DNA from: Pseudomonas viridiflava
GTDB taxonomy: Bacteria; Pseudomonadota; Gammaproteobacteria; Pseudomonadales; Pseudomonadaceae
Length of the DNA stretch: 64,000 bases
NCBI RefSeq assembly: GCF_900601905.1
Contig: NZ_UWFA01000505.1
Location: 124,001 to 188,000, forward strand
Direction: 5' to 3'
The notes under the pieces are model-generated. The model saw nothing but the letters and a program-made list of their open reading frames with translations, made no database searches and was not told the DNA's origin. This document shows, one piece after another, positions 1 through 64,000 of the stretch. The position numbers and the translations under genes were made by a program. How positions within the stretch are numbered: the first letter of the stretch is position 1; each line of letters opens with the position of its first letter.

Positions 1-31
1 GATAAGAATGGTGGGTGCTGCAAACACGGCC

Positions 32-123
32 CCGTAGGAGCGGCTTTAGCCGCGAATCTGGTATTTCCAGCAGTGCCAAGGCAGTGGATTTACCGGCGCC
101 TTCCCGGCTAAAGCCGGTCCTAC
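32..123. repeat. REP doublet (inverted pair)
   Basis: Two arms of the GTAGGAGCGGCTTTAGCCG family lie in inverted orientation about 45 bases apart (arm 1 at 32-58, arm 2 at 101-124). They form a typical Pseudomonas REP doublet just past the 3' end of the minus-strand citrate-carrier gene. The rest of bases 1-139 holds nothing recognisable. Confidence 0.8.
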
Positions 124-139
124 GAGGGTTGTGGCTTTA

Positions 140-1444
140 TCAAGCGATCAGCGTCAGCGCACCGGTCAACAGCGCCAATGCCGTAATCACCAGCGAGGTG
201 AGCACCGCCCACTTCACCGTGGCTTTCTGGAAGTCGCCGATATCGCGATCGATCATCCCTACCAGTAGCAAGGTCGACGCCACCAGCGGGCTCATCAGGT
301 GCACCGGCTGGCCGAGAATCGAGGCCCGGGCAATTTCCAGCGGGCTGATGCCATAGGCGGCCGCCGCGTTGGCGAGGATCGGCACCACACCGAAGTAATA
401 AGCGTCGTTGGACAGCACGAACGTCAGCGGCATGCTGGTCAGCGCAACCACCAGTGGGAACAGGTGACCCCACTCTGGCGGAATCCAGGCCACCAGGGTC
501 TGAGCCAGGGCGTCGACCATTTTGGTGCCCGAGAAAATCCCGGCGAAGATACCTGCGGCGAAGACCAGCAACACCACGGTCATGGCATTGCCGGAATGCG
601 CCAGGATGCGTTCTTTCTGAATATCCAGCTGTGGATAGTTGATCATCAGCGCCAGCACGAAACCGATCAGGAACAGGATCGCCGAATGCATCAGACCCAT
701 CACCAGCGCGATCATTACCACGATCACCAGCGCCAGGTTGACGTAAGCCAGCTTGGGACGCTTGTGCGGGGTGTCGCCCAGAATCGCCTCGATGTAACAG
801 TCGCCGCCACCGCTTTGCAGGTTGACGTTGCCAATGCGTTTACGCTCGGCACGGCCCAGCAGGAAAGCCGTAAACACCACCCAGGCGGCACCGCCAATCA
901 TGGTCGGCAGCAGCGGAACAAAGTATTCGCCGGCGTCCAGCCCCAATGCAGCAATCGCCCGAGTGGCCGGTCCGCCCCACGGAGTCATGCCGCTCATGAT
1001 GCTCAGCGACAACATCGACACGATACCGAGGATCATCGGGTTCATGCCGATGCGCTTGTACAACGGCAGCATCGCCGCGCAAGTGATCATGTAGGTGGTG
1101 GTGCCATCGCCATCCAGCGCGACCGTCAACGACAACAACGCCGTGCCCACTGCGATCTTCATCGGGTCGCCGTTGACGCGTTTCAGGATCTTGCGGATCA
1201 GCGGGTCGAACAGCCCGGAGTCAATCATCAGGCCGAAGAACAGGATCGCGAACAGCAGCAGCGCTGCGGACGGCGCGACCATCTTCAGGCCGTCGAGCAT
1301 CATCTTGCCGGTGGTGCCGCCAAAACCGCCAATGACAGCAAACACGATCGGGACGACCGTCAGCGCAACGATGGGTGACAAACGTTTTGACATGATCAGG
1401 TAGGTGAACACTACAACCATGGACAAGCCAAGGAAGGCAAGCAT
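140..1444 (-). CDS. CitMHS-family citrate/tricarboxylate:H+ symporter
   Basis: This 434-residue, very hydrophobic protein resembles the CitMHS family, whose members import citrate as a metal complex with protons. It opens with a membrane segment at residues 1-20. It has the conserved stretch LDGDGTTTYMITCAAMLPLY near residue 110 and SGMTPWGGPATRA near residue 155, typical of the family, and about twelve membrane segments. It is the last gene of a minus-strand operon after a PrpF-type isomerase and a DctA-like carrier, so the cargo is probably a tricarboxylate such as citrate or aconitate. The ATG at 1444 follows an AAGAGA ribosome site that overlaps an A-rich Crc/Hfq-type motif. The substrate is inferred from family and neighbours. 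Confidence 0.85.
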   Translation of the reverse strand: MLAFLGLSMVVVFTYLIMSKRLSPIVALTVVPIVFAVIGGFGGTTGKMMLDGLKMVAPSAALLLFAILFFGLMIDSGLFDPLIRKILKRVNGDPMKIAVGTALLSLTVALDGDGTTTYMITCAAMLPLYKRIGMNPMILGIVSMLSLSIMSGMTPWGGPATRAIAALGLDAGEYFVPLLPTMIGGAAWVVFTAFLLGRAERKRIGNVNLQSGGGDCYIEAILGDTPHKRPKLAYVNLALVIVVMIALVMGLMHSAILFLIGFVLALMINYPQLDIQKERILAHSGNAMTVVLLVFAAGIFAGIFSGTKMVDALAQTLVAWIPPEWGHLFPLVVALTSMPLTFVLSNDAYYFGVVPILANAAAAYGISPLEIARASILGQPVHLMSPLVASTLLLVGMIDRDIGDFQKATVKWAVLTSLVITALALLTGALTLIA

Positions 1445-1455
1445 ATGGATATTCT

Positions 1456-1467
1456 CTTGTTGTTATT
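1456..1467 (-). promoter_or_regulatory. Candidate Crc/Hfq A-rich motif at citrate carrier start
   Basis: Read on the minus strand this is AATAACAACAAG, which contains a full AANAANAA match 12-23 bases upstream of the ATG at 1444 and runs into the ribosome site. In Pseudomonas such catabolite-activity motifs bind Hfq with Crc and block translation when preferred carbon sources are present. The match is seen; the regulation is inferred. Confidence 0.5.
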
Positions 1468-1587
1468 AATGGACAAGCGAACGCTGCCTGGCTGGGCAAG
1501 TACCGTATCAACGATACTCGCCCGGCTAGATAGTCATCGATTGGAATGGGTAACGGGTTGGGTGAATTCGCCCGGGTGCTAGATTCG

Positions 1588-2889
1588 CTAGACAACCGGC
1601 GGCGCAGTCTCCCACTGGCTGCTTTCGGGGCTTGGCACGGCGGCTTTGCCATCGAGCCTTTGCATGAGCAACTGGCGGTCGCAGGCGTTTTCCGAGAGGG
1701 AAATCACCACCGTGGCCACGGCGTTGCTCGCCAGGCTGGTCAAGGCCCGCGCTTCGGACATGAAGCGGTCGATGCCGATCAGCAATGCCAGGCCTGCAAG
1801 CGGGATGTCGTGGATCACCGAGAGGGTCGAGGCTAGCGCAACAAAGCCGCTGCCGGTCACCCCCGCTGCGCCTTTGGAGGACAGCAACATGATCGCCAGC
1901 ATGGTCAGGGTCTGGGTCATGCTCAGTTCGATGTTGCAGGCCTGAGCAATGAACACCGCAGCCAGCGACAGGTAAATCGCCGTGCCGTCCAGGTTGAACG
2001 AATAACCGGTTGGCAGCACCAGCCCGACCACGCCTTTCTTGCAACCCAGCGCCTGCAGCTTCTCCAGCATGCGCGGCATGACCGGTTCAGTGGACGAAGT
2101 GCCGAGCACCACCAGGAACTCTTCGCGCAAATAACGCAGCAGCTTCCACAGACTGAAGCCGTTGGCGCGGCAGATCCCGCCCAGCACCACGAAGACAAAA
2201 AAACCGCAGGCGATGTACAGGGTCATGATCAGCTTGGCCAGCGAGCCGAGCGATGTGATGCCGTACTGGCCAACCGTGAACGCCAGCGCACCAAAGGCGC
2301 CGATCGGGGCGAAGCGCATCAGGTAGGAGAAAATCTTGAACACCATGTGCGACGCCGATTCCAGCACATTGAGCACTGGCTTGCCGCGCTCGCCCAGCGA
2401 CGACAAGGCAAAGCCCGACAATACGGCAATGAACAGCACCGGCAACACTTCACCCTTGTTGAACGCACCGACAAAGGTGTCCGGAATGATGTGCATGAAA
2501 AAATCGACGACGCCCAGTTTCGCCGCGGAGTCGGTGTACTGACTCAACCCGGCGGTGCTCAGTTTGCTCGGATCAATGTTCATGCCTACGCCAGGCTTGA
2601 ACACATACACCGCGACCAGGCCGATGAACAGGCTGACCACCGTCAAGCCCAGAAACAGCAGCATGGTCTTGCTCATCAAGCGGCCCAGCGAGCGCTTGTC
2701 GCTCATGCCAGCGATACCGGTGACGATGGTGCAGAACACCACCGGCGCAATCATCATTTTGATCAGCTTGATGAACGCATCACCCAAGGGCTTGAGCGCG
2801 ACGGCTTGCTGACCCCAGAAATGCCCGACCAGGACACCGAGGACCACGGCGCAGATAATCTGGAAGTACAGCGATTTTGCGATTTTCAT
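1588..2889 (-). CDS. dctA: C4-dicarboxylate:cation symporter, DctA family
   Basis: This 433-residue protein belongs to the dicarboxylate/amino acid:cation symporter (SDF/GltPh) fold. It starts with the typical MKIAKSLYFQII membrane segment. It shows the re-entrant loop serines at GTSSTEPVMPRM, the NLDGTAIYLSLAAVFIAQA motif in the seventh helix and the second hairpin at LLSSKGAAGVTGSGFVAL. All are standard in succinate/fumarate/malate importers. It sits between the PrpF-like gene (80 bases upstream) and the CitMHS gene, probably in one transcript. Pseudomonas usually has a separate housekeeping dctA, so this copy may be a locus-specific paralogue serving the same pathway as its neighbours. Confidence 0.9.
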   Translation of the reverse strand: MKIAKSLYFQIICAVVLGVLVGHFWGQQAVALKPLGDAFIKLIKMMIAPVVFCTIVTGIAGMSDKRSLGRLMSKTMLLFLGLTVVSLFIGLVAVYVFKPGVGMNIDPSKLSTAGLSQYTDSAAKLGVVDFFMHIIPDTFVGAFNKGEVLPVLFIAVLSGFALSSLGERGKPVLNVLESASHMVFKIFSYLMRFAPIGAFGALAFTVGQYGITSLGSLAKLIMTLYIACGFFVFVVLGGICRANGFSLWKLLRYLREEFLVVLGTSSTEPVMPRMLEKLQALGCKKGVVGLVLPTGYSFNLDGTAIYLSLAAVFIAQACNIELSMTQTLTMLAIMLLSSKGAAGVTGSGFVALASTLSVIHDIPLAGLALLIGIDRFMSEARALTSLASNAVATVVISLSENACDRQLLMQRLDGKAAVPSPESSQWETAPPVV

Positions 2890-2908
2890 GATGCATCACC
2901 CATTATTG

Positions 2909-2918
2909 GTGTTGTTCT
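2909..2918 (-). promoter_or_regulatory. A-rich AACAACAC motif upstream of dctA
   Basis: On the minus strand the sequence AGAACAACACCAATAATGG precedes the dctA start by about 15-30 bases. It matches AANAANAA at seven of eight positions. It is weaker than the motif at the citrate carrier but is similarly placed, so it may be another Crc/Hfq target. Confidence 0.3.
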
Positions 2919-2969
2919 GATGCGGTAATCAATGTCGTGTCAGGCATAGCATGGTGCAGCGTTAAACCT

Positions 2970-4055
2970 TCAACCGGCCAGTCGTTGCGCGGCGGGTGCA
3001 TACACCTCGCCGGAGAACAGACGTCGTGCCGTACGGACCACCGAGGCGCGAATGGTCTGCCCATTGTCGCCGACGTAAGCCAGGGCAACCTGGATCGAAC
3101 CGCTTGGATGTTCGATCCGGACCTGTTGCAGGCGTGGGGTTTCGTTGCCCGTACCGAGCAATTTCGCAACCACGGTACCTTCGCTGACACAGGCAGTGGC
3201 CAGGCCAATGGAACCGGTGATTGCCAAAGCCTTGTGACAGTTATGCGGCATGAAGTAGCGAACCTTGAGGGTGCCGCCCGCATCGGGCCGCGAGACCAGC
3301 ACCGGCTTGGGAATAACCTTGTCGCTGACATCGCCCAGGCCCATGGCCGCCCCGGCTCGCAGGCGGATGGCTTCGAGCTTGCGCAGAAACTCCTTGTCGC
3401 CATCCAGCTCGGCAGGGGTTTCGTCGCCGCGCTTGCCCAGCAGCGAGGCTTCGATGATCACCATCGGCATGGCCATGTCGATGCAAGTGACAGGCACCCC
3501 GTCAAGGATGTCCGTCTGCTGACCGGTTGGAAACATTTTGCCGGTCTTGCTGCCCGCTGCGTCCAGAAACGTCAGCTGCACCGGTGCTGCCGAACCCGGC
3601 ACGCCATCAATGCTGGTCTGGCCGTCGTAGCTGACATGCCCGCCCGGCGTGTTGACATCGGCGCAGACAAACGTGCCAGTGTTGAGGTTGCGAATCCTTA
3701 CTTGAGTCACATCGCCGGTGGCGCTGACCAGCCCCTGCTCCACCGCAAACGGCCCGACGGCGCACAGCATGTTGCCGCAGTTGGGCGCGGTATCGACCCG
3801 GCGCTGGGAGACCATGACCTGCACGAACAGATAATCGACGTCGGCATCAGGATGCGGCGAAGGGCTGACGATCGCGACTTTGCTGGTTTGCGGGCTGCCG
3901 CCACCGATACCGTCGATTTCCAGTTCATGGCCGGAGCCCATGACCGCCAGCAGAAGCTCGTCACGCTCAGGCGTCGAAGCAGGTAGATCGCTGGCAAGAA
4001 AGACCGGCCCCTTGGAGGTGCCGCCGCGCATCAGAACGCAGGGAATAGGTTGCAT
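2970..4055 (-). CDS. PrpF-family isomerase (GalD / aconitate-isomerase-like)
   Basis: This 361-residue protein belongs to the PrpF family of diaminopimelate-epimerase-fold isomerases, which shift double bonds in tri- and tetracarboxylates. Members include 2-methylaconitate isomerase PrpF, oxalomesaconate tautomerase GalD and reported aconitate isomerases. It has the family signature MRGGTSKG at residues 9-16, DGIGGGSPQTSK at 48-59 and the active-site region PNCGNM with Cys93. The length fits GalD (about 360). It is the promoter-proximal gene of an operon with dicarboxylate and citrate-type carriers. None of the other gallate genes (galA, galB, galC) is present, so an aconitate-type substrate seems more likely than oxalomesaconate. 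The exact substrate cannot be read from sequence. Confidence 0.8.
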   Translation of the reverse strand: MQPIPCVLMRGGTSKGPVFLASDLPASTPERDELLLAVMGSGHELEIDGIGGGSPQTSKVAIVSPSPHPDADVDYLFVQVMVSQRRVDTAPNCGNMLCAVGPFAVEQGLVSATGDVTQVRIRNLNTGTFVCADVNTPGGHVSYDGQTSIDGVPGSAAPVQLTFLDAAGSKTGKMFPTGQQTDILDGVPVTCIDMAMPMVIIEASLLGKRGDETPAELDGDKEFLRKLEAIRLRAGAAMGLGDVSDKVIPKPVLVSRPDAGGTLKVRYFMPHNCHKALAITGSIGLATACVSEGTVVAKLLGTGNETPRLQQVRIEHPSGSIQVALAYVGDNGQTIRASVVRTARRLFSGEVYAPAAQRLAG

Positions 4056-4150
4056 AGTGGCAGACTCTTATTGATCAATTGGGGTAATTGATGTGTTGAA
4101 AGCAAGAGTCCCATGGATTTTTTAGCTTATCCAATGCAAAGATCGTAGCT

Positions 4151-4173
4151 ATTATTCCACTTTACGAAATAAT
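4151..4173. promoter_or_regulatory. LysR-type operator (ATTATT-N11-AATAAT)
   Basis: A perfect inverted repeat ATTATT / AATAAT with an 11-base spacer contains the T-N11-A core of LysR binding sites. It lies in the divergent region, 50 bases upstream of the LysR start and about 100 bases upstream of the PrpF-like gene. It is the obvious recognition site of the adjacent LysR protein. Confidence 0.7.
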
Positions 4174-4222
4174 AGACTCACCGGTCACGCACCCATTGCA
4201 ATCCACTCCCAGGAGAATAAAT

Positions 4223-5113
4223 GTGGAATATGAGCTGCAAGATATCCGATCGTTCGTGAAAATCGCCGAACTGGGAAGTTTTCACGAGGCCGCAGAAGTG
4301 CTGCATATTTCCCAGCCTGCATTGACGCGGCGCATTAAAAAGCTGGAACAGGGTTTGGGCACTTCGCTGCTTGATCGCACCACTCGACGCGTCAGCCTCA
4401 CCAGCGTCGGCCGAGATTTTTTTCCCAAGGCGCGACGCTTGCTGGACGATTTCGAAGACTCGATTCTGAACATTCGCGAATTGGCCGAGCGGCAGATTGG
4501 CCAGGTGACACTGGCGTGCATCCCCACCGCCGCGTTCTATTTTTTGCCGTCCGTGATTCGCCTGTACAACGAGCGTTACCCGAAGATCCGCATTCGACTG
4601 CTGGACCTCAGCGCCAATGAAGGCCTGGAAGCGGTGTTACGCGGCGAGGCCGACTTTGGCATCAACATGATGAGCGGCCAGCATCCTGACATTGAATTCG
4701 TACCCCTGGTCAAAGAACCTTTCGTGCTCGCCTGCCGACGCGACCACGAACTGGCCAAACGTGAGTCGGTGGCCTGGATCGAACTCAGCGAATACCGGCT
4801 GATCGGCGTAGGACGCCTGAGCGGCAACCGAATGATCCTCGACCATGCCCTGGCCGGGTTGAGCTGGCGGCCCAAGTGGTTTTATGAGGTGCAGCATCTG
4901 TCGACCTCACTGGGCATGGTCGAAGCGGGCCTGGGCATCTCTGCAATGCCAAGCCTGGCGATGCCCGCTGAAGGTCACCCGACGCTGGTCAGTGTGCCGC
5001 TGGTGGACCCGGTGGTGGATAGAACCCTCGGACTGGTGTCCCGACGTGGCGCGTCATTGTCTCCGGCAGCGGAAAAATTTGTCTCCATGTTGCTGGAGCA
5101 GTGGCCGCAGTGA
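4223..5113 (+). CDS. LysR-family transcriptional regulator of the PrpF/DctA/CitMHS operon
   Basis: This is a LysR regulator of 296 residues. The N-terminal winged helix-turn-helix reads DIRSFVKIAELGSFHEAAEV followed by LHISQPALTRRIKKLE. An effector-binding type 2 periplasmic-protein fold follows from about residue 90. I chose the GTG at 4223 because AGGAGA (4211-4216) sits six bases before it. The in-frame TTG at 4196 would place that ribosome site inside the gene. The gene diverges from the isomerase/carrier operon and a LysR box lies between them, so it most likely activates that operon in response to a tri- or dicarboxylate. Confidence 0.88.
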   Translation: MEYELQDIRSFVKIAELGSFHEAAEVLHISQPALTRRIKKLEQGLGTSLLDRTTRRVSLTSVGRDFFPKARRLLDDFEDSILNIRELAERQIGQVTLACIPTAAFYFLPSVIRLYNERYPKIRIRLLDLSANEGLEAVLRGEADFGINMMSGQHPDIEFVPLVKEPFVLACRRDHELAKRESVAWIELSEYRLIGVGRLSGNRMILDHALAGLSWRPKWFYEVQHLSTSLGMVEAGLGISAMPSLAMPAEGHPTLVSVPLVDPVVDRTLGLVSRRGASLSPAAEKFVSMLLEQWPQ

Positions 5114-5649
5114 TTGGGGGAGGTTAACGGCGGGGAGATTCACTGACCCGTAGCAGATGCCGCGCTGTCGCGCAGCAAACGCTGGACCTGTGGGAGCGAG
5201 CTTGCTCGCGAAGGCAATGTTCTGCCTTCGGAAATATATGCCGAGGTCCCGGCCTCTTCGCGAGCAAGCTCGCTCCCACAGGACCTGTGTTGGCTGCGCG
5301 ACAGCGATGCGTTGAAGACGGGCCTTCCGACGGAACTGCTGCATCACCCTCCACTGTCAACCCAGACACGACAATCATTCCAGTTTCATCTCGTTAATCT
5401 TCCGCGCCCCTGGCCTTATAGTTTTGCCCAGACAACAGCACATCCGTTACAGCGATGTTGTTGATTCCGGGTTCAACTCGACGAGTATTTTTGCGTCCCG
5501 GATGCGTGACCCAAACATTACCGCAGCCCCCATGTGAAGTTCGCAGGCCTACGCCTGTTGCGCAATCGTCGGTCGCTGCAGCCCACGCTCAGGGATTGAG
5601 CTAACGTCTTGAGTCAGCCTCTCGCGCCGTATCGAGAGCTGGAGGTTTT
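5114..5649. other. Intergenic region with REP doublet
   Basis: No gene is supported in these 536 bases. They hold a long REP doublet (5187-5282). The remaining 370 bases before the hydrolase start have mixed composition with no clear promoter or terminator; the ribosome site GGAGG at 5641-5645 serves the next gene. Confidence 0.6.
5187..5282. repeat. REP doublet (GTGGGAGCGAGCTTGCTCGCGA family)
   Basis: Nearly perfect inverted arms, CCTGTGGGAGCGAGC and GCTCGCTCCCACAGG, flank a loop of about 45 bases that carries the GCGAAGGC / GCCTTCG type core. This is the abundant REP type of P. fluorescens genomes. It may act as a 3' stabilising or terminator-like hairpin for the LysR gene. Confidence 0.85.
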
Positions 5650-6636
5650 GTGTCAGAGAGCAATAACACCCCGAACATCCCGACGAGTTCACGCAGGCAG
5701 GTTCTCAAGGTTGGCGCAACTGCGCTGGCAGCAGGCTCACTCTCGGCAATGGCCATTGGCAGCAACGTTGCCCAGGCGGCAACTAAAGCCCCTACTGGAA
5801 AAGGACAACACGACATGACGAGCTTCACGACCAGCGACGGCACTGAAATCTTTTACAAGGACTGGGGCACCGGTCAACCCATCGTTTTTCACCACGGCTG
5901 GCCACTCAGTTCCGACGACTGGGACGCGCAGATGCTGTATTTCCTTTCCAAGGGCTACCGTGTCATCGCCCATGACCGGCGTGGCCATGGCCGCTCGACC
6001 CAGACCGCGACCGGCAACGACATGGACACCTACGCCGCCGATGTCAGCGCGCTGGTGACACATCTGAAGCTCAAGGACGCCGTACACATCGGCCACTCCA
6101 CCGGTGGCGGCGAAGTGGCGCGCTATGTGGCCCAACACGGCGCCGGTCGCGTAGCCAAGGCGGTATTGATTGGCGCAGTGCCGCCGGTCATGGTCAAGTC
6201 GGCCAGCAACCCCGGCGGCCTGCCGATGGATGTGTTCGACGGTTTCCGCGCCGCACTCGCTGCCAATCGTGCTCAGTTCTATAAAGAGGTGCCAATCCCG
6301 TTCTACGGCTTCAACCGCGAAGGCGCAAAAGTCTCCGAAGGCTTGAAAGACAACTGGTGGCGCCAGGGCATGATGGGCGGCGCGAAAGCCCACTACGACT
6401 GCATCAAGGCTTTCTCGGAAACCGACTTCACCGAAGACCTGAAGAAAATCAGTGTGCCCGTGTTGATCATGCACGGCGACGATGATCAGATCGTGCCGAT
6501 CGCCGACTCAGCCGAGCTGGCCATCAAACTGGTTAAAAACGGCACGCTGAAAGTCTATAAAGGCTACCCGCACGGCATGTGCTCCACCCACCCGGAAGTC
6601 ATCAACGAAGACCTGCTGGCGTTTATCAAAGGCTGA
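5650..6636 (+). CDS. Tat-exported alpha/beta hydrolase (non-haem chloroperoxidase family)
   Basis: This 328-residue alpha/beta hydrolase resembles the cofactor-free chloroperoxidases/arylesterases. The nucleophile elbow is GHSTGGG (Ser150). The acid lies in the GDDDQIVP loop (Asp278-280) and the catalytic histidine in YPHGM (His308). The oxyanion region is [12 protein letters not shown] near residue 81. A twin-arginine signal precedes the domain: SRRQVLK at 14-20, a hydrophobic stretch, and a likely cleavage after AQA at residue 43. The start is the GTG at 5650, four bases after GGAGG. An internal Met56 lines up with the usual start of cytosolic relatives, so a second, unexported form is possible. 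The physiological substrate is unknown. Confidence 0.88.
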
Positions 6637-6979
6637 TCGCCTGCGTGCACCCGGCAAAAGTGAGTTTGCCCGCGATGAAATAGCCTTCATCGCGGGCACT
6701 AGCCCGTACTCGATCCACGACACCGCCATCCCCATCCTCGATTTGCCCCCCCGACAACATCCATACGCTTCTCGCTCAGGCCATCCTGCAACTGCACACC
6801 CCACTTGTGCGAAGGCTCTAAATCAGGGCTTGCGCGCCATTACGGAGCAAAATCCGCTTTTCCCCGACTTTTGAACGAGTATTACCGGATATTTCATGGA
6901 AACCGCCGAAAGGGCCTAAAGCTGAACCGTTTCACGTCGATAGGGCTACCTATGTTTCCTCTCTCGACAGGCCCCTCGC
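6637..6979. other. Intergenic region before the chemoreceptor, with a perfect hairpin
   Basis: These 343 bases contain no supported gene. At 6668-6697 a perfect 12-base-pair stem (GCCCGCGATGAA / TTCATCGCGGGC, six-base loop) follows the hydrolase stop. It lacks a U-tract, so it is a processing hairpin or weak terminator at best. No obvious promoter for the chemoreceptor gene was found. Confidence 0.5.
6668..6697 (+). terminator. Perfect inverted repeat after the hydrolase gene
   Basis: A 12-base-pair GC-rich stem with a six-base loop lies 32 bases after the stop codon. There is no run of T after it, so intrinsic termination is uncertain. Confidence 0.4.
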
Positions 6980-8614
6980 ATGAATCTGAGACATCTCAAT
7001 ATCGCCCCCCGGTCGTTGCTCTGCTTCGGTTTTTTCGCCGTACTGATCACTGCGCTGGGGCTTTTTTCCCTGGACCAGTCAGCAGGGTTGAAGGCGTCGC
7101 GAGAGACCCTGCAGGACAACGTTTTGCCGACCGTACAGACGATCGAACAGATCAAGACCGACCTGGTGACCATTCGCCTGGGCAACACGGGCCTGCGTGC
7201 CGCGCAGAACGCTGAGGGCGCGAGCCGCCAACTGGAGCGAATCAGCCAGGCCCGCAGCGGTCTGGAAACCGATGTCCGCAAGCTCAAACCGTTGCTGGTG
7301 ACTGATGCCGGTAAAACCGCGTTCAGCGCCATGGAGCGCAATCTGGTTGCCTATATGGCAGTGCATTCGCGCTTCCTCGATGCGGTGGCGCAAAAGCGTG
7401 AGGACGTCATCACGGCGCTGACGTTGCCCTCCGGCGAAATGACCGTGGCCGCTGACGTGCTGAGCAAAGACATCACCGAAGTATCGCGCCTTGCCAATCT
7501 GAAGATGGCCGAATCCGATGCCATCGCCGACAAGACCTACTCACAGTCGCGCAATGTAACCATCGCGGCCATCGTCGTCGCCCTGGCCGCGACCCTGGCA
7601 CTCGCGGCACTGTTCACCCGCAGTCTGGTGGCGCCCATCGCCAAAGCCCTGGCCGTTGCCCAGCAGATTGCGGCAAACGACCTGAGCAAACCCATTGAAG
7701 TGGACGCCAGAGATGAGCCCGGCCGTCTGCTCGAAGCGCTGTCCGTGATGCAGCAGAACCTGCGTCGCACCCTGGGCGAGCTGGGTGATTCATCGACTCA
7801 ACTGGCCTCGACTTCCGAAGAGCTCACCGCCGTAACCGAAGACTCCTTGCGTGGCGTGCAGCGCCAGAACGATGAAATCAATCAGGCTGCCACCGCCATC
7901 AATCAGATGACTGCCGCCGTTGAAGAAGTCGCACGCAATGCCTCGCTGGCTTCAAGCGCAGCCCGGGACTCCAGCCAGTCGGCGGAAAATGGCCGTCAGC
8001 GTGTGGGTGAAACCGTCAGCGTGATCAACGAGCTGCATGAGGCGGTGGGCGTGACGGCGATCGAGATCGATGGCCTGGCCGTGCAGGTGCAAGGCATCAG
8101 CGGCGTACTGGACGTGATCCGCGGCATCGCTGATCAGACCAACCTGCTGGCGCTCAACGCGGCTATCGAAGCAGCCCGTGCCGGTGAGGCCGGTCGTGGT
8201 TTTGCAGTAGTCGCCGACGAAGTCCGGGCGCTGGCCCATCGCACCCAGCAGTCGACGGCGGAAATCGAAAAAATGATCGCCTCGATTCAGAGCGGTGCTG
8301 GCAAGGCGGTCAGCGCCATGGGCCACAGCAGCGAACGCGCGCGGGCCAGCCTGGAGGTGGCAGAAGCGGCCGGCCAGGCCCTGGTGGAAATCACTGCCGC
8401 CATTGTGCAGATCAATGAACGCAACATGAGCATCGCCTCGGCCACTGAAGAACAGGCGCAAGTCGCCCGTGAGGTTGACCGCAACCTGACCAGTATCCGC
8501 GACCTGTCGTTGCAGACCTCAGCCGGCGCCAACCAGACCTCGGCCGCCAGCAGCGAACTGTCGCAACTGGCGGTCGGGCTCAATCAGTTGGCGATGCGGT
8601 TCCGGATGCAATAA
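6980..8614 (+). CDS. Methyl-accepting chemotaxis protein with four-helix-bundle sensor
   Basis: This 544-residue chemoreceptor has a membrane segment at about residues 12-30. A helical periplasmic sensor of the 4HB_MCP kind covers about 31-190. The second membrane segment is at about 190-212. A HAMP linker follows ([23 protein letters not shown]), then a long cytoplasmic coiled coil. The signalling hairpin tip is intact around [20 protein letters not shown] and [18 protein letters not shown]. The C-terminus lacks a CheR-tethering pentapeptide. It stands alone with no chemotaxis genes nearby, and its ligand is unknown. A 23-base piece of its 3' end is repeated in the REP just downstream. Confidence 0.92.
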
Positions 8615-8632
8615 ACCCATTGCGGCCCGCTT

Positions 8633-8695
8633 TGTGGGAGCGCGTATTCGGCCGGCGCCAACCAGACCTCGGCTAAAGCCGGTCCCACATCATCA
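8633..8695. repeat. REP element containing a copied piece of the chemoreceptor gene
   Basis: TGTGGGAGCG and GGTCCCACA arms flank a centre (8651-8673) that is identical over 23 bases to 8522-8544 inside the chemoreceptor gene. The REP core GGCTAAAGCCGG remains on the right side only. It looks like a REP whose left half was altered by a short gene-derived duplication. Confidence 0.65.
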
Positions 8696-8696
8696 C

Positions 8697-9914
8697 TCAG
8701 CCAATAAAACCGTCCGCCAGCAGCAAGGTTTCCAGGCACTGCTCCTGAATGCCATAGAACACTTTCAGCTCCTGGATTTTCGCCAGGATGTCGGCGGATT
8801 TGAGCGGTTGGGCGCGTTTCACGGCGAGGATCATTTTGTTCTTGTTGGTGTGCTCCAACGAGATGAATTCAAACACCTTGGTCTCATAACCGCAGGCTTC
8901 GAGCAGCAATGCGCGCAAGCTGTCAGTGACCATTTCCGCCTGCTGGCCCATGTGCAGACCATATTGCAGCATCGGCCGCAGCAGGGTTGGGCTCTGGATC
9001 TGCAAGCGGATCTGCTTGTGGCAGCACGGCGAGCACATGATGATCGATGCCCCGGAACGAATGCCCATGTGAATGGCGTAATCGGTGGCGATGTCGCAGG
9101 CATGCAGCGCGATCATCACATCCAGCGTACTGGGCGCCACACTGCGCACATCGCCGCACTCGAAGATCAGGCCAGGATGCTCAAGCCGCGCCGCCGCGTT
9201 GTTGCACAGCGTGACCATGTCTTCGCGCAATTCGACCCCCGTCACCTGCCCTTGCGCCTGCAAGGTATTGCGCAAGTAATCGTGGATGGCGAACGTCAGG
9301 TAGCCCTTGCCGGAACCGAAGTCAGCGACCTTGATCGGCTGATCGAGCTTGAGCGGCGAAGACGTCAAGGCGTGGGAAAACACCTCGATGAACTTGTTGA
9401 TCTGCTTCCACTTGCGCGACATCGAGGGAATCAGCTCGTGCTGCTGGTTGGTCACGCCCAGGTCGGTCAGGAAGGGTCGGGTCAGTTCCAGATAGCGCTT
9501 CTTCTCACGATCGTGGCCAGCCGACGGCGCTTCACGCACCTGTTGAGCCTTGCTCTTGAACAAGGTGCTTTTACCTTTCTTGCTGAATTCCAGCTGTACC
9601 TCATCGCTGAGCGACAGCAGATGTGCGTTCTTGAACGACTCGGGCAGCAGCCCGGCGATCACCTGAACCGCTTCGGCCAGCGGGAAGTTCTTGGTGATGT
9701 CCCGAGTCTTGTAGCGATAAACGAACGACAGGCAAGGCTGATCCTTGACCGTCAGTGGCTTGATGATGACCCGCTGCAGCTCAACCTCAGCCCCCACGTA
9801 CTTGGCCAACACCAGTTTGATGAATGAGTTCTGGGAAAGGCTGTTTTCCAGCAGGCTCAGGAACTGCGCACGGTGATCCGGCGCGGGCTGGGTGGGAGTG
9901 GCAGTGACTGACAT
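8697..9914 (-). CDS. SAM-dependent methyltransferase, Methyltransf_32/TRM13-like
   Basis: This is a 405-residue class I methyltransferase. Residues 1-190 form an uncharacterised N-terminal part. The SAM-binding motif I is VADFGSGKGYLTFAIHDYL near residue 195, followed by GVELRED and the acidic ECGDVRS. Further on it has HACDIATDYAI and a CSPCCHKQIR motif. This combination recalls the Methyltransf_32 family and TRM13-type tRNA methyltransferases, which share a PCCH segment. The protein ends in a short tail ILAKIQELKVFYGIQ. No neighbour indicates the substrate; an RNA target is a guess from family resemblance. It is monocistronic, with a REP at each end. Confidence 0.75.
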   Translation of the reverse strand: MSVTATPTQPAPDHRAQFLSLLENSLSQNSFIKLVLAKYVGAEVELQRVIIKPLTVKDQPCLSFVYRYKTRDITKNFPLAEAVQVIAGLLPESFKNAHLLSLSDEVQLEFSKKGKSTLFKSKAQQVREAPSAGHDREKKRYLELTRPFLTDLGVTNQQHELIPSMSRKWKQINKFIEVFSHALTSSPLKLDQPIKVADFGSGKGYLTFAIHDYLRNTLQAQGQVTGVELREDMVTLCNNAAARLEHPGLIFECGDVRSVAPSTLDVMIALHACDIATDYAIHMGIRSGASIIMCSPCCHKQIRLQIQSPTLLRPMLQYGLHMGQQAEMVTDSLRALLLEACGYETKVFEFISLEHTNKNKMILAVKRAQPLKSADILAKIQELKVFYGIQEQCLETLLLADGFIG

Positions 9915-10000
9915 CGGAAAAGCGCCTCGGGGCGAGCTGAAACAAAGGCGACTATTTTAGGCGGGTTGTGGGGGTTGGGGTGGGATTAATTGATCATCGA

Positions 10001-10092
10001 CCTGTGGGAGCGGTGCTGGCCCGCGATAAGGACAACGCGATCCAGAGTGAGCCCCGTGCAGCCTTCACGCGGGCCAGCACCGCTCCCGCAGG
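10001..10092. repeat. REP doublet
   Basis: The arms CCTGTGGGAGCGGTGCTGGC and its near-complement GCCAGCACCGCTCCCGCAGG lie about 50 bases apart. The right arm ends two bases before the stop codon of the minus-strand TPM gene (10094), so the doublet forms the immediate 3' end of that operon. Confidence 0.85.
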
Positions 10093-10093
10093 T

Positions 10094-10711
10094 TCAGGTC
10101 AACACCACCAACCTGTTCGGCAATTCATTGCGCACCTGGGTAACCGGCACATGCTCGGCCAGCACTTCGCCGCAGGCCTGAATACAGCCGAGAAACCCTT
10201 GCAGCGTCTGACCCTGCTGAACCTTGCGGGTGAAGACATCGATCATGGCCTGCCAGGTGGTGTTGTCCAGGCGGCTTGAGATCCCGTGATCGACGAGGAT
10301 TTCCACGTAGCGCTCAGCCTCGCAGACGAAGATCAGCACCCCAGTGCCGCCTGCGGTGTGGTGCAGGTTTTGCTCGAGAAACTGCCGACGAGCAAGATTG
10401 CCTGCCCGCCAGTGTCGAACCCTGGCGGGCACCAGGTACATCGACCAGCGACTGAAATGGCAGACCAGCGCCACGACAATAAAGGTCGCCATCTGCGCCA
10501 GAAGCTGCTGATTGGCGTCCAGCCATTGAGGGTAGAAATTGATCAAGCCGGGCAACAACAGGCCGACAATCCCGGCCCAGATTAGCGGCACATAAGCATA
10601 ATCATCGGCCTGAGCCGCGAGCACAGTGACAAGTTCGGCATCAGTACAACGTTCAACCTGGGCAATCGCCTCGGCCACCTGACGCTGTTCATCTTGATTC
10701 AGTAAAGCCAT
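10094..10711 (-). CDS. TPM-domain membrane protein (second TPM gene of lemA operon)
   Basis: This protein of about 205 residues has an N-terminal helix (LNQDEQRQVAEAIAQVERCTDAELVTVLA). Membrane segments follow at about 45-65 and 75-95, and then a TPM-like segment HHTAGGTGVLIFVCEAERYVEILVDHGISSRL. The TPM (YgcG/TLP18.3) fold is an alpha/beta domain, described as a phosphatase in plants and of unclear role in bacteria. Here the domain is split by an inserted membrane hairpin, as in the shorter TPM proteins that accompany LemA. It lies 64 bases downstream of a YgcG-like gene in the same operon. The ATG at 10711 was preferred over the GTG six bases upstream. Confidence 0.8.
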   Translation of the reverse strand: MALLNQDEQRQVAEAIAQVERCTDAELVTVLAAQADDYAYVPLIWAGIVGLLLPGLINFYPQWLDANQQLLAQMATFIVVALVCHFSRWSMYLVPARVRHWRAGNLARRQFLEQNLHHTAGGTGVLIFVCEAERYVEILVDHGISSRLDNTTWQAMIDVFTRKVQQGQTLQGFLGCIQACGEVLAEHVPVTQVRNELPNRLVVLT

Positions 10712-10775
10712 GGGCACATCACTCTTGTGTACTGCTTGAGCACTTCAACCTGACCGGTGCAATGGGTGACGGTAA

Positions 10776-11543
10776 TCACCAATTGCCCGACGAGCCGCCG
10801 CCACCAAAACTGCCGCCACCGCCGCTGAAACCACCACCGCCTCCTCCGCCAGAACCGCCACCCAGGCCGCCACCAAAGCCGCCCAGCCCACCGCCGCCGA
10901 TGAACCCACCGCCACCGCCGCGTCCGGAACCGCCGAAGCCGCTCATTTTCAGCACCACGATGGCCAGCACAATCAGGCCCAACAACAGGAAGCCATGTTC
11001 CACGAAGAAATCATCTTCGTCGGCCACTTGGGCGGGCTCCGCCAGAGGATTGCCGCCCAGAACCTGAACCATGGCCTGGGCACCTTTGCTGATGCCGCCG
11101 ACAAAGTCGCCATTTCTAAATGCCGGGGTGATCACCTGATTGATGATTACCGAAGACTGCGCATCGGTCAGCCGCTCTTCCAGCCCGTAACCCACTTCAA
11201 TGCGCACCTTGCGCTCGTCGCGCGCGACGATCAGCAGCGCGCCGCTGTCCTTGCCCTTTTCGCCGATGCCCCAACTGCGCCCGAGCTGATAACCGAAGTC
11301 CTCGATGCTCGCGCCTTGCAGATTGGGCAGCGTGACCACCACCAGTTGCTCGCCAGTGGCTTGCTCGTGAGCCTCAAGCATTTGGCTGATCTGCGCGCGG
11401 GTCTGCCCGTCGAGCATTTGCGCGTTGTCGACCACACGGCCGGTCAGCGCAGGGAATTGCAGCGCTGCCTGGGCCGAAAAGGCGCATACCCAGAACAGCA
11501 CCATCGGCAAAAGCCAGCGCTGAACCCAGGACAGGCTTTGCAT
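10776..11543 (-). CDS. YgcG-type TPM-domain protein with glycine-rich tail
   Basis: This 255-residue envelope protein has a signal peptide (about residues 1-26, cleavage after AQA). A TPM domain covers about 28-165 with the motifs GRVVDNAQML, DSGALLIVARDERKVRIEVGYGLEERLTD and VITPAFRNGDFVGGI. A membrane segment follows (GFLLLGLIVLAIVVLKM). The last 55 residues are almost entirely glycine with a few serines and phenylalanines. This layout is typical of YgcG proteins encoded beside LemA. Its start overlaps the lemA stop by one base (TGATG), which implies translational coupling. Confidence 0.88.
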   Translation of the reverse strand: MQSLSWVQRWLLPMVLFWVCAFSAQAALQFPALTGRVVDNAQMLDGQTRAQISQMLEAHEQATGEQLVVVTLPNLQGASIEDFGYQLGRSWGIGEKGKDSGALLIVARDERKVRIEVGYGLEERLTDAQSSVIINQVITPAFRNGDFVGGISKGAQAMVQVLGGNPLAEPAQVADEDDFFVEHGFLLLGLIVLAIVVLKMSGFGGSGRGGGGGFIGGGGLGGFGGGLGGGSGGGGGGGFSGGGGSFGGGGSSGNW

Positions 11544-12169
11544 CAGAATTTAACTTCCGGGGCTTTTTCAGAACCTGGCGTCGTGGCCTCGAAGTTCGGC
11601 CGGATCGGCAGATCGCTGTACATCACGCTGTGCCACAGACGACCCGGGAACGTCCGGATTTCGGTGTTATAGCGCTCCACCGAGGTAATGAAGTCCCGTC
11701 GCGCCACAGCGATGCGATTCTCGGTGCCTTCAAGTTGCGACTGCAGGGCGAGAAAGTTCTGGTTGGATTTGAGGTCCGGATAGCGCTCGGAGACCACCAT
11801 CAGGCGGCTCAATGCGCCAGTCAACTGGCCCTGGGCGTCCTGAAACTGCTTGAGCTTGGCCGGATCGTTAAGGGTGCTGGCATCGACCTGGATCGACGTC
11901 GCCCTGGCACGGGCTTCGATCACGGCGGTCAAGGTGTCCTGTTCCTGTTTGGCGTAGCCTTTGACGGTTTCCACCAGGTTGGGAATCAGATCCGCGCGAC
12001 GCTGGTACTGGTTCTGCACCTGCGCCCAGGCAGACTTTACCTGTTCGTCGTACGTGGGAATGTTGTTGATGCCGCATCCGGCCAGAAAAGTGCTGAGCAC
12101 CATCAACAGGCCAGTGGCCCACGTGTAACGATGGCTTCGCTGAGGCTCGCAGTGCTGTATTTGCATCAT
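11543..12169 (-). CDS. lemA: LemA-family lipoprotein
   Basis: This 208-residue LemA protein is an all-helical envelope protein of unknown biochemical role. The N-terminus carries a lipobox, LSTFLAGC, near residue 32, so it is probably a lipoprotein. The family pattern follows: NNIPTYDEQVKSAWAQVQNQYQRRADLIPNLV with the conserved helical core, then SERYPDLKSNQNFLALQSQLEGTENRIAVARRDF and the C-terminal YNTEIRTFPGRLW. The ribosome site GAGGG lies just upstream of the paired ATGs at 12169/12166. It is the first gene of the lemA-TPM-TPM operon. It is unrelated to the old LemA/GacS sensor name used in Pseudomonas. Confidence 0.9.
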   Translation of the reverse strand: MMQIQHCEPQRSHRYTWATGLLMVLSTFLAGCGINNIPTYDEQVKSAWAQVQNQYQRRADLIPNLVETVKGYAKQEQDTLTAVIEARARATSIQVDASTLNDPAKLKQFQDAQGQLTGALSRLMVVSERYPDLKSNQNFLALQSQLEGTENRIAVARRDFITSVERYNTEIRTFPGRLWHSVMYSDLPIRPNFEATTPGSEKAPEVKF

Positions 12170-12415
12170 GTGTTTCCCTCGTTTGTTACTTTTTGATTCT
12201 GAATGGCAAAGTGGCTTTAGCCAAAACAGCAGTTCCCCGGCATAATCCGTCGCCTGCGCCAGTTGAAAACCTGTGCGCTACAGATGCTCGGTGCGACAAC
12301 AAGTTCAGCGGTCGTTTGTAGCCTGGCCACAATAAGCACCAAAGGTCTAAACCCAAATAGTAGGCTGCCTGATATCTAACGCGAGTTGCAGGCAAACGCC
12401 TTGAGAAAATCATTC

Positions 12416-14725
12416 ATGAATAAGCTGTGTTTACTCGGCCTTATGGTCGGTCTGGCAAGTCAATCGGTGTTTGCGGCAAACAACGTGAGCGCTCCGGCGA
12501 CTAACAGCCAGGCGACGTTGCAAGCCAAAAACGCTTTCATCGGCAACCTGATGAAGCAAATGACCCTGGACGAGAAGATCGGTCAACTGCGTTTGATCAG
12601 TATCAGCCAGGAAATGCCACAGCCACTGATCCTCAAGGAAATTGCTGCCGGTCGCATTGGCGGTACCTTCAACTCCATTACACGCTCGGAAAACCGCCCG
12701 CTGCAAGAGGCCGCTGTCGCCAAAAGCCGTCTGAAAATTCCGATGTTCTTTGCCTATGACGTGATTCATGGCCATCGGACGATCTTCCCGATCAGCCTGG
12801 GCCTGGCCGCCAGCTGGGACATGGCAGCGATCACCGAAACGGGCCGCATCTCGGCCATTGAAGCCAGCGCCGACGGTCTGGACATGACCTTCGCACCGAT
12901 GGTGGATATCTCCCGCGATCCACGCTGGGGCCGCAGCTCCGAAGGTTTCGGTGAAGACACCTACCTGGTTTCGCGCATCTCGGAAGAAATGGTGAAATCG
13001 TTCCAGGGCCAGAAAGTCTCCTCCGCCGACAGCATCATGGCGGCGGTCAAACACTTTGCCTTGTACGGCGCCGTAGAAGGCGGTCGCGACTACAACACCG
13101 TGGACATGAGCCCGACGCGCATGTACCAGGATTACCTGCCGCCGTACCGCGCAGGCATCGATGCGGGCGCGGGCGGCGTGATGATTGCCCTCAACTCGAT
13201 CAATGGCGTACCCGCCACCTCCAACACCTGGCTGCTGCAAGATCTGCTGCGCAAGGATTGGGGCTTCAAGGGCGTGACCATCAGCGACCACGGCGCGATC
13301 AAGGAACTGGTCGAGCATGGCGTCGCCAAGGATGAACGTGAAGCCGCGAAACTGGCCATCAAGGCTGGCGTCGACCTGAGCATGAACGACAAGGCTTACG
13401 GCCAGTACCTGCCAGAACTGGTCAAGAGTGGCGAAGTGTCGGTCAAGGAAGTCGATAACGCCGTGCGCGAAGTGCTGGGTGCCAAATACGACATGGGCCT
13501 GTTCGCCAGCCCGTATCTGCGCATCGGCGATGCAGCTCAGGACCCGGCCGACACCTACTCCGACGACCGCCTGCACCGCGCCGAAGCTCGCGATGTTGCG
13601 CGCAAGACCCTCGTCTTGCTGAAAAACGACAACCAGACCCTGCCGCTGAAAAAGCAGGGCACCATCGCGGTGATCGGCAGCCTGGCCAAGAGTCAGCTGG
13701 ACATGCTCGGCAGCTGGTCTGCAGCGGGTCGTCCGCACCAGTCAGTGACCGTGTATAACGGTCTGGCCAACGCCGTGGGCGATAAAGCCCGACTGGTCTA
13801 TGCCCGTGGTGCCAACATCAGCGATAACGAGCACATCCTCGAATACCTGAACTTCATTGAAAAAGAAGTCGAAATCGATCCGCGCCCGGCTCAGGAAATG
13901 ATCGACGAAGCGGTCAAGACCGCCGAACAGGCTGACGTGATTGTGGCAGTGGTCGGCGAATCGCGGGGCATGTCCCATGAAGCCGCGAGCCGCAGCAGCC
14001 TGAACCTCCCAGGCAAGCAACAGGACCTGATCAAAGCCCTGAAAGCCACCGGCAAGCCATTGGTACTGGTGCTGATGAATGGCCGCCCGCTGGTTCTGGT
14101 CGACGAAGTGCAGCAGGCCGATGCGATGCTGGAAACCTGGTTCCCCGGCACCGAAGGCGGCAATGCCGTGGCAGATGTGCTGTTCGGCGATTACAACCCG
14201 TCCGGCAAACTGGCCATGTCGTTCCCGCGCTCGATTGGCCAGTTGCCGGTTTATTACGCGCACCTGAATACCGGTCGCCCGTATTCGCCGAAGAAGGAAG
14301 GCAACTACACCTCGCATTACTTCGAAGAAACCAACGGCCCGCTGTTCCCGTTCGGGTTTGGTCTGAGCTACACCGACTTTGACGTTTCGGACATCACCCT
14401 CTCGGCCAGGGACCTGCCTCGCAAAGGCAAACTGACCGCCAGCGTCACTGTCAGGAACACCGGCAAAGTCGCGGGCGCGACCGTGGTTCAGCTGTACTTG
14501 CGTGATGTGGCAGCGTCCATCAGCCGTCCGGTGAAAGAGCTCAAGGGCTTCGAGAAAATCATGCTGCAGGCGGGCGAAGAGAAGGTCGTGACTTTCAGCC
14601 TCAGCGAGGACGATTTGAAGTTCTACAATCAGCAACTGAAATACGCGGCTGAAGCGGGCGAGTTCAAGCTGATGATCGGCCTGGATTCCGAAGCGGTTAA
14701 AGAGACGAGTTTCAACTTGCTCTGA
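12416..14725 (+). CDS. bglX: Periplasmic beta-glucosidase BglX (GH3)
   Basis: This 769-residue glycoside hydrolase family 3 enzyme should release glucose from beta-linked oligosaccharides in the periplasm. A signal peptide MNKLCLLGLMVGLASQSVFA precedes the mature protein, which argues for the ATG at 12416 rather than the upstream TTG at 12386. Domains in order are the TIM barrel with substrate-binding APMVDISRDPRWGRSSEGFGED and KHFALYGAVEGGRDYN, the nucleophile aspartate in VTISDHGAI, the alpha/beta sandwich domain (IAVIGSLAKSQLDMLGSWS), and a C-terminal fibronectin-III-like domain. The length is close to E. coli BglX (765). It is monocistronic. Confidence 0.93.
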   Translation: MNKLCLLGLMVGLASQSVFAANNVSAPATNSQATLQAKNAFIGNLMKQMTLDEKIGQLRLISISQEMPQPLILKEIAAGRIGGTFNSITRSENRPLQEAAVAKSRLKIPMFFAYDVIHGHRTIFPISLGLAASWDMAAITETGRISAIEASADGLDMTFAPMVDISRDPRWGRSSEGFGEDTYLVSRISEEMVKSFQGQKVSSADSIMAAVKHFALYGAVEGGRDYNTVDMSPTRMYQDYLPPYRAGIDAGAGGVMIALNSINGVPATSNTWLLQDLLRKDWGFKGVTISDHGAIKELVEHGVAKDEREAAKLAIKAGVDLSMNDKAYGQYLPELVKSGEVSVKEVDNAVREVLGAKYDMGLFASPYLRIGDAAQDPADTYSDDRLHRAEARDVARKTLVLLKNDNQTLPLKKQGTIAVIGSLAKSQLDMLGSWSAAGRPHQSVTVYNGLANAVGDKARLVYARGANISDNEHILEYLNFIEKEVEIDPRPAQEMIDEAVKTAEQADVIVAVVGESRGMSHEAASRSSLNLPGKQQDLIKALKATGKPLVLVLMNGRPLVLVDEVQQADAMLETWFPGTEGGNAVADVLFGDYNPSGKLAMSFPRSIGQLPVYYAHLNTGRPYSPKKEGNYTSHYFEETNGPLFPFGFGLSYTDFDVSDITLSARDLPRKGKLTASVTVRNTGKVAGATVVQLYLRDVAASISRPVKELKGFEKIMLQAGEEKVVTFSLSEDDLKFYNQQLKYAAEAGEFKLMIGLDSEAVKETSFNLL

Positions 14726-14809
14726 GCCTGCGAATAAAAACGACATCAAGTCAGCGCTCGGCAGCTCCTACAGGGCCGAGCCACTCGCGCAATACAGGCT
14801 GCTGCGCCC

Positions 14810-16579
14810 ATGCCCTCCACCTCCCGCACACTGCGCATAACCCTTTATGCCCTGCTGATTCTGGCTGGCGCGGCGATATCGGCCGGGCTGGCGGTACGGC
14901 AAGCGCGGCTGCATGCCGTCGAAGATGACGCGGCACGAGCTGGCGCGCAGTTATCGCTTTACGCCAACACCCTGCACACTCTGATCGAACGTTATCGCGC
15001 CCTGCCCGCCGTGCTCGCGCTGGACCCGCAACTGCGTGCCGCCCTGAACGGCCCGATCAACGCTCAGACGCAAGACGCGCTTAACCGCAAACTGGAACGC
15101 ATCAACGGCGCGGCCCAGTCTTCAACCTTGGAATTGCTGGACCGCAACGGGCTGGCAATCGGCGCCAGCAACTGGCGTCTTCCCAGCAGTTACGTGGGCC
15201 ACAACTACGGTTTCCGGCCTTATTTCCTGCAGACTATCGCCACTGGCGTCGGGCGCTTTTATGCGGTGGGCGTGACCAGCGGAATCCCCGGCTACTTTTT
15301 ATCCAACGCGGTCACCAGTGACGACGGCGAGTTTCTTGGCGCCATGGTAGTCAAGCTGGAGTTTCCGGATCTGGAACACGAATGGGCACAAGGAGACGAT
15401 CTGCTGCTGGTCAGCGACGCCAAAGGCATCGTGTTCATCGCCAACCAGCCAGGCTGGCGATATCGCGAACTGCGGCCTCTCTCGATGCAGGACCGCACCG
15501 AGCTACTGGCAACCCGGCAATACGATAAACAGCCGCTATCGCCACTGCCTCGCCGCTCGTTACGCGAGTTCGGCGCCGCCAGCCACCTGACCCGGGTCGA
15601 CGGCCCGGACGGCAGCGCCGACTTTCTCTGGCAATCGCTGCCACTGCCCGGAGAAAACTGGACCCTGCACCTGCTGCGCAAGCCGCAGGTCGCCAGCGAG
15701 GACACCCGCAACGCAGCCCTTGCCGCTGCCGGTATCTGGCTGACGCTGGTGTTTCTCGGGCTGTTCCTCTACCAGCGCTGGCGTCTGGCAAGAATGCGCG
15801 AACGCAGCCGCGACGAGCTGGAGCAACTGGTGCAGGAGCGCACCCGGGATCTGCGCACCGCCCAGGAAGGCCTGGTGCAGTCCACCAAGCTCGCCGCGCT
15901 GGGTCAGATGTCGGCGGCACTGGCGCATGAAATCAACCAGCCGCTTACCGCACAACACATGCAACTGGCCACCTTGCGCCTGCTGCTCGATCACGGCCGC
16001 ATCGACGATGCCTATAAAGCCCTGGCCCCGCTGGATCAACAGTTGACCCGCATGGCCGCTTTGACCGGGCACCTGAAAACCTTCGCCCGAAAAAGCCCCG
16101 GCGGCCTGCGCGAGCGGCTGGATCTGGCTGCAGTCATCGATCAGGCGCTGCTGCTGCTCGACTCGCGACTGCGCGATGAACAGATCAATTGCGTGCTCCA
16201 CCTCAGTCGCCCAGCCTGGGTGCGCGGTGACGCGATCCGTCTTGAACAAGTGATGATCAACCTTCTGCGCAATGCCCTGGATGCCATGCGCGACAAAACC
16301 GTCAAACGCCTGGAAATCCGCATTGATGCCCGGGACAGACACTGGCGGGTCAGCGTCGGCGACAGCGGCGGTGGAATATCTGCCGAGAACCTGGGCAATA
16401 TCTTCGACCCGTTTTTCACCACCAAACCGGTGGGTGACGGCCTGGGACTGGGCCTTGCGGTGTCTTATGCGATCGTTCATGAACTGGGCGGCAAACTGAG
16501 CGCTGAAAATCAGGGCGGCGGCGCGCTGTTCTCATTCAGCCTGCCCAATGATTATCTGGAGCCAGACCCCACATGTTGA
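14810..16579 (+). CDS. DctB/MifS-like C4-dicarboxylate sensor histidine kinase
   Basis: This 589-residue sensor kinase has a membrane segment at about 8-30. A large periplasmic double-PAS (Cache) sensor follows, with the DctB signature [30 protein letters not shown] second membrane segment is near 303-322. The HisKA domain has the phospho-acceptor His373 in [20 protein letters not shown], and the HATPase domain has [10 protein letters not shown] and [21 protein letters not shown]. The response regulator starts inside its last codons (7-base overlap). With a dicarboxylate carrier next downstream, it most likely senses succinate-type acids or 2-oxoglutarate. DctB and MifS cannot be told apart from sequence alone. 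Confidence 0.88.
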
Positions 16580-17901
16580 ATTCGGTCATTGTCGTCGATG
16601 ACGAAGCCCCCATTCGTGAAGCGGTGGAGCAATGGCTGACGCTGTCCGGCTTCAATGTTCACGTGCACAGCCGTGCCGAAGAGTGCCTGGCGCAACTGCC
16701 CGAGCACTTTCCCGGCGTGGTCATGAGCGACGTGCGCATGCCGGGCATGAACGGGCTGGAGTTGCTGGCCAGAATTCAGGCGCTGGATGCCGACCTGCCG
16801 GTGATTCTGTTGACCGGTCATGGCGACGTGCCCATGGCAGTCGATGCCATGCGTGAAGGCGCCTACGACTTTCTCGAAAAGCCGTTCAGCCCGGAAACCC
16901 TGCTGCGCACCCTGCGCCGGGCACTGGAAAAACGCGCGCTGGTTCTGGAGAACCGCCGTCTGCATGAGCGAGCCGATGCCCGATCACAGCTCGACGCCAC
17001 CTTGCTCGGCGTCTCTCCCAGCCTGCAAGCGTTGCGCAGCCAGGTGCTGGACTTGTCGCAACTGCCGGTCAATGTGGTGATTCGTGGAGAAACCGGCAGC
17101 GGCAAGGAAATGGTCGCCCGCTGCCTCCACGACTTCGGCCCCCGGGCGGGCAAGCCGTTTGTTGCGCTCAACTGCGCAGCGATACCGGAACAGCTGTTCG
17201 AGGCCGAACTGTTCGGCCACGAAAGCGGTGCGTTTACCGGGGCGCAGGGCAAGCGCATCGGCAAACTGGAATACGCCGATGGCGGCACGCTGTTCCTGGA
17301 TGAAATCGAAAGCATGCCACTGGCTCAGCAGGTCAAGCTGTTGCGGGTCCTGCAGGACAAGAAGCTTGAGCGGCTGGGCTCCAACAAGGCGATTAACGTG
17401 GACTTGCGCATCGTCGCAGCGACCAAGCCTGATTTGCTGGAAGAAGCACGCGCCGGGCGCTTTCGCGAAGACCTGGCCTACCGCCTGACAGTCGCCGAAC
17501 TGCGCCTGCCGCCCTTGCGCGAGCGTCGTGAAGATATTCCATTGCTGTTCAACCATTTCGCCAGGGCCGCTGCCGAACGTCTGGGCCGAGCCGCGCCGCA
17601 GATCACCGGGGCAAAGCTGGGTGCGCTGTTGAGCCATGACTGGCCGGGCAATGTGCGCGAATTGGCCAACGCTGCGGAGCGGCAAATCCTGGGGCTGTCT
17701 GCAGCGCCGCAGGCGCCTTGCGAGACCGGCCAGTCCCTGGCGGCTCAGCAGGAAGCGTTCGAAGCTCAATGTTTGCGCGCCGCCCTCGCCCGCCACAAGG
17801 GCGATATCAAGGCGGTACTCAACGAGCTGCAACTGCCACGCCGCACCCTCAATGAAAAAATGCAGCGCCATGGGTTGTTGAGGGAGATGTTTGTCGAGTG
17901 A
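16573..17901 (+). CDS. DctD/MifR-like sigma-54-dependent response regulator
   Basis: This 442-residue NtrC-class activator has three domains. The receiver carries phosphorylation site Asp53 in [15 protein letters not shown] with Lys in FLEKPFSP. The AAA+ domain carries Walker A GETGSGKE at 172-179, the sigma-54 contact loop GAFTGA at 219-224 and Walker B TLFLDEIE. The C-terminal Fis-type helix-turn-helix is [27 protein letters not shown]. It is co-translated with the sensor kinase. Downstream lie two tandem dyads and a -24/-12 promoter in front of the carrier gene, the expected target of this protein. Confidence 0.92.
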
Positions 17902-17905
17902 TTTT

Positions 17906-17927
17906 GTGGGAGCGAGCTTGCTCCCAC
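17906..17927. repeat. Minimal REP-derived hairpin
   Basis: GTGGGAGC and GCTCCCAC pair around a six-base loop four bases after the response-regulator stop codon. It looks like a REP doublet collapsed to its outermost arms. It has no U-tract. Confidence 0.6.
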
Positions 17928-17954
17928 GAGATCTACGCGCGCCCCGCAAAATGA

Positions 17955-17999
17955 GCGGATTTTCGCCTACTCCTGAACAGCCCATAGGCGGATTTCCGC
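17955..17999. promoter_or_regulatory. Tandem enhancer dyads for the DctD/MifR-like regulator
   Basis: Two near-identical dyads, GCGGATTTTCGC (17955-17966) and GCGGATTTCCGC (17988-17999), lie 33 bases apart centre to centre, or three helical turns. The second is a perfect GCGGA/TCCGC dyad. They end about 45 bases upstream of a sigma-54 promoter, which is the usual arrangement of upstream activating sites for NtrC-class activators. Confidence 0.7.
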
Positions 18000-18042
18000 T
18001 CATAAAATCTGCAAAACCCCTCTAGACCGGGCCTCCATCAAC

Positions 18043-18058
18043 TGGCACAGCTTTCGCT
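18043..18058 (+). promoter_or_regulatory. Sigma-54 (-24/-12) promoter of the MFS carrier
   Basis: TGGCACAGCTTTCGCT keeps the invariant GG (18044-18045), ten-base spacing and GC (18056-18057) of RpoN promoters. The -24 half TGGCAC is a perfect match; the -12 half is TCGCT instead of TTGCT. It lies about 63 bases before the carrier start codon. Confidence 0.7.
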
Positions 18059-18095
18059 ATAGCCAGAGTCAGGCTGCGCATTGACGCGCCATTCT

Positions 18096-18103
18096 AAAAA
18101 CAA
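18096..18103 (+). promoter_or_regulatory. Candidate Crc/Hfq A-rich motif in carrier leader
   Basis: AAAAACAA fits AANAANAA and lies 18-25 bases upstream of the ATG at 18121, where Hfq/Crc binding would hinder ribosome access. The match is short and could be chance. Confidence 0.35.
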
Positions 18104-18120
18104 TGACTGTAAGGAACATG

Positions 18121-19446
18121 ATGGACACCTCCAACTCTGTGCCTCAAGGGGCGGCCGGCGCGGCCGCAACCGGAAAAACCACCTCATCTCGTCTCAAATC
18201 GATTTTCAGCGGCTCGGTCGGCAATATGGTCGAGTGGTACGACTGGTACGTTTACGCTGCCTTCTCCCTGTATTTTGCAAAATCCTTCTTCCCCAAAGGC
18301 GACACCACTGCACAGCTGCTCAACACCGCAGCGATCTTTGCCGTGGGCTTCCTGATGCGTCCGATCGGTGGCTGGCTGATGGGCCTCTACGCCGACCGCA
18401 AGGGCCGCAAGGCAGCCTTGATGGCGTCGGTACTGCTGATGTGCTTCGGCTCGCTGATCATCGCACTGACACCCAGCTACGAAATCATCGGCGTGGGCGC
18501 TCCTATCCTGCTGGTCTTTGCCCGCTTGCTGCAGGGCTTGTCGGTAGGTGGCGAGTACGGCACCTCGGCGACTTACCTGAGTGAAATGGCGACCAAGGAG
18601 CGCCGCGGCTTCTTCTCCAGCTTCCAGTACGTGACGCTGATCTCCGGTCAGCTCATCGCCCTGGCGGTACTGATCGTGCTGCAACAGACCCTGACCACCG
18701 AACAGCTGTATGCATGGGGCTGGCGTGTGCCGTTCGTGATCGGCGCCCTGTGTGCGGTGGTTGCACTTTACTTGCGTCGCGGCATGGAAGAGACCGAGTC
18801 CTTCACCCGGGTCAAGAAAGAAGTCGCCAAAGAAAGCACCATGCGTATTTTGATGCGCCACCCCAAGGAACTGATGACCGTAGTCGGCCTGACCATGGGC
18901 GGTACCCTGGCCTTCTATACCTACACCACCTACATGCAGAAATATCTGGTGAACACCGTCGGCATGAGCATCACCGACTCCACCACCATTTCAGCAGCCA
19001 CGCTGTTTCTGTTCATGGTGATCCAGCCATTGGTAGGTGCACTGTCGGACAAGGTCGGCCGTCGCCCGATCCTGATCGCGTTCGGCGTCATGGGCACGCT
19101 GTGCACGGTACCGATCCTGACCACTCTGCACACCATTCAAACCTGGTGGGGCGCGTTCTTCCTGATCATGGCGGCGCTGATCATCGTCAGCGGCTACACC
19201 TCGATCAACGCAGTCGTCAAGGCTGAGCTGTTCCCTACCGAAATTCGCGCACTGGGTGTGGGCCTGCCTTACGCGCTGACCGTGTCGATCTTTGGTGGTA
19301 CAGCTGAATACATTGCCTTGTGGTTCAAGAGCATCGGTATGGAGACCGGTTACTACTGGTATGTCACCGCCTGTATCGCCTGTTCGTTGATGGTTTATGT
19401 GTTCATGAAGGACACACGCAAGCATTCGCGGATCGAAACTGACTGA
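18121..19446 (+). CDS. MFS dicarboxylate/2-oxoglutarate carrier (KgtP/PcaT-like, MHS family)
   Basis: This transporter of about 441 residues belongs to the metabolite:H+ symporter branch of the MFS. Family motifs are GNMVEWYDWYVYAAFSLYFAKSFFP in the first helix, [21 protein letters not shown] at loop 2-3, [21 protein letters not shown] in helix 4 and DKVGRRP at loop 8-9. AAGGA at 18111-18115 best serves the ATG at 18121, though 18118 is also possible. A sigma-54 promoter and tandem dyads precede it, and the DctBD-like pair lies just upstream. It therefore probably imports 2-oxoglutarate or C4-dicarboxylates. It is closely related in sequence to the pcaT product encoded at 34072-35361. Confidence 0.88.
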   Translation: MDTSNSVPQGAAGAAATGKTTSSRLKSIFSGSVGNMVEWYDWYVYAAFSLYFAKSFFPKGDTTAQLLNTAAIFAVGFLMRPIGGWLMGLYADRKGRKAALMASVLLMCFGSLIIALTPSYEIIGVGAPILLVFARLLQGLSVGGEYGTSATYLSEMATKERRGFFSSFQYVTLISGQLIALAVLIVLQQTLTTEQLYAWGWRVPFVIGALCAVVALYLRRGMEETESFTRVKKEVAKESTMRILMRHPKELMTVVGLTMGGTLAFYTYTTYMQKYLVNTVGMSITDSTTISAATLFLFMVIQPLVGALSDKVGRRPILIAFGVMGTLCTVPILTTLHTIQTWWGAFFLIMAALIIVSGYTSINAVVKAELFPTEIRALGVGLPYALTVSIFGGTAEYIALWFKSIGMETGYYWYVTACIACSLMVYVFMKDTRKHSRIETD

Positions 19447-19798
19447 TCTGCTATCAATACTGCTGATAAAGGGCGGCCCGCAATGCGGTGCCGCCCTTTT
19501 TATTGAGAGTGATTCCTGTTGCCTCACTGTCGAAATGGTGCATTTTTATGCCAAAAACCGCGGACCTCCCGCAAGAATAATTACATTTTTATTTTGTCAA
19601 GAGGGTTTATTACAAGAGTTTTCAGGGAAATGCACCAACCTAATGCACTAGAGGCTGAAAGGCCCGAAAATAGCGCCCTGTGGCTTACTATCATTTTCAG
19701 CGATGGTCGGTAGCAACCCGATTAACTTCTTAATAAATTCTGGGCGCGTAGCATTCACTCCATACCGAACTTACAAACACTTCGATTGGAGATACATC
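19447..19798. other. Intergenic region before the repeat-protein gene
   Basis: These 352 bases start with the carrier terminator (19468-19503). The rest is AT-rich for this genome, especially 19560-19625, and ends in the ribosome site GGAG (19787-19790) of the repeat-protein gene. No further gene is supported. The AT-rich part probably holds that gene's promoter, but I could not pick a convincing -35/-10 pair. Confidence 0.5.
19468..19503 (+). terminator. Intrinsic terminator after the MFS carrier
   Basis: The stem AAAGGGCGGC / GCCGCCCTTTT is followed by a short T run. It is a convincing rho-independent terminator 22 bases after the stop codon. Confidence 0.85.
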
Positions 19799-20218
19799 AT
19801 GAAAACTACACAACTGATTGCCGGTCTTGCCTTCTCTGTTCTGGCTTCCACTGCTTTCGCGGCTCCACATCTGCCAAGCCTGCCAGGTAACAACAACACT
19901 AACGTGGTTGAGCAGACTTCGACTTTGACTGTTGCCGAAGGCGGCTCCAAACACACTAACGTCGGCGGCATGCGTCAGGCTGCAGACGGTGCCGATCATG
20001 TAGGTGCCAATCGTCTGGCCGCTGATGGCGCGGACCGCGTTGGTGCAAACCGCCTGGCCGCTGATGGCGCGGACCGCGTTGGTGCAAACCGCCAGGCTGC
20101 TGATGGTGCTGACCACGTAGGTGCCAATCGTCTGGCTGCTGACGGTGCTGACCGCGTAGGCACCAATCGTCTGGCTGCTGACGGTGCTGACCGTGTAGGC
20201 GCAAACCGTCTGATCTGA
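19799..20218 (+). CDS. Secreted protein built of 13-residue tandem repeats
   Basis: This 139-residue protein has a signal peptide (residues 1-21, MKTTQLIAGLAFSVLASTAFA). A short linker carries one diverged unit (VAEGGSKHTNVGGMRQ). Six perfect-register copies of a 13-residue unit, AADGADRVGANRL, follow at residues 61-138. Variation is limited to H/R, A/T and L/Q. The ribosome site GGAG lies eight bases upstream of the ATG. The gene has its own terminator and stands alone. I recall other short secreted Pseudomonas proteins with VAEGGSDRV-like repeats, sometimes labelled phage infection protein, but the function is unknown. The repeats are rich in Asp, Asn, Arg and Gly and may form a regular solenoid or a binding array. 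Confidence 0.85.
   Translation: MKTTQLIAGLAFSVLASTAFAAPHLPSLPGNNNTNVVEQTSTLTVAEGGSKHTNVGGMRQAADGADHVGANRLAADGADRVGANRLAADGADRVGANRQAADGADHVGANRLAADGADRVGTNRLAADGADRVGANRLI
19979..20212 (+). repeat. Six 39-base tandem repeats inside the secreted-protein gene
   Basis: Six units of 39 bases encode the 13-residue repeat. Units 2 and 3 differ at a single base (CTG versus CAG in the last codon), which points to very recent duplication. Other units differ mainly at third codon positions. Copy number is likely to vary between strains. Confidence 0.9.
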
Positions 20219-20238
20219 TCATCAGACGTTCCCCCTCT

Positions 20239-20266
20239 AGCCCGGCTTATGCCGGGCTTAATCGTT
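20239..20266 (+). terminator. Intrinsic terminator after the repeat-protein gene
   Basis: AGCCCGGC TTAT GCCGGGCT forms an eight-base-pair stem with a tetraloop followed by TAATCGTTTT, 20 bases after the stop codon. Confidence 0.75.
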
Positions 20267-20372
20267 TTGCGCCAATGCTCAATCCTGTTCCTTCCTGACG
20301 TGGCTCTTGCTCGCATAAATCGGCACTATGTAGCCCTTTGCAGATAACACTTCGGCTACAGGAATTTTGCCC

Positions 20373-20996
20373 ATGTCAGACGATATCTATTCGTACCAGC
20401 CTTCCCAGGGCCATGGCCTGCCCCACGATCCTTTCAACGCGATCGTCGGGCCGCGGCCCATCGGCTGGATCTCGTCTCAGGACGCCAACGGCAAGTTGAA
20501 CCTGGCGCCCTACAGCTTTTTCAACGCCTTCAACTACATCCCGCCGATCATCGGTTTTTGCAGCGTTGGCCGCAAAGACAGCCTGAATAACATCGAACAG
20601 ACCGGCGAGTTCGTCTGGAACCTGGCAACTCGCTCCCTGGCTGAAGCCATGAACCAGAGCTGTGCTCCGGTCGCGGCGGATGTCAGTGAATTCGAACTGG
20701 CCAACCTGACCCCGCTCGCTTCCCGGATCGTGGCAGTGCCGCGAGTCAAGGAAACGCCGGTGTCGTTTGAATGCAAGGTCACGCAGATCATCCAGTTGCA
20801 ACGCGCAGATAAAGAGTTGGTGCCGAGTTGGCTGATTCTGGGCGAGGTCTTGGCGGTGCATATCGCCAAAGCGCTGTTGAAGGACGGGATTTACGATACG
20901 GCTGCAGGTGAGCCGATATTGCGTGGCGGTGGCCCGGCGGATTATTTCCAGCTGGGCCCAGATGCGTTATTCAAGATGCATCGGCCCAAGGCCTGA
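20373..20996 (+). CDS. Flavin reductase-like (FMN-binding split-barrel) protein
   Basis: This 207-residue protein is related to the flavin reductase-like domain (DIM6/NTAB type). The N-terminal motif FNAIVGPRPIGWISSQDANGKLNLAPYSFFNAFNYIPPIIGF is characteristic and binds FMN at the dimer interface. The C-terminal part ILRGGGPADYFQLG is also usual for the stand-alone branch found in many bacteria. These proteins reduce or bind flavin, but their specific roles are mostly unassigned. AGGA at 20360-20363 supports the ATG at 20373. It converges with the small gene at 20998 with only one base between stops. Confidence 0.85.
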   Translation: MSDDIYSYQPSQGHGLPHDPFNAIVGPRPIGWISSQDANGKLNLAPYSFFNAFNYIPPIIGFCSVGRKDSLNNIEQTGEFVWNLATRSLAEAMNQSCAPVAADVSEFELANLTPLASRIVAVPRVKETPVSFECKVTQIIQLQRADKELVPSWLILGEVLAVHIAKALLKDGIYDTAAGEPILRGGGPADYFQLGPDALFKMHRPKA

Positions 20997-20997
20997 T

Positions 20998-21234
20998 TCA
21001 GGCCGGGAACAGCAGATTGCCTTCGTCATCGATATCGATCAGCCGCGCCAGTTCCTGGGCGGCGGCCACATCGGCGTCGTGGGCGGTCTTGAACTTCTGA
21101 CCGGGCAGCACTCGATGGAACACCGGTGCCCCACCCGCGCTCAGCGCCTTGACGGCAATAGCCGCGTCATAGCCACCCTCGCCCGGAACCACGGCGGAAA
21201 CGGCTTCGAATTGATTGAGTTCTTTACGTGCCAT
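20998..21234 (-). CDS. Conserved-looking small hypothetical protein
   Basis: This 78-residue soluble protein (MARKELNQFEAVSAVVPGEGG...) has no motif I can name. Its codon use matches the neighbours, and a GGCAGGG purine stretch sits upstream of the ATG. It packs exactly between the flavin reductase stop and the monooxygenase gene, all of which support a real gene. The acidic C-terminal part (DADVAAAQELARLIDIDDEGN) suggests a helical protein-binding segment. Function unknown. Confidence 0.65.
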   Translation of the reverse strand: MARKELNQFEAVSAVVPGEGGYDAAIAVKALSAGGAPVFHRVLPGQKFKTAHDADVAAAQELARLIDIDDEGNLLFPA

Positions 21235-21288
21235 CGTTGCGACCCTGCCCCTGTGCGTTCAAAGCCGGTGATTCTAAACCGCCGACGC

Positions 21289-21630
21289 TCAGATCGCGCG
21301 CAACATCTGCATCGCCCTGGCCTCGGCTTCCTGCTCGCCGGCGAAGGTTTGAAAGTCCAGGCTGCTGACCATGCAACTCTGCACAACTTCGGAGAAGACC
21401 TGCACGTGCGGAGCGTCGAGCCAATGGTTCATGTGATCTTCACTGGCCCAGGCGCCGCAGATCAGCCACAGGTCCGGATCCTGAGGCGCGTTTTGCAAGG
21501 CGAAGCTCAGGCAGCCGCTGGCACTGCGGGACGGCTCGATCAGGGCAAGCAGGCGCTCGCCCAATTGTTCACTTCGGCCTCGAGAGGCGCGGGCTAAAAC
21601 AAGATGGCTCACTGCTGCGGACTGAGGCAT
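21289..21630 (-). CDS. Antibiotic biosynthesis monooxygenase (ABM) domain protein
   Basis: This 113-residue protein has a dimeric ferredoxin-like ABM fold. Features include an N-terminal strand SHLVLARASRG, the helix RSEQLGERLLALIEPSRSASGCLSFALQ, and a core DPDLWLICGAWASEDHMNHWLDAPHVQVF. Such small proteins act as cofactor-free quinol monooxygenases or stress-related oxygenases. GGAG at 21639-21642 is spaced eight bases from the ATG at 21630 but only two from the ATG at 21636, so the shorter start is preferred. It may be co-transcribed with the small gene downstream. Confidence 0.75.
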   Translation of the reverse strand: MPQSAAVSHLVLARASRGRSEQLGERLLALIEPSRSASGCLSFALQNAPQDPDLWLICGAWASEDHMNHWLDAPHVQVFSEVVQSCMVSSLDFQTFAGEQEAEARAMQMLRAI

Positions 21631-21636
21631 GGTCAT

Positions 21637-21957
21637 GGCTCCTTTATATAGCGCGAGTAACGTACCGAGTTTTCCGGGTTCGGCTACAGGTGAGAAGATT
21701 AGGGCCTGTCGGCAATGACCGTTAGCCGGTTCCTGCCAGCTTATTGCCTGATCCTGCAGTGAAGCGAAGCCATGATCTGGGCGCGGATGGCCGCTGGAAT
21801 GCTCGTCGGGCAGCTTCAGGCAATCGGAATGACGATCTGACGGCCTGCAAGCACGGTTTCGGCAGAATCAGGCAATCATCCGACAGGATTCGCGTATCGC
21901 CCAGCCTTGCACAAAAATAACCTAAGCGTATTAACGCAGGATCAAGGGACGCACCCA
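21637..21957. other. Divergent intergenic region with repeated CAGGCAAT motifs
   Basis: These 321 bases separate the ABM gene from the AraC regulator. They hold three copies of CAGGCAAT: inverted at 21743-21750, direct at 21817-21824, and direct at 21869-21876 followed by CATCCGACAGGATT. They are candidate operators of the AraC-type protein. No gene is supported here. Confidence 0.5.
21817..21890 (+). promoter_or_regulatory. Candidate AraC-family operator repeats
   Basis: Two direct copies of TCAGGCAATC (21816-21825 and 21868-21877) sit 52 bases apart, about 80-140 bases upstream of the AraC start. The spacing is close to five helical turns, which suits looped or tandem AraC binding. A third, inverted copy lies further upstream. 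Confidence 0.4.
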
Positions 21958-22887
21958 ATGTCGCAACTCCAACCAGGCATCGAACCGGTCACCGAGCATA
22001 TGGAACAGCAGCGCATCGAACTGGCTGATCTGATTCGGCGCTTTGCCCCTGCCGAAGGCACTTTTCAGACCGCAATCGAGCCGCTGTATATGGTGCGGTA
22101 TGAAAGCCCGTCGCAATCATTGCCAGCCCTGGCCGAGCCAGCGTTGTGCATTTTCGCCCACGGCAGCAAAGAAGTTCGCCTGGGTGACGAAACCTATACC
22201 TACGACCCACTCAACTACTTGGTGCTGTCGGTTGCCATGCCCCTGAGCGGCCGAATCGTCAACGCAACCCGCGAGCAGCCGAATCTGGCGCTGCGGCTGA
22301 ATATCGACCCGTCCGATATCAACGCCTTGATTGCCGAGGCTGGCCCCATAAGCGTGCCGACCCGGCCCAGTGGTCGTGGCCTTTATATCGAACGCATCGA
22401 CACCCAGTTGCTGGACGCCGTGCTGCGCCTATCACGCCTGCTCGACAGCCCCAAAGACATTGCCATGCTCGCGCCGCTGATCAAGCGCGAAATCCTTTAC
22501 CGATTGCTGCGTAGTCAACAGGGCCATCGGCTGTATGAAATCGCGATTACCAACTGTCAGACACATCGCGTGACCCAGGCGATCAAATGGCTGAACGAAC
22601 ACTTCGCCGAATCGCTGCGCATTGATGATCTGGCTCGCGAAGTAAACCTGAGCGTGTCTACCCTGCATCATCGCTTCAAGGCCATCACCGCCATGAGCCC
22701 GTTGCAGTATCAGAAACAGCTGCGCCTGCAGGAAGCCAGACGCCTGATGCTCAACGATGGGCTGGATGCTTCGGCTGCGGGTTACAAGGTAGGCTACGAA
22801 AGCCCCTCGCAGTTCAGCCGCGAATACAGCCGCCTGTTCGGCGCTCCGCCGCTACGCGACATGGCGCGGCTAAGGGCGACGCTGTGA
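21958..22887 (+). CDS. AraC-family transcriptional regulator with AraC_N (PF06719-like) domain
   Basis: This 309-residue regulator has an N-terminal ligand-type domain (about 20-190), with the family stretch LYMVRYESPSQSLPALAEPALCIFAHGSKEVRLGDETYTYDPLNYLVLSV. The C-terminal pair of helix-turn-helix motifs reads LRIDDLAREVNLSVSTLHHRFKAITAMSPLQYQKQLRLQEARRLM and AAGYKVGYESPSQFSREYSRLFGAPP. I chose the ATG at 21958 because AGGGA lies eight bases upstream. The regulated genes are not obvious. Relatives often control divergent oxidoreductases, and here the divergent gene is the ABM protein. Confidence 0.88.
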   Translation: MSQLQPGIEPVTEHMEQQRIELADLIRRFAPAEGTFQTAIEPLYMVRYESPSQSLPALAEPALCIFAHGSKEVRLGDETYTYDPLNYLVLSVAMPLSGRIVNATREQPNLALRLNIDPSDINALIAEAGPISVPTRPSGRGLYIERIDTQLLDAVLRLSRLLDSPKDIAMLAPLIKREILYRLLRSQQGHRLYEIAITNCQTHRVTQAIKWLNEHFAESLRIDDLAREVNLSVSTLHHRFKAITAMSPLQYQKQLRLQEARRLMLNDGLDASAAGYKVGYESPSQFSREYSRLFGAPPLRDMARLRATL

Positions 22888-23081
22888 TTGCCAATTGCAA
22901 CCTCTCGGCGTCCAGGCTTCAACCTCATGAACTCAAGTAACCCGGGCCAACGAACGCTATAACTTTTGGCGCGATGATGGCGATGCGATATGCCATTTGC
23001 GTCCGACGCCCAAGCGACCCTCGGCCTACACTGCTGGTATTCCTGTTCAAAACTGCTCAGTGGTTGAATGAGGGTACCGAG

Positions 23082-23252
23082 ATGAATATAAAAACAAGAA
23101 GGTGTTTGTCTGTTGTCGGTGTCGCTGCAATTGTTGCCTTGTACGCCACCAGTGCGTATCGGGTGGAAATGGCGCGGCAGGCTCCACAAGTGGCCAGTTG
23201 CAGCTTTGGTCACTGCGTCCCGGCCAACGCCACATTCAGCGCGTTGCGATGA
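23082..23252 (+). CDS. Small single-pass or exported hypothetical protein
   Basis: A 56-residue reading frame (MNIKTRRCLSVVGVAAIVALYATSA...) has a positively charged start and one hydrophobic stretch that could be a signal peptide or anchor. The rest is short with two cysteines in CSFGHC. GAGG lies eight bases before the ATG. Without homologues in hand it remains a plausible small gene. It lies 127 bases upstream of the MFS exporter. Confidence 0.45.
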   Translation: MNIKTRRCLSVVGVAAIVALYATSAYRVEMARQAPQVASCSFGHCVPANATFSALR

Positions 23253-23379
23253 GGCAACGCTGAAGCGTTTAAGTCGCGGGAATTGCGTAAGGCAGCTATC
23301 GATTAGGAAGCTATCGGCTTAGACTGATGGCTTTCTTGCGTCCGAAGCGGCGCATTATCACTGCCGATCAGGTCCCGCC

Positions 23380-24888
23380 TTGACCACTCTCAATCACACT
23401 ACGCCTTCCATCCGCAGCGTTTTGTTTGCGTTGATGATGGCTGTGTTTCTCAGTGCGCTGGATCAGACGATTGTCGCCGTCTCGATGCCCGCCATCTCCG
23501 CACAATTCAACGACTTCGATCTCCTGGCCTGGGTAATTTCCGCCTACATGGTCGCGTTGACAGTGGCCGTGCCGATCTACGGCAAGCTCGGCGACCTGTA
23601 CGGGCGGCGCAAGCTGATGCTGTTCGGGCTGGGGCTGTTCACCCTGGCCTCGCTGTTCTGCGGCGCGGCGCAAAGCATGGAGCAACTGGTGCTCGCCAGG
23701 GTACTGCAGGGGATCGGCGCAGGCGGCATGGTGTCGGTCAGTCAGGCCATCATTGGCGATCTGGTGCCGCCTCGCGAACGCGGCCGTTATCAGGGTTACT
23801 TCAGCAGCATGTACGCGGTCGCCAGCGTGGCCGGGCCAGTGCTGGGCGGTTTCATGACCGAGTACCTGTCGTGGCGCTGGGTATTTCTGATCAACCTGCC
23901 GCTGGGCCTGCTGGCCTGGTGGATCGCCAAACGAACTCTGCTCGGCCTGCCGGTCCCGCAACGCAAGCCGATCATCGACTACCTCGGCACCGTGCTGATG
24001 ATCATTGGCCTGACGGCGTTGTTGTTGGGCATTACCGAAATTGGCCAGGGCCGCGGCTGGCAGGATCGGCAAGTGGTCGTTCTACTGGCCGTCGCGCTGC
24101 TGACGCTGGTGCTGTTCGTCCTCTACGAGCGGCGTACTCCAGAACCGCTGCTGCCGATGCATCTGTTCGCCAATCGCAATGCCGTGTTGTGCTGGTGCAC
24201 GATTTTCTTCACCAGCTTTCAGGCGATTTCGTTGATTGTCTTGGTGCCGTTGCGCTTTCAGACCGTCGCTGGCGGAGGGGCCGACAGCGCGGCACTGCAC
24301 CTGCTGCCGCTGGCGATGGGCATGCCCATGGGGGCTTTTTTCGCGGGACGCCGTACCTCCCTGACCGGACGTTACAAACCGATGATCCTGAGCGGTGCGC
24401 TTTTAATGCCGTTTGCCATTCTCGGCATGGCCTTTACCCCGCCACAAGCGGTAGTGCTGACCAGCCTGTTCATGATCCTCACCGGGATCGCCAGCGGCAT
24501 GCAGTTTCCGACCTCACTGGTAGGTACGCAGAATTCGGTCGCGGTGCAGGACATGGGCGTCGCGACCAGTACCACCAACCTGTTCCGCTCGCTGGGCGGC
24601 GCAGTTGGCGTGGCCGTGATGTCCGCGCTGTTGCTGGCCATGCTGCAAGGCACTGGCCTGGCTCACATCAGCGCAGGCGCCATCGGTGGTGAAGGCGCCT
24701 CAGGGAATGTGCTGATGGACAGCCTGAATGCCGCCAGCGGCCCCGCATTGCAAGCATTGCGCGGCGAACTGGCGACTACGTTCAGACATCTGCTGATGAT
24801 CAGCGCAGGAATCTCCCTGCTTGGCCTGACCGCCGCTTTATTGATGCCCAATAATTTGTTGCGTGGGAAAGGGCATAAGGAGCTGTAG
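23380..24888 (+). CDS. DHA2-family MFS multidrug exporter (14-TM)
   Basis: This 502-residue transporter of the drug:H+ antiporter-2 type shows motif D1 (LDQTIVAVSMPAIS) in helix 1 and motif A (GKLGDLYGRRK) in loop 2-3. Motif C appears as AGPVLGGFMTEYLSWRWVFLINLP in helix 5. About fourteen membrane segments are visible. The start appears to be the TTG at 23380, since no in-frame ATG gives the full first helix. The ribosome site is weak. It resembles MDR permeases that export dyes and antibiotics; the real substrate is unknown. The AraC regulator upstream might control it, but the intervening small gene makes that unsure. Confidence 0.88.
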   Translation: MTTLNHTTPSIRSVLFALMMAVFLSALDQTIVAVSMPAISAQFNDFDLLAWVISAYMVALTVAVPIYGKLGDLYGRRKLMLFGLGLFTLASLFCGAAQSMEQLVLARVLQGIGAGGMVSVSQAIIGDLVPPRERGRYQGYFSSMYAVASVAGPVLGGFMTEYLSWRWVFLINLPLGLLAWWIAKRTLLGLPVPQRKPIIDYLGTVLMIIGLTALLLGITEIGQGRGWQDRQVVVLLAVALLTLVLFVLYERRTPEPLLPMHLFANRNAVLCWCTIFFTSFQAISLIVLVPLRFQTVAGGGADSAALHLLPLAMGMPMGAFFAGRRTSLTGRYKPMILSGALLMPFAILGMAFTPPQAVVLTSLFMILTGIASGMQFPTSLVGTQNSVAVQDMGVATSTTNLFRSLGGAVGVAVMSALLLAMLQGTGLAHISAGAIGGEGASGNVLMDSLNAASGPALQALRGELATTFRHLLMISAGISLLGLTAALLMPNNLLRGKGHKEL

Positions 24889-24901
24889 GACCGCAACTTT
24901 T

Positions 24902-24970
24902 AGGAGCTGCCGCAGGCTGTGAACACCGGTGTGTCAAACCCTCCGCGGTTCGCAGCCTGCGCCAGCTCCT
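24902..24970. repeat. REP-like inverted repeat
   Basis: AGGAGCTGCCGCAGGCTG and CGCAGCCTGCGCCAGCTCCT lie inverted with a loop of about 30 bases between two convergent genes. It belongs to the AGGAGCTGCCGCAGGCTGCG REP family common in P. fluorescens. Confidence 0.75.
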
Positions 24971-24981
24971 TCGGGGCAAGC

Positions 24982-25830
24982 TCACTGACTGTAATACCCC
25001 ACCGCCACCAGATAATTGCCAGCCTTGCGCATGTAGGCGTGTTTGTTCTCGACCTTGCCAGTGACCGGGTTGCGCCAGCGATATTCGTATTCGCCAGAGT
25101 CCTGACGAGCAAGCATCGCCAGCATGGGCTCACCCACCGGTTTGCCTTGCGGATCCTTGACCTTGTTGAAATCGGTGTTGATCAATCGCAGGTTGGTGCC
25201 GTGCGCTACGTAGCGCTTGCTGGCAAGGTCGACCACGAACACGTAGAGGTCGTCCTGCAGGAAACCGCCGCGCAGGTTGTTGATAGCCAGCAGCGTGCCT
25301 TTTGCATCGCGCCCCAGCTCAACCACGGCTTTGTCCAGCAGGGCCTTGGCCTGTTCGGCTGAAGCGCGTGGCACGTAATAACCGACGGCGAGGATTCGCT
25401 GGCCAACGCGCTGGAAATACACATGCTTGCGCTCGACCTTGCCGTCGGCCCAATTGTGCCAGCGGTAGTCAGCTTGCTGAACGCCCTTTTCTTCGGGGGT
25501 GTTCAGCACTTCCTTGAATGCCTTTTGCAGATCGGGCTCCAGCACCTGGGAGACGTCTCGCCCGATCAACGCTGCAGAAGGACCGCCACTGGCCAGCATG
25601 GTGCCTTGTGTGTCGACGACAAAGACGTAACGTTCGCCATCCACAAACTCGCCCTGACGGCTGAATTCAGCAAACGCCTTGTCGCCATTCTGCTGATAAC
25701 GCGCCACGGCCTTTTCCAGCAATGATCTGGCCGCCGGTCCTTGCTCCGGGCTTTCAACCCCTGCCCACGACTGGCCCAGCCAGGCACAACAGACGAAACC
25801 CAACACTACAGACTTCACTGAAAACTGCAT
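24982..25830 (-). CDS. Periplasmic protein with two Cache-type sensor domains
   Basis: This 282-residue protein has a signal peptide (MQFSVKSVVLGFVCCAWLGQSWA). Two similar modules of about 120 residues follow. Each has a helix, then YVFVVDTQGTMLA or YVFVVDLASKRYVAHG, and ends in a core such as YRWHNWADGKVERKHVYFQRVGQRILAVGYYV. This is the sCache_2 fold seen in chemoreceptor sensor domains, here with no membrane or signalling part. It may be a soluble ligand-binding partner. The ATG at 25830 is preceded by AGAGGTG and leaves a clean signal peptide. Confidence 0.8.
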   Translation of the reverse strand: MQFSVKSVVLGFVCCAWLGQSWAGVESPEQGPAARSLLEKAVARYQQNGDKAFAEFSRQGEFVDGERYVFVVDTQGTMLASGGPSAALIGRDVSQVLEPDLQKAFKEVLNTPEEKGVQQADYRWHNWADGKVERKHVYFQRVGQRILAVGYYVPRASAEQAKALLDKAVVELGRDAKGTLLAINNLRGGFLQDDLYVFVVDLASKRYVAHGTNLRLINTDFNKVKDPQGKPVGEPMLAMLARQDSGEYEYRWRNPVTGKVENKHAYMRKAGNYLVAVGYYSQ

Positions 25831-25935
25831 CGCAGACACCTCTTTTTTATAAGTCTGAGCAGAGCTTAGACAAATGCCGGGCAATGCAGAATCATTCACG
25901 AGAAAGAGCTGCGGACAAACCTGCCGCGCTTTTCC

Positions 25936-27069
25936 TCAATCGGGGCTTTGCGACCAGAACCATTGAGTGCGCTCAGTTTTGAGATGCTCAAAGGCAGGCA
26001 TGATTTCGCCCTTCTCGAAATAGCGCCGGGAGCGCGCCTTGGCATTACTGAACCAGTACCCGGCCTGCGGGCAGGGTTGACCGGCACTCACCGGCGGCTT
26101 GGGTTTATCGTCAAAGCGCGCGTACCACATCGCCGTGGAATGTTCGGTGAAACCGCGCCCCCGGATCGGATAAGGGTGCAGGCACCCGGTGTTGCGCACG
26201 CGCACAGCGCCGAGCGCCTTGTGCAATGCAGTATAAGCCTTCGATGGCGCTTCTCCTTTTCCCCCCAGCTCAGGTAATACCCCTGCGCGAACCAGCAAGC
26301 CCGCGTCATAGCTCTGGAAGACGACATCGCTGTAAGCACTGAGTTGTCTGCGCAGGCGATCGTTGCCGCCGAGCATTTTGACGAACCGGCTGCCCAATAC
26401 GGTGTACCAGCTGACACCCTTGATCCGGTCAATCAGGTACAGGCTTTCCATGTGGGGACCCGCATCGACCATCAAGCCGGTGTGTTCCTGAGCAAAGCGG
26501 TATTCAAGAGGCAGATAACGTGCGTCATCATCGGGCAGGATGCAGGCCAGGCCCCCATAGCCGTGCTCGCTGTGCAACTGGTCGCAGAGATACCTGAGCC
26601 AGCCTTCGTAAGTCTTGGCGCCTTCGCTTTCGGCGAGCAGGGTCCAGGGCAGGACCATTTTCAGGCAGGAGTGGTCGGTCGCATCCTGGCCTTTGCCCGC
26701 GCCCATGACGAACATGCGATGAGTGGCAGCCTCGCTGGGCTCGGCGCTGGAGATCGACCACAGCAGAGGCTCCTCCGCCCGGGATTCGAGCATCATTTTC
26801 CGGCACGTCGCAAAACCACTGGGCGACAGCTTGCGCGGACATTTGTAGAACTGCCATTTCAGAAACGGCCGAAAGGTTTCATAGAACCGGCTGAAGCACG
26901 CCTCAAGCCGGTGTCGGGTCTCGGCCGTGTGACCGTGTTTGAAATACAGCGTGGTCATCAACCCGAGGCGAACGAGCGGCGCCCCATCCGCAGAATTAAC
27001 CGTCAGTTGTGCAGCTTGATGCCTGAGCTCACCCAGGATCCTTACAATTTCAGATACAGTTTCCGACAC
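25936..27069 (-). CDS. TsiV/DUF3396-like type VI secretion immunity family protein (orphan)
   Basis: This 377-residue protein has no signal peptide. The middle and C-terminal parts carry the pattern of the DUF3396 (TsiV) family: YGGLACILPDDDARYLPLEYRFAQEHTGLMVDAG, RIKGVSWYTVLGSRFVKMLGG and YDAGLLVRAGVLPELG. A tail SAGQPCPQAGYWFSNAKARSRRYFEKGEIMP resembles the CP..G-W segments of T6SS effector and immunity loci. The start is GTG with GGAG eight bases upstream. No effector, VgrG or PAAR gene is adjacent, so it is an orphan immunity gene or has taken another role. The family call rests on remembered motifs and needs a profile search. Confidence 0.65.
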   Translation of the reverse strand: MSETVSEIVRILGELRHQAAQLTVNSADGAPLVRLGLMTTLYFKHGHTAETRHRLEACFSRFYETFRPFLKWQFYKCPRKLSPSGFATCRKMMLESRAEEPLLWSISSAEPSEAATHRMFVMGAGKGQDATDHSCLKMVLPWTLLAESEGAKTYEGWLRYLCDQLHSEHGYGGLACILPDDDARYLPLEYRFAQEHTGLMVDAGPHMESLYLIDRIKGVSWYTVLGSRFVKMLGGNDRLRRQLSAYSDVVFQSYDAGLLVRAGVLPELGGKGEAPSKAYTALHKALGAVRVRNTGCLHPYPIRGRGFTEHSTAMWYARFDDKPKPPVSAGQPCPQAGYWFSNAKARSRRYFEKGEIMPAFEHLKTERTQWFWSQSPD

Positions 27070-27355
27070 GTCCTAAACTCCCCAACAACCCACTCATGTG
27101 CTATCGGGGCGCAGAGTGAAGGGAGTTTAGGGAGGGAGCAATACTGGATAGACAGTTTGGGAAATCAGCTACAAAGTTCAAGAAGCGTCCTACTTCCAGC
27201 CCACAACATTCCGTACACCACGAACAAATTTTGTAGGACTTGTCCTAGTGGCATTGAGCCAACAAGGTAAACGATGGGTAAACTGACTGGGCAGTCACCG
27301 CAGACTTGGTTATAGATAGACGGCTTCGGTCTGGATGAAATCCAGGGGGACTGGA

Positions 27356-27988
27356 TCAGTGACGCAGCGCCGGGCTCAGACGCAGCATATCTAGGCCCGC
27401 CTCGACCCACTTTTCGGCTCGATCGCTGAGCGAGTAGCTGTCGGGTATAAGCAGCCATTGGCCAAGCATGCCGTCGATATAGGCGTGAAGTGAAATGGAC
27501 GCGCGCGCAGTGTCCAGATCAGCAGGCAATTGGCCTTTGCGCACTGCATTGTTCAGCGCGAGGCCGATACGATCATTACATTCAAGGGCATTGGCCTGAC
27601 GCTGACGGCGGAAGTCACACATTTCATCGGTAAATTCACACTTATGAAACAAGATCTCATTGATGCGCCGGGTTTTTGGGTCCAGCGCAACTTCATGAAA
27701 CAAATGAATCAGCAGCTTCTTCATGCAGCCCAGTGGGTCAGCTTCGTCTTCGCTTTCGCTCGCCTTGGCCATCTCCTCCAGCGGTTCCTGGATGCTGTCG
27801 AGCATCGCCTGCACCAGGTCGGCCTTGTTGCTGAAGTGCCAGTAGATCGCGCCGCGCGTCACACCCGCCAGGCTTGCGATGTCCGCCAGAGTCGTGCGCG
27901 CCACCCCTCTTTCATAGAAGGCCTTCTCAGCGGCCTCAAGAATAAGACTGCGGGTGACCTGAGCTTCCTCTTTGGTACGACGGACCAT
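27356..27988 (-). CDS. ttgR: TetR-family repressor TtgR/EmhR of the RND efflux operon
   Basis: This 210-residue TetR-family repressor has an N-terminal helix-turn-helix ([29 protein letters not shown]) and an all-helical drug-binding domain. The sequence [34 protein letters not shown] is typical of TtgR, ArpR and EmhR. It diverges from the ttgABC operon, and the TtgR-like operator lies between them. Binding of antibiotics, flavonoids or solvents should release it and raise efflux. The name is by homology; EmhR is the equivalent name in P. fluorescens. Confidence 0.92.
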
Positions 27989-28124
27989 GGCATCAAAACC
28001 TCAATGAAAGTGCTCCAGACGACGAACGACGTGGACTCGAAGCAAAAACGGGCGGCATTTGTATTGCCTTGTCCCGAACCTGTAACCCCCCGTCAATACG
28101 GCTTCGCGCCGAAAAAATGGGTGT

Positions 28125-28152
28125 TTACAAACAACCGTGAATGTAAGTATAT
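28125..28152 (+). promoter_or_regulatory. TtgR operator overlapping the ttgABC promoter
   Basis: The dyad TTACA-N12-TGTAA (28125-28146) closely resembles the TtgR operator known from P. putida as I remember it. It fills the spacer of a sigma-70 promoter with -35 TTTACA (28124-28129) and -10 GTATAT (28147-28152), 17 bases apart. Bound repressor would therefore block RNA polymerase directly. Confidence 0.75.
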
Positions 28153-28238
28153 TCATTAGCATGCTACTTATCCAGCCGGAATTTTTCATCCCTTCCAATC
28201 TATCTTGAGCACCCAAGGCTCCAGACCCGAGGATCTTC

Positions 28239-29381
28239 ATGCAATTCAAGCCAGCTGTTACCGTTCTGGTCACTGCCGTCGCCCTGGCATCACTGCTCAG
28301 TGGATGCGGTAAAAAGGAAGAAGCGGCCGCCCCTGCCGCACCGCCTCCTCAGGTCGGCGTCGTTACCATCAAAGCCCAGCCTTACACGCTGACTACCGAG
28401 CTGCCTGGCCGTACCACGGCGTACCGCATCGCCGAAGTCCGGCCGCAGGTCAACGGCATCATCCTCAAGCGGCTGTTCACCGAAGGTGCTGATGTAAAGG
28501 CAGGGCAGCAGCTGTATCAGATTGATCCGGCGCTCTACGAAGCCACCGCCAACAGCGCAAGTGCGACCTTGCAGTCGGCCAAGTCGCTGGCGGATCGTTA
28601 CAAGCAACTGGTCAACGAACAGGCTGTCAGCCGTCAGGAATACGACAACGCCAAATCCACGACTCAGGAAGCCCAGGCTGCCCTGCAGACCGCTCAGATC
28701 AACCTGCGCTACACCAAGGTCATGGCACCGATTTCCGGCCGTATCGGCCGTTCCGATGTGACCGAGGGCGCACTGGTCACCAGCGGGCAGGCCAACGCCA
28801 TGGCGACGATCCAGCAGCTGGATCCGATCTACGTAGACGTCACCCAGTCTTCGGCCGAGATGCTCAAGCTGCGTCGCGATCTGGAAACCGGCAAGCTGCA
28901 GAAATCCGGTGACAATGCCGCTACGGTTAAACTGACCCTGGAAGACGGCAGTGAATACAGCAAGCCGGGCAAGCTGGAGTTCTCGGAAGTGTCGGTTGAC
29001 CAGGCGACTGGCTCGGTCACCTTGCGCGCCGTGTTCCCCAACCCTGACCACACGCTGCTGCCCGGCATGTTCGTCCACGCGCAATTGCAGGCTGGCGTCA
29101 GCGCCCAGGCCATTCTTGCTCCACAGCAAGGCGTGACCCGCGACCTCAAAGGCAAGCCAAGCGCGCTGGTGGTCACCAAGGACAACAAGGTTGAGCAGCG
29201 TCAATTGGTCGCCAACCGTACCTCCGGTGCCTTCTGGCTGGTCGAGAAAGGCTTGAACGAGGGTGATCGCGTGATCACTGAAGGTCTGCAGTACGTCAAG
29301 CCAGGTGCTGAAGTGACCGTCAAGGATGCCGGCAATCTCACCGAAGCCCAGTCTGCCCCTGCCGCTGGCAAAGGTGAGTAA
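28239..29381 (+). CDS. ttgA: RND efflux periplasmic adaptor TtgA/EmhA (MexA family)
   Basis: This 380-residue membrane-fusion lipoprotein has the lipobox ASLLSGC near residue 24. The lipoyl half-motifs VRPQVNGIILKRLFTEGADVKAGQQLYQIDPA and LRYTKVMAPISGRIGRSDVTEGALV flank a helical hairpin. Beta-barrel and membrane-proximal domains follow (LLPGMFVHAQLQAGV, GVTRDLKGKPSALVV). It links the inner-membrane pump to the outer-membrane channel encoded next. GAGGA lies five bases upstream of the ATG. It is the first gene of a tightly packed three-gene operon, with three bases to the pump gene. Confidence 0.94.
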   Translation: MQFKPAVTVLVTAVALASLLSGCGKKEEAAAPAAPPPQVGVVTIKAQPYTLTTELPGRTTAYRIAEVRPQVNGIILKRLFTEGADVKAGQQLYQIDPALYEATANSASATLQSAKSLADRYKQLVNEQAVSRQEYDNAKSTTQEAQAALQTAQINLRYTKVMAPISGRIGRSDVTEGALVTSGQANAMATIQQLDPIYVDVTQSSAEMLKLRRDLETGKLQKSGDNAATVKLTLEDGSEYSKPGKLEFSEVSVDQATGSVTLRAVFPNPDHTLLPGMFVHAQLQAGVSAQAILAPQQGVTRDLKGKPSALVVTKDNKVEQRQLVANRTSGAFWLVEKGLNEGDRVITEGLQYVKPGAEVTVKDAGNLTEAQSAPAAGKGE

Positions 29382-29384
29382 TCG

Positions 29385-32300
29385 ATGTCTAAATTCTTTA
29401 TTGACCGCCCCATCTTTGCCTGGGTATTAGCCTTGGTAGTGATGCTGGTGGGTACGCTTTCGATCCTGAAACTGCCGATCAACCAATACCCGGCCATTGC
29501 GCCGACCGCGATTGATATCCAGGTTACCTACCCAGGTGCTTCGGCGCAGACCGTCCAGGACACCGTGGTGCAGATCATCGAGCAACAGCTCAATGGTATC
29601 GACAACCTGCGCTACGTTTCCTCGGACAGTAACTCCGACGGCAGCATGACCATCACGGTGACCTTCAACCAGGGCACCAACCCGGATACCGCTCAGGTTC
29701 AGGTGCAGAACAAGCTCAACCTGGCGACCCCGCTGCTGCCGCAAGAGGTTCAACAGCAAGGTCTGCGTGTTACCAAGTCGGTGAAGAACTTCCTGCTGGT
29801 GATCGGCCTGGTGGCCGAAGACGGCAGCGGTCTGACCCGGGAAGACTTGTCCAACTACATCGTTTCCAACATCCAGGACCCGATCTCGCGGACCTCAGGT
29901 GTGGGTGACTTCCAGGTTTTCGGTTCGCAATACGCCATGCGTATCTGGCTGGACCCGGCCAAGCTCAATAACTTCCAGCTGACCCCGGTGGAAGTGAGCG
30001 CAGCCATCAGCGCACAAAACGTGCAGATCGCGACCGGCCAACTGGGTGGCCTGCCTGCCCTGCCTGGCACACAGTTGAACGCCACGATCATTGGCAAGAC
30101 CCGTCTGCAGACTGCCGAGCAGTTCGGCAACATTCTGATGAAGGTCAACACCGACGGTTCGCAGGTACGCCTGCGTGATGTTGCGCGTATCGAGCTGGGC
30201 GGCCAGAACTACAGCATCGATGCTCAGTTCAACGGCAAACCCGCTTCCGGTATGGCGATCAAACTGGCGTCCGGCGCCAACGCCCTGGACACCGCCAAAG
30301 CCATTCGCGCCACCGTTGCCAACCTGGAACCGTTCTTTCCGCCCGGCATGACCGTCGTGTATCCGTACGACACCACGCCAACGGTCACTGAATCGATTTC
30401 CGGCGTTGTACACACCCTGATCGAAGCCATTGTGCTGGTGTTCCTGGTGATGTACCTGTTCCTGCAGAACTTGCGCGCTACCATCATCACCACGATGACC
30501 GTGCCAGTGGTATTGCTGGGTACGTTCGGCATCCTTGCGGCATTCGGTTTCACCATCAACACCCTGACCATGTTCGGCATGATTCTGGCCATCGGACTGT
30601 TGGTCGACGATGCGATCGTGGTGGTCGAAAACGTCGAGCGGGTGATGGCCGAGGAGCATCTTTCACCCAAGGAGGCGACCAAGAAATCCATGGCGCAGAT
30701 CCAGGGCGCGCTGGTCGGTATCGCCATGGTGCTCTCGGCGGTACTGCTGCCAATGGCGTTCTTCGGCGGTTCTACGGGGGTTATTTACAAACAGTTCTCG
30801 ATCACTATCGTCTCGGCGATGGCCCTCTCGGTTCTGGTTGCACTGATCTTCACCCCGGCCTTGTGCGCAACCATGCTCAAGCCGATTGACCCGGAAAAAC
30901 ACGGCCAGCCGAAAAAAGGCTTTTTTGGCTGGTTCAACCGCACGTTCGATCGCAGCGTTGTCAGCTACGAAAACGGCGTGAAACGCATGGTCACTCACAA
31001 ACTCCCTGCGTTCATCGTGTACCTGGTGATCGTGGCCGGGATGATCTTCCTGTTCACCCGTATCCCGAGCGCGTTCCTGCCCGAAGAAGACCAGGGCGTG
31101 ATCTTCGCCCAGGTGCAGACCCCGGCAGGCTCGTCTGCCGAACGTACGCAGAAAGTCATCGATGAAATGCGTGACTTCCTCCTCGACCCGGAAAACGGTG
31201 AAGGCGCAGGCGTCAAATCGGTATTCAGCGTCAACGGCTTCAACTTTGCCGGTCGTGGTCAAAGCTCCGGTCTGGCCTTCGTGATGCTCAAACCGTGGGA
31301 CGAGCGTGACTCGGATAACACCGTGTTCGAAATCGCCAAACGGGCCCAGGCGCACTTCTTCAGCTTCCGTGACGCAATGGTGTATGCCGTCGTTCCGCCT
31401 TCGGTACTGGAACTGGGTAACGCCACCGGTTTCGACGTTTACCTGCAGGACCAGGGCGGTGTCGGTCACGAAAAACTGCTTGAGGCGCGCAACCAGTTCC
31501 TCGGCATGGCTTCGCAAAGCAAGATCCTGGCAGGCGTTCGTCCGAACGGTCTGGGCGATGAGCCGCAGTACCAACTGACGGTCGACGACGAAAAAGCCAG
31601 TGCGTTGGGCGTTACCCTGTCCAACATCAACCAGACCTTGTCGATTGCGCTGGGTGGCAGTTACGTCAACGACTTCATCGACCGCGGTCGGGTGAAGAAG
31701 GTGTACGTGCAGGGCGAAGCGTTTGCCCGTATGACCCCGGAAGACCTCAAGAAATGGTACGTGCGCAACGACTCGGGAACCATGGTTCCGTTGTCGGCCA
31801 TTGCCACCGGCGAGTGGATTTACGGTTCGCCAAAACTGTCGCGCTATAACGGCGTGGCAGCGATGGAAATCCTTGGTACTCCGGCCCCTGGCTACAGCTC
31901 GGGTCAGGCCATGGCGGAAGTCGAGGCCCTGGCCAAGAAACTGCCTGCGGGTATCGGTTACTCGTTTACCGGCCTGTCGTTCGAAGAGCGTCTGTCCGGC
32001 TCGCAAGCGCCTGCACTGTATGCCCTGTCGATGCTGGTGGTGTTCCTCTGTCTGGCAGCGCTGTATGAAAGCTGGTCGATCCCGATCGCGGTCATGCTCG
32101 TGGTACCGCTCGGCGTTATCGGTGCGTTGATGGCCACCAGCCTGCGAGGCTTGTCCAATGACGTGTTCTTCCAGGTCGGATTGTTGACGACCATCGGGTT
32201 GGCGGCGAAGAATGCGATCCTGATTGTCGAGTTCGCCAAGGAACTGCATGAACAAGGCAAGAGCCTGGTGGATGCGGCGATGGAAGCGTGCCGCATGCGT

Positions 32301-32549
32301 CTGCGACCGATCATCATGACCTCCATGGCGTTCATCCTCGGCGTTGTGCCGCTGGCGATCTCCACCGGTGCCGGTTCAGGTAGCCAGCATGCCATCGGTA
32401 CGGGCGTGATTGGCGGTATGATCACGGCCACCGTTCTGGCGATCTTCTGGGTCCCGATGTTCTACGTTGCCGTGTCGTCGATGTTCAAAGGCAAAGACAA
32501 AGACAAAGAGCAAAAGAACCAAATTTCACATGATGAGGCTGGCCAATGA
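29385..32549 (+). CDS. ttgB: RND multidrug/solvent efflux pump TtgB/EmhB (AcrB/MexB family)
   Basis: This 1054-residue inner-membrane pump of the HAE1 family begins [21 protein letters not shown] as its relatives do. It has the TM4 proton-relay aspartates in [18 protein letters not shown] and the corresponding lysine region in [17 protein letters not shown]. Two large periplasmic loops lie at about 30-340 and 560-870. The [19 protein letters not shown] segment after TM5 is typical. The full length matches MexB and TtgB. The last four bases overlap the start of the channel gene (ATGA). It exports antibiotics, aromatic compounds and solvents in relatives. Confidence 0.95.
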
Positions 32550-34006
32550 GCAAGTCCCTGATCTCCCTGGCAGTCACTGCGGTTATCCTCAGTGGTTGCT
32601 CGTTGATCCCTGAATACAACCAGCCTGCCGCGCCGGTAGCGGCGCAGTACCCGCAAGGTCCGGCGTACTCGCCGGCCCAGGCGGCGAATGTTGCTGCGGC
32701 CGAACAAGGCTGGCGGCAGTTCTTCCGCGATCCGGCGCTGCAGCAGCTGATCCAGACCTCGCTGGTCAATAACCGCGACCTGCGTGTCGCGGCCTTGAAC
32801 ATCGACGCCTACCGTGCGCAATACCGTATCCAGCGAGCCGATCTGTTTCCGGCCGTTTCGGCTACGGGCAGCGGCAGCCGCCAGCGAGTTCCGGCCAACC
32901 TGTCCACCAGCGGCGAGTCGGGCATTACCAGCCAGTACTCCGCAACCCTGGGCGTCAGCGCCTACGAACTCGACCTGTTTGGTCGGGTTCGCAGCCTGAG
33001 CGAGCAAGCGCTGGAGACTTATTTCTCCAGCGAAGAAGCACGCCGCAGCACGCAGATCAGCCTGGTGGCCAACGTCGCCAACGCTTACATGACCTGGCAG
33101 GCCGACAAGGAACTGCTCAAGCTGACTGAAGACACGCTCAAGGCGTTCGAGGAAAGCTATCGCCTGACCTCGCGCAGTAACGAGGTCGGTGTTTCTTCGG
33201 CCCTGGATCTGAGCCAGGCGCGGACCTCGGTGGAAAGTGCCCGGGTTGCACTGGCCCGCTACCAACGTCAGGTGGCACAGGATCAGAACAACCTGACCCT
33301 GCTGCTGGGCACCGGTATCCCGAGCAACCTGCCACAGGCTCAACCACTGAGCGCTGATCTGCTGAGCGAAATGCCAGCGGGTATGCCCTCTGACCTGCTG
33401 CAACGCCGTCCGGATATTCTCCAGGCCGAGCACGCACTCAAAGCGGCCAACGCCAACATCGGCGCCGCACGCGCTGCGTTCTTCCCAAGCATCAGCCTGA
33501 CTGCCAATGCCGGTACCATCAGCCCGGACCTGTCGGGGCTGTTCAATGGCGGCTCGGGCACCTGGTTGTTCCAGCCAAGCATCAACATCCCGATCTTCAA
33601 CGCCGGTAGCCTGCGCGCCAGCCTGGATTACTCGAAAATCCAGAAAGAGATCAACGTCGCCAACTACGAGAAAGCGATTCAGACCGCTTTTCAGGAAGTG
33701 TCCGACGGCCTGGCTGCTCGCAAGACTTACACCGAGCAGTTGCAAGCTCAGAATGACTTTGTCGGTGCCAACCAGGATTACTACCGTCTGGCCGAACGTC
33801 GCTACCGCATCGGTATCGACAGCAACCTGACTTTCCTGGATGCCCAGCGTTCGCTATTCAGTGCGCAACAATCGCTGATCACCGACCGCCTCTCCCAGCT
33901 CACCAGCGAGGTCAACCTGTACAAGGCCCTCGGTGGCGGCTGGTATGAGCGAACCGGCCAGGCCCAGCCTGTGTCGCAAGAGAAGCCGTCAGTCCAGCTG
34001 TTCTGA
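32546..34006 (+). CDS. ttgC: Outer-membrane efflux channel TtgC/EmhC (OprM family)
   Basis: This 486-residue TolC-fold lipoprotein has the lipobox VILSGC near residue 18, then [15 protein letters not shown] typical of OprM proteins. Two outer membrane efflux domain repeats (about 60-250 and 270-470) include [20 protein letters not shown] and [31 protein letters not shown]. It completes the tripartite pump and is co-translated with ttgB through an ATGA overlap. A strong terminator follows. Confidence 0.94.
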
Positions 34007-34016
34007 TAGCCGCTCA

Positions 34017-34048
34017 ATAAAAAACCCACCTTCACGGTGGGTTTTTTT
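34017..34048. terminator. Bidirectional intrinsic terminator between ttgC and pcaT
   Basis: A run of A, the stem CCCACC / GGTGGG with a five-base loop, and a run of seven T form a symmetric terminator. It can serve both the ttgABC transcript and the convergent pcaT transcript. Confidence 0.9.
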
Positions 34049-34071
34049 ATGCCTGACGAGAAGTGTTTGGA

Positions 34072-35361
34072 TCAATGATCGTGATGCAAATAGGCAGGCT
34101 GTTTCGGCAGACGCAAACTGAACAGAAAGGCAATCGCCATCATCACCGTGACATACCAGTAAAAGTTGTTTTCCATGCCCATGCTCTTCAGGTTCAACGC
34201 TACATACTCGGCCGAACCACCGAACACGGCGTTGGCCACCGCATAAGCCAGGCCGACACCCAGCGCACGAACCTGCGGCGGGAACATCTCGGCTTTTACC
34301 AGCCCGCTGATCGAGGTGTAAAAACTGACAATCGCCAATGCCAGGGTGATCAGCACAAACGCCATGAATGGATTAGTGGTGGTCTTGAGAGTCATCAAAA
34401 TCGGCACCGTGCACAGCGTGCCCAGCGCACCGAACCACAACATGGAGTTACGTCGGCCGATCCTGTCGGCCAGCATGCCGAACAACGGCTGCATGCACAT
34501 GTACAGAAACAGCGCGCCGGTCATGATGTAGCTGGCGGTTTTCGGGTCCATCCCGCCGGTATTGACCAGGTATTTCTGCATGTAGGTGGTAAAGGTATAG
34601 AAAATCAGCGAGCCACCAGCGGTGTAACCCAGCACCGTAATGAACGCGGCCTTGTGATCGCGGAACAGGGCGCTGATGCTGCCGGCATCCTTGTCCTCAC
34701 GCTGCTCTGCGGTGGTGGTTTCTTCCAGCGAGCGACGCAACAGCAGCGAGATCACGGCGGCGATTGCACCAATCACAAACGGAATCCTCCAGCCGTAGGC
34801 ACGAAGCTCTTCGGTGCTCAAAAACTGCTGCAGGATCACCACGGTCAAGACAGCCAGCAATTGGCCGCCAATCAAAGTCACGTACTGGAACGACGCAAAA
34901 AAGCCGCGCTGACCACGCAACGCCACTTCGCTCATGTAAGTCGCGGTGGTGCCATATTCGCCGCCCACTGAGAGGCCCTGAATCAGGCGAGCGAGCAGCA
35001 ATAATGCCGGTGCCCAGGCGCCAATCGAGGCGTATGTCGGCAGACAGGCGATGATCAGCGAGCCACCGCACATCATCAGCACGGCAATCATCATTGAGTT
35101 CTTGCGGCCGTGTTTGTCAGCCACCCGGCCAAACAACCAGCCGCCGATGGGGCGCATCAGAAAACCGGCGGCAAACACGCCTGCGGTGTTGAGCAACTGT
35201 ACGGTGGGGTCATCGGAGGGGAAGAACGCCGGAGCAAAATAGATCGCGCAAAACGCGTAGACATAAAAGTCGAACCATTCGACCAGGTTGCCTGAAGAGG
35301 CACCGACAATCGCAAAGATCCTTTTGCTGCGCTCTTCGCCCGTGTACTGCGTGGTCGTCAT
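34072..35361 (-). CDS. pcaT: Beta-ketoadipate/dicarboxylate MFS carrier PcaT
   Basis: This 429-residue metabolite:H+ symporter has [25 protein letters not shown] in the first helix, [21 protein letters not shown] at loop 2-3, [20 protein letters not shown] in helix 4 and DRIGRRNSM at loop 8-9. Its position next to pcaF in the same orientation supports PcaT, the carrier for beta-ketoadipate and related acids. The ATG at 35361 has GAGGG just upstream; an in-frame extension to 35475 would run through non-coding REP flank. A REP cluster separates it from pcaF, so it may be transcribed separately. Confidence 0.85.
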
Positions 35362-35463
35362 TATTTTTCCCTCATGCTGTGAAACTTCCAAGACACAATC
35401 TGTAACATACGACATCACAGAAGTCAGTGGAATTCCTGTCACGTGAGGTCCAGCGGGGTCAGC

Positions 35464-35600
35464 CTGTTGGAGCAAGGCTTGCCCGCGAATCAGGCGCGGC
35501 GGTCGGTCAGGTAAACCGCGTTGTCGTTCTTCGCGAGCAAGCTTCGCTCCAACGGGATCCCTGTTGGAGCGAGGCTTATCCGCGAATCAGACCCTGCGGT
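35464..35600. repeat. Cluster of three REP elements between pcaT and pcaF
   Basis: Three REP units of the GTTGGAGC...GCGAA type lie in alternating orientation (plus near 35467, minus near 35540-35562, plus near 35570). The two plus units share flanking sequence, including GCGGTCGGTCAGG after each. That suggests a unit of about 100 bases was duplicated. Confidence 0.8.
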
Positions 35601-35615
35601 CGGTCAGGCATACGG

Positions 35616-36821
35616 CTATTGCCGCTCTATCGCCAGCGCCAGCCCCTGCCCTACCCCCACACACATGGTCGCCAGCGCTCTGCGGCCGCCGCTTTTTTCC
35701 AGCTGATGCAATGCCGTCAACACCAGCCGCGCGCCGCTCATGCCCAGGGGATGGCCCAGAGCAATGGCACCTCCGTTGGGGTTTACCTGTGGCGCATCAT
35801 CGGCCAGCCCCAACTCGCGCAATACCGCCAGACCCTGGCTGGCGAAGGCCTCGTTGAGCTCGATCACGTCAAAGTCGCTGACCGCCAGGCCAAGGCGCTC
35901 GACCAGCTTGCGCACCGCCGGAACCGGCCCGATGCCCATTACTCGCGGCGCAACACCCGCGCTGGCCATGCCGAGAATCCGCGCCCGAGGCGTCAGGCCA
36001 TGCTTCTCGACCGCCTCGGCGGAGGCCAGAATCAACGCCGCCGCACCATCGTTGACGCCCGACGCATTGCCAGCCGTGACCGTCTTGTCCGGACCGTTGA
36101 CCGGTTTCAGTTTGGCAAGGGTTTGCAGACTGGTATCGGCACGGGGATGTTCGTCCTGCTCAACCAGCGTCTCACCCTTCTTGTGGGTAACCCGCACCGG
36201 AGTGATTTCTGCTTTAAAAAAGCCCGCTGCCTGCGCAGCGGCTGTGCGCTGCTGGCTGCGCAGGGCAAAAGCGTCCTGATCGGCTCGAGAAATCTTATAG
36301 TCATCGGCGACGTTATCGCCGGTCTGCGGCATCGAATCGACACCGTAATGCGCCTTCATCAGCGGGTTGATAAAGCGCCAGCCAATGGTCGTATCTTCCA
36401 GCTTCATGTTGCGCGAGTAAGCGGCATCCGCCTTGCCCATCACGAACGGCGCCCGGGACATGGACTCCACACCCCCGGCAATGGCCAACTCCATTTCACC
36501 CGCGGCAATGGCGCGGAACGCCGTGCCGATGGCATCCATGCCGGAAGCACACAGACGATTGAGGGTCACCCCCGGGATTGATTCCGGGAGCCCTGCCAGC
36601 AACGCAGCCATGCGCGCAACGTTGCGGTTGTCTTCGCCCGCCTGATTGGCGCAACCAAAGAACACCTCGTCGACTTCGTCCCACTTGACCGAAGGGTTGC
36701 GCTCGATCAATGCCTTGATCGGCACCGCAGCCAGGTCATCGGCCCGGACACTGGCCAGTGCGCCGCCAAAGCGACCAATCGGGGTGCGAATCGCATCGCA
36801 AATGAAGACCTCACGCATCAT
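35616..36821 (-). CDS. pcaF: Beta-ketoadipyl-CoA thiolase PcaF
   Basis: This 401-residue thiolase cleaves 3-oxoadipyl-CoA to succinyl-CoA and acetyl-CoA, the last step of the beta-ketoadipate pathway. The nucleophilic cysteine is in [15 protein letters not shown] (about residue 90). The other catalytic residues are in [17 protein letters not shown] (His) and [12 protein letters not shown] (Cys). The start [22 protein letters not shown] is typical of PcaF/PaaJ. It overlaps pcaJ by four bases (ATGA). The operon context with pcaIJ and pcaR makes PcaF much more likely than a phenylacetate or fatty-acid thiolase. Confidence 0.93.
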
Positions 36822-37597
36822 GCCTCTCCCGGCGCCTGACCATGGGCCGCCGCAGTGCGGGCCTCCAGATCGCGCAACGCTGTCAATTCGGTATCACTGG
36901 GCTCGGCGGAGAACACCACATCTTCAGCAAAACGCACTGCCCAGCCGGTTGCAGCAATCACCTGCTCGCGGGTGACGCCGGGGTGCAGCGTGGTCACTAC
37001 GAATTCGTTGCTGCCCGCTTCCGGCTCCATGATGCACAAGTCAGTAATGATCCCCACCGGCCCGGCGCCCGGCAAACCCAGTCGCTTGCGTGAATCGCCT
37101 CCTTCGCCATGACCTACCGAGGTAATGAAGTCCAGCTTGTCGACAAACGCTCGCGCTGACTGCTTGAGAATAATCAGCACTTGTTTGGCGGAACCGGCAA
37201 TTTCCGGCGCGCCTCCAGCACCCGGCAAACGCACTTTGGGGTTGTTGTAATCGCCAACGACGGTGGTGTTGATATTGCCGAAGCGGTCGACCTGCGCGGC
37301 ACCGAGAAAGCCCACGTCCACGCGTCCGCCCTGCAACCAGTAGCGGAAGATTTCACTGGTGGAAACCACGGTATCGGCCGTTTCTGCCAGCTCACCGTCG
37401 CCAATCGAAAGAGGCAGAACGTTCGGCTTTGCGCCAATCGGACCGGATTCATAAATAAGCACTACGTCCGGCGATGAGGTAAGCCGGGCCAGGTTTGCCG
37501 CCTTGGATGGCAGGCCGATGCCGACAAAACACACAGCCCCGTTGCGCAAACGCCGAGCGGCGGCCACTGTCATCATTTCACTGGTGGTGTAGGTCAT
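36818..37597 (-). CDS. pcaJ: 3-oxoadipate CoA-transferase subunit B (PcaJ)
   Basis: This 259-residue beta subunit of a type I CoA-transferase carries the active-site glutamate region [13 protein letters not shown], then [21 protein letters not shown] and [12 protein letters not shown]. With the alpha subunit it moves CoA from succinyl-CoA to 3-oxoadipate. The ATG at 37597 overlaps the pcaI stop by one base, and its end overlaps pcaF by four. The subunits belong to the longer class (about 285 and 260 residues) rather than the roughly 230- and 213-residue PcaIJ of P. putida, so the assignment leans on context. Confidence 0.88.
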
Positions 37598-38454
37598 TAT
37601 TTTGCCTCCGTGGTGCTGGCAAGCTTGCGTTGGAACTCGCTGAAATCCGCCGTACCGTGGATGTACTCCTGGATCCACGCACTGAAACTTTCGCGGTCCC
37701 GGGCAATCGGGTCCCAGGCCTGGTAGAAACGGTTGTCGCGCTCGTAGTAGCCGTGGGCGTACGACGGATGCGCTCCGCCTGGAACATGGCAAACCGCGCT
37801 CAGGGCCCAGGTCGGCAACACGCAGGCATTCATGGGTGCGTTGAGGTGATCGACGATTTCTTCTACCGTGACGATGCAGCGTTTAGCGGCCAGTGCGGCC
37901 TCTTTCTGCACGCCGAGGATGCCCCACAGCAACACGTTGCCTTTGCGGTCGGCCTTCTGCGCATGAATCACGGTGACATCCGGGCTTACTGCCGGTACTG
38001 CCGCCAGCACTTCGCCAGTGAACGGGCAGGTCACGGTCTTGATCAGCGGGTTTACCTTGGGCAAGTCAGATCCGGCGTAGGCTCGCAATACGGCAAATGG
38101 CAGCCCGGACGCGCCTGCGACATAAGCATTGGCCAGGTCAGCGTGGCTGTGTTCTTCGATTTCCATCGCATGCGGCCATTGTTTCTCCACGGCATCACGC
38201 AAACGATGCAGTGAGCCGACACCCGGGTTACCGCCCCAGGAAAAGATCAGACGTTTGGCGCAACCGGCGCCGATCAGTTGGTCATAGATCAGATCCGGCG
38301 TCATACGCACCAGCGTCAGGTCTTTTTTGCCCTGACGAATGATTTCGTGGCCAGCAGCCGTGGGGATCAAATGGGTGAAGCCTTCCAGCGCAACGGTGTC
38401 GCCATCGTTGACTAATTGCTTCACGGCATCGCGTAGAGAAAGAATTTCAGCCAT
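37597..38454 (-). CDS. pcaI: 3-oxoadipate CoA-transferase subunit A (PcaI)
   Basis: This 285-residue alpha subunit of a CoA-transferase begins MAEILSLRDAVKQLVNDGDTVALEGF. It has the CoA-binding pattern of the family in RLIFSWGGNPGVGSLHRL and VIHAQKADRKGNVLLWG. It is the first gene of the pcaIJF run. A PcaR-type operator lies about 115 bases upstream. No clear ribosome site stronger than a weak GAG stretch was seen, but the start is fixed by alignment of the first motif. Confidence 0.88.
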   Translation of the reverse strand: MAEILSLRDAVKQLVNDGDTVALEGFTHLIPTAAGHEIIRQGKKDLTLVRMTPDLIYDQLIGAGCAKRLIFSWGGNPGVGSLHRLRDAVEKQWPHAMEIEEHSHADLANAYVAGASGLPFAVLRAYAGSDLPKVNPLIKTVTCPFTGEVLAAVPAVSPDVTVIHAQKADRKGNVLLWGILGVQKEAALAAKRCIVTVEEIVDHLNAPMNACVLPTWALSAVCHVPGGAHPSYAHGYYERDNRFYQAWDPIARDRESFSAWIQEYIHGTADFSEFQRKLASTTEAK

Positions 38455-38553
38455 GAGGTGCTCCCGAACTCAAATCGCATCCAATTAAACAGCGCAGATG
38501 AACTACGCTGGAATGGACCTGAGGTTATGCCGGGGCCAAAGGCCAGACAATCC

Positions 38554-38583
38554 GATAATCGATTATCCGTTCGTTAATCGCAC
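38554..38583. promoter_or_regulatory. PcaR operator upstream of pcaIJF
   Basis: GTTCGTTAATCGCAC at 38569-38583 differs at one position from GTTCGATAATCGCAC, the PcaR site I recall from P. putida. Next to it is the 14-base palindrome GATAATCGATTATC (38554-38567). Together they form a compact operator between pcaI and pcaR, suited to activation by PcaR with beta-ketoadipate. Confidence 0.75.
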
Positions 38584-38597
38584 AAATTAACCGAGCT

Positions 38598-39440
38598 TCA
38601 GGTGAACAGCTGAGTACTCAGATCACGGCTGGCATCGAGCATGATTGGCAGGAAGCGCTGCTCCAGCTCACTCCTGGCAACCCGTCCAGCGCTGGTACTG
38701 ACATTCAGTGCCGCCAGCACTTGGCCTGATGCGTCATAAACCGGCACGGCAATAGAGCGCAAACCCTGCTCCAGTTCCTGATCGACGATGCACCAGCCCT
38801 GTTGACGCACCTGCTGCAGACATTCAAGCAGGGCCTCCGGTGTACGGATGGTCCGGCTGGTCTTGGGTTGCAGGTCGACATGGTCGAGGTACTCGCGCAA
38901 CGTCACATCATCCAGCGCCGACAAGAGAATGCGGCCCATGGACGTGCAATATGCAGGCAGGCGTCCACCCACGGACAGATCCACCGAAATCAGCCGCTGA
39001 GTCGTTGCCGAACGGGCGATATACAGAATGTCGTCGCCTTCAAGCGTTGCCATGTTGCAGGCCTCATGCAGCTGGTCACTCATGCGGTCCAGATACGGCT
39101 GGGAGGAAACCGCCAACGGTGTGGACGACAAGTAGGCGTGACCCAGGGTCAGCACCTTGGGCAGCAGCGAATAAGTCCGCCCGTCGGTCGTCGCGTACCC
39201 CAGCTTGATCAGCGTCAGCAGGCAGCGACGCACAGCAGCACGGGGAATTTCCGTGCGGTGGCTGATCTGCGCGATGGTCAAGTGCCGCTTGCGCTCCTGA
39301 AAGGCATGAATCACCGCCAGGCCGCGTGCCAGCGATGTCATGAAATCCGGGTCACCGGTCAGCGCCTCGATACGCTTGGCAGGCGACGCCACGATGGGCG
39401 GAGCCAATGAAGCAAAAGAATTTCGTAGTTCATCATTCAT
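38598..39440 (-). CDS. pcaR: IclR-family regulator PcaR of the beta-ketoadipate pathway
   Basis: This 280-residue IclR-type regulator has an N-terminal helix-turn-helix (LTIAQISHRTEIPRAAVRRCLLTLIKLGYATTDG). The effector domain contains MATLEGDDILYIARSATTQRLISVDLSVGGRLPAYCTSMGRILLSAL and QGWCIVDQELEQGLRSIAVPV. The sequence strongly recalls PcaR/PcaU/PobR. GAGG lies eight bases before the ATG at 39440, which is preferred over the GTG at 39446. A perfect PcaR site upstream suggests autoregulation. Beta-ketoadipate should be the inducer. Confidence 0.92.
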   Translation of the reverse strand: MNDELRNSFASLAPPIVASPAKRIEALTGDPDFMTSLARGLAVIHAFQERKRHLTIAQISHRTEIPRAAVRRCLLTLIKLGYATTDGRTYSLLPKVLTLGHAYLSSTPLAVSSQPYLDRMSDQLHEACNMATLEGDDILYIARSATTQRLISVDLSVGGRLPAYCTSMGRILLSALDDVTLREYLDHVDLQPKTSRTIRTPEALLECLQQVRQQGWCIVDQELEQGLRSIAVPVYDASGQVLAALNVSTSAGRVARSELEQRFLPIMLDASRDLSTQLFT

Positions 39441-39522
39441 GGCCACTACCTCGGTAAAACCCTATCGGCCCATACGGACCGCTGCCTGCGCGCATTTTCA
39501 GTGCAACCCGACAAAACGCTTT

Positions 39523-39558
39523 GTGCGATTATCGAACGACTGGCCGATAATCGCAATT
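39523..39558. promoter_or_regulatory. PcaR operator upstream of pcaR
   Basis: The minus strand of 39523-39537 reads GTTCGATAATCGCAC, an exact match to the remembered PcaR box. A second core, CGATAATCGCAATT, follows at 39545-39558 on the plus strand, giving an inverted pair. This would let PcaR control its own gene and possibly the divergent RNA candidate. Confidence 0.8.
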
Positions 39559-39589
39559 GACCCATCACAAAGATACTTATACCTTTGCA

Positions 39590-39679
39590 GGGCCTTAAGT
39601 GGCTTCTTGGAAATACTGGTCAGGTACCCACGAGAAGTCCAAGGCCGGCCTTGCCCATGAAGCGAGGCCGTTTTTATTT
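39590..39679 (+). ncRNA. Candidate small RNA with long stem and terminator
   Basis: From 39590 a transcript would fold into a long stem: GGCCTT (39591-39596) with AAGGCC (39641-39646), then GGCTTCTTG (39601-39609) with CGAGAAGTC (39631-39639). A terminator follows: GGCCT (39647-39651) pairs with AGGCC (39665-39669), then GTTTTTATTT. A possible promoter has TTGACC (39557-39562) and TATACC (39578-39583), with a short 15-base spacer. No protein is encoded, and no gene follows for 600 bases. The folding is seen; expression is inferred. I do not recognise it as a known family. Confidence 0.4.
39647..39679 (+). terminator. Intrinsic terminator of the candidate RNA
   Basis: GGCCT / AGGCC with a 13-base loop is followed by GTTTTTATTT on the plus strand. 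No plus-strand gene ends nearby, so it implies an upstream non-coding transcript. Confidence 0.55.
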
Positions 39680-40292
39680 CTGCTTCCGCCTCTCATGCGG
39701 TTGCCCGCGGGTCGGCACAGCCTGCCGTTTGATCAAGCCGCCACGGCACTGAAACACACCGTCAACTATCCGGGAATTTGCCTGTCAGAATTCTGTCCAA
39801 GGCCGTCAATATTTTGCACCTGAAACTTCCCTTCATATGTTCCCCACGAAACTTCGGAACAGTCGTACAAGAAAAGTGCCTGTTTGGAATTCTTTCAGTT
39901 AGATGTCCCGTATATAGTTGACGTCGCCGAAGTTCTTGGAGATAGTGTCGATCACTTGGCTGGAATAAAGATTCGCAATGCCTGCCCTGCCCCGCCCAAC
40001 GGCGGCAGACGCATCTGGATTGATCCCTCGCAGCCGTTCGCCGTACCGTTATCCCGGCGAATGATTGCCCAGCCGAAGTAGCTATCGCACTTGCAACTCA
40101 AAAACGAATGTCGCTACGACAGTTACGTTTCTGGTGTCCGTAGCCGCGAGCAGCCAACCGTTCATGCGATGCTGCCTTCACACCACTGTTTGGCTCGTGG
40201 CTAAACATGCCGTTGATGGCAATGCTCATATGTGAACAGCGCAGCTGCTCAGTGATATCACCAGAGTTAAATTGACTTGATCAGGTAACACA

Positions 40293-40490
40293 GTGACTAA
40301 AGATGAACTGCGCGCAGAACTTGAGCGCCAGGAACAACGTTTCAAGGATGTATATGGTGGCGAAATCACCACCTACGCAGCTCAACCTGAGCCGGAACGC
40401 AAACCTTGGCGCAAAAAAGCCAGTCTTCTCGACCAGGCGTTCAAGCAAGAATTACAGAAAATGGAAAAAGACCTGAGCGAAGAAACATAA
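40293..40490 (+). CDS. Small charged hypothetical protein
   Basis: This 65-residue, highly charged and probably helical protein ([29 protein letters not shown]...[20 protein letters not shown]) starts at a GTG with a weak AGGT upstream. Composition and codon use look genuine. I think similar short proteins occur in other Pseudomonas, but I assign no function. It precedes the phosphate carrier by 245 bases. Confidence 0.6.
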
Positions 40491-40735
40491 TCAGTCCATT
40501 TTCAGACCGCGACTGACCTGCGCTTGCCTGCACTGCCATTTCAGGTCCGCTGGGCAGTGAGCCGGCGTGCGCCGACGCTCGGCGATGCGGGTAAAAGTCG
40601 CGCGTAAAACGGCTGATTCGGCGCTGACTTGCATGAAATCCCGATATTGAGTGACGACCAATCAGCGGCTGTCGCATCGATCTGTATTTTTTCTGTCATA
40701 ATCCCGCCCCCTTCAGACCGGGTCAGAAAACCTTC

Positions 40736-42208
40736 ATGATCGATTTATTCAGCGGACTAGATGCCTGGGTACTAATAAGCCTTCTGCTTGCCCTGGCATT
40801 CGTCCTCACCTTCGAGTTCATCAACGGCTTTCATGACACCGCGAACGCGGTGGCGACAGTCATTTATACCAAAGCAATGCCGCCTCATCTGGCCGTGTTC
40901 GCCTCAGGTATCTTCAATTTTCTCGGCGTTCTGCTGGGCGGTGTCGGCGTGGCTTATGCCATCGTGCACTTGTTGCCGGTGGAACTGTTGATCAATGTGA
41001 ACACCGGACACGGCCTGGCCATGGTGTTTTCGTTGCTCGCTGCGGCGATCACCTGGAACCTGGGCACCTGGTACTTTGGTATCCCGGCCTCCAGCTCACA
41101 TACGCTGATCGGTTCGATCCTCGGTGTCGGCCTGGCGAACGCGTTGATCAATGACATTCCCTTGTCAGACGGCGTGAACTGGCAAAAGGCGATTGATATC
41201 GGCGCCTCGCTGGTGTTCTCGCCGCTGGCAGGTTTCCTGGTCGCTGCGCTGGTGCTGATCGGTCTCAAATGGTGGCGTCCGCTGTCGAAAATGCACAAGA
41301 CGCCTGAACAGCGTCGCAAGCTGGACGACAAGAAGCACCCGCCGTTCTGGAACCGTCTGGTGCTGGTGATTTCCGCTATGGCGGTCAGCTTTGTTCACGG
41401 CTCCAACGATGGTCAGAAAGGCATCGGCTTGATCATGCTGGTTCTGATCGGCATCGTGCCGAGCCAGTTCGTACTGGACTTGAACAGCACCACCTATCAG
41501 ATCGAACGCACCAAGGACGCCACGCTGCACCTGAGTCAGTTCTATCAGCGCAATAACAGCACGCTGGGCGAGTTCCTGGCGCTGGGCAAAGCGGAAAAAG
41601 GCGACCTGCCGGAAAGCTCCAGCTGTAATCCTGAGCAGACCGAGCCGACCATTGCAGCGCTGCTCGACAACCTGAACGGGGTTGCCGATTACCACTCTCT
41701 GCCCGCTGAACGCCGCATTGAAGTGCGTCGTTATCTGCTGTGCCTAGATGACACCGCCCGCAAGGTCGCCAAGCTGCCAAACTTGGGCGCACGTGAAAAA
41801 TCCGACCTGGAAAAACTGCGCAAAGACCTGACGGCGACCACTGAGTACGCACCGTTCTGGGTGATTCTGGCGGTCGCGCTGGCGCTGGGTATCGGCACCA
41901 TGGTCGGCTGGAAGCGCGTGGTACTGACCATCGGCGAGAAGATCGGCAAACAGGGCATGACGTACGCACAAGGCATGTCGGCACAGATCACCACCGCGTG
42001 TGCGATTGCTGCAGCGAACATCTTCAGCCTGCCGGTCTCCACGACGCACATTCTGTCGTCCGGTGTTGCGGGCACCATGGTTGCCAACAAAAGCGGCCTG
42101 CAAGGCGGCACCGTGCGTACCATCCTGCTGGCGTGGGTCCTGACCCTGCCAGCGACGGTCGCGCTGTCGGCCGGGTTGTTCTGGCTGGCCTCCAAAGCGT
42201 TGAGCTGA
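40736..42208 (+). CDS. pitA: Low-affinity inorganic phosphate transporter, Pit family
   Basis: This 490-residue Pit (PF01384) carrier has the two signature repeats FEFINGFHDTANAVATVIYTKAM near residue 26 and VSFVHGSNDGQKGIGLIMLVLIG near 218. A matching late motif is IFSLPVSTTHILSSGVAGTM. About ten membrane segments surround a hydrophilic central loop of some 130 residues (about 255-380), as in E. coli PitA (499 residues). It imports phosphate as a neutral metal-phosphate complex with protons. It is monocistronic and followed by REP elements. Confidence 0.92.
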   Translation: MIDLFSGLDAWVLISLLLALAFVLTFEFINGFHDTANAVATVIYTKAMPPHLAVFASGIFNFLGVLLGGVGVAYAIVHLLPVELLINVNTGHGLAMVFSLLAAAITWNLGTWYFGIPASSSHTLIGSILGVGLANALINDIPLSDGVNWQKAIDIGASLVFSPLAGFLVAALVLIGLKWWRPLSKMHKTPEQRRKLDDKKHPPFWNRLVLVISAMAVSFVHGSNDGQKGIGLIMLVLIGIVPSQFVLDLNSTTYQIERTKDATLHLSQFYQRNNSTLGEFLALGKAEKGDLPESSSCNPEQTEPTIAALLDNLNGVADYHSLPAERRIEVRRYLLCLDDTARKVAKLPNLGAREKSDLEKLRKDLTATTEYAPFWVILAVALALGIGTMVGWKRVVLTIGEKIGKQGMTYAQGMSAQITTACAIAAANIFSLPVSTTHILSSGVAGTMVANKSGLQGGTVRTILLAWVLTLPATVALSAGLFWLASKALS

Positions 42209-42230
42209 TTGAAAACCGCGATGCCACAAG

Positions 42231-42345
42231 TTGCTCCTACGGGTATGCGCATCCCCTCGTAGGAGCGGCTTTAGCCGCGAGCGAGATCCAACCGGATAAA
42301 ACTTCAAGGAATGCCCCGGCCCTTCGCGGCTGAAGCCGTTCCTAG
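42231..42345. repeat. REP elements after the phosphate carrier
   Basis: A partial arm (GCTCCTACGGG, about 42231-42243) is followed by a full unit CCTCGTAGGAGCGGCTTTAG (from 42255) and an inverted unit CTTCGCGGCTGAAGCCGTTC (from 42322). They fill the gap between the convergent pitA and HerA-like genes. Confidence 0.8.
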
Positions 42346-42376
42346 AAGACCCTATCTGCTGCGCAGATAATGGCAT

Positions 42377-43867
42377 CTACCTGCGCTTCTTGCCCCCTCC
42401 CAGCAACGACCCCATCAACCCTCGCACCAACTGCCGTCCCAGCTGATTGGCAGCCTGTCGCGCTGCGTTTTTCATGGCTTGCCCTGCTATGCCACCGAGA
42501 AATCCACCCGCCATGTCACTGAAGCTCTGCTGTTCTTCCTCGGTTTTTTTCGGCAAGTCGGCCGAATCCGGCGTGGCGACTTTGCGGGCAATCAGCATTT
42601 CGTACGCTGATTCACGATCGATCGGCTTGTCGTAGCGTCCAGCCAATGGCGAGCGTGCAATCAGGCTGGCGCGCTCGGCCTCGCTCAACGGCCCGATCCG
42701 CGATTGTGGCGGCGCAATCAGCACCTGCTGAACCATCGCCGGCGTGCCTTTGTCCTGCAAGGTACCCACCAACGCCTCGCCAATCCCCAGCTGGGTAAGC
42801 ACTTCCAGCGTATTGATGTCGGGATTCGGCCGGAAGCCATCAGCCACGGCCCGTAGCGATTTCTGCTCCTTGGCGGTAAACGCGCGCAGTCCGTGCTGAA
42901 TCCGCAGCCCGAGCTGGGCCAACACGTCATCAGGCAGGTCACCAGGAGACTGAGTGACGAAATACACTCCCACGCCCTTGGAGCGGATCAAGCGTACCAC
43001 CTGTTCGAGCCGTTCCTGCAGCGCCTTGGGCGTGTCCGCAAACAGCAAATGCGCTTCGTCGAAAAACAACGCCAGCAATGGCTTGTCAGCATCGCCCCGC
43101 TCCGGCAATTGCTCGAACAGCTCGGCGAGCAGCCACAGCAGGAAAGTCGCGTAGACCTTGGGCGCTTCGTGCACCAGACGGCTGGCATCGAGCAGGTGAA
43201 TACGGCCGCGTCCGTCGCTGGCCGGCTCAAGAAGGTCCTCCAGTTGCAGCGCTGGCTCACCGAACAAGGCTTCGGCGCCCTGCTGCTCAAGGATCGCCAG
43301 ACGCCGCTGCAGCGCCTGGCTGGAACCGGTGGTCATCAGCGAGCTGTCTTCGCCCAGCAACTGCGGGTTGTCACGCAGATGATTGAGCAAGGCCTTGAGG
43401 TCTTTGATGTCGAGCAATAGCAAACCTTCCCGGTCGGCGACCTTAAACGCGGCATACAGCGCGGCCTGCTGGCTGTCGGTCAACTCCAAGAGGCTGCCCA
43501 GCAGCAGGGGGCCCATTTCACTCAGGGTTGTACGCAATGGATGACCGGTCTTGCCTTGTATATCCCACAACGTCACGGGATAAGCCTGCGGCCTGTGATT
43601 GAGCCATGGCATGCCCGCAATGCGCTCGGCGATCTTGCCTTGCGGGTCGCCCGCCGCACCGAGGCCGCACAGATCACCTTTGATGTCCGCAGCGAACACG
43701 GCCACGCCTGCATCGCTGAACGCTTCTGCCAGACGCTGCAAGGTCACGGTTTTACCGGTGCCGGTCGCCCCCGCAACGAGCCCGTGCCGGTTACCCAGGC
43801 GCAGCGCTTGTGAAACGGCCAGTCCATCAGGACCGGAACCCAGAACGATAGTGTGCGAATCGGGCAT
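42377..43867 (-). CDS. HerA-like ATPase/helicase (DUF853, YjgR type)
   Basis: This 496-residue P-loop ATPase of the FtsK/HerA superfamily has Walker A GATGTGKT at 33-40 and Walker B in LLALFFDEAHLLF. An arginine-finger region IRSKGVGVYFVTQSPGDLPDDVLAQLGLRIQHGLRAFTAKEQK follows. The C-terminus is basic and glycine-rich (GSLLGGGKKRR). The length and layout match the DUF853 proteins such as E. coli YjgR (about 500), whose role is unknown. It lacks the N-terminal HAS barrel of true HerA and no NurA nuclease is adjacent, so a role in end resection is not supported here. Confidence 0.88.
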   Translation of the reverse strand: MPDSHTIVLGSGPDGLAVSQALRLGNRHGLVAGATGTGKTVTLQRLAEAFSDAGVAVFAADIKGDLCGLGAAGDPQGKIAERIAGMPWLNHRPQAYPVTLWDIQGKTGHPLRTTLSEMGPLLLGSLLELTDSQQAALYAAFKVADREGLLLLDIKDLKALLNHLRDNPQLLGEDSSLMTTGSSQALQRRLAILEQQGAEALFGEPALQLEDLLEPASDGRGRIHLLDASRLVHEAPKVYATFLLWLLAELFEQLPERGDADKPLLALFFDEAHLLFADTPKALQERLEQVVRLIRSKGVGVYFVTQSPGDLPDDVLAQLGLRIQHGLRAFTAKEQKSLRAVADGFRPNPDINTLEVLTQLGIGEALVGTLQDKGTPAMVQQVLIAPPQSRIGPLSEAERASLIARSPLAGRYDKPIDRESAYEMLIARKVATPDSADLPKKTEEEQQSFSDMAGGFLGGIAGQAMKNAARQAANQLGRQLVRGLMGSLLGGGKKRR

Positions 43868-44208
43868 TTCTTCACCTGTTGATTGCGTAGGCAGGGGTGC
43901 GATGCAACCCAGTATTACTCAGTTTGGACCGTGCCGAGAGGTGGCGTGGGTGTCTGAACCTCAGATTCGCGATAACCAGGCCGTCGGCTATTGCCAGAAC
44001 CCTCAGTACCCAGATCACTGTGCACCCGCCGCCGGTCCGATACGCGGCGATCCGCGCCGGGTTGCGAGCAGTCTTTGCTGCGCAATCATGGCTTGAACCG
44101 TCGTTTTGCACCCGCAAAGACTACTGCCCCGGGGCGGCTGATCCGGCGAACATCTATTCTAGGCAGAGGTCAACGTTAAGGAGTCGAGCCACTCAAGGAG
44201 TGTTCATT
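43868..44208. other. Divergent intergenic region with no recognised element
   Basis: These 341 bases separate the HerA-like gene from the glycosyltransferase operon. Apart from the ribosome site AAGGAG at 44195-44200 I find no clear promoter, repeat or gene. The in-frame extension of the glycosyltransferase frame back to 43897 lacks a ribosome site and does not resemble a glycosyltransferase N-terminus. Confidence 0.5.
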
Positions 44209-45321
44209 GTGCATATCGCCGACATGACCATGTTCTACGCCCCGGCCAGCGGCGGCGTGCGCACTTACCTCGACGCCAAGCATCGACGACTGGGCCTCTA
44301 CCCGGACGTTCGGCACAGCCTGCTGATCCCGGGCGCCAACCGCAGCCACACAGATGGCATCTACAAAGTTCCCGCCACGCCAGTGCCGTTTGGCAACGGC
44401 TATCGGTTTCCACTGCGCCTGGCACCCTGGCGCAACACATTGCGCGCTCTGCAGCCGGACCTGATCGAGGTCGGCGACCCTTACCTGACAGCCTGGGCGG
44501 CGCTCGATGCGCGACGCCATCTGGACGTTCCGGTCATTGGCTTCTATCACTCTGACTTGCCATTGCTGGTGAGCAATCGCGTTGGCAGCTGGCTGGGCAC
44601 TAACGTCGAAGCCTACATCCGAAAACTCTACGGCAACTTTGATCGTGTACTGGCCCCCAGTAGCATCATGGCCCACAAGCTGACCGGGCTCGGGGTCAGA
44701 AACGTCCACGTGCAGCCGCTGGGCGTTGACCTGATCACATTCACCCCTGCGGTGCGCGATGCCTGCCTCAGGACACAGCTGGGGCTGAGCCCGGATACCC
44801 GGCTGCTGATTTTTGCCGGGCGCGGCTCCCGGGAAAAGAACCTGCCGGTGCTGCTTGATTGCATGAAGCGGCTCGGCAGCGGGTTTCATCTGCTTTTGGT
44901 GGGCTCGCACATGCCAACTCAGGTTCCGGACAACGTCACGGTCATCGGGCACTTCTGCCCGGCAAGCGAACTCGCCAGGATGCTCGCCAGCGCCGACGCC
45001 CTGGTGCACGCAGGCGATCAGGAAACGTTCGGCCTGGTCGTCCTGGAAGCCATGGCCTGCGGGATTCCAGTTGTTGCGGTTGCGGCCGGAGCGTTCCGGG
45101 AAATCATCCCCCGGGAATGCGGCCTGCTGTGCGATCCAGGGAGCGCCCCGGCCATGGCGGACGCCGTGCATGAATTGTTCCGGCAAGCGCCAGCCGACAA
45201 AGGCCATCTGGCTCGGCGCTACGTGGAAAGCCGCTACTCATGGGACAGCGTGGTCGCCGGCCTGCTGGAGCATTATCGGGCGGTCCTGGGCCAGACGCTG
45301 CCGGTACGGGCCCATGCCTGA
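44209..45321 (+). CDS. GT4-type glycosyltransferase (GT-B fold)
   Basis: This 370-residue glycosyltransferase has an N-terminal Rossmann half beginning HIADMTMFYAPASGGVRTYL, the glycine-rich acceptor loop of GT4 enzymes. The donor-binding half contains LLIFAGRGSREKNLPVLLDCM, VIGHFCPASELARMLASADALVHAGDQETFGLVVLEAMACGIPVVAV and the EX7E-type glutamates in HAGDQETFGLVVLE. The start is GTG at 44209 with AAGGAG eight bases upstream. The last eight bases overlap a DUF2334 deacetylase and a flippase-like gene follows. The enzyme resembles lipid mannosyltransferases, so the product may be a glycolipid. Confidence 0.85.
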   Translation: MHIADMTMFYAPASGGVRTYLDAKHRRLGLYPDVRHSLLIPGANRSHTDGIYKVPATPVPFGNGYRFPLRLAPWRNTLRALQPDLIEVGDPYLTAWAALDARRHLDVPVIGFYHSDLPLLVSNRVGSWLGTNVEAYIRKLYGNFDRVLAPSSIMAHKLTGLGVRNVHVQPLGVDLITFTPAVRDACLRTQLGLSPDTRLLIFAGRGSREKNLPVLLDCMKRLGSGFHLLLVGSHMPTQVPDNVTVIGHFCPASELARMLASADALVHAGDQETFGLVVLEAMACGIPVVAVAAGAFREIIPRECGLLCDPGSAPAMADAVHELFRQAPADKGHLARRYVESRYSWDSVVAGLLEHYRAVLGQTLPVRAHA

Positions 45322-46093
45322 ATCCCTGACACCACCGCCCGGCGTATTGCTGGTATTGCACGACGTCGCCCCGCAGACTCTGCCGGACTATCAAAACTTC
45401 GTCGCGCAAGTAGACGCCCTGGGGCAGATTCCCATAACGTGGCTGGTCGTACCGAACTTCCACCGCTGTAACGACGTCGAAGACAACGCGCCATTTCAGC
45501 GCCATATGCAAGAGCGCCTCTGTCGTGGCGACGAATTGGCGCTGCATGGCTACTTCCATTGCGATGACGGGCCCAGGCCACGCACACCAAGGGATTACTT
45601 CATGCGCCGCGTTTACACGTGGGAAGGTGAGTTTTATTCACTGACCACCTCCCAGGCATTGACCCGACTGCACGCAGGCCTCGAGCTGTTTCGGCGGATG
45701 GCCTGGCCGCTCAAGGGTTTTGTAGCGCCTGCCTGGCTGATGAGCGAAGGCACTCGTCAGGCACTGCGCCAGTTACCCTTGACCTACACCAGTGACGCCC
45801 GGCGTCTGTATGAGCTTCCGGACTTTTCCCCCGTCGATGCGCCAGGCATTGTCTGGAGCGCGCGCAGCCCGTTGCGGCGCGGGGTATCTAAATGGCTAAG
45901 CGACTATCGCGAAGCTCGACTCCGTCACGCGCCGACGATCCGCCTCGGCCTGCACCCTGTGGATATGCGTCATGAATTCTCCCGCAACTACTGGCTTGAA
46001 ACCTTGCGTCGCCTGATGGAAAACGGCCGGGTGCCGATGACCAAATCCCAGTGGCTCGCCCACCAGAGCACTCTCGGGCGGACCCAGGCATGA
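45314..46093 (+). CDS. DUF2334 polysaccharide-deacetylase-like protein
   Basis: This 259-residue protein belongs to the carbohydrate esterase 4-like DUF2334 family. The NodB-type metal aspartate sits in LLVLHDVAPQTLPDY. The histidine motif appears as DELALHGYFHCDDGP. GFVAPAWLMSEGTRQAL and LGLHPVDMRHEFSRNYW carry the later conserved residues. No signal peptide is present, so it likely acts on a cytoplasmic sugar-lipid intermediate. It overlaps the glycosyltransferase upstream and the flippase-like gene downstream (ATGA), a sign of tight coupling. It probably removes an acetyl group from the sugar added by the partner enzyme. Confidence 0.8.
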   Translation: MPESLTPPPGVLLVLHDVAPQTLPDYQNFVAQVDALGQIPITWLVVPNFHRCNDVEDNAPFQRHMQERLCRGDELALHGYFHCDDGPRPRTPRDYFMRRVYTWEGEFYSLTTSQALTRLHAGLELFRRMAWPLKGFVAPAWLMSEGTRQALRQLPLTYTSDARRLYELPDFSPVDAPGIVWSARSPLRRGVSKWLSDYREARLRHAPTIRLGLHPVDMRHEFSRNYWLETLRRLMENGRVPMTKSQWLAHQSTLGRTQA

Positions 46094-47085
46094 AGCGCAT
46101 TGCCTGGCTGGCGGTGGGTTTACTGGCCGCCATATTGATCCCGTTGCTGTTGGGCGGCGGCGATATTTTCCAGCGCTTGCGCAGCTTCCCCTTCCCGCTG
46201 TTGATGGCGATGTTCGGCATGATCATCCTGTGCTGGGGTCTGAACACGTTGCGTATGCGGCTATTGCTCGGCGACAGCGCGCGGAACCTGAGCATCAAGC
46301 GAAGCCTGGGCCTGATCATGGCCAGCGAGTTCGCGTACTGCGCCACGCCCGGGGGAAGCGGTGGGCCGTTGACACTCATGGCCGTGCTTTCGCGCAACGG
46401 AGTGGGTGCGGCCAAGAGCAGCGCCGTGTTTGCCACCGACCAACTCAGCGACCTCCTGTTTTTCCTGTTGGCGCTGGTGGGCATCATGTTCTATGCGCTT
46501 TTCAACCACCTCAGTGAACGGATGGAATGGCTGCTGGGCTTCAGCGCGGTGCTCGTGGTCGGCAGCCTATTGCTGTTTGTCGGCTTCGCCCGCTTTCACC
46601 GCCAGGTCATCAAATTCAACGGCCGACTGCTCAAGCGATTCAACACCAAACGCCTCACCCGCCGCCGCTGGGCGCGCAAGCTGCTGCATTTTCGTGATGC
46701 GCTGGCGCAGACCTGGAAAATGCCTCGCCAGAGATTGCTCGCGGTCTTCATTCTGACCTGCGTGCACTGGGGGCTGCGTTACAGCATCCTGTATCTGGCG
46801 CTGCTCGGGCTCGGCGTGAATGTGCAATGGGCCTGGACGTTTCTGATCCAGATGCTGTCGCTGACGGCGGGGCAGTTCAGCTTGTTGCCAGGCGGCGCCG
46901 GGACTGCGGAGCTGACCTCGGCGGCTCTGTTGGCGCCCATGGTGGGCAAATCAACGGCGGCGGCAGCCATTCTGATCTGGCGTACGGTGACGTACTACTT
47001 CTACCTGGTGGTGGGCGGACCGATCTTCCTGCTGATGGTCGGGCGACCGCTGCTGAACCGGCTGATGCGCTTCAACCAGGCTTGA
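46090..47085 (+). CDS. Flippase-like membrane protein (LPG synthase TM / YbhN / AglD family)
   Basis: This 331-residue protein has about eight membrane segments. The family signatures are FAYCATPGGSGGPLTLMAVLSRNGVGAAKSSAVFATDQLSDLLFFLLAL in the middle and LTAGQFSLLPGGAGTAELTSAALLAPM near the C-terminus. This is the membrane half of MprF-like lysyl-phosphatidylglycerol synthases, seen alone in proteins thought to flip lipids or glycolipids. It is the third gene of the overlapping glycosyltransferase operon, so it may move the modified lipid across the inner membrane. No aminoacyl-transferase domain is present. Confidence 0.85.
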   Translation: MKRIAWLAVGLLAAILIPLLLGGGDIFQRLRSFPFPLLMAMFGMIILCWGLNTLRMRLLLGDSARNLSIKRSLGLIMASEFAYCATPGGSGGPLTLMAVLSRNGVGAAKSSAVFATDQLSDLLFFLLALVGIMFYALFNHLSERMEWLLGFSAVLVVGSLLLFVGFARFHRQVIKFNGRLLKRFNTKRLTRRRWARKLLHFRDALAQTWKMPRQRLLAVFILTCVHWGLRYSILYLALLGLGVNVQWAWTFLIQMLSLTAGQFSLLPGGAGTAELTSAALLAPMVGKSTAAAAILIWRTVTYYFYLVVGGPIFLLMVGRPLLNRLMRFNQA

Positions 47086-47086
47086 A

Positions 47087-47272
47087 TCAACTGTCTGGCT
47101 CGTTCGCATCGAGCGGGGTGTCCTGAAGCTGGGTCTTGCGCCAAAGCTCGGCTGCGCCGTCAAAATCAGCCCCGTCCTCAGGGCTCAGGGCATCCGGATC
47201 ATAACGACTGAGACAGCCCTCACCCAGCGTGGGTGGGGCTGTCGACGTGGCCTTGTCGAGTGGGTCGCTCAT
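47087..47272 (-). CDS. Small acidic hypothetical protein
   Basis: This 61-residue acidic protein (MSDPLDKATSTAPPTLGEGCLSRYDPDALSPEDGADFDGAAELWRKTQLQDTPLDANEPDS) has no known domain. GGAGGA lies seven bases before the ATG at 47272 but directly against the ATG at 47278, so the shorter form is preferred. The strong ribosome site supports a real gene. It ends one base from the flippase-like gene on the other strand. Confidence 0.6.
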   Translation of the reverse strand: MSDPLDKATSTAPPTLGEGCLSRYDPDALSPEDGADFDGAAELWRKTQLQDTPLDANEPDS

Positions 47273-47380
47273 TTGCATTCCTCCGACACAGCGTAATTAC
47301 ACGGCGGCCACACTATTCGTGGACCAAATTGATCCGGGAAGCGGTGTTTCATGCGATGAAAATGCAGTGAATGTACCGGC

Positions 47381-47407
47381 CTCTTCCCGGATGAATCCGG
47401 TCCCACG
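47381..47407. repeat. Single REP arm
   Basis: CTCTTCCCGGATGAATCCGGTCCCACG is one diverged REP unit without a clear partner, between the small acidic protein and purU. Confidence 0.55.
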
Positions 47408-47436
47408 CGTCCGTGTTGGTGCTCAATCAAACCTGC

Positions 47437-48288
47437 TTAGTCAAACACTACCGTCTTGTTGTCGTGGACCAGTACGCGATCTTCCAGGTGGTAGCGCAAA
47501 CCGCGGGCCAGCACCATCTTTTCGACGTCGCGACCGAAACGCACCATGTTCTCGATGCTGTCACTGTGGCTGACGCGAACAACATCCTGCTCGATGATCG
47601 GGCCGGCATCCAGTTCTTCGGTTACATAGTGGCAAGTTGCGCCGATCAATTTGACGCCACGCAACGATGCCTGGTGATAAGGCTTGGCACCGACAAATGA
47701 TGGCAAGAAGCTATGATGTATATTGATCACCTGATGTGCATAGTCGCGGCACAACTGAGGCGGCAGAATTTGCATGTAACGCGCCAGAACGATCACGTCG
47801 GCCTGATGTTCTGCAATCAGACGGGACACTTCGGCAAAGGCCGGTTCTTTGTCTGCCGGGTTAACCGGTACGTGGTAATAAGGAATGTTGTGCCATTCGA
47901 CCATGCTGCGCAGGTCCTGGTGGTTGGAAATCACGCAGGCGATTTCACAATCCAGTTCATCGCTGTGCCAGCGGTGCAGCAAATCGGCCAGACAATGGGA
48001 TTCGCGGCTCGCCATCAGCACCACGCGCTTCTTCTGAGCGGAATCCGTGATGCGCCAGTCCATGGAGAACTCTTCGGCAATTGGCGCAAACGCCTCGCGG
48101 AAAGCTTCCAGTTCGAACGGCAGCGTGTCGGCACGCATCTCGTGACGCATGAAGAACCAGCCACTGAGGTTATCGGAGTGGTGGCTCGCCTCGGTGATCC
48201 AGCCGTTGTAGGACGCCAGAAAGTTACTGACTTTGGCAACGATGCCAACACGGTCCGGACAAGAAATCACCAGACGAAAAGTGCGCAT
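47437..48288 (-). CDS. purU: Formyltetrahydrofolate deformylase PurU
   Basis: This 283-residue enzyme hydrolyses 10-formyl-tetrahydrofolate to formate and tetrahydrofolate, which balances one-carbon units. An N-terminal ACT domain (about 1-85, RLVISCPDRVGIVAKVSNFLASYNGWITEASHH) precedes the formyl-transferase fold. Catalytic residues are in VINIHHSFLPSFVGAKPYHQA (Asn/His) and ELDAGPIIEQDVVRVSH (Asp). The ATG at 48288 has GGAG upstream. Pseudomonas often carries several purU-like genes. It diverges from mvaT. Confidence 0.93.
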   Translation of the reverse strand: MRTFRLVISCPDRVGIVAKVSNFLASYNGWITEASHHSDNLSGWFFMRHEMRADTLPFELEAFREAFAPIAEEFSMDWRITDSAQKKRVVLMASRESHCLADLLHRWHSDELDCEIACVISNHQDLRSMVEWHNIPYYHVPVNPADKEPAFAEVSRLIAEHQADVIVLARYMQILPPQLCRDYAHQVINIHHSFLPSFVGAKPYHQASLRGVKLIGATCHYVTEELDAGPIIEQDVVRVSHSDSIENMVRFGRDVEKMVLARGLRYHLEDRVLVHDNKTVVFD

Positions 48289-48635
48289 TAGGGAAACTCC
48301 AGAACTTCGCAAAGGCCGCCATTCTAGCGGCTGCGCGACAAAACTGCAGTATTCCTGTCGATCTGATCGAGCCTTGCCGTTACCAGCGTCGATTGCGCCT
48401 GACACGCGTCGGCCTTGCCGACCTGCAGAGCCTGCAACGTACTTGCTGGCACGGCCTAATTAGCAGTTATCTTTTTCGCCGGGGTAACACCGGGCTAGTT
48501 TGTCACCGGTGTAGGACACGCCGTATATTGCTAAATAATTCAAATAAAACTTTTCTTTAATGTTTACTTGCTCAATGCGCATGACTATTATTGCGTCACT
48601 GTCTACCTGTCACCCTCTCCACATAGGTGTACCTC
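48289..48635. other. AT-rich divergent region upstream of mvaT
   Basis: These 347 bases between purU and mvaT become strongly AT-rich from about 48520 to 48600 (TATATTGCTAAATAATTC and TTTTCTTTAATGTTTACTTG). That is the sort of DNA MvaT itself prefers, so autoregulation is plausible. No separate gene is supported. Confidence 0.55.
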
Positions 48636-49016
48636 ATGTCGCTGATCAACGAATACCGCGCTACAGAAGAAGCCATCAAAGAACTGCAAGCCCGTTTGAA
48701 GAACCTGTCCCAAGACGACAAACTGCAAACCGAGCTGGAATTCGAAGGCAAACTGCGCACCCTGATGGGCGAATATCAAAAGTCGCTGCGTGACATCATC
48801 GCGCTGCTCGACCCAGACGCTAAAGTTGGCAAGACCGCACGCGGCGCAGCAGTGAAAACTACTGGCACCAAGCGTGCACGCAAGGTCAAGCAATATAAAA
48901 ACCCGCACAACGGCGAAGTCATCGAAACCAAAGGTGGCAACCACAAGACTCTGAAAGAGTGGAAAGCCAAGTGGGGCGGTGATGAAGTTGAAGGCTGGGC
49001 AACCCTGCTGGGCTAA
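48636..49016 (+). CDS. mvaT: H-NS-family xenogeneic silencer MvaT
   Basis: This 126-residue nucleoid protein silences AT-rich, often foreign, genes in Pseudomonas. The N-terminal oligomerisation coiled coil is MSLINEYRATEEAIKELQARLKNLSQDDKLQTELEFEGKLRTLM. A basic linker (KRARKVKQYKNPHNGEVIETKGGNHKTLKEW) leads into the C-terminal DNA-binding AT-pincer domain with KGGNHKTLKEWKAKWG. I recall the P. aeruginosa MvaT sequence to be very similar over the whole length. The ATG at 48636 fits that protein; the upstream GTG would add only three residues. Confidence 0.95.
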   Translation: MSLINEYRATEEAIKELQARLKNLSQDDKLQTELEFEGKLRTLMGEYQKSLRDIIALLDPDAKVGKTARGAAVKTTGTKRARKVKQYKNPHNGEVIETKGGNHKTLKEWKAKWGGDEVEGWATLLG

Positions 49017-49053
49017 TCCCTGCGGCGGTTCTCGCTTCACCTGCAACACCAGA

Positions 49054-49076
49054 AACGCCAGCTTGCTGGCGTTTTT
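49054..49076 (+). terminator. Intrinsic terminator after mvaT
   Basis: AACGCCAGC TTG CTGGCGTTTTTT is a compact stem-loop with a six-T tail about 37 bases after the mvaT stop. Confidence 0.9.
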
Positions 49077-49123
49077 TATTGGCTTTTTTTCAATGCCTGC
49101 GGCTAAACCCGGCTCAGACGGCA

Positions 49124-50554
49124 TCAAAGTCCCAGACGTTGACGCAACTGTTCGATATGGCCCTGCCACTGCGCCAATACGTTGAGCTGCTCAGGTGTGG
49201 CACTGATCGATAGTTCCACCAGCGACCGACTGAAACTCTGCAGCGTATTGGGGGCGCCCCATTGAGCGTCAGTCAGACGGTTCTGGCAAAAACTGCGCCA
49301 GCGCTGTTGTTCTTCTGGACTCAGGGTTTCAGCAAAGTTTCGTGCCCGATAACGGAACAATAACTCCGGCAACCGTGCGTCATCAAAAGGCCATGTAGTA
49401 TTGGCCAGTTGTTCAGGCTCGGCAGAACGTACTTGTTCACACAGCCTGCGGTCGCGATCACCGATAAATCCGTCATACAACTGCTGCTCGGGATCTTCAT
49501 TGGCGCCAAACTCATCGGGCGCATAAATGGTGTTGAGCTTTTCTTGCCAGATAGCCTGCCCTTCTCGCAATTGGCTGGCCCGTTGCTCGAACACGCCCAT
49601 GTCCAGCTCCAGGCGTTGTTGGTCTTCGCTGCGCAATACCTTCAATGGCGCCACCACCGGGCACCGATTTATATGCAAAAGTTTTAGCGGCACCGGCAGT
49701 TCGCCTTCGGCCAAGTCGTCACGGCGGGTATATAACCGGCGACGCAAAGTTTCCGGATCCTCATCCAGCAACGGCAGGTGATCCTGATGTAAGTCACAGA
49801 CGATCAGCGCATTACGATTCTGCGGATGCCAGGCCAGCGGCAGCACCACCCCTACATAATGCCGGGCCGCCGAGAAACGCCCGGAGATATGCACCAGAGG
49901 CTGCATCAGCTCTATCTGTTGCTGGACTTTCTGCTTGCTGCGCAACTGGAACAGATAATCGTAGAGCCTGGGCTGTTTCTCGCGGATCAGGCGCGCCAGG
50001 GCGATGGTTGCGCGCACATCGGAGAGTGCGTCGTGGGCCTGGCCATGATCGATGCCATTAGCGGCAGTCAGGCGCTCCAGCTTGAGAGTGACTCGCCCAT
50101 CTTCTTCAGGCCAGACGATGCCGTCCGGACGCAAGGCATAGGCGGCTCGGACCACGTCTATCAAGTCCCAGCGGCTGTTGCCGCCCTGCCACTCACGTGC
50201 ATAAGGGTCGAAAAAGTTTCGGTAGAGGCTGTAACGCGTCATCTCGTCATCGAAGCGCAGCGTGTTGTAACCCGCTCCGCAGGTACCCGGCGCCGCCAGT
50301 TCGGCGTGCACCCGGGTCATGAAATCGGCCTCGCACAGGCCCTGCTCGGCAAGGCGCGACGGCGTGATTCCGGTAATCATGCAAGCTGCCGGGTGCGGCA
50401 GGATGTCGTCGCTGGGCTGACAGTAGATATTGACCGGCGCGCCAATCTCGTTGAGTTCTGCGTCGGTACGGATCCCGGCCATCTGCAAGGCGCGGTCATT
50501 GCGGGGGTTGATCCCGGTGGTTTCGTAGTCGTACCAGAAAATGGTGGAAGTCAC
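49124..50554 (-). CDS. sbcB: Exodeoxyribonuclease I (SbcB)
   Basis: This 476-residue DnaQ-fold 3'-5' exonuclease degrades single-stranded DNA in recombination and mismatch repair. The exonuclease motifs are FWYDYETTGINPRNDRALQMAGIRTD (Asp9, Glu11), AGYNTLRFDDEMTRYSLYRNF and GQAHDALSDVRATIALARLI. The SH3-like and helical C-terminal domains follow. The length matches E. coli ExoI (475). It is monocistronic and diverges from the MoxR operon. Confidence 0.95.
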   Translation of the reverse strand: MTSTIFWYDYETTGINPRNDRALQMAGIRTDAELNEIGAPVNIYCQPSDDILPHPAACMITGITPSRLAEQGLCEADFMTRVHAELAAPGTCGAGYNTLRFDDEMTRYSLYRNFFDPYAREWQGGNSRWDLIDVVRAAYALRPDGIVWPEEDGRVTLKLERLTAANGIDHGQAHDALSDVRATIALARLIREKQPRLYDYLFQLRSKQKVQQQIELMQPLVHISGRFSAARHYVGVVLPLAWHPQNRNALIVCDLHQDHLPLLDEDPETLRRRLYTRRDDLAEGELPVPLKLLHINRCPVVAPLKVLRSEDQQRLELDMGVFEQRASQLREGQAIWQEKLNTIYAPDEFGANEDPEQQLYDGFIGDRDRRLCEQVRSAEPEQLANTTWPFDDARLPELLFRYRARNFAETLSPEEQQRWRSFCQNRLTDAQWGAPNTLQSFSRSLVELSISATPEQLNVLAQWQGHIEQLRQRLGL

Positions 50555-50734
50555 GGGCGGATCCTGAACAGAAGACCGGCAAAGTGTAGGGCTTGAAGGC
50601 GCTAAAACGCGAGTTAGTCATATTCTGTCGTCAAATCGAAAAGTTTCTTACAACTCGCGCTGTAACAGTCCGGTTGCTTAGCATGCGGGGGGTGGCTAGC
50701 ATCAGGCTTTGCTTTCAGGCGCTCGCCCCAGACA

Positions 50735-51457
50735 ATGCCATCCCACGCCCCCATCAGGAACGTAACCGCGCCCGCGCCGCTGGACACCCGCAGCCGCATC
50801 GAAACCCCGGAAGGCATCGACCTGCTCCTGCGCCCGGCAGGCCTGCTCCCCCGCGCACTTGCGTTTGCCATCGATTTCGGTTTTCGCGCCCTGATCATGG
50901 GCGCGCTGTACCTGCTCTTCAGCCTGTTCGAGTCCTTTGGGGCTGGCCTGACCGCACTCGGCCTGTTCCTCGTCACCTGGTGGTACACGGTGTTGTTCGA
51001 GGTATTGAATCAGGGCCGCACACCCGGCAAACAGATCATCGGCCTGCGGGTCATTCATGATGACGGAACCCCCATCGGCTGGACCGCCTCGCTGATTCGC
51101 AATCTACTGCGCTTTGTCGACATGATGCCGTTCGGCTACAGCCTTGGCGCCATCAGCTGCCTGCAGCATCCAGCCTTCAAGCGCCTGGGAGATCTGGCCG
51201 CTGGCACCCTTGTGGTGTATCGCGAGCCCCCCACTGCGCGCCCGGTCCTGCCCGAAGCGGAGTCGGCGGTGGCGCCGTTCACCCTGAGCCTTGAAGAACA
51301 ACGCGCCGTGCTGGGTTTTGCCGAACGCCAGAGCCAGCTTTCATCCGAGCGCACGCTGGAGCTGGCATCGATTCTCGCCGAGCCGCTGCACGTGCGGCCC
51401 GATCAGGCGGTCGCCAAGCTCAACGGCGTGGCTCGCGGCCTACTGGGTTCATCATGA
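50735..51457 (+). CDS. RDD-family membrane protein (MoxR operon)
   Basis: This 240-residue protein carries an RDD domain. The Arg/Asp pattern lies around LLPRALAFAIDFGFRALIMGALYLLFSLFE and QGRTPGKQIIGLRVIHDDG, then RNLLRFVDMMPFGYSLGAISCLQHPAFKRLGDLAAGTLVVYR. It has three or four membrane segments and a cytoplasmic C-terminal helix region. RDD proteins are poorly understood; some transport ions or compatible solutes. It opens a six-gene operon with SpoIIM, DUF4129, DUF4350, MoxR and DUF58 proteins, and its stop overlaps the next start (ATGA). Confidence 0.88.
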   Translation: MPSHAPIRNVTAPAPLDTRSRIETPEGIDLLLRPAGLLPRALAFAIDFGFRALIMGALYLLFSLFESFGAGLTALGLFLVTWWYTVLFEVLNQGRTPGKQIIGLRVIHDDGTPIGWTASLIRNLLRFVDMMPFGYSLGAISCLQHPAFKRLGDLAAGTLVVYREPPTARPVLPEAESAVAPFTLSLEEQRAVLGFAERQSQLSSERTLELASILAEPLHVRPDQAVAKLNGVARGLLGSS

Positions 51458-52431
51458 AGCAAGCGCTTTTTGAAGCTCGTCATCACGCTCACTGGCAACG
51501 GTTCAGCGAGTCCCTGGATACCCTTGAGCGAAGCCAACCACTCAAGGCTTCAAGTGAAACGTTCACCCGCGACTATCGGCGCATCTGCAATCAGCTCGCA
51601 CTGGCCCGGGAGCGCGGCTACAGCAGTCATCTGGTCGACCCGCTGCAGCAACTGGCAATGCGTGGCCACCAACAGCTGTACCGCCATCGCAGCCCGATCG
51701 GGGCGCAATTGCTCGGTTTCGTGCTGGCCGGCTTTCCACGTCTGGTGCGCGCTGAATGGCGTCTGGTGGCGATCGCCAGCCTGATGTTCTTTGGCAGCCT
51801 GCTGATCATGGCCGGGCTGATTCAGGGTTTTCCCGACCTGGTGTACAGCGTTCTCGACCCCCAGCAGGTGGCAGAGATGGAGAGCATGTACGACCCACAG
51901 GCACGACGCATCGGCCAGACTGCAGAGCGTGCTGCGGGCGACGACTGGATGATGTTCGGCTACTACATCATGCATAACGTCGGGATTGCCTTTCAAACCT
52001 ACGCAACCGGTTTGCTGTTTGGTCTGGGCAGCCTGTTCTTCCTGTTCTTCAACGGATTGATGATCGGCGCAGTGGCCGGGCATCTGACCAGCATCGGCTA
52101 TGGCCAGACATTCTGGTCATTCGTGATCGGCCATGGCGCTTTCGAACTCACGGCCATTGCCCTGGCGGGCGCTGCAGGGCTGAAGCTTGGCTGGGCATTA
52201 TTGGCACCCGGGCAGTTATCCCGAAGTCAGGCCCTGCGTCAGGCGGCAAAGACCAGCGTGCAACTGATTTACGGCGTCATGCTGTTGCTATTGATTGCAG
52301 CGTTCATAGAAGCTTACTGGTCGTCCCTGCGCTGGCCGCAGCCCGCCGTGAAATACACAGTGGGTGTGGCGCTCTGGGCGCTGGTCATCGCGTACCTGGT
52401 GTTCGCCGGAAGGAAGCCAGCATGCGCCTGA
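51454..52431 (+). CDS. SpoIIM-family membrane protein (MoxR operon)
   Basis: This 325-residue protein belongs to the stage II sporulation protein M family, found widely outside spore formers. A soluble N-terminal helical part (MKQALFEARHHAHWQRFSESLDTLERSQ...) is followed by five or six membrane segments. Characteristic stretches are YYIMHNVGIAFQTYATGLLFGLGSLFFLFFNGLMIGAVAGHL and FVIGHGAFELTAIALAGAAGLKLGWALL. It overlaps both neighbours. In non-sporulating bacteria it nearly always accompanies RDD and MoxR genes; its role is unknown. Confidence 0.9.
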   Translation: MKQALFEARHHAHWQRFSESLDTLERSQPLKASSETFTRDYRRICNQLALARERGYSSHLVDPLQQLAMRGHQQLYRHRSPIGAQLLGFVLAGFPRLVRAEWRLVAIASLMFFGSLLIMAGLIQGFPDLVYSVLDPQQVAEMESMYDPQARRIGQTAERAAGDDWMMFGYYIMHNVGIAFQTYATGLLFGLGSLFFLFFNGLMIGAVAGHLTSIGYGQTFWSFVIGHGAFELTAIALAGAAGLKLGWALLAPGQLSRSQALRQAAKTSVQLIYGVMLLLLIAAFIEAYWSSLRWPQPAVKYTVGVALWALVIAYLVFAGRKPACA

Positions 52432-53996
52432 CTGACTCCAGCGTTGCCATCCATCCGCGCAGTCCCTGGGAAGCGGTTGACCTGGGCGTGCTGCTGGCCC
52501 GGCAACATCGTGGGTTGCTGATGGGCAGCTGGGCGATTGTCACCTTGCCGATCTTCCTCCTGCTCAGCCTGAGCCTCTGGGATTACCCGACCCTGGCGCT
52601 CCTGTTGTTCTGGTGGCTCAAACCGGCCTATGAGCGCCTGCCGCTGATCATTCTTTCCACGGCGCTGTTCGGCTCCCCGCCTGCATTGAAAGCAGCCCTG
52701 GGCATCTGGTTGCGTACCCTATGGCCCAACCTGCTGGCGAGTCTGACCTGGCGGCGCTTGAGCGTGAGCCGCAGTTTCGTGCTGCCAGTGCTGCAACTGG
52801 AAAAACTGACCGGGGCCGAGCTTGGCCAGCGCATCGCGGTGCTGAGCCGCAACGACATACGCGCCGCCCGCCTTCTGACGCTGGTCGGCAGCGCCCTGGA
52901 GTTTGCGCTGTGGATCGGTCTGCTGGTGCTGTTCTACATGTTGATCCCGCAACAGCTGGCCACGGACTGGAACGAGCTGACCCTGTTCGGGCTCGATGAG
53001 AACCTGAACTGGCTGGAGCACCTGACCAACCTCGGTTACGCCCTGGTGCTGGTGATGTGGGGACCGATTTATGTGTCATGCGGTTTTACGTTGTACATCA
53101 ACCGCCGCACAACGCTGGAAGCCTGGGACATCGAGCTGGTGCTGCGGCGCTTGCGCCAGAAGCTGACAGGCAGCGCTTATGTGCTGATGATCGGTTTCGG
53201 CCTGAGCCTGACCCTGGCCGCACCGCCCGTGTCGGCCGCCGACCATAACTTCAGTTGCCCGATTCCGGCTTCCTCCAGCAAAGCCGAGGCAGGTCCGGAC
53301 AGTCCACGCCTGACTCATCAATCTCTGACCAGCGAAGCTGCGCGCCAGGGCACCAAGACCCTGCTCCAGCAACCCCCCTTCAAGAATCCGCAAACAGTCT
53401 CCGGCTGGCGCCTGATCGACCAACAAGCGGGCCAGGATGCCAAGGCCAGAAGCCCGTCAAGCGCCTGGGTCAAATGGCTGAACGGGTTTGTTCAGCTGGC
53501 AGGCTTTCTGGCCCAGGCATTCAAAATACTGCTGTGGGCCGTGGCTGTGACGCTGATCTGCCTGTTGATCTGGCGATACAGGGCGTGGTTCAGCGCCTTC
53601 GTCAGCCGCAGCGATGCCGCCAGGCCCGAGGTTCGCCAGCAGCCCGAGCAATTGTTCGGCTTGCAGATAACAGCACAAAGCCTGCCGACCGACGTCGCTG
53701 GCAGCGCTGAACAGCTGTGGGCAAATCGGCCGCGCGAAGCGCTGGGTCTGCTTTACCGGGCACTGCTCAGCCGACTGGTCAGCGACTATCAATTGCCGCT
53801 GAAAAGCGCCGATACCGAAGGCCAGGTACTGGAGCGGATCGCGCACCTCAAACACCCTCATTTGCACGCATTCAGCCTGAGCCTGACGACCCAGTGGCAG
53901 AACATGGCCTACGGTCATCAACTGCCACCGGCCCATGTGCGGGATGACCTGTGCGAAGGCTGGCGACAGTTGTTCGACGGGAAGCCCCGCCCATGA
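52422..53996 (+). CDS. DUF4129-domain membrane protein (MoxR operon)
   Basis: This 524-residue protein has an N-terminal membrane region with several helices (about 30-270). A periplasmic segment follows at about 275-360, then one further membrane segment (FLAQAFKILLWAVAVTLICLLIWRY). The C-terminal cytoplasmic DUF4129 domain carries the pattern EQLWANRPREALGLLYRALLSRLVSDYQLPLKSADTEGQVLERI. DUF4129 domains occur in transglutaminase-like and MoxR-linked operons. It overlaps SpoIIM by ten bases and the DUF4350 gene by four. No enzymatic residues are recognisable. Confidence 0.85.
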   Translation: MRLTDSSVAIHPRSPWEAVDLGVLLARQHRGLLMGSWAIVTLPIFLLLSLSLWDYPTLALLLFWWLKPAYERLPLIILSTALFGSPPALKAALGIWLRTLWPNLLASLTWRRLSVSRSFVLPVLQLEKLTGAELGQRIAVLSRNDIRAARLLTLVGSALEFALWIGLLVLFYMLIPQQLATDWNELTLFGLDENLNWLEHLTNLGYALVLVMWGPIYVSCGFTLYINRRTTLEAWDIELVLRRLRQKLTGSAYVLMIGFGLSLTLAAPPVSAADHNFSCPIPASSSKAEAGPDSPRLTHQSLTSEAARQGTKTLLQQPPFKNPQTVSGWRLIDQQAGQDAKARSPSSAWVKWLNGFVQLAGFLAQAFKILLWAVAVTLICLLIWRYRAWFSAFVSRSDAARPEVRQQPEQLFGLQITAQSLPTDVAGSAEQLWANRPREALGLLYRALLSRLVSDYQLPLKSADTEGQVLERIAHLKHPHLHAFSLSLTTQWQNMAYGHQLPPAHVRDDLCEGWRQLFDGKPRP

Positions 53997-55204
53997 CCCG
54001 ACGCGCTCAATGGCTGTTCGCAGCGCTGATGCTGCTGGTCCTCGCAGTCGCTGGCGGGTATCTGGCGAAAAACCTGGAACACTACGAAGAGACCCTTGAT
54101 AAGGGCCCCACTGCGCAAGCCAAAGCCAACCCTTATCTGGCTGCGGAAAACTTTCTGCGCCAACGTGGCCTGACAGTCAGAACCGCTGATTCGCTCGGCA
54201 ACCTGCCTGACCCTGCGCAGCAGGCGCAGACTCTGCTGTTGCTCGCCAGCCGCGAGAGCATGACGCCTCCCGAGGTCGACCGGGTGTTGCGCTGGGCTCG
54301 CGGCGGCGGGCATCTGCTGTTTGTTGCCGAGCAGCTTTGGAATGAAAAAACCGCACGCAGTGGCGACGTGCTGCTGGATCGTCTGCAGATTCACCAGTTG
54401 CTCAGCAAAGACCTCAAGGAGCAGGACCGCACGCCCTTCAAACCCATGATCCCGCTGCGCGCTGTCGAGCCCGAACCTGAAACGGCGCCGACACCCTGGC
54501 CCGAGCTGACTCGCCTGTACCTCGAAAACGAAAACGCTCCGGCCTACATGAGTTTCGATACCAGCTTTCATCTTGAAGACCCACAGGACCATGCACAGGC
54601 CTGGGCCAACAGTGCCGAAGCCACGCACATGCTGCAACTGGTTTACGGCGACGGGCTGATCACCGTAGTCACCGATGCCGACCTGTGGAAAACCCGCGCC
54701 ATCGGCAAGTACGACAACGCCTGGCTACTGTGGTACCTGACCCAGGACAGCAACGTGACGCTGCTGGTCAGCACCGCACATGACAACCTGCTCAGTCTGC
54801 TGCTGCGCCATTTTCCATTGCTGCTGCAATGCCTCGCGCTGCTGGTCGGCCTGGGGCTGTGGCGGATGGCAATGCGTCAGGGCCCGCTGCTGCCGAACCC
54901 GCCCATCGCACGCCGCCAACTGACCGAACACCTGCGCGCCAGTGCCGAGCTGTTGCGGCGAAACAGCGGCCAGCAAAGCCTGTTGCGCACGCTGCAGTTG
55001 GATGTTCTGCGCCGCGCCAGACATCGTCACCCCGGTTTCGAAACACTGCCGGTTACCGAACAATGGCAAGTGCTGGCACGCCTGACGCGACAGCCAACCA
55101 GCGCCATCAGCCAGGCCCTGCGCCCGCGCCCTGCCAGCCGAATCTCAAGCGCCGATTTCACCCGGCAGGTTGCCCACCTGCAACTAATCAGGAATGCCCT
55201 ATGA
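53993..55204 (+). CDS. DUF4350-domain protein (MoxR operon)
   Basis: This 403-residue protein has an N-terminal membrane segment (about 8-28). A DUF4350 domain with a GATase-like fold follows: NPYLAAENFLRQRGLTVRTADSLGNLP and the glycine-rich VDRVLRWARGGGHLLFVAEQ. A second membrane segment (HFPLLLQCLALLVGLGLWRM) leads to a cytoplasmic tail with RRQLTEHLRASAELLRRN. Such domains may bind ligands or act as non-catalytic sensors. The ATG at 53993 overlaps the previous stop (ATGA); an upstream frame extension to 53951 is not needed. Confidence 0.82.
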   Translation: MTRRAQWLFAALMLLVLAVAGGYLAKNLEHYEETLDKGPTAQAKANPYLAAENFLRQRGLTVRTADSLGNLPDPAQQAQTLLLLASRESMTPPEVDRVLRWARGGGHLLFVAEQLWNEKTARSGDVLLDRLQIHQLLSKDLKEQDRTPFKPMIPLRAVEPEPETAPTPWPELTRLYLENENAPAYMSFDTSFHLEDPQDHAQAWANSAEATHMLQLVYGDGLITVVTDADLWKTRAIGKYDNAWLLWYLTQDSNVTLLVSTAHDNLLSLLLRHFPLLLQCLALLVGLGLWRMAMRQGPLLPNPPIARRQLTEHLRASAELLRRNSGQQSLLRTLQLDVLRRARHRHPGFETLPVTEQWQVLARLTRQPTSAISQALRPRPASRISSADFTRQVAHLQLIRNAL

Positions 55205-56271
55205 GCGATCCATCAAACGATCCATCGACCCACAGCGAGCCCGCCGCCGAGTTGACTGTCGACAGCATCCCGGAACCCGCCGAAGCCGTCGCGCCGCCGA
55301 GCAATCAGGCGCAACAACGGCAACGCGCCAGCCATCTGGCCCAGGCGTTGCGCAACGAGCTGCAAAAGGCGGTCGTCGGTCAGGAAGCCGTCATCGATGG
55401 CGTGCTGACGGCGTTGATCGGCGGTGGCCATGTGTTGCTCGAAGGTGTGCCGGGGCTAGGTAAGACCTTGCTGGTGCGTGCGTTGGCGCGTTGCTTCGGT
55501 GGCGAATTCGCGCGCATCCAGTTCACCCCTGACCTGATGCCCAGCGATGTCACCGGCCATGCGGTTTATGACCTGCAGACCGAGCAGTTCAAATTGCGCA
55601 AAGGGCCGCTGTTCACCAACCTGCTGCTGGCCGACGAAATCAATCGCGCTCCGGCCAAGACCCAGTCGGCTTTGCTTGAAGCCATGCAGGAACGACAGGT
55701 CACGCTTGAAGGGCGGGCGATGCCGATTGCTCAGCCCTTCATGGTCCTGGCCACGCAGAACCCGATCGAACAAGAAGGCACTTATCCCCTGCCGGAAGCA
55801 GAACTGGATCGCTTCATGCTCAAGCTGCGCATGGATTACCCCGACCTCGATGACGAACTGGCAATGGTCCGCCAGGTCACCCGCTCGACCCGCGCCGACA
55901 TGCTCGACGTGCAGCCTTTACGGGTGGTGTTGCAAGCGCGCGAAGTGCAGGCCTTGCAGCGTATCGCCAGCGAGCTGCCCATGGATGATCAGGTGCTGGA
56001 CTACGCCGTGCGTCTGGCCCGGGCTACGCGCAGCTGGCCGGGGCTGACCATCGGCGCGGGGCCCCGAGCGTCGATTGCCCTGGTGCGCGGCGCACGGGCA
56101 CGGGCTTTGTTGCGCGGCGGCGAATTCGTTATCCCGGATGACATCAAAGGATGCGCCCTGGCAGTCTTGCGCCACCGGGTCAGGCTGGCACCGGAACTGG
56201 ATATAGAAGGGCTTTCAGTGGAGCAGGTGCTCAAGCAGATGCTTGACCAGGTCGCGGCCCCGCGCCTGTGA
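55201..56271 (+). CDS. MoxR-family AAA+ ATPase
   Basis: This 356-residue AAA+ ATPase has Walker A GVPGLGKT at 82-89, Walker B LLLADEIN at 141-148 and sensor and arginine residues in PFMVLATQNPIEQEGTYPLPEAELDRFMLKL. It carries the MoxR insert region RKGPLFTNLLLADEINRAPAKTQSALLEAMQERQVTLEG. MoxR proteins act as chaperones that activate von Willebrand factor A-containing or membrane partners, here presumably the DUF58 protein encoded next. A Ser/Pro/Glu-rich N-terminal 40 residues is extra. It overlaps both neighbours by four bases. Confidence 0.93.
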   Translation: MSDPSNDPSTHSEPAAELTVDSIPEPAEAVAPPSNQAQQRQRASHLAQALRNELQKAVVGQEAVIDGVLTALIGGGHVLLEGVPGLGKTLLVRALARCFGGEFARIQFTPDLMPSDVTGHAVYDLQTEQFKLRKGPLFTNLLLADEINRAPAKTQSALLEAMQERQVTLEGRAMPIAQPFMVLATQNPIEQEGTYPLPEAELDRFMLKLRMDYPDLDDELAMVRQVTRSTRADMLDVQPLRVVLQAREVQALQRIASELPMDDQVLDYAVRLARATRSWPGLTIGAGPRASIALVRGARARALLRGGEFVIPDDIKGCALAVLRHRVRLAPELDIEGLSVEQVLKQMLDQVAAPRL

Positions 56272-57608
56272 AACAGACGCTCAAGCCTTCCGTGGCGCTG
56301 CTTTGCTGGCTGGGCGGTCTGGCTGGCCTGGCGCTGCTGCTCGGCATCGGATCGACGTTCACCCAGGTGGCCGATGAACTTGGCACGCTGTTCCGGGTAT
56401 TGTTGCTGGCCCTCGTGCTGATTGCGGCGCTGGATGCTTATCGCCTGCTGCGCCTGCCCTCGCCGCAGCTGCAACGTCGTGTCCCGGGGAGCCTGGCGCT
56501 GGGCCGCTGGAGTGACGTGGCCGTGCAGTTGAGCCATGACTACCCGACGCCGCTCACGGTTGAGGTATTCGATCATGCACCTGACGGTCTGGAGTGCGAG
56601 CACCTACCGCAGACAATCACCCTGCAGGTCGGGCAAACCGCCGAATTCAGGTACCGCGTACGCCCCAACCAACGTGGCCTGTTGCAGTTCGAGCGCTGCG
56701 AGATATACCTGCCGAGCCCCATGCACTTGTGGAGCAGCCGCCGCTATGTGCCGCTGGCCGACGTCACGCGTGTCTACCCGGACTTCGCCCGGCTCTATGG
56801 AGGGCAGCTACTGGCCGTCGATAACTGGCTGAGTCAGATCGGTGTGCGCCTTCGACAAAAGCGCGGCCTGGGCATGGAATTCAATCAGCTGCGCGAGTTT
56901 CGAGAAGGCGACAGTCTCCGGCAGATCGATTGGAAAGCCAGCGCACGACACCGCACCCCCATTGCCCGGGAATATCAGGAAGAGCGCGATCAGCAGATTA
57001 TTTTCATGCTCGATTGCGGCCGCCGGATGCGCAGCCAGGACGGCAACCTTTCCCACTTCGATCACGCGCTGAACGCCCTGCTACTGTTGGGCTACGTGGC
57101 GTTGCGTCAAGGTGATGCGGTGGGTTTGTCGACGTTTGCCAGCGAACAGCCGCGCTACCTGGCACCCGTCAGAGGCCAGAGCCAGCTCAATGTGCTGCTC
57201 AATAGTGTCTATGACCTGCACAGCAGCCAACGCCCGGCCGATTACAGCGCCGCTGTGCGCCAGCTGCTGGCGCGACAGAAACGCCGGGCACTGGTGGTGT
57301 TGATGACCAACGTACGAGACGAAGACGATGAAGAGTTGCTGGCTGCCGTCAAACAGCTCGAACGCCAGCATCGGGTGCTGGTGGTAAGCCTGCGCGAAGA
57401 AGTGCTGGACGACTTGCGTAACGGCCCGGTCGAAACCTTTGATCAAGCCCTGACGTATTGCGGCGCAGTGGACTTCCTCAACGCGCGCGCCGATTTGCAA
57501 GAGCGCTTGAATGCACACGGTGTTGCAGTGCTGGATGCGCGCCCTGCAGAGCTGGGCGCTGAGCTGGTCAGCCGCTACCTCAGCTGGAAGAAAGCCGGAA
57601 CGTTGTGA
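56268..57608 (+). CDS. DUF58 protein with degenerate VWA-like domain (MoxR partner)
   Basis: This 446-residue protein has two N-terminal membrane segments (about 10-60). A beta-rich region follows, then the DUF58 core with EFNQLREFREGDSLRQIDWKASARHRTPIAREYQEERDQQIIFMLDCGRRM. The MLDCGRRM stretch resembles the start of a VWA domain, with the metal-site DxSxS degenerate (DCGRR). The start is GTG overlapping the moxR stop (GTGA). DUF58 proteins are the usual substrates or partners of MoxR ATPases. This is the last gene of the operon. Confidence 0.9.
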   Translation: MKQTLKPSVALLCWLGGLAGLALLLGIGSTFTQVADELGTLFRVLLLALVLIAALDAYRLLRLPSPQLQRRVPGSLALGRWSDVAVQLSHDYPTPLTVEVFDHAPDGLECEHLPQTITLQVGQTAEFRYRVRPNQRGLLQFERCEIYLPSPMHLWSSRRYVPLADVTRVYPDFARLYGGQLLAVDNWLSQIGVRLRQKRGLGMEFNQLREFREGDSLRQIDWKASARHRTPIAREYQEERDQQIIFMLDCGRRMRSQDGNLSHFDHALNALLLLGYVALRQGDAVGLSTFASEQPRYLAPVRGQSQLNVLLNSVYDLHSSQRPADYSAAVRQLLARQKRRALVVLMTNVRDEDDEELLAAVKQLERQHRVLVVSLREEVLDDLRNGPVETFDQALTYCGAVDFLNARADLQERLNAHGVAVLDARPAELGAELVSRYLSWKKAGTL

Positions 57609-57631
57609 GCAAGCGCGAGAGCGTCGCCAGA

Positions 57632-57991
57632 CTAGGCCGACGCTTCCAGAGGATAAAAGCTGAAATAGTAATTCAGGGCCCGGATTAACTCGCCGTAGCT
57701 TTCAGGCGATTCGGTCAGCGTAAAGCCCGAGTCGTAACTGCCAGGCGTCTCGTCTTCATGACACCAGACACAGGTCGCCTTGACGTCAACCGTCGACGGT
57801 AGTCCGCGTTCGCAGGGCACCTGCAGACGCAACTCGAATTCAGCCCCCACCAGGACCGGCAGATCGCTGATCAGCATCAGCCCGGCTTCGGATATGTTGC
57901 CCAGACACCCCATGGACCTGCTGGTGTACCGGTTGATTACCCGAAGATAGAAAGGCAGTTGATGTCGTTCGATTCTTCGTTCTTTTAGCAT
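57632..57991 (-). CDS. PilZ-domain protein (cyclic-di-GMP effector candidate)
   Basis: This protein of about 119 residues has a PilZ fold. The start MLKERRIERHQLPFYLRVINRYT shows the RxxxR motif (ERRIERHQ) and is followed by CLGNISEAGLMLISDLPVLVGAEFELRL, a D/NxSxxG-type second motif (NISEAG). Together these are the c-di-GMP-binding signatures. The frame stays open to 58084, but the upstream residues are unlike a PilZ protein and no ribosome site stands out for either start. A SadC-like cyclase gene lies about 3.5 kb away. Confidence 0.75.
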   Translation of the reverse strand: MLKERRIERHQLPFYLRVINRYTSRSMGCLGNISEAGLMLISDLPVLVGAEFELRLQVPCERGLPSTVDVKATCVWCHEDETPGSYDSGFTLTESPESYGELIRALNYYFSFYPLEASA

Positions 57992-58226
57992 GGTTAGTCG
58001 CCGTCTTTGACCATTGAGCATGGCCGCGCTAAAACTTTCGAAATTGCCCTGACCCTGACCTGCACAATCATTGCGGTCGAACACTACATGTCAGGTAATC
58101 GCAGAATGTACCTCTGACTGGCAAGTTCCGATCCGAGTCACTCTTTAATCATCAACTTTGCAAAGACTAGCGCAAAGCGGCCAATCAGCCACCTGAAAAA
58201 GCTACCGCCCATCCAATCGGGTGTAT

Positions 58227-58601
58227 CTAACGTGAAGCAGGTCGGGTCTGAGCGGTTTGGATTTTCGGATAGTGACCAAGCTGCTGGAGGGTTTCCAGGC
58301 GGGCACGAGCCCGGTAAGCGTATTCGCTGGCAGGATACTGGGTGACGATGAACTGGTAAGTCTGGGCCGCATCCACGAACAGTTTCTGGCGCTCAAGACA
58401 CATCCCGCGCAACATCGAGACCTCCGGCTGTATGTAACGCCGCGAGCGACTTTGACGGTCGACCTTGGAAAGACTCAGCATCACGTTTTCACAGTCACCA
58501 CGGTCGTAGGAACGGTAAGCGCTGTTCAGATTGGAATTCATCGACAAACGGGTACAGCCACTGACGGCGGCCAGCAATACTAAAAACATCACGATTCGCA
58601 T
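58227..58601 (-). CDS. TPR-type lipoprotein
   Basis: This 124-residue protein has a lipoprotein signal (MRIVMFLVLLAAVSGC, lipobox AVSGC). A TPR-like helical region follows (NSAYRSYDRGDCENVMLSLSKVDRQ, LRGMCLERQKLFVDAAQTYQFIVTQYPASEYAYRARARLETLQQLG). GGAGAG precedes the ATG at 58601. It resembles small lipoproteins with tetratricopeptide repeats encoded upstream of pyruvate kinase in Pseudomonas. No specific function is known. Confidence 0.75.
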   Translation of the reverse strand: MRIVMFLVLLAAVSGCTRLSMNSNLNSAYRSYDRGDCENVMLSLSKVDRQSRSRRYIQPEVSMLRGMCLERQKLFVDAAQTYQFIVTQYPASEYAYRARARLETLQQLGHYPKIQTAQTRPASR

Positions 58602-58775
58602 GGGACTCTCCTGTGCTCTGCACTGTATCGACCCTGACGTGGATTTCTTCAAGCCGTTTTACGACCAATCGTCAGTGCGCGGTTGGCCACGACGACTCAC
58701 GTGAGTGAAACGAACAATGACTTCGCCTCAAGACAGTAGTAGCCTCTCGCTGCGCTTCATATAAGGAGTTTGTGC

Positions 58776-60227
58776 ATGACCGTACGCCGCACCAAAATCG
58801 TCGCCACCCTTGGCCCCGCCAGTAATTCGCCAGAAGTCATCGAACAACTGATCCTCTCGGGTCTGGACGTTGCTCGTCTGAACTTTTCCCACGGGACCCC
58901 GGATGAGCACAAGGCTCGCGCCAAACTGATCCGGGAAATCGCTGCAAAGCACGGGCGCTTCGTCGCGCTGCTGGGCGATCTGCAAGGTCCGAAAATTCGT
59001 ATCGCCAAGTTTGCGAGCAAGAAGATCGAGCTGAAGGTGGGTGACAAGTTCACCTTCTCCACTGCTCATCCGCTCACCGATGGCAACCAGCAAATCGTGG
59101 GTATCGACTACCCGGATCTGGTCAAGGATTGCGGCGTGGGCGACGAGCTGTTGCTCGACGACGGTCGCGTGGTCATGCGCGTTGATACCCAGACCGCTGA
59201 CGAACTGCATTGCACCGTATTGATTGGCGGTCCACTGTCAGATCACAAAGGCATCAACCGTCGTGGTGGTGGCCTCACCGCCCCGGCGCTGACCGAAAAA
59301 GACAAGCTGGACATCAAGCTCGCCGCAGAAATGGACCTGGATTACCTGGCCGTTTCCTTCCCGCGCGACGCTGCCGACATGGAATACGCACGCAAACTGC
59401 GTGACGAATCCGGCGGTACCGCCTGGCTGGTGGCCAAGATTGAACGCGCCGAAGCCGTTGCCAACGACGAAGTGCTCGATGCACTGATTCGCGCCAGTGA
59501 CGCAGTGATGGTTGCCCGTGGCGACCTGGGTGTGGAAATCGGCGACGCTGAGCTGGTCGGTGTACAGAAACGCATCATCCTGCACGCCCGCCGCCACAAC
59601 AAAGCGGTGATCGTTGCGACCCAGATGATGGAGTCGATGATCTCAAGCCCGATGCCGACCCGCGCCGAAGTGTCCGACGTGGCCAATGCCGTGCTCGACT
59701 ACACCGACGCCGTGATGCTGTCTGCTGAAAGTGCTGCTGGTTCTTATCCAATCGAAGCAGTGCAAGCGATGGCGCGCATCTGTGTCGGCGCTGAAAAGCA
59801 CCCCACCGGCAAGACTTCCAGCCACCGTATCGGCCATTCGTTCACCCGTTGTGACGAAAGCATCGCCCTGGCGGCCATGTACACCGCCAACCACTTCCCC
59901 GGTGTCAAAGCGATCATTGCCCTGACTGAAAGCGGCTACACCCCGCTGATCATGTCGCGGATTCGCTCCTCGGTACCGATCTACGCGTTCTCCCCGCACC
60001 GTGGCACTCAAGCCCGCGCGGCCATGTTCCGTGGCGTGTACACCGTACCGTTCGACCCGGCCAACCTGCCACCTGGTCAGGTCAGCCAGGCAGCGGTCGA
60101 CGAGCTGCTCAAGCGTGGTCTGGTGGAACAAGGTGATTGGGTCATCCTCACCAAGGGTGACAGCTACCACACCATCGGTGGCACCAATGGCATGAAAATC
60201 CTGCACGTCGGCGATCCTCTGGTCTAA
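58776..60227 (+). CDS. pykA: Pyruvate kinase (PykA type)
   Basis: This 483-residue enzyme turns phosphoenolpyruvate and ADP into pyruvate and ATP. It has the start VRRTKIVATLGPASNSPEVIEQLILSGLDVARLNFSHG, the substrate-binding GDLQGPKIRI, the active-site lysine region WLVAKIERAEAV and MVARGDLGVEIG, and the metal site in ATQMMESMISSPMPTRAEVSDVANAVLDYTDAVMLSAESAAG. The ATG at 58776 follows AAGGAG by seven bases. The two-residue upstream extension is ignored. The sequence type and neighbours match PykA of P. aeruginosa rather than PykF. Confidence 0.95.
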   Translation: MTVRRTKIVATLGPASNSPEVIEQLILSGLDVARLNFSHGTPDEHKARAKLIREIAAKHGRFVALLGDLQGPKIRIAKFASKKIELKVGDKFTFSTAHPLTDGNQQIVGIDYPDLVKDCGVGDELLLDDGRVVMRVDTQTADELHCTVLIGGPLSDHKGINRRGGGLTAPALTEKDKLDIKLAAEMDLDYLAVSFPRDAADMEYARKLRDESGGTAWLVAKIERAEAVANDEVLDALIRASDAVMVARGDLGVEIGDAELVGVQKRIILHARRHNKAVIVATQMMESMISSPMPTRAEVSDVANAVLDYTDAVMLSAESAAGSYPIEAVQAMARICVGAEKHPTGKTSSHRIGHSFTRCDESIALAAMYTANHFPGVKAIIALTESGYTPLIMSRIRSSVPIYAFSPHRGTQARAAMFRGVYTVPFDPANLPPGQVSQAAVDELLKRGLVEQGDWVILTKGDSYHTIGGTNGMKILHVGDPLV

Positions 60228-60245
60228 GCCTTCGCGCGGTAAATA

Positions 60246-60282
60246 AAAGCCCCGACTCGCAAGAGCCGGGGCTTTTATTGGA
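60246..60282 (+). terminator. Intrinsic terminator after pykA
   Basis: AAAAGCCCCGACTC and GAGCCGGGGCTTTTATT form a GC-rich stem with a T-rich tail 20 bases after the stop codon. Confidence 0.88.
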
Positions 60283-60310
60283 AGTTTGATTCACTCACCC
60301 GTACAGACTG

Positions 60311-60403
60311 TGTGGGACAGGCTTTAGCCGGGAAGAGGTCGGAACAATCTCAGCCTATGCGTTACCAGACAGGCCGCCTTCCCGGCTAAAACCAGTCCCA
60401 CAC
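60311..60403. repeat. REP doublet after pykA
   Basis: GTGTGGGACAGGCTTTAGCC and the inverted GGCTAAAACCAGTCCCACAC lie about 55 bases apart between the convergent pykA and the Fe-S reductase gene. Confidence 0.8.
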
Positions 60404-60423
60404 GTTCGCGCCCGTCCCGCTGC

Positions 60424-61347
60424 CTACTCGCGCCCCACAAACACATCCGCCAACACCTGATTCCTCGGCAGCCCTGCCAGATACAAGCGTTTGGCAAAGT
60501 CTTCGACGCTCACGGGATTTGCGCACAACAGCGCCATGGTCTTGCGTGAAAGCAGCCGCAGGTCAGCCAGCGAGGTTGCCAGGTTCTGCGGCGTGAGCAG
60601 TTGCACCTGCGCCGCCACGTTCGTCAGCTCGTCACGCAGATAGTGCTCGCTTTCATCCCGCGCCAGATGCACCAGCCGGATCGGCCCTTGATGTTCCTGT
60701 CGCAATGCCTCGCGCAGCACGCCCCATAACGGCCCCAAGCCGGTCCCGGCGGCGAGCAGCAACAAAGGTCGCTCCTGCCAATCCGGGTCGTATTGCAAGG
60801 CGCCACCGCGCAATTCACCCAGACCGAGTGCGTCGCCGACCCGCAACTGCCGGGCGACATTGATGAACTCGCCGGGCTGGCGGCAATCCAGGTGCACTTC
60901 CAGAAAAGGGTCTTCGCCGGGCAAACTCGCCAGGGAGTAAGGCCGGGCGACACCACTGGCAGTCCAGAGCACCAGATGCTGCCCGGCGCGATAGCGCAGC
61001 GGGCGCTCGGGCTCCAGACGTAGACGCAACACTGTCGGGCTTAACCAGTCGCAACCGGATACCCGTGCAGGCGAGCCGTCGCGCAAGGGATCAAAGGCGT
61101 GAACCGTCAAATCTTCGACCACCCGGCACTGGCAAGCCAGACGCCAGCCCTGCTGTCGTTTCCCGGCGTCGAGCGCTTGCGGGAGCGCATCGGCAGGTTC
61201 GCCAGCAATGCAGCGCACCAGACACGCGTGACAACTCCCGGCCCGGCAGCTATAGGGCACCGCGACGCCCGCCTGATTGAGGCTGTCCAGCAGATTACTG
61301 CCCGCAGCGACCGCCCAGCGCCGCTCGCCGACCTGCAATTCAGGCAT
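60424..61347 (-). CDS. [2Fe-2S] ferredoxin-NAD(P)H reductase family flavoprotein
   Basis: This 307-residue electron-transfer protein has an N-terminal plant-type [2Fe-2S] domain with Cys34, Cys39, Cys42 and Cys72 (CRAGSCHAC and LACQC). An FAD domain has RPYSLASLPGE and an NAD domain has LLLLAAGTGLGPLWGVLREAL and MALLCANP. It resembles CDP-6-deoxyglucoseen reductase and AscD types and the reductase components of oxygenases, but no oxygenase partner is nearby. Its ATG overlaps the diguanylate cyclase stop by eight bases. In P. aeruginosa a similar gene sits between pykA and sadC, as I recall. Confidence 0.85.
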   Translation of the reverse strand: MPELQVGERRWAVAAGSNLLDSLNQAGVAVPYSCRAGSCHACLVRCIAGEPADALPQALDAGKRQQGWRLACQCRVVEDLTVHAFDPLRDGSPARVSGCDWLSPTVLRLRLEPERPLRYRAGQHLVLWTASGVARPYSLASLPGEDPFLEVHLDCRQPGEFINVARQLRVGDALGLGELRGGALQYDPDWQERPLLLLAAGTGLGPLWGVLREALRQEHQGPIRLVHLARDESEHYLRDELTNVAAQVQLLTPQNLATSLADLRLLSRKTMALLCANPVSVEDFAKRLYLAGLPRNQVLADVFVGRE

Positions 61348-62467
61348 CGACGCTTTCCCAACCGGCCACACACCGATTGCGCCCGGTGCGCTTGGCCATG
61401 TACAGCGCCTGATCGGCACGCTGTAACGCGTCATCCAGGTTATCGCCGCGCTCCAGCAAGGTCATGCCGACCGACAGACTCAGGTCCACGCCAGGCAAGA
61501 TGTCCAGCCTGACCCTGGCGAAGCACTCGCGAACTCGCTCGCAACACTCCACCAGCTGTTGCTCAGTGCACATAGGTATCAACAACACGAATTCTTCTCC
61601 ACCGTAACGTGCCAGCACATCTGTATCGCGCAGGCAGTTTTCAGCGCCCAGTGCAAACGCCTGCAACACCTGATCACCCGCAGCATGCCCATGGTTATCG
61701 TTGATGCGCTTGAAGTGATCAAGGTCGATCAGGGCCAGGCCATGGGAAGCATCACCCTCCAGCAGGCTCAGCTCGCGGGCCGCCATGCGCAAAAAGTAGC
61801 GGCGATTGTACAGGCTGGTGAGTTCGTCGGTGGCGGCGAGTTCTTCAAGTTGCGTCATCATGCCGCGCAGGGTTTCCTGGTGGGCCTGCAAGGCGTAACG
61901 ACGCTGGCGCATGCGCATGCGCTGGGAATACACGTAAGTGGCAAACAGGCTGAGCCACAACAACATCACGAACAGCGCGCTCAATTCGAGTATCGCGGTG
62001 GCAGGCGACACCACGCGCCCTGCTGAAAACTCCCACAACGTGATCGCAGCAAAACTGATCATCACCAGCCCCGCGCAACGGGCGAAGACAAAAGGCGTGA
62101 GCTGAAACAGGCCGAACAGCAGAATCGGTGCGTACAGCAGCAAAAAAGCGCCACGGGCCGTGTCCAGGTAAAACACTAGCCACGTCAGCCAACCGAGGGC
62201 CAGCATCACCTGAAACTCGGTCAGGCTCGCATCGGCAAAGCGTTGGTTGAATTTGCTCAGAAACACCACCAGCAGCACCAGTTGGCTGAGTAGCACGCAG
62301 GCATTGCCAACCACAGCTGTTTGCAGGGACTGATGCAGCTCGCCAGCAAAAATCGCCAGCCAGCTCAGCAACATCACCACCAGATAGGTAGCGGTGGCGA
62401 GGCCGAACCGCTTCAAGAACAGGGTTTGCGTAGTCGCCGGAATTTGTCTTGCGCTAGTCGGGCTCAA
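61340..62467 (-). CDS. sadC: SadC-like membrane diguanylate cyclase
   Basis: This 375-residue protein has six predicted membrane segments in residues 1-190, then a GGDEF domain (about 210-365) with the catalytic motif RYGGEEFVLL. LIDLDHFKRINDNHGHAAGDQVL is also present. It should make cyclic di-GMP. No RxxD inhibitory site is apparent upstream of GGEEF. The start is the TTG at 62467 with GGAAG nearby. Gene order with pykA and fumarase matches the sadC locus of P. aeruginosa (PA4332, recalled), where SadC drives surface attachment and represses motility. Orthology is inferred from synteny and layout. Confidence 0.8.
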   Translation of the reverse strand: MSPTSARQIPATTQTLFLKRFGLATATYLVVMLLSWLAIFAGELHQSLQTAVVGNACVLLSQLVLLVVFLSKFNQRFADASLTEFQVMLALGWLTWLVFYLDTARGAFLLLYAPILLFGLFQLTPFVFARCAGLVMISFAAITLWEFSAGRVVSPATAILELSALFVMLLWLSLFATYVYSQRMRMRQRRYALQAHQETLRGMMTQLEELAATDELTSLYNRRYFLRMAARELSLLEGDASHGLALIDLDHFKRINDNHGHAAGDQVLQAFALGAENCLRDTDVLARYGGEEFVLLIPMCTEQQLVECCERVRECFARVRLDILPGVDLSLSVGMTLLERGDNLDDALQRADQALYMAKRTGRNRCVAGWESVDA

Positions 62468-62830
62468 AAGGATTCTTCCATAGTGGCACTTGGTCCCAAC
62501 TTTAGCCTCGAAGCCCTAAAGTTGCCCGCCCGAAAAACACAAATACGTTCAAAACCATTCAATTGCAATCGCTATAAGTCCGCTGCAGGCTGCGCAGAAT
62601 GCGGATTGCGGGTTATGACCCATGAATGCTGGCGCAGGATGGGCCAGCACCTGACAATGCGCTCTGCATAACCGATGGATGGATCTGTGCGGGCGACGGG
62701 TTATACTGCCGCGCCTTTTTGTCGCAGCCATATAAACTGTTACAACCCCGACCTCCCCTCAGACAGCACCGGGTTGTAAATGGCTCGGCACATCATTGAA
62801 TGTTCCCGACCTCATAGAGGAGCGCGCCCC
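62468..62830. other. Divergent region between sadC-like gene and fumarase
   Basis: These 363 bases contain an imperfect hairpin (TGCTGG at about 62627 with CCAGCA about 20 bases later) and a TTATACT stretch near 62700 that could be a -10 for the fumarase gene. The ribosome site AGAGGAG lies at about 62815-62821. No gene is supported. Confidence 0.5.
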
Positions 62831-64000
62831 ATGACCGTGATCAAGCAAGACGACCTGATTCAAAGCGTCGCCGACGCCCTGCAATTCATTTCCTACTACC
62901 ACCCGGTAGATTTCATTCAGGCCATGCACGAGGCGTATCTGCGCGAAGAGTCGCCGGCTGCCCGCGATTCCATGGCGCAGATCCTGATCAACTCGCGGAT
63001 GTGCGCCACCGGGCATCGCCCGATCTGCCAGGACACCGGTATCGTGACCGTGTTCGTGCGCGTGGGCATGGACGTGCGCTGGGACGGCGCCACCATGGGC
63101 CTGGACGACATGATCAACGAAGGCGTGCGTCGCGCCTACAACCTGCCGGAAAACGTGTTGCGCGCTTCGATCCTCGCTGACCCGGCCGGTGCGCGTAAAA
63201 ACACCAAGGACAACACCCCGGCGGTGATCCACTACTCCATCGTCCCGGGAAACACCGTGGAAGTGGACGTGGCGGCCAAAGGCGGCGGCTCGGAAAACAA
63301 ATCGAAAATGGCCATGCTCAACCCGTCCGACTCGATCGTCGACTGGGTGCTCAAGACCGTTCCGACCATGGGCGCTGGCTGGTGCCCGCCGGGCATGCTC
63401 GGCATCGGCATTGGCGGTACGGCCGAGAAAGCCGCCGTGATGGCCAAGGAAGTGTTGATGGAATCCATCGACATCCACGAGCTGAAAAAGCGTGGCCCCT
63501 CCAACCGTATCGAAGAGATGCGCCTGGAGCTGTTCGACAAGGTCAACCAGCTGGGCATCGGCGCCCAGGGCCTCGGCGGCCTGACCACCGTGCTTGACGT
63601 GAAGATCATGGATTACCCGACCCACGCCGCCTCCCTGCCGGTGTGTATGATCCCCAACTGCGCCGCCACCCGTCACGCGCACTTCGTGCTCGACGGCACC
63701 GGCCCCGCATCCCTGGAAGCGCCATCGCTGGACGCCTACCCGGAAATCGTCTGGGAAGCCGGCCCGTCAGCCCGTCGCGTCAACCTCGACACCCTGACCC
63801 CGGAAGACGTGCAAAGCTGGAAGCCGGGCGAAACCGTGCTGCTTAACGGCAAGATGCTGACCGGTCGCGATGCTGCCCACAAGCGCATGGTCGAAATGCT
63901 CAACAAGGGCGAAACCCTGCCGGTGGACCTCAAGGGTCGCTTCATCTATTACGTCGGTCCGGTTGATCCGGTGCGCGAAGAGGTGGTTGGCCCGGCTGGC
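62831..64000 (+). CDS. Class I (Fe-S) fumarate hydratase, truncated by the window end
   Basis: The first 390 residues of an oxygen-sensitive class I fumarase are present, and the frame is open at 64000. Full relatives have about 500-550 residues. The N-terminal domain has the cluster cysteine in RPICQDTGIVTVFVRVGMDV (Cys66). Later stretches MLNPSDSIVDWVLKTVPTMGAGWCPPGMLGIGIGG and VCMIPNCAATRHAHF carry the other expected cluster ligands. It converts fumarate to malate in the TCA cycle. AGAGGAG nine bases before the ATG fixes the start. The neighbouring order pykA/sadC/fumarase supports the assignment. Confidence 0.92.
   Translation, partial: MTVIKQDDLIQSVADALQFISYYHPVDFIQAMHEAYLREESPAARDSMAQILINSRMCATGHRPICQDTGIVTVFVRVGMDVRWDGATMGLDDMINEGVRRAYNLPENVLRASILADPAGARKNTKDNTPAVIHYSIVPGNTVEVDVAAKGGGSENKSKMAMLNPSDSIVDWVLKTVPTMGAGWCPPGMLGIGIGGTAEKAAVMAKEVLMESIDIHELKKRGPSNRIEEMRLELFDKVNQLGIGAQGLGGLTTVLDVKIMDYPTHAASLPVCMIPNCAATRHAHFVLDGTGPASLEAPSLDAYPEIVWEAGPSARRVNLDTLTPEDVQSWKPGETVLLNGKMLTGRDAAHKRMVEMLNKGETLPVDLKGRFIYYVGPVDPVREEVVGPAG

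Follow-up and report, generated by a model that had tools for sequence, protein, structure and literature searches.

A predicted gpgSDF operon for glucosaminyl phosphatidylglycerol in Pseudomonas viridiflava and the separable occurrence of its flippase-type gene

Glucosaminyl phosphatidylglycerol (GlcN-PG) was already observed in the 1960s; names for its genes came only in 2025, when the gpgSDF operon of Pseudomonas aeruginosa PA14 was reported to produce it (Khan, Palmer & Guan 2025, J Bacteriol, PMC12713373). In the published pathway, GpgS places N-acetylglucosamine (GlcNAc) onto phosphatidylglycerol (PG) and GpgD takes the acetyl group off; in PA14/PAO1 the genes are PA4311-PA4313. A PA14 gpgD transposon mutant makes no GlcN-PG and builds up GlcNAc-PG, with GlcN-PG returning on complementation; a gpgS transposon mutant has neither lipid, complementation in this case not having been obtained; and expression of gpgSDF in Escherichia coli yields both GlcNAc-PG and GlcN-PG. 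The S and D steps have thus been demonstrated in organisms other than the one studied here. In a PA14 gpgF mutant GlcN-PG persists at a several-fold lower level, flipping by GpgF remains a prediction, and an effect of the operon on cationic antimicrobials is called merely plausible (PMC12713373). A second system of this kind is HexSDF of Clostridioides difficile, in which HexS carries an MGDG synthase annotation, with hexosyl-diradylglycerol as acceptor, and HexD that of a polysaccharide deacetylase, which the authors' model draws outside, a position inside also being considered (PMC10128005).

Here, we analyse a 64,000-nucleotide stretch of the Pseudomonas viridiflava genome (the window), in which a preliminary description had picked out three plus-strand genes at 44209-47085 that overlap by 8 and 4 bases, an arrangement confirmed in the sequence:

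44209..45321, + strand: gpgS, GTG start, 370 aa, GT4 glycosyltransferase, predicted GlcNAc-phosphatidylglycerol synthase (NF053787, GT4 Pfam domains)
45314..46093, + strand: gpgD, ATG start, 259 aa, DUF2334 protein, predicted GlcNAc-PG N-deacetylase of CE4 fold (NF053788)
46090..47085, + strand: gpgF, ATG start, 331 aa, LPG_synthase_TM membrane protein, predicted GlcN-PG flippase (NF053789, PF03706)
45314..45321, + strand: gpgS/gpgD overlap, 8 nt
46090..46093, + strand: gpgD/gpgF overlap (ATGA), 4 nt
44195..44200, + strand: candidate Shine-Dalgarno-like AAGGAG, 8 nt before the gpgS GTG

Against curated NCBIfam models, GpgS scores 609.5 bits (NF053787, cut-off 480), GpgD 403.7 bits (NF053788, cut-off 280) and GpgF 515.5 bits (NF053789, cut-off 320). 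The Pfam matches agree, with GT4 domains in GpgS, DUF2334 in GpgD (93.8 bits, cut-off 26) and LPG_synthase_TM in GpgF (PF03706, 178.1 bits, cut-off 33.4). The GpgS translation also contains the EX7E stretch ETFGLVVLE. Because all three proteins exceed the curated cut-offs for S, D and F, we identify the trio, from its sequence, as the known gpgSDF operon in another species. The GT4 enzyme, CE4-like deacetylase and MprF-type membrane protein first recognized at the locus are upheld by these matches and by a structural model of GpgD. The pathway then proposed, in which a lipid would be glycosylated, N-deacetylated and flipped, holds for the S and D steps as published for gpgSDF, with flipping still a prediction; the accompanying idea of a new amino-sugar lipid without a characterized example gives way to the published GlcN-PG (PMC12713373). 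Our literature search returned no paper combining DUF2334 with a glycosyltransferase.

The S-D-F order is held in all 41 GpgD loci that we opened in detail, nine of them from outside the family. Among these trio loci of other genomes, gpgS and gpgD overlap by 8 nt in 31 and by 17 nt in 10, start codons having been chosen by script, such that the 17-nt class may reflect start-codon choice. The overlap of gpgD with gpgF is 4 nt in 34 of the 41; the seven exceptions have overlaps of 13, 13 and 1 nt and gaps of 14, 63, 64 and 70 nt. Given this recurrence, the overlaps in the window are not due to chance. No sigma-70 consensus match was found over 43860-47450, where shuffled sequences gave a mean of 0.8.

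The surroundings of the trio are those of the P. aeruginosa operon, as seen in strain PA7, with the HerA-like gene upstream and purU, mvaT and exodeoxyribonuclease I downstream:

42377..43867, - strand: HerA-like ATPase, left border of the gpg site (PF05872, 716.9 bits)
47437..48288, - strand: purU, formyltetrahydrofolate deformylase, right border, syntenic in relatives (TIGR00655, 362.5 bits, cut-off 285.95)
48627..49016, + strand: mvaT (NF041860, 235.8 bits, cut-off 180)
49124..50554, - strand: exodeoxyribonuclease I, sbcB (NF008746, 692 bits, cut-off 260)

The PA7 site (L132, NC_009656.1; an identical gpgF is carried at L048, genome G126) reads HerA, two chemoreceptor genes (Pfam MCPsignal), S-D-F, purU, mvaT and exodeoxyribonuclease I; the two chemoreceptor genes are absent between HerA and gpgS in the window. 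PA7 S, D and F are 71, 61 and 61-62% identical to the window proteins, and their genes of 1116, 762 and 1002 nt have the lengths given for PA14 (Table 1 of PMC12713373). A HerA-like neighbour, with or without an intervening chemoreceptor gene, was found in many of the relatives opened, in which genes were called by codon-usage scoring; this missed the gpgD of L201, which was found by profile and tblastn. Six of 12 gene-free genomes (family sample, window's genus) were also opened: four sites (L110-L113) are cleanly empty from the HerA or chemoreceptor-like gene to purU, and two (L114, L115) hold one small other gene each.

GpgD is predicted to adopt the CE4 fold. Its AF2 model (pLDDT 88, pTM 0.87) matches the CE4 domain of the xylanase 7ax7 (Foldseek E 4.8e-8) and ArnD (E 4.0e-5), and superposes with 3qbu at a VIA Z of 18.7 (rmsd 3.0, 220 aligned) and with ArnD at 17.2 (rmsd 3.2, 218 aligned, 13% identity); a search of the GpgD profile against the sequences of solved structures gave a best E of 0.3. 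Residues D17, H78, H82 and H214 are invariant in 22 of 22 aligned sequences (22 of the 42 at hand). From CE4 motif identities, we take the D/H/H set to be putatively metal-binding and the remaining histidine to be catalytic, and by analogy GpgD would be metal-dependent. No signal peptide is apparent in GpgD by eye.

We are highly confident that the trio is the gpgSDF operon, which makes GlcN-PG by way of GlcNAc-PG, with S and D as one unit and F as a separable partner that probably has a further role. In the mechanism that we propose, GpgS would transfer GlcNAc, presumably from UDP-GlcNAc and probably at the cytosolic face, onto phosphatidylglycerol; GpgD would then remove the acetyl group to give the zwitterionic glucosaminyl-PG; and GpgF, as a free-standing flippase domain of the MprF type, may carry GlcN-PG to the periplasmic leaflet and would also move at least one other lipid. 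GlcN-PG should reduce the net negative charge of the membrane.

That the genes should seldom occur together in other species had been named beforehand as a finding that would count against the proposal, and this is not what we see. Among 148 genomes of the family sample, 39 have GpgS over cut-off, exactly these 39 also have GpgD, and 54 have GpgF, with the three genes adjoining by coordinates in all 39; the 15 genomes with F but neither S nor D all belong to one genus, coded g9, whose other two genomes have the trio (17 in total). In a partly overlapping sample of 293 genomes of the order, GpgD is over cut-off in 14, nine of them outside the family and in two families, and in the phylum sample it occurs in 4 of 200, every one inside the order. 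The operon is thereby placed in part of the Pseudomonadaceae and in two further families of its order. Within the window's genus, 249 genomes divide into 133 with D and F, nine with F only, 11 with D only and 96 with neither (G634, with GpgD as two sub-cut-off fragments, is counted neither way), so that D and F are co-present, by presence rather than adjacency, in 133 of the 153 that have either. The nine F-only genomes have no GpgS over cut-off and all 11 D-only genomes have GpgS; G820, one of the latter, breaks off at a contig edge, and without it 10 of 249 have S-D and no F over cut-off anywhere. S and D are one unit, and F is their usual but separable partner rather than an obligatory one. 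Genomes with F only or with S-D only are not described in the accessible text of PMC12713373.

In g9 the F-only state runs through a whole species group. In all 15 g9 F-only genomes, hpt, upp, an NCS2 permease gene and gpgF stand in that order, followed by purU, in most with no more than one or two small genes in between (labels are referenced to L047, where the permease is labelled uraA but falls below the uracil-permease cut-off). Their GpgF sequences form a single clade (15 rows, support 100/99) that is sister to that of PA7 and lies within trio rows. The best 80 of 351 named relatives, a set that overlaps our other samples and gives no frequency (61 trio to 19 F-only), include as F-only members of this clade P. 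nitroreducens, P. pseudonitroreducens, P. nicosulfuronedens, P. citronellolis, P. delhiensis, P. jinjuensis, P. panipatensis, P. schmalbachii and three further species. Among the matches listed, other F-only genomes are P. maioricensis, Pseudomonas sp. ICMP 561, P. viridiflava p8.G8 and P. folii, whose GpgF is 90-91% identical to that of the window and in which similarity to the window picks up again precisely at 46090, where the gpgF start codon lies. A wider GpgF tree, built by a quick method from 95 of 130 distinct rows (31 F-only, trio rows thinned, 14 duplicate rows removed, and L211 and L214 left out for an in-frame stop in gpgF), needs at least five changes of state, four of them forced by starred branches. 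In it the rows closest to the window are those of P. maioricensis, ICMP 561, p8.G8, P. folii and G631, which probably puts the window's organism near the P. viridiflava/P. syringae group.

The gpgF frame remains open throughout a whole F-only species group, so GpgF probably does something in addition to serving GlcN-PG; and because 10 of the 249 genus genomes have S-D without F, either F is inessential to the pathway or another flippase serves it. The simplest account, we infer, is that GpgF would move more than GlcN-PG, and that GlcN-PG would be placed without GpgF or by another protein. We lean slightly towards GpgF being a flippase for lipids of the phosphatidylglycerol class whose own function does not depend on GlcN-PG.

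It is possible, and in our judgement rather unlikely, that GpgF is instead dedicated to GlcN-PG and that F-only genomes carry a remnant en route to loss. In favour of this, two of the nine genus F-only genomes have an in-frame stop in gpgF (G633, G672), and it would fit the dN/dS ratios, all of them rough in view of GC-rich codon bias: across the 15 g9 genomes gpgF is the loosest of seven genes (0.189 vs 0.024-0.185 for six neighbours), and with four more species its median of 0.337 (range 0.036-0.625, 171 pairs, 19 rows) exceeds the trio median of 0.097 (1565 of 1596 pairs). Yet 0.189 equals the ratio of an intact neighbour gene at the same locus (0.185), constraint on the syringae-like F-only copies is tight (median 0.048, 10 pairs), and in the F-only clade adjacent to P. 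aeruginosa the gpgF frame is open and full-length in 15 of 15 rows. In g9, gpgF is under constraint, yet it is the loosest of the seven genes.

A further question is whether F-only lineages ever had S and D, or whether the pair joined an older, lone gpgF. The latter order of events seems unlikely to us. State-change counts on the tree have no direction; in the 95-row tree the window is grouped with five F-only rows as the sole trio row of their clade; and in four F-only loci the full spacer ahead of gpgF aligned locally to GpgD no better than shuffles did. Against a late arrival of S and D stand the nesting of F-only clades within trio rows and several scars. At L178 of P. koreensis B1M1-15, the beginning of gpgS (VHIAEIT) is joined in frame to a short open reading frame ending at the gpgF ATGA overlap, the mark of a deletion internal to S and D. 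In four syringae-like F-only loci, 25-26 of 60 nt are identical to the gpgD tail in a fixed register, where an intact gpgD (L183) scores 28 and 18-45 of 5000 shuffles score as high, counts that are optimistic since the four loci are related and the register was chosen post hoc; by eye, no gpgD tail is seen in the F-only loci L210, L212, L216 and L217. The converse loss is clear in genome G705 (L200), in which an intact gpgD is followed directly by a frame with the C terminus of gpgF only. Because of these deletion scars (L178, the four syringae-like loci and L200), we conclude that, in these cases at least, both kinds of partial operon came about through loss of S-D or of F.

Collectively, the operon itself is known, and what is added here is that its F gene has repeatedly been kept by relatives without S and D; the separable flippase is the useful lead. 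'GlcN-PG flippase' is probably too restrictive a name, being passed to F-only genomes that have no known route to GlcN-PG. If GpgF does act independently, the pathway would comprise a two-enzyme cassette joined by a flippase of broader use, and the F-only species would be natural strains in which to find its other substrate. Separability offers a way to test the cargo of GpgF, the step that its discoverers could not show.

That the trio acts here on another lipid, such as a diacylglycerol glycolipid in the manner of HexSDF or Agt1/Agt2, is very improbable: the acceptor of a GT4 enzyme is unreadable from sequence and HexSDF follows the same plan, but all three genes lie far above equivalog cut-offs and share site and overlaps with P. 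aeruginosa. The P. aeruginosa genes for glucolipid synthesis, Agt1/Agt2, were our first lead and were dropped once NCBIfam gave the gpg names; in the papers they carry other locus tags (PA3218, PA0842) than gpg (PA4311-PA4313). HexSDF resembles gpgSDF in uniting a lipid glycosyltransferase, a deacetylase and an MprF-like flippase around an amino-sugar lipid, and differs at the first enzyme, GpgS having only GT4-type Pfam hits where HexS is by description an MGDG synthase (PMC10128005). With MprF, GpgF has the flippase-domain family in common, an analogy made by the gpg authors (PMC12713373), but the aminoacyl-PG synthase domain is absent from its 331 aa (PF03706 alone; NF033480, 24.4 of 600 bits). 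Replacement by GpgF of an absent MprF was rejected, as MprF passes its cut-off in 43 of the 45 genomes checked (24 F-only, 10 S-D-only and 11 trio), the exceptions being G739, where it is in two pieces, and G044, which is without it. No solved structure related in sequence to GpgF was found at E 0.1. ArnD, which removes a formyl group from a lipid-linked amino sugar on the cytosolic side of the membrane, has the CE4 fold in common with the GpgD model and differs in its lipid, in the acyl group removed and, at 13% identity, in sequence.

The operon pairing gpgS and gpgD, which encode the GT4 GlcNAc-PG synthase and the DUF2334 GlcNAc-PG deacetylase, is intact at loci L199–L208 of other genomes, from which gpgF, the gene of the predicted GlcN-PG flippase, is absent at its usual site (S-D-only operons). 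At one of these, the sole gpgF remnant lies immediately behind gpgD:

L200 (genome G705), 7170-7295: C-terminal scrap of gpgF, directly 3' of gpgD

One genome with gpgS-gpgD and without gpgF, G739, has an apparently divided mprF:

G739 contig 1, 6338647-6341156: mprF in two pieces

In the window, gpgF is followed by a small ORF that has relatives at the same gpgF-purU site in many genomes and no match in a Pfam search:

47087-47278, (-): 63-aa ORF between gpgF and purU

DUF2334 proteins also occur in other gene groups:

L052 (G333 contig 21), 6754-9908: second DUF2334 protein, with a GT4 glycosyltransferase and a Sulfotransfer_3 protein beside it
L050 (G270), 1171-9287: consecutive genes for a TonB receptor, DUF2334 protein, GT4 enzyme, 311-aa protein, second GT4 enzyme and LptF/LptG protein

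The L052 protein scores far under the GpgD cut-off, and GpgF has no match within this locus, which is possibly another amino-sugar lipid cassette; similarly scoring proteins are present in several families of the order, with the neighbourhood opened for L052 alone. L050 comes from a different family within the phylum. Its second GT4 enzyme is 30% identical to GpgS, its 311-aa protein, without a match in a Pfam search, looks membrane-bound, and the row could direct synthesis of a lipid-linked glycan containing glucosamine.
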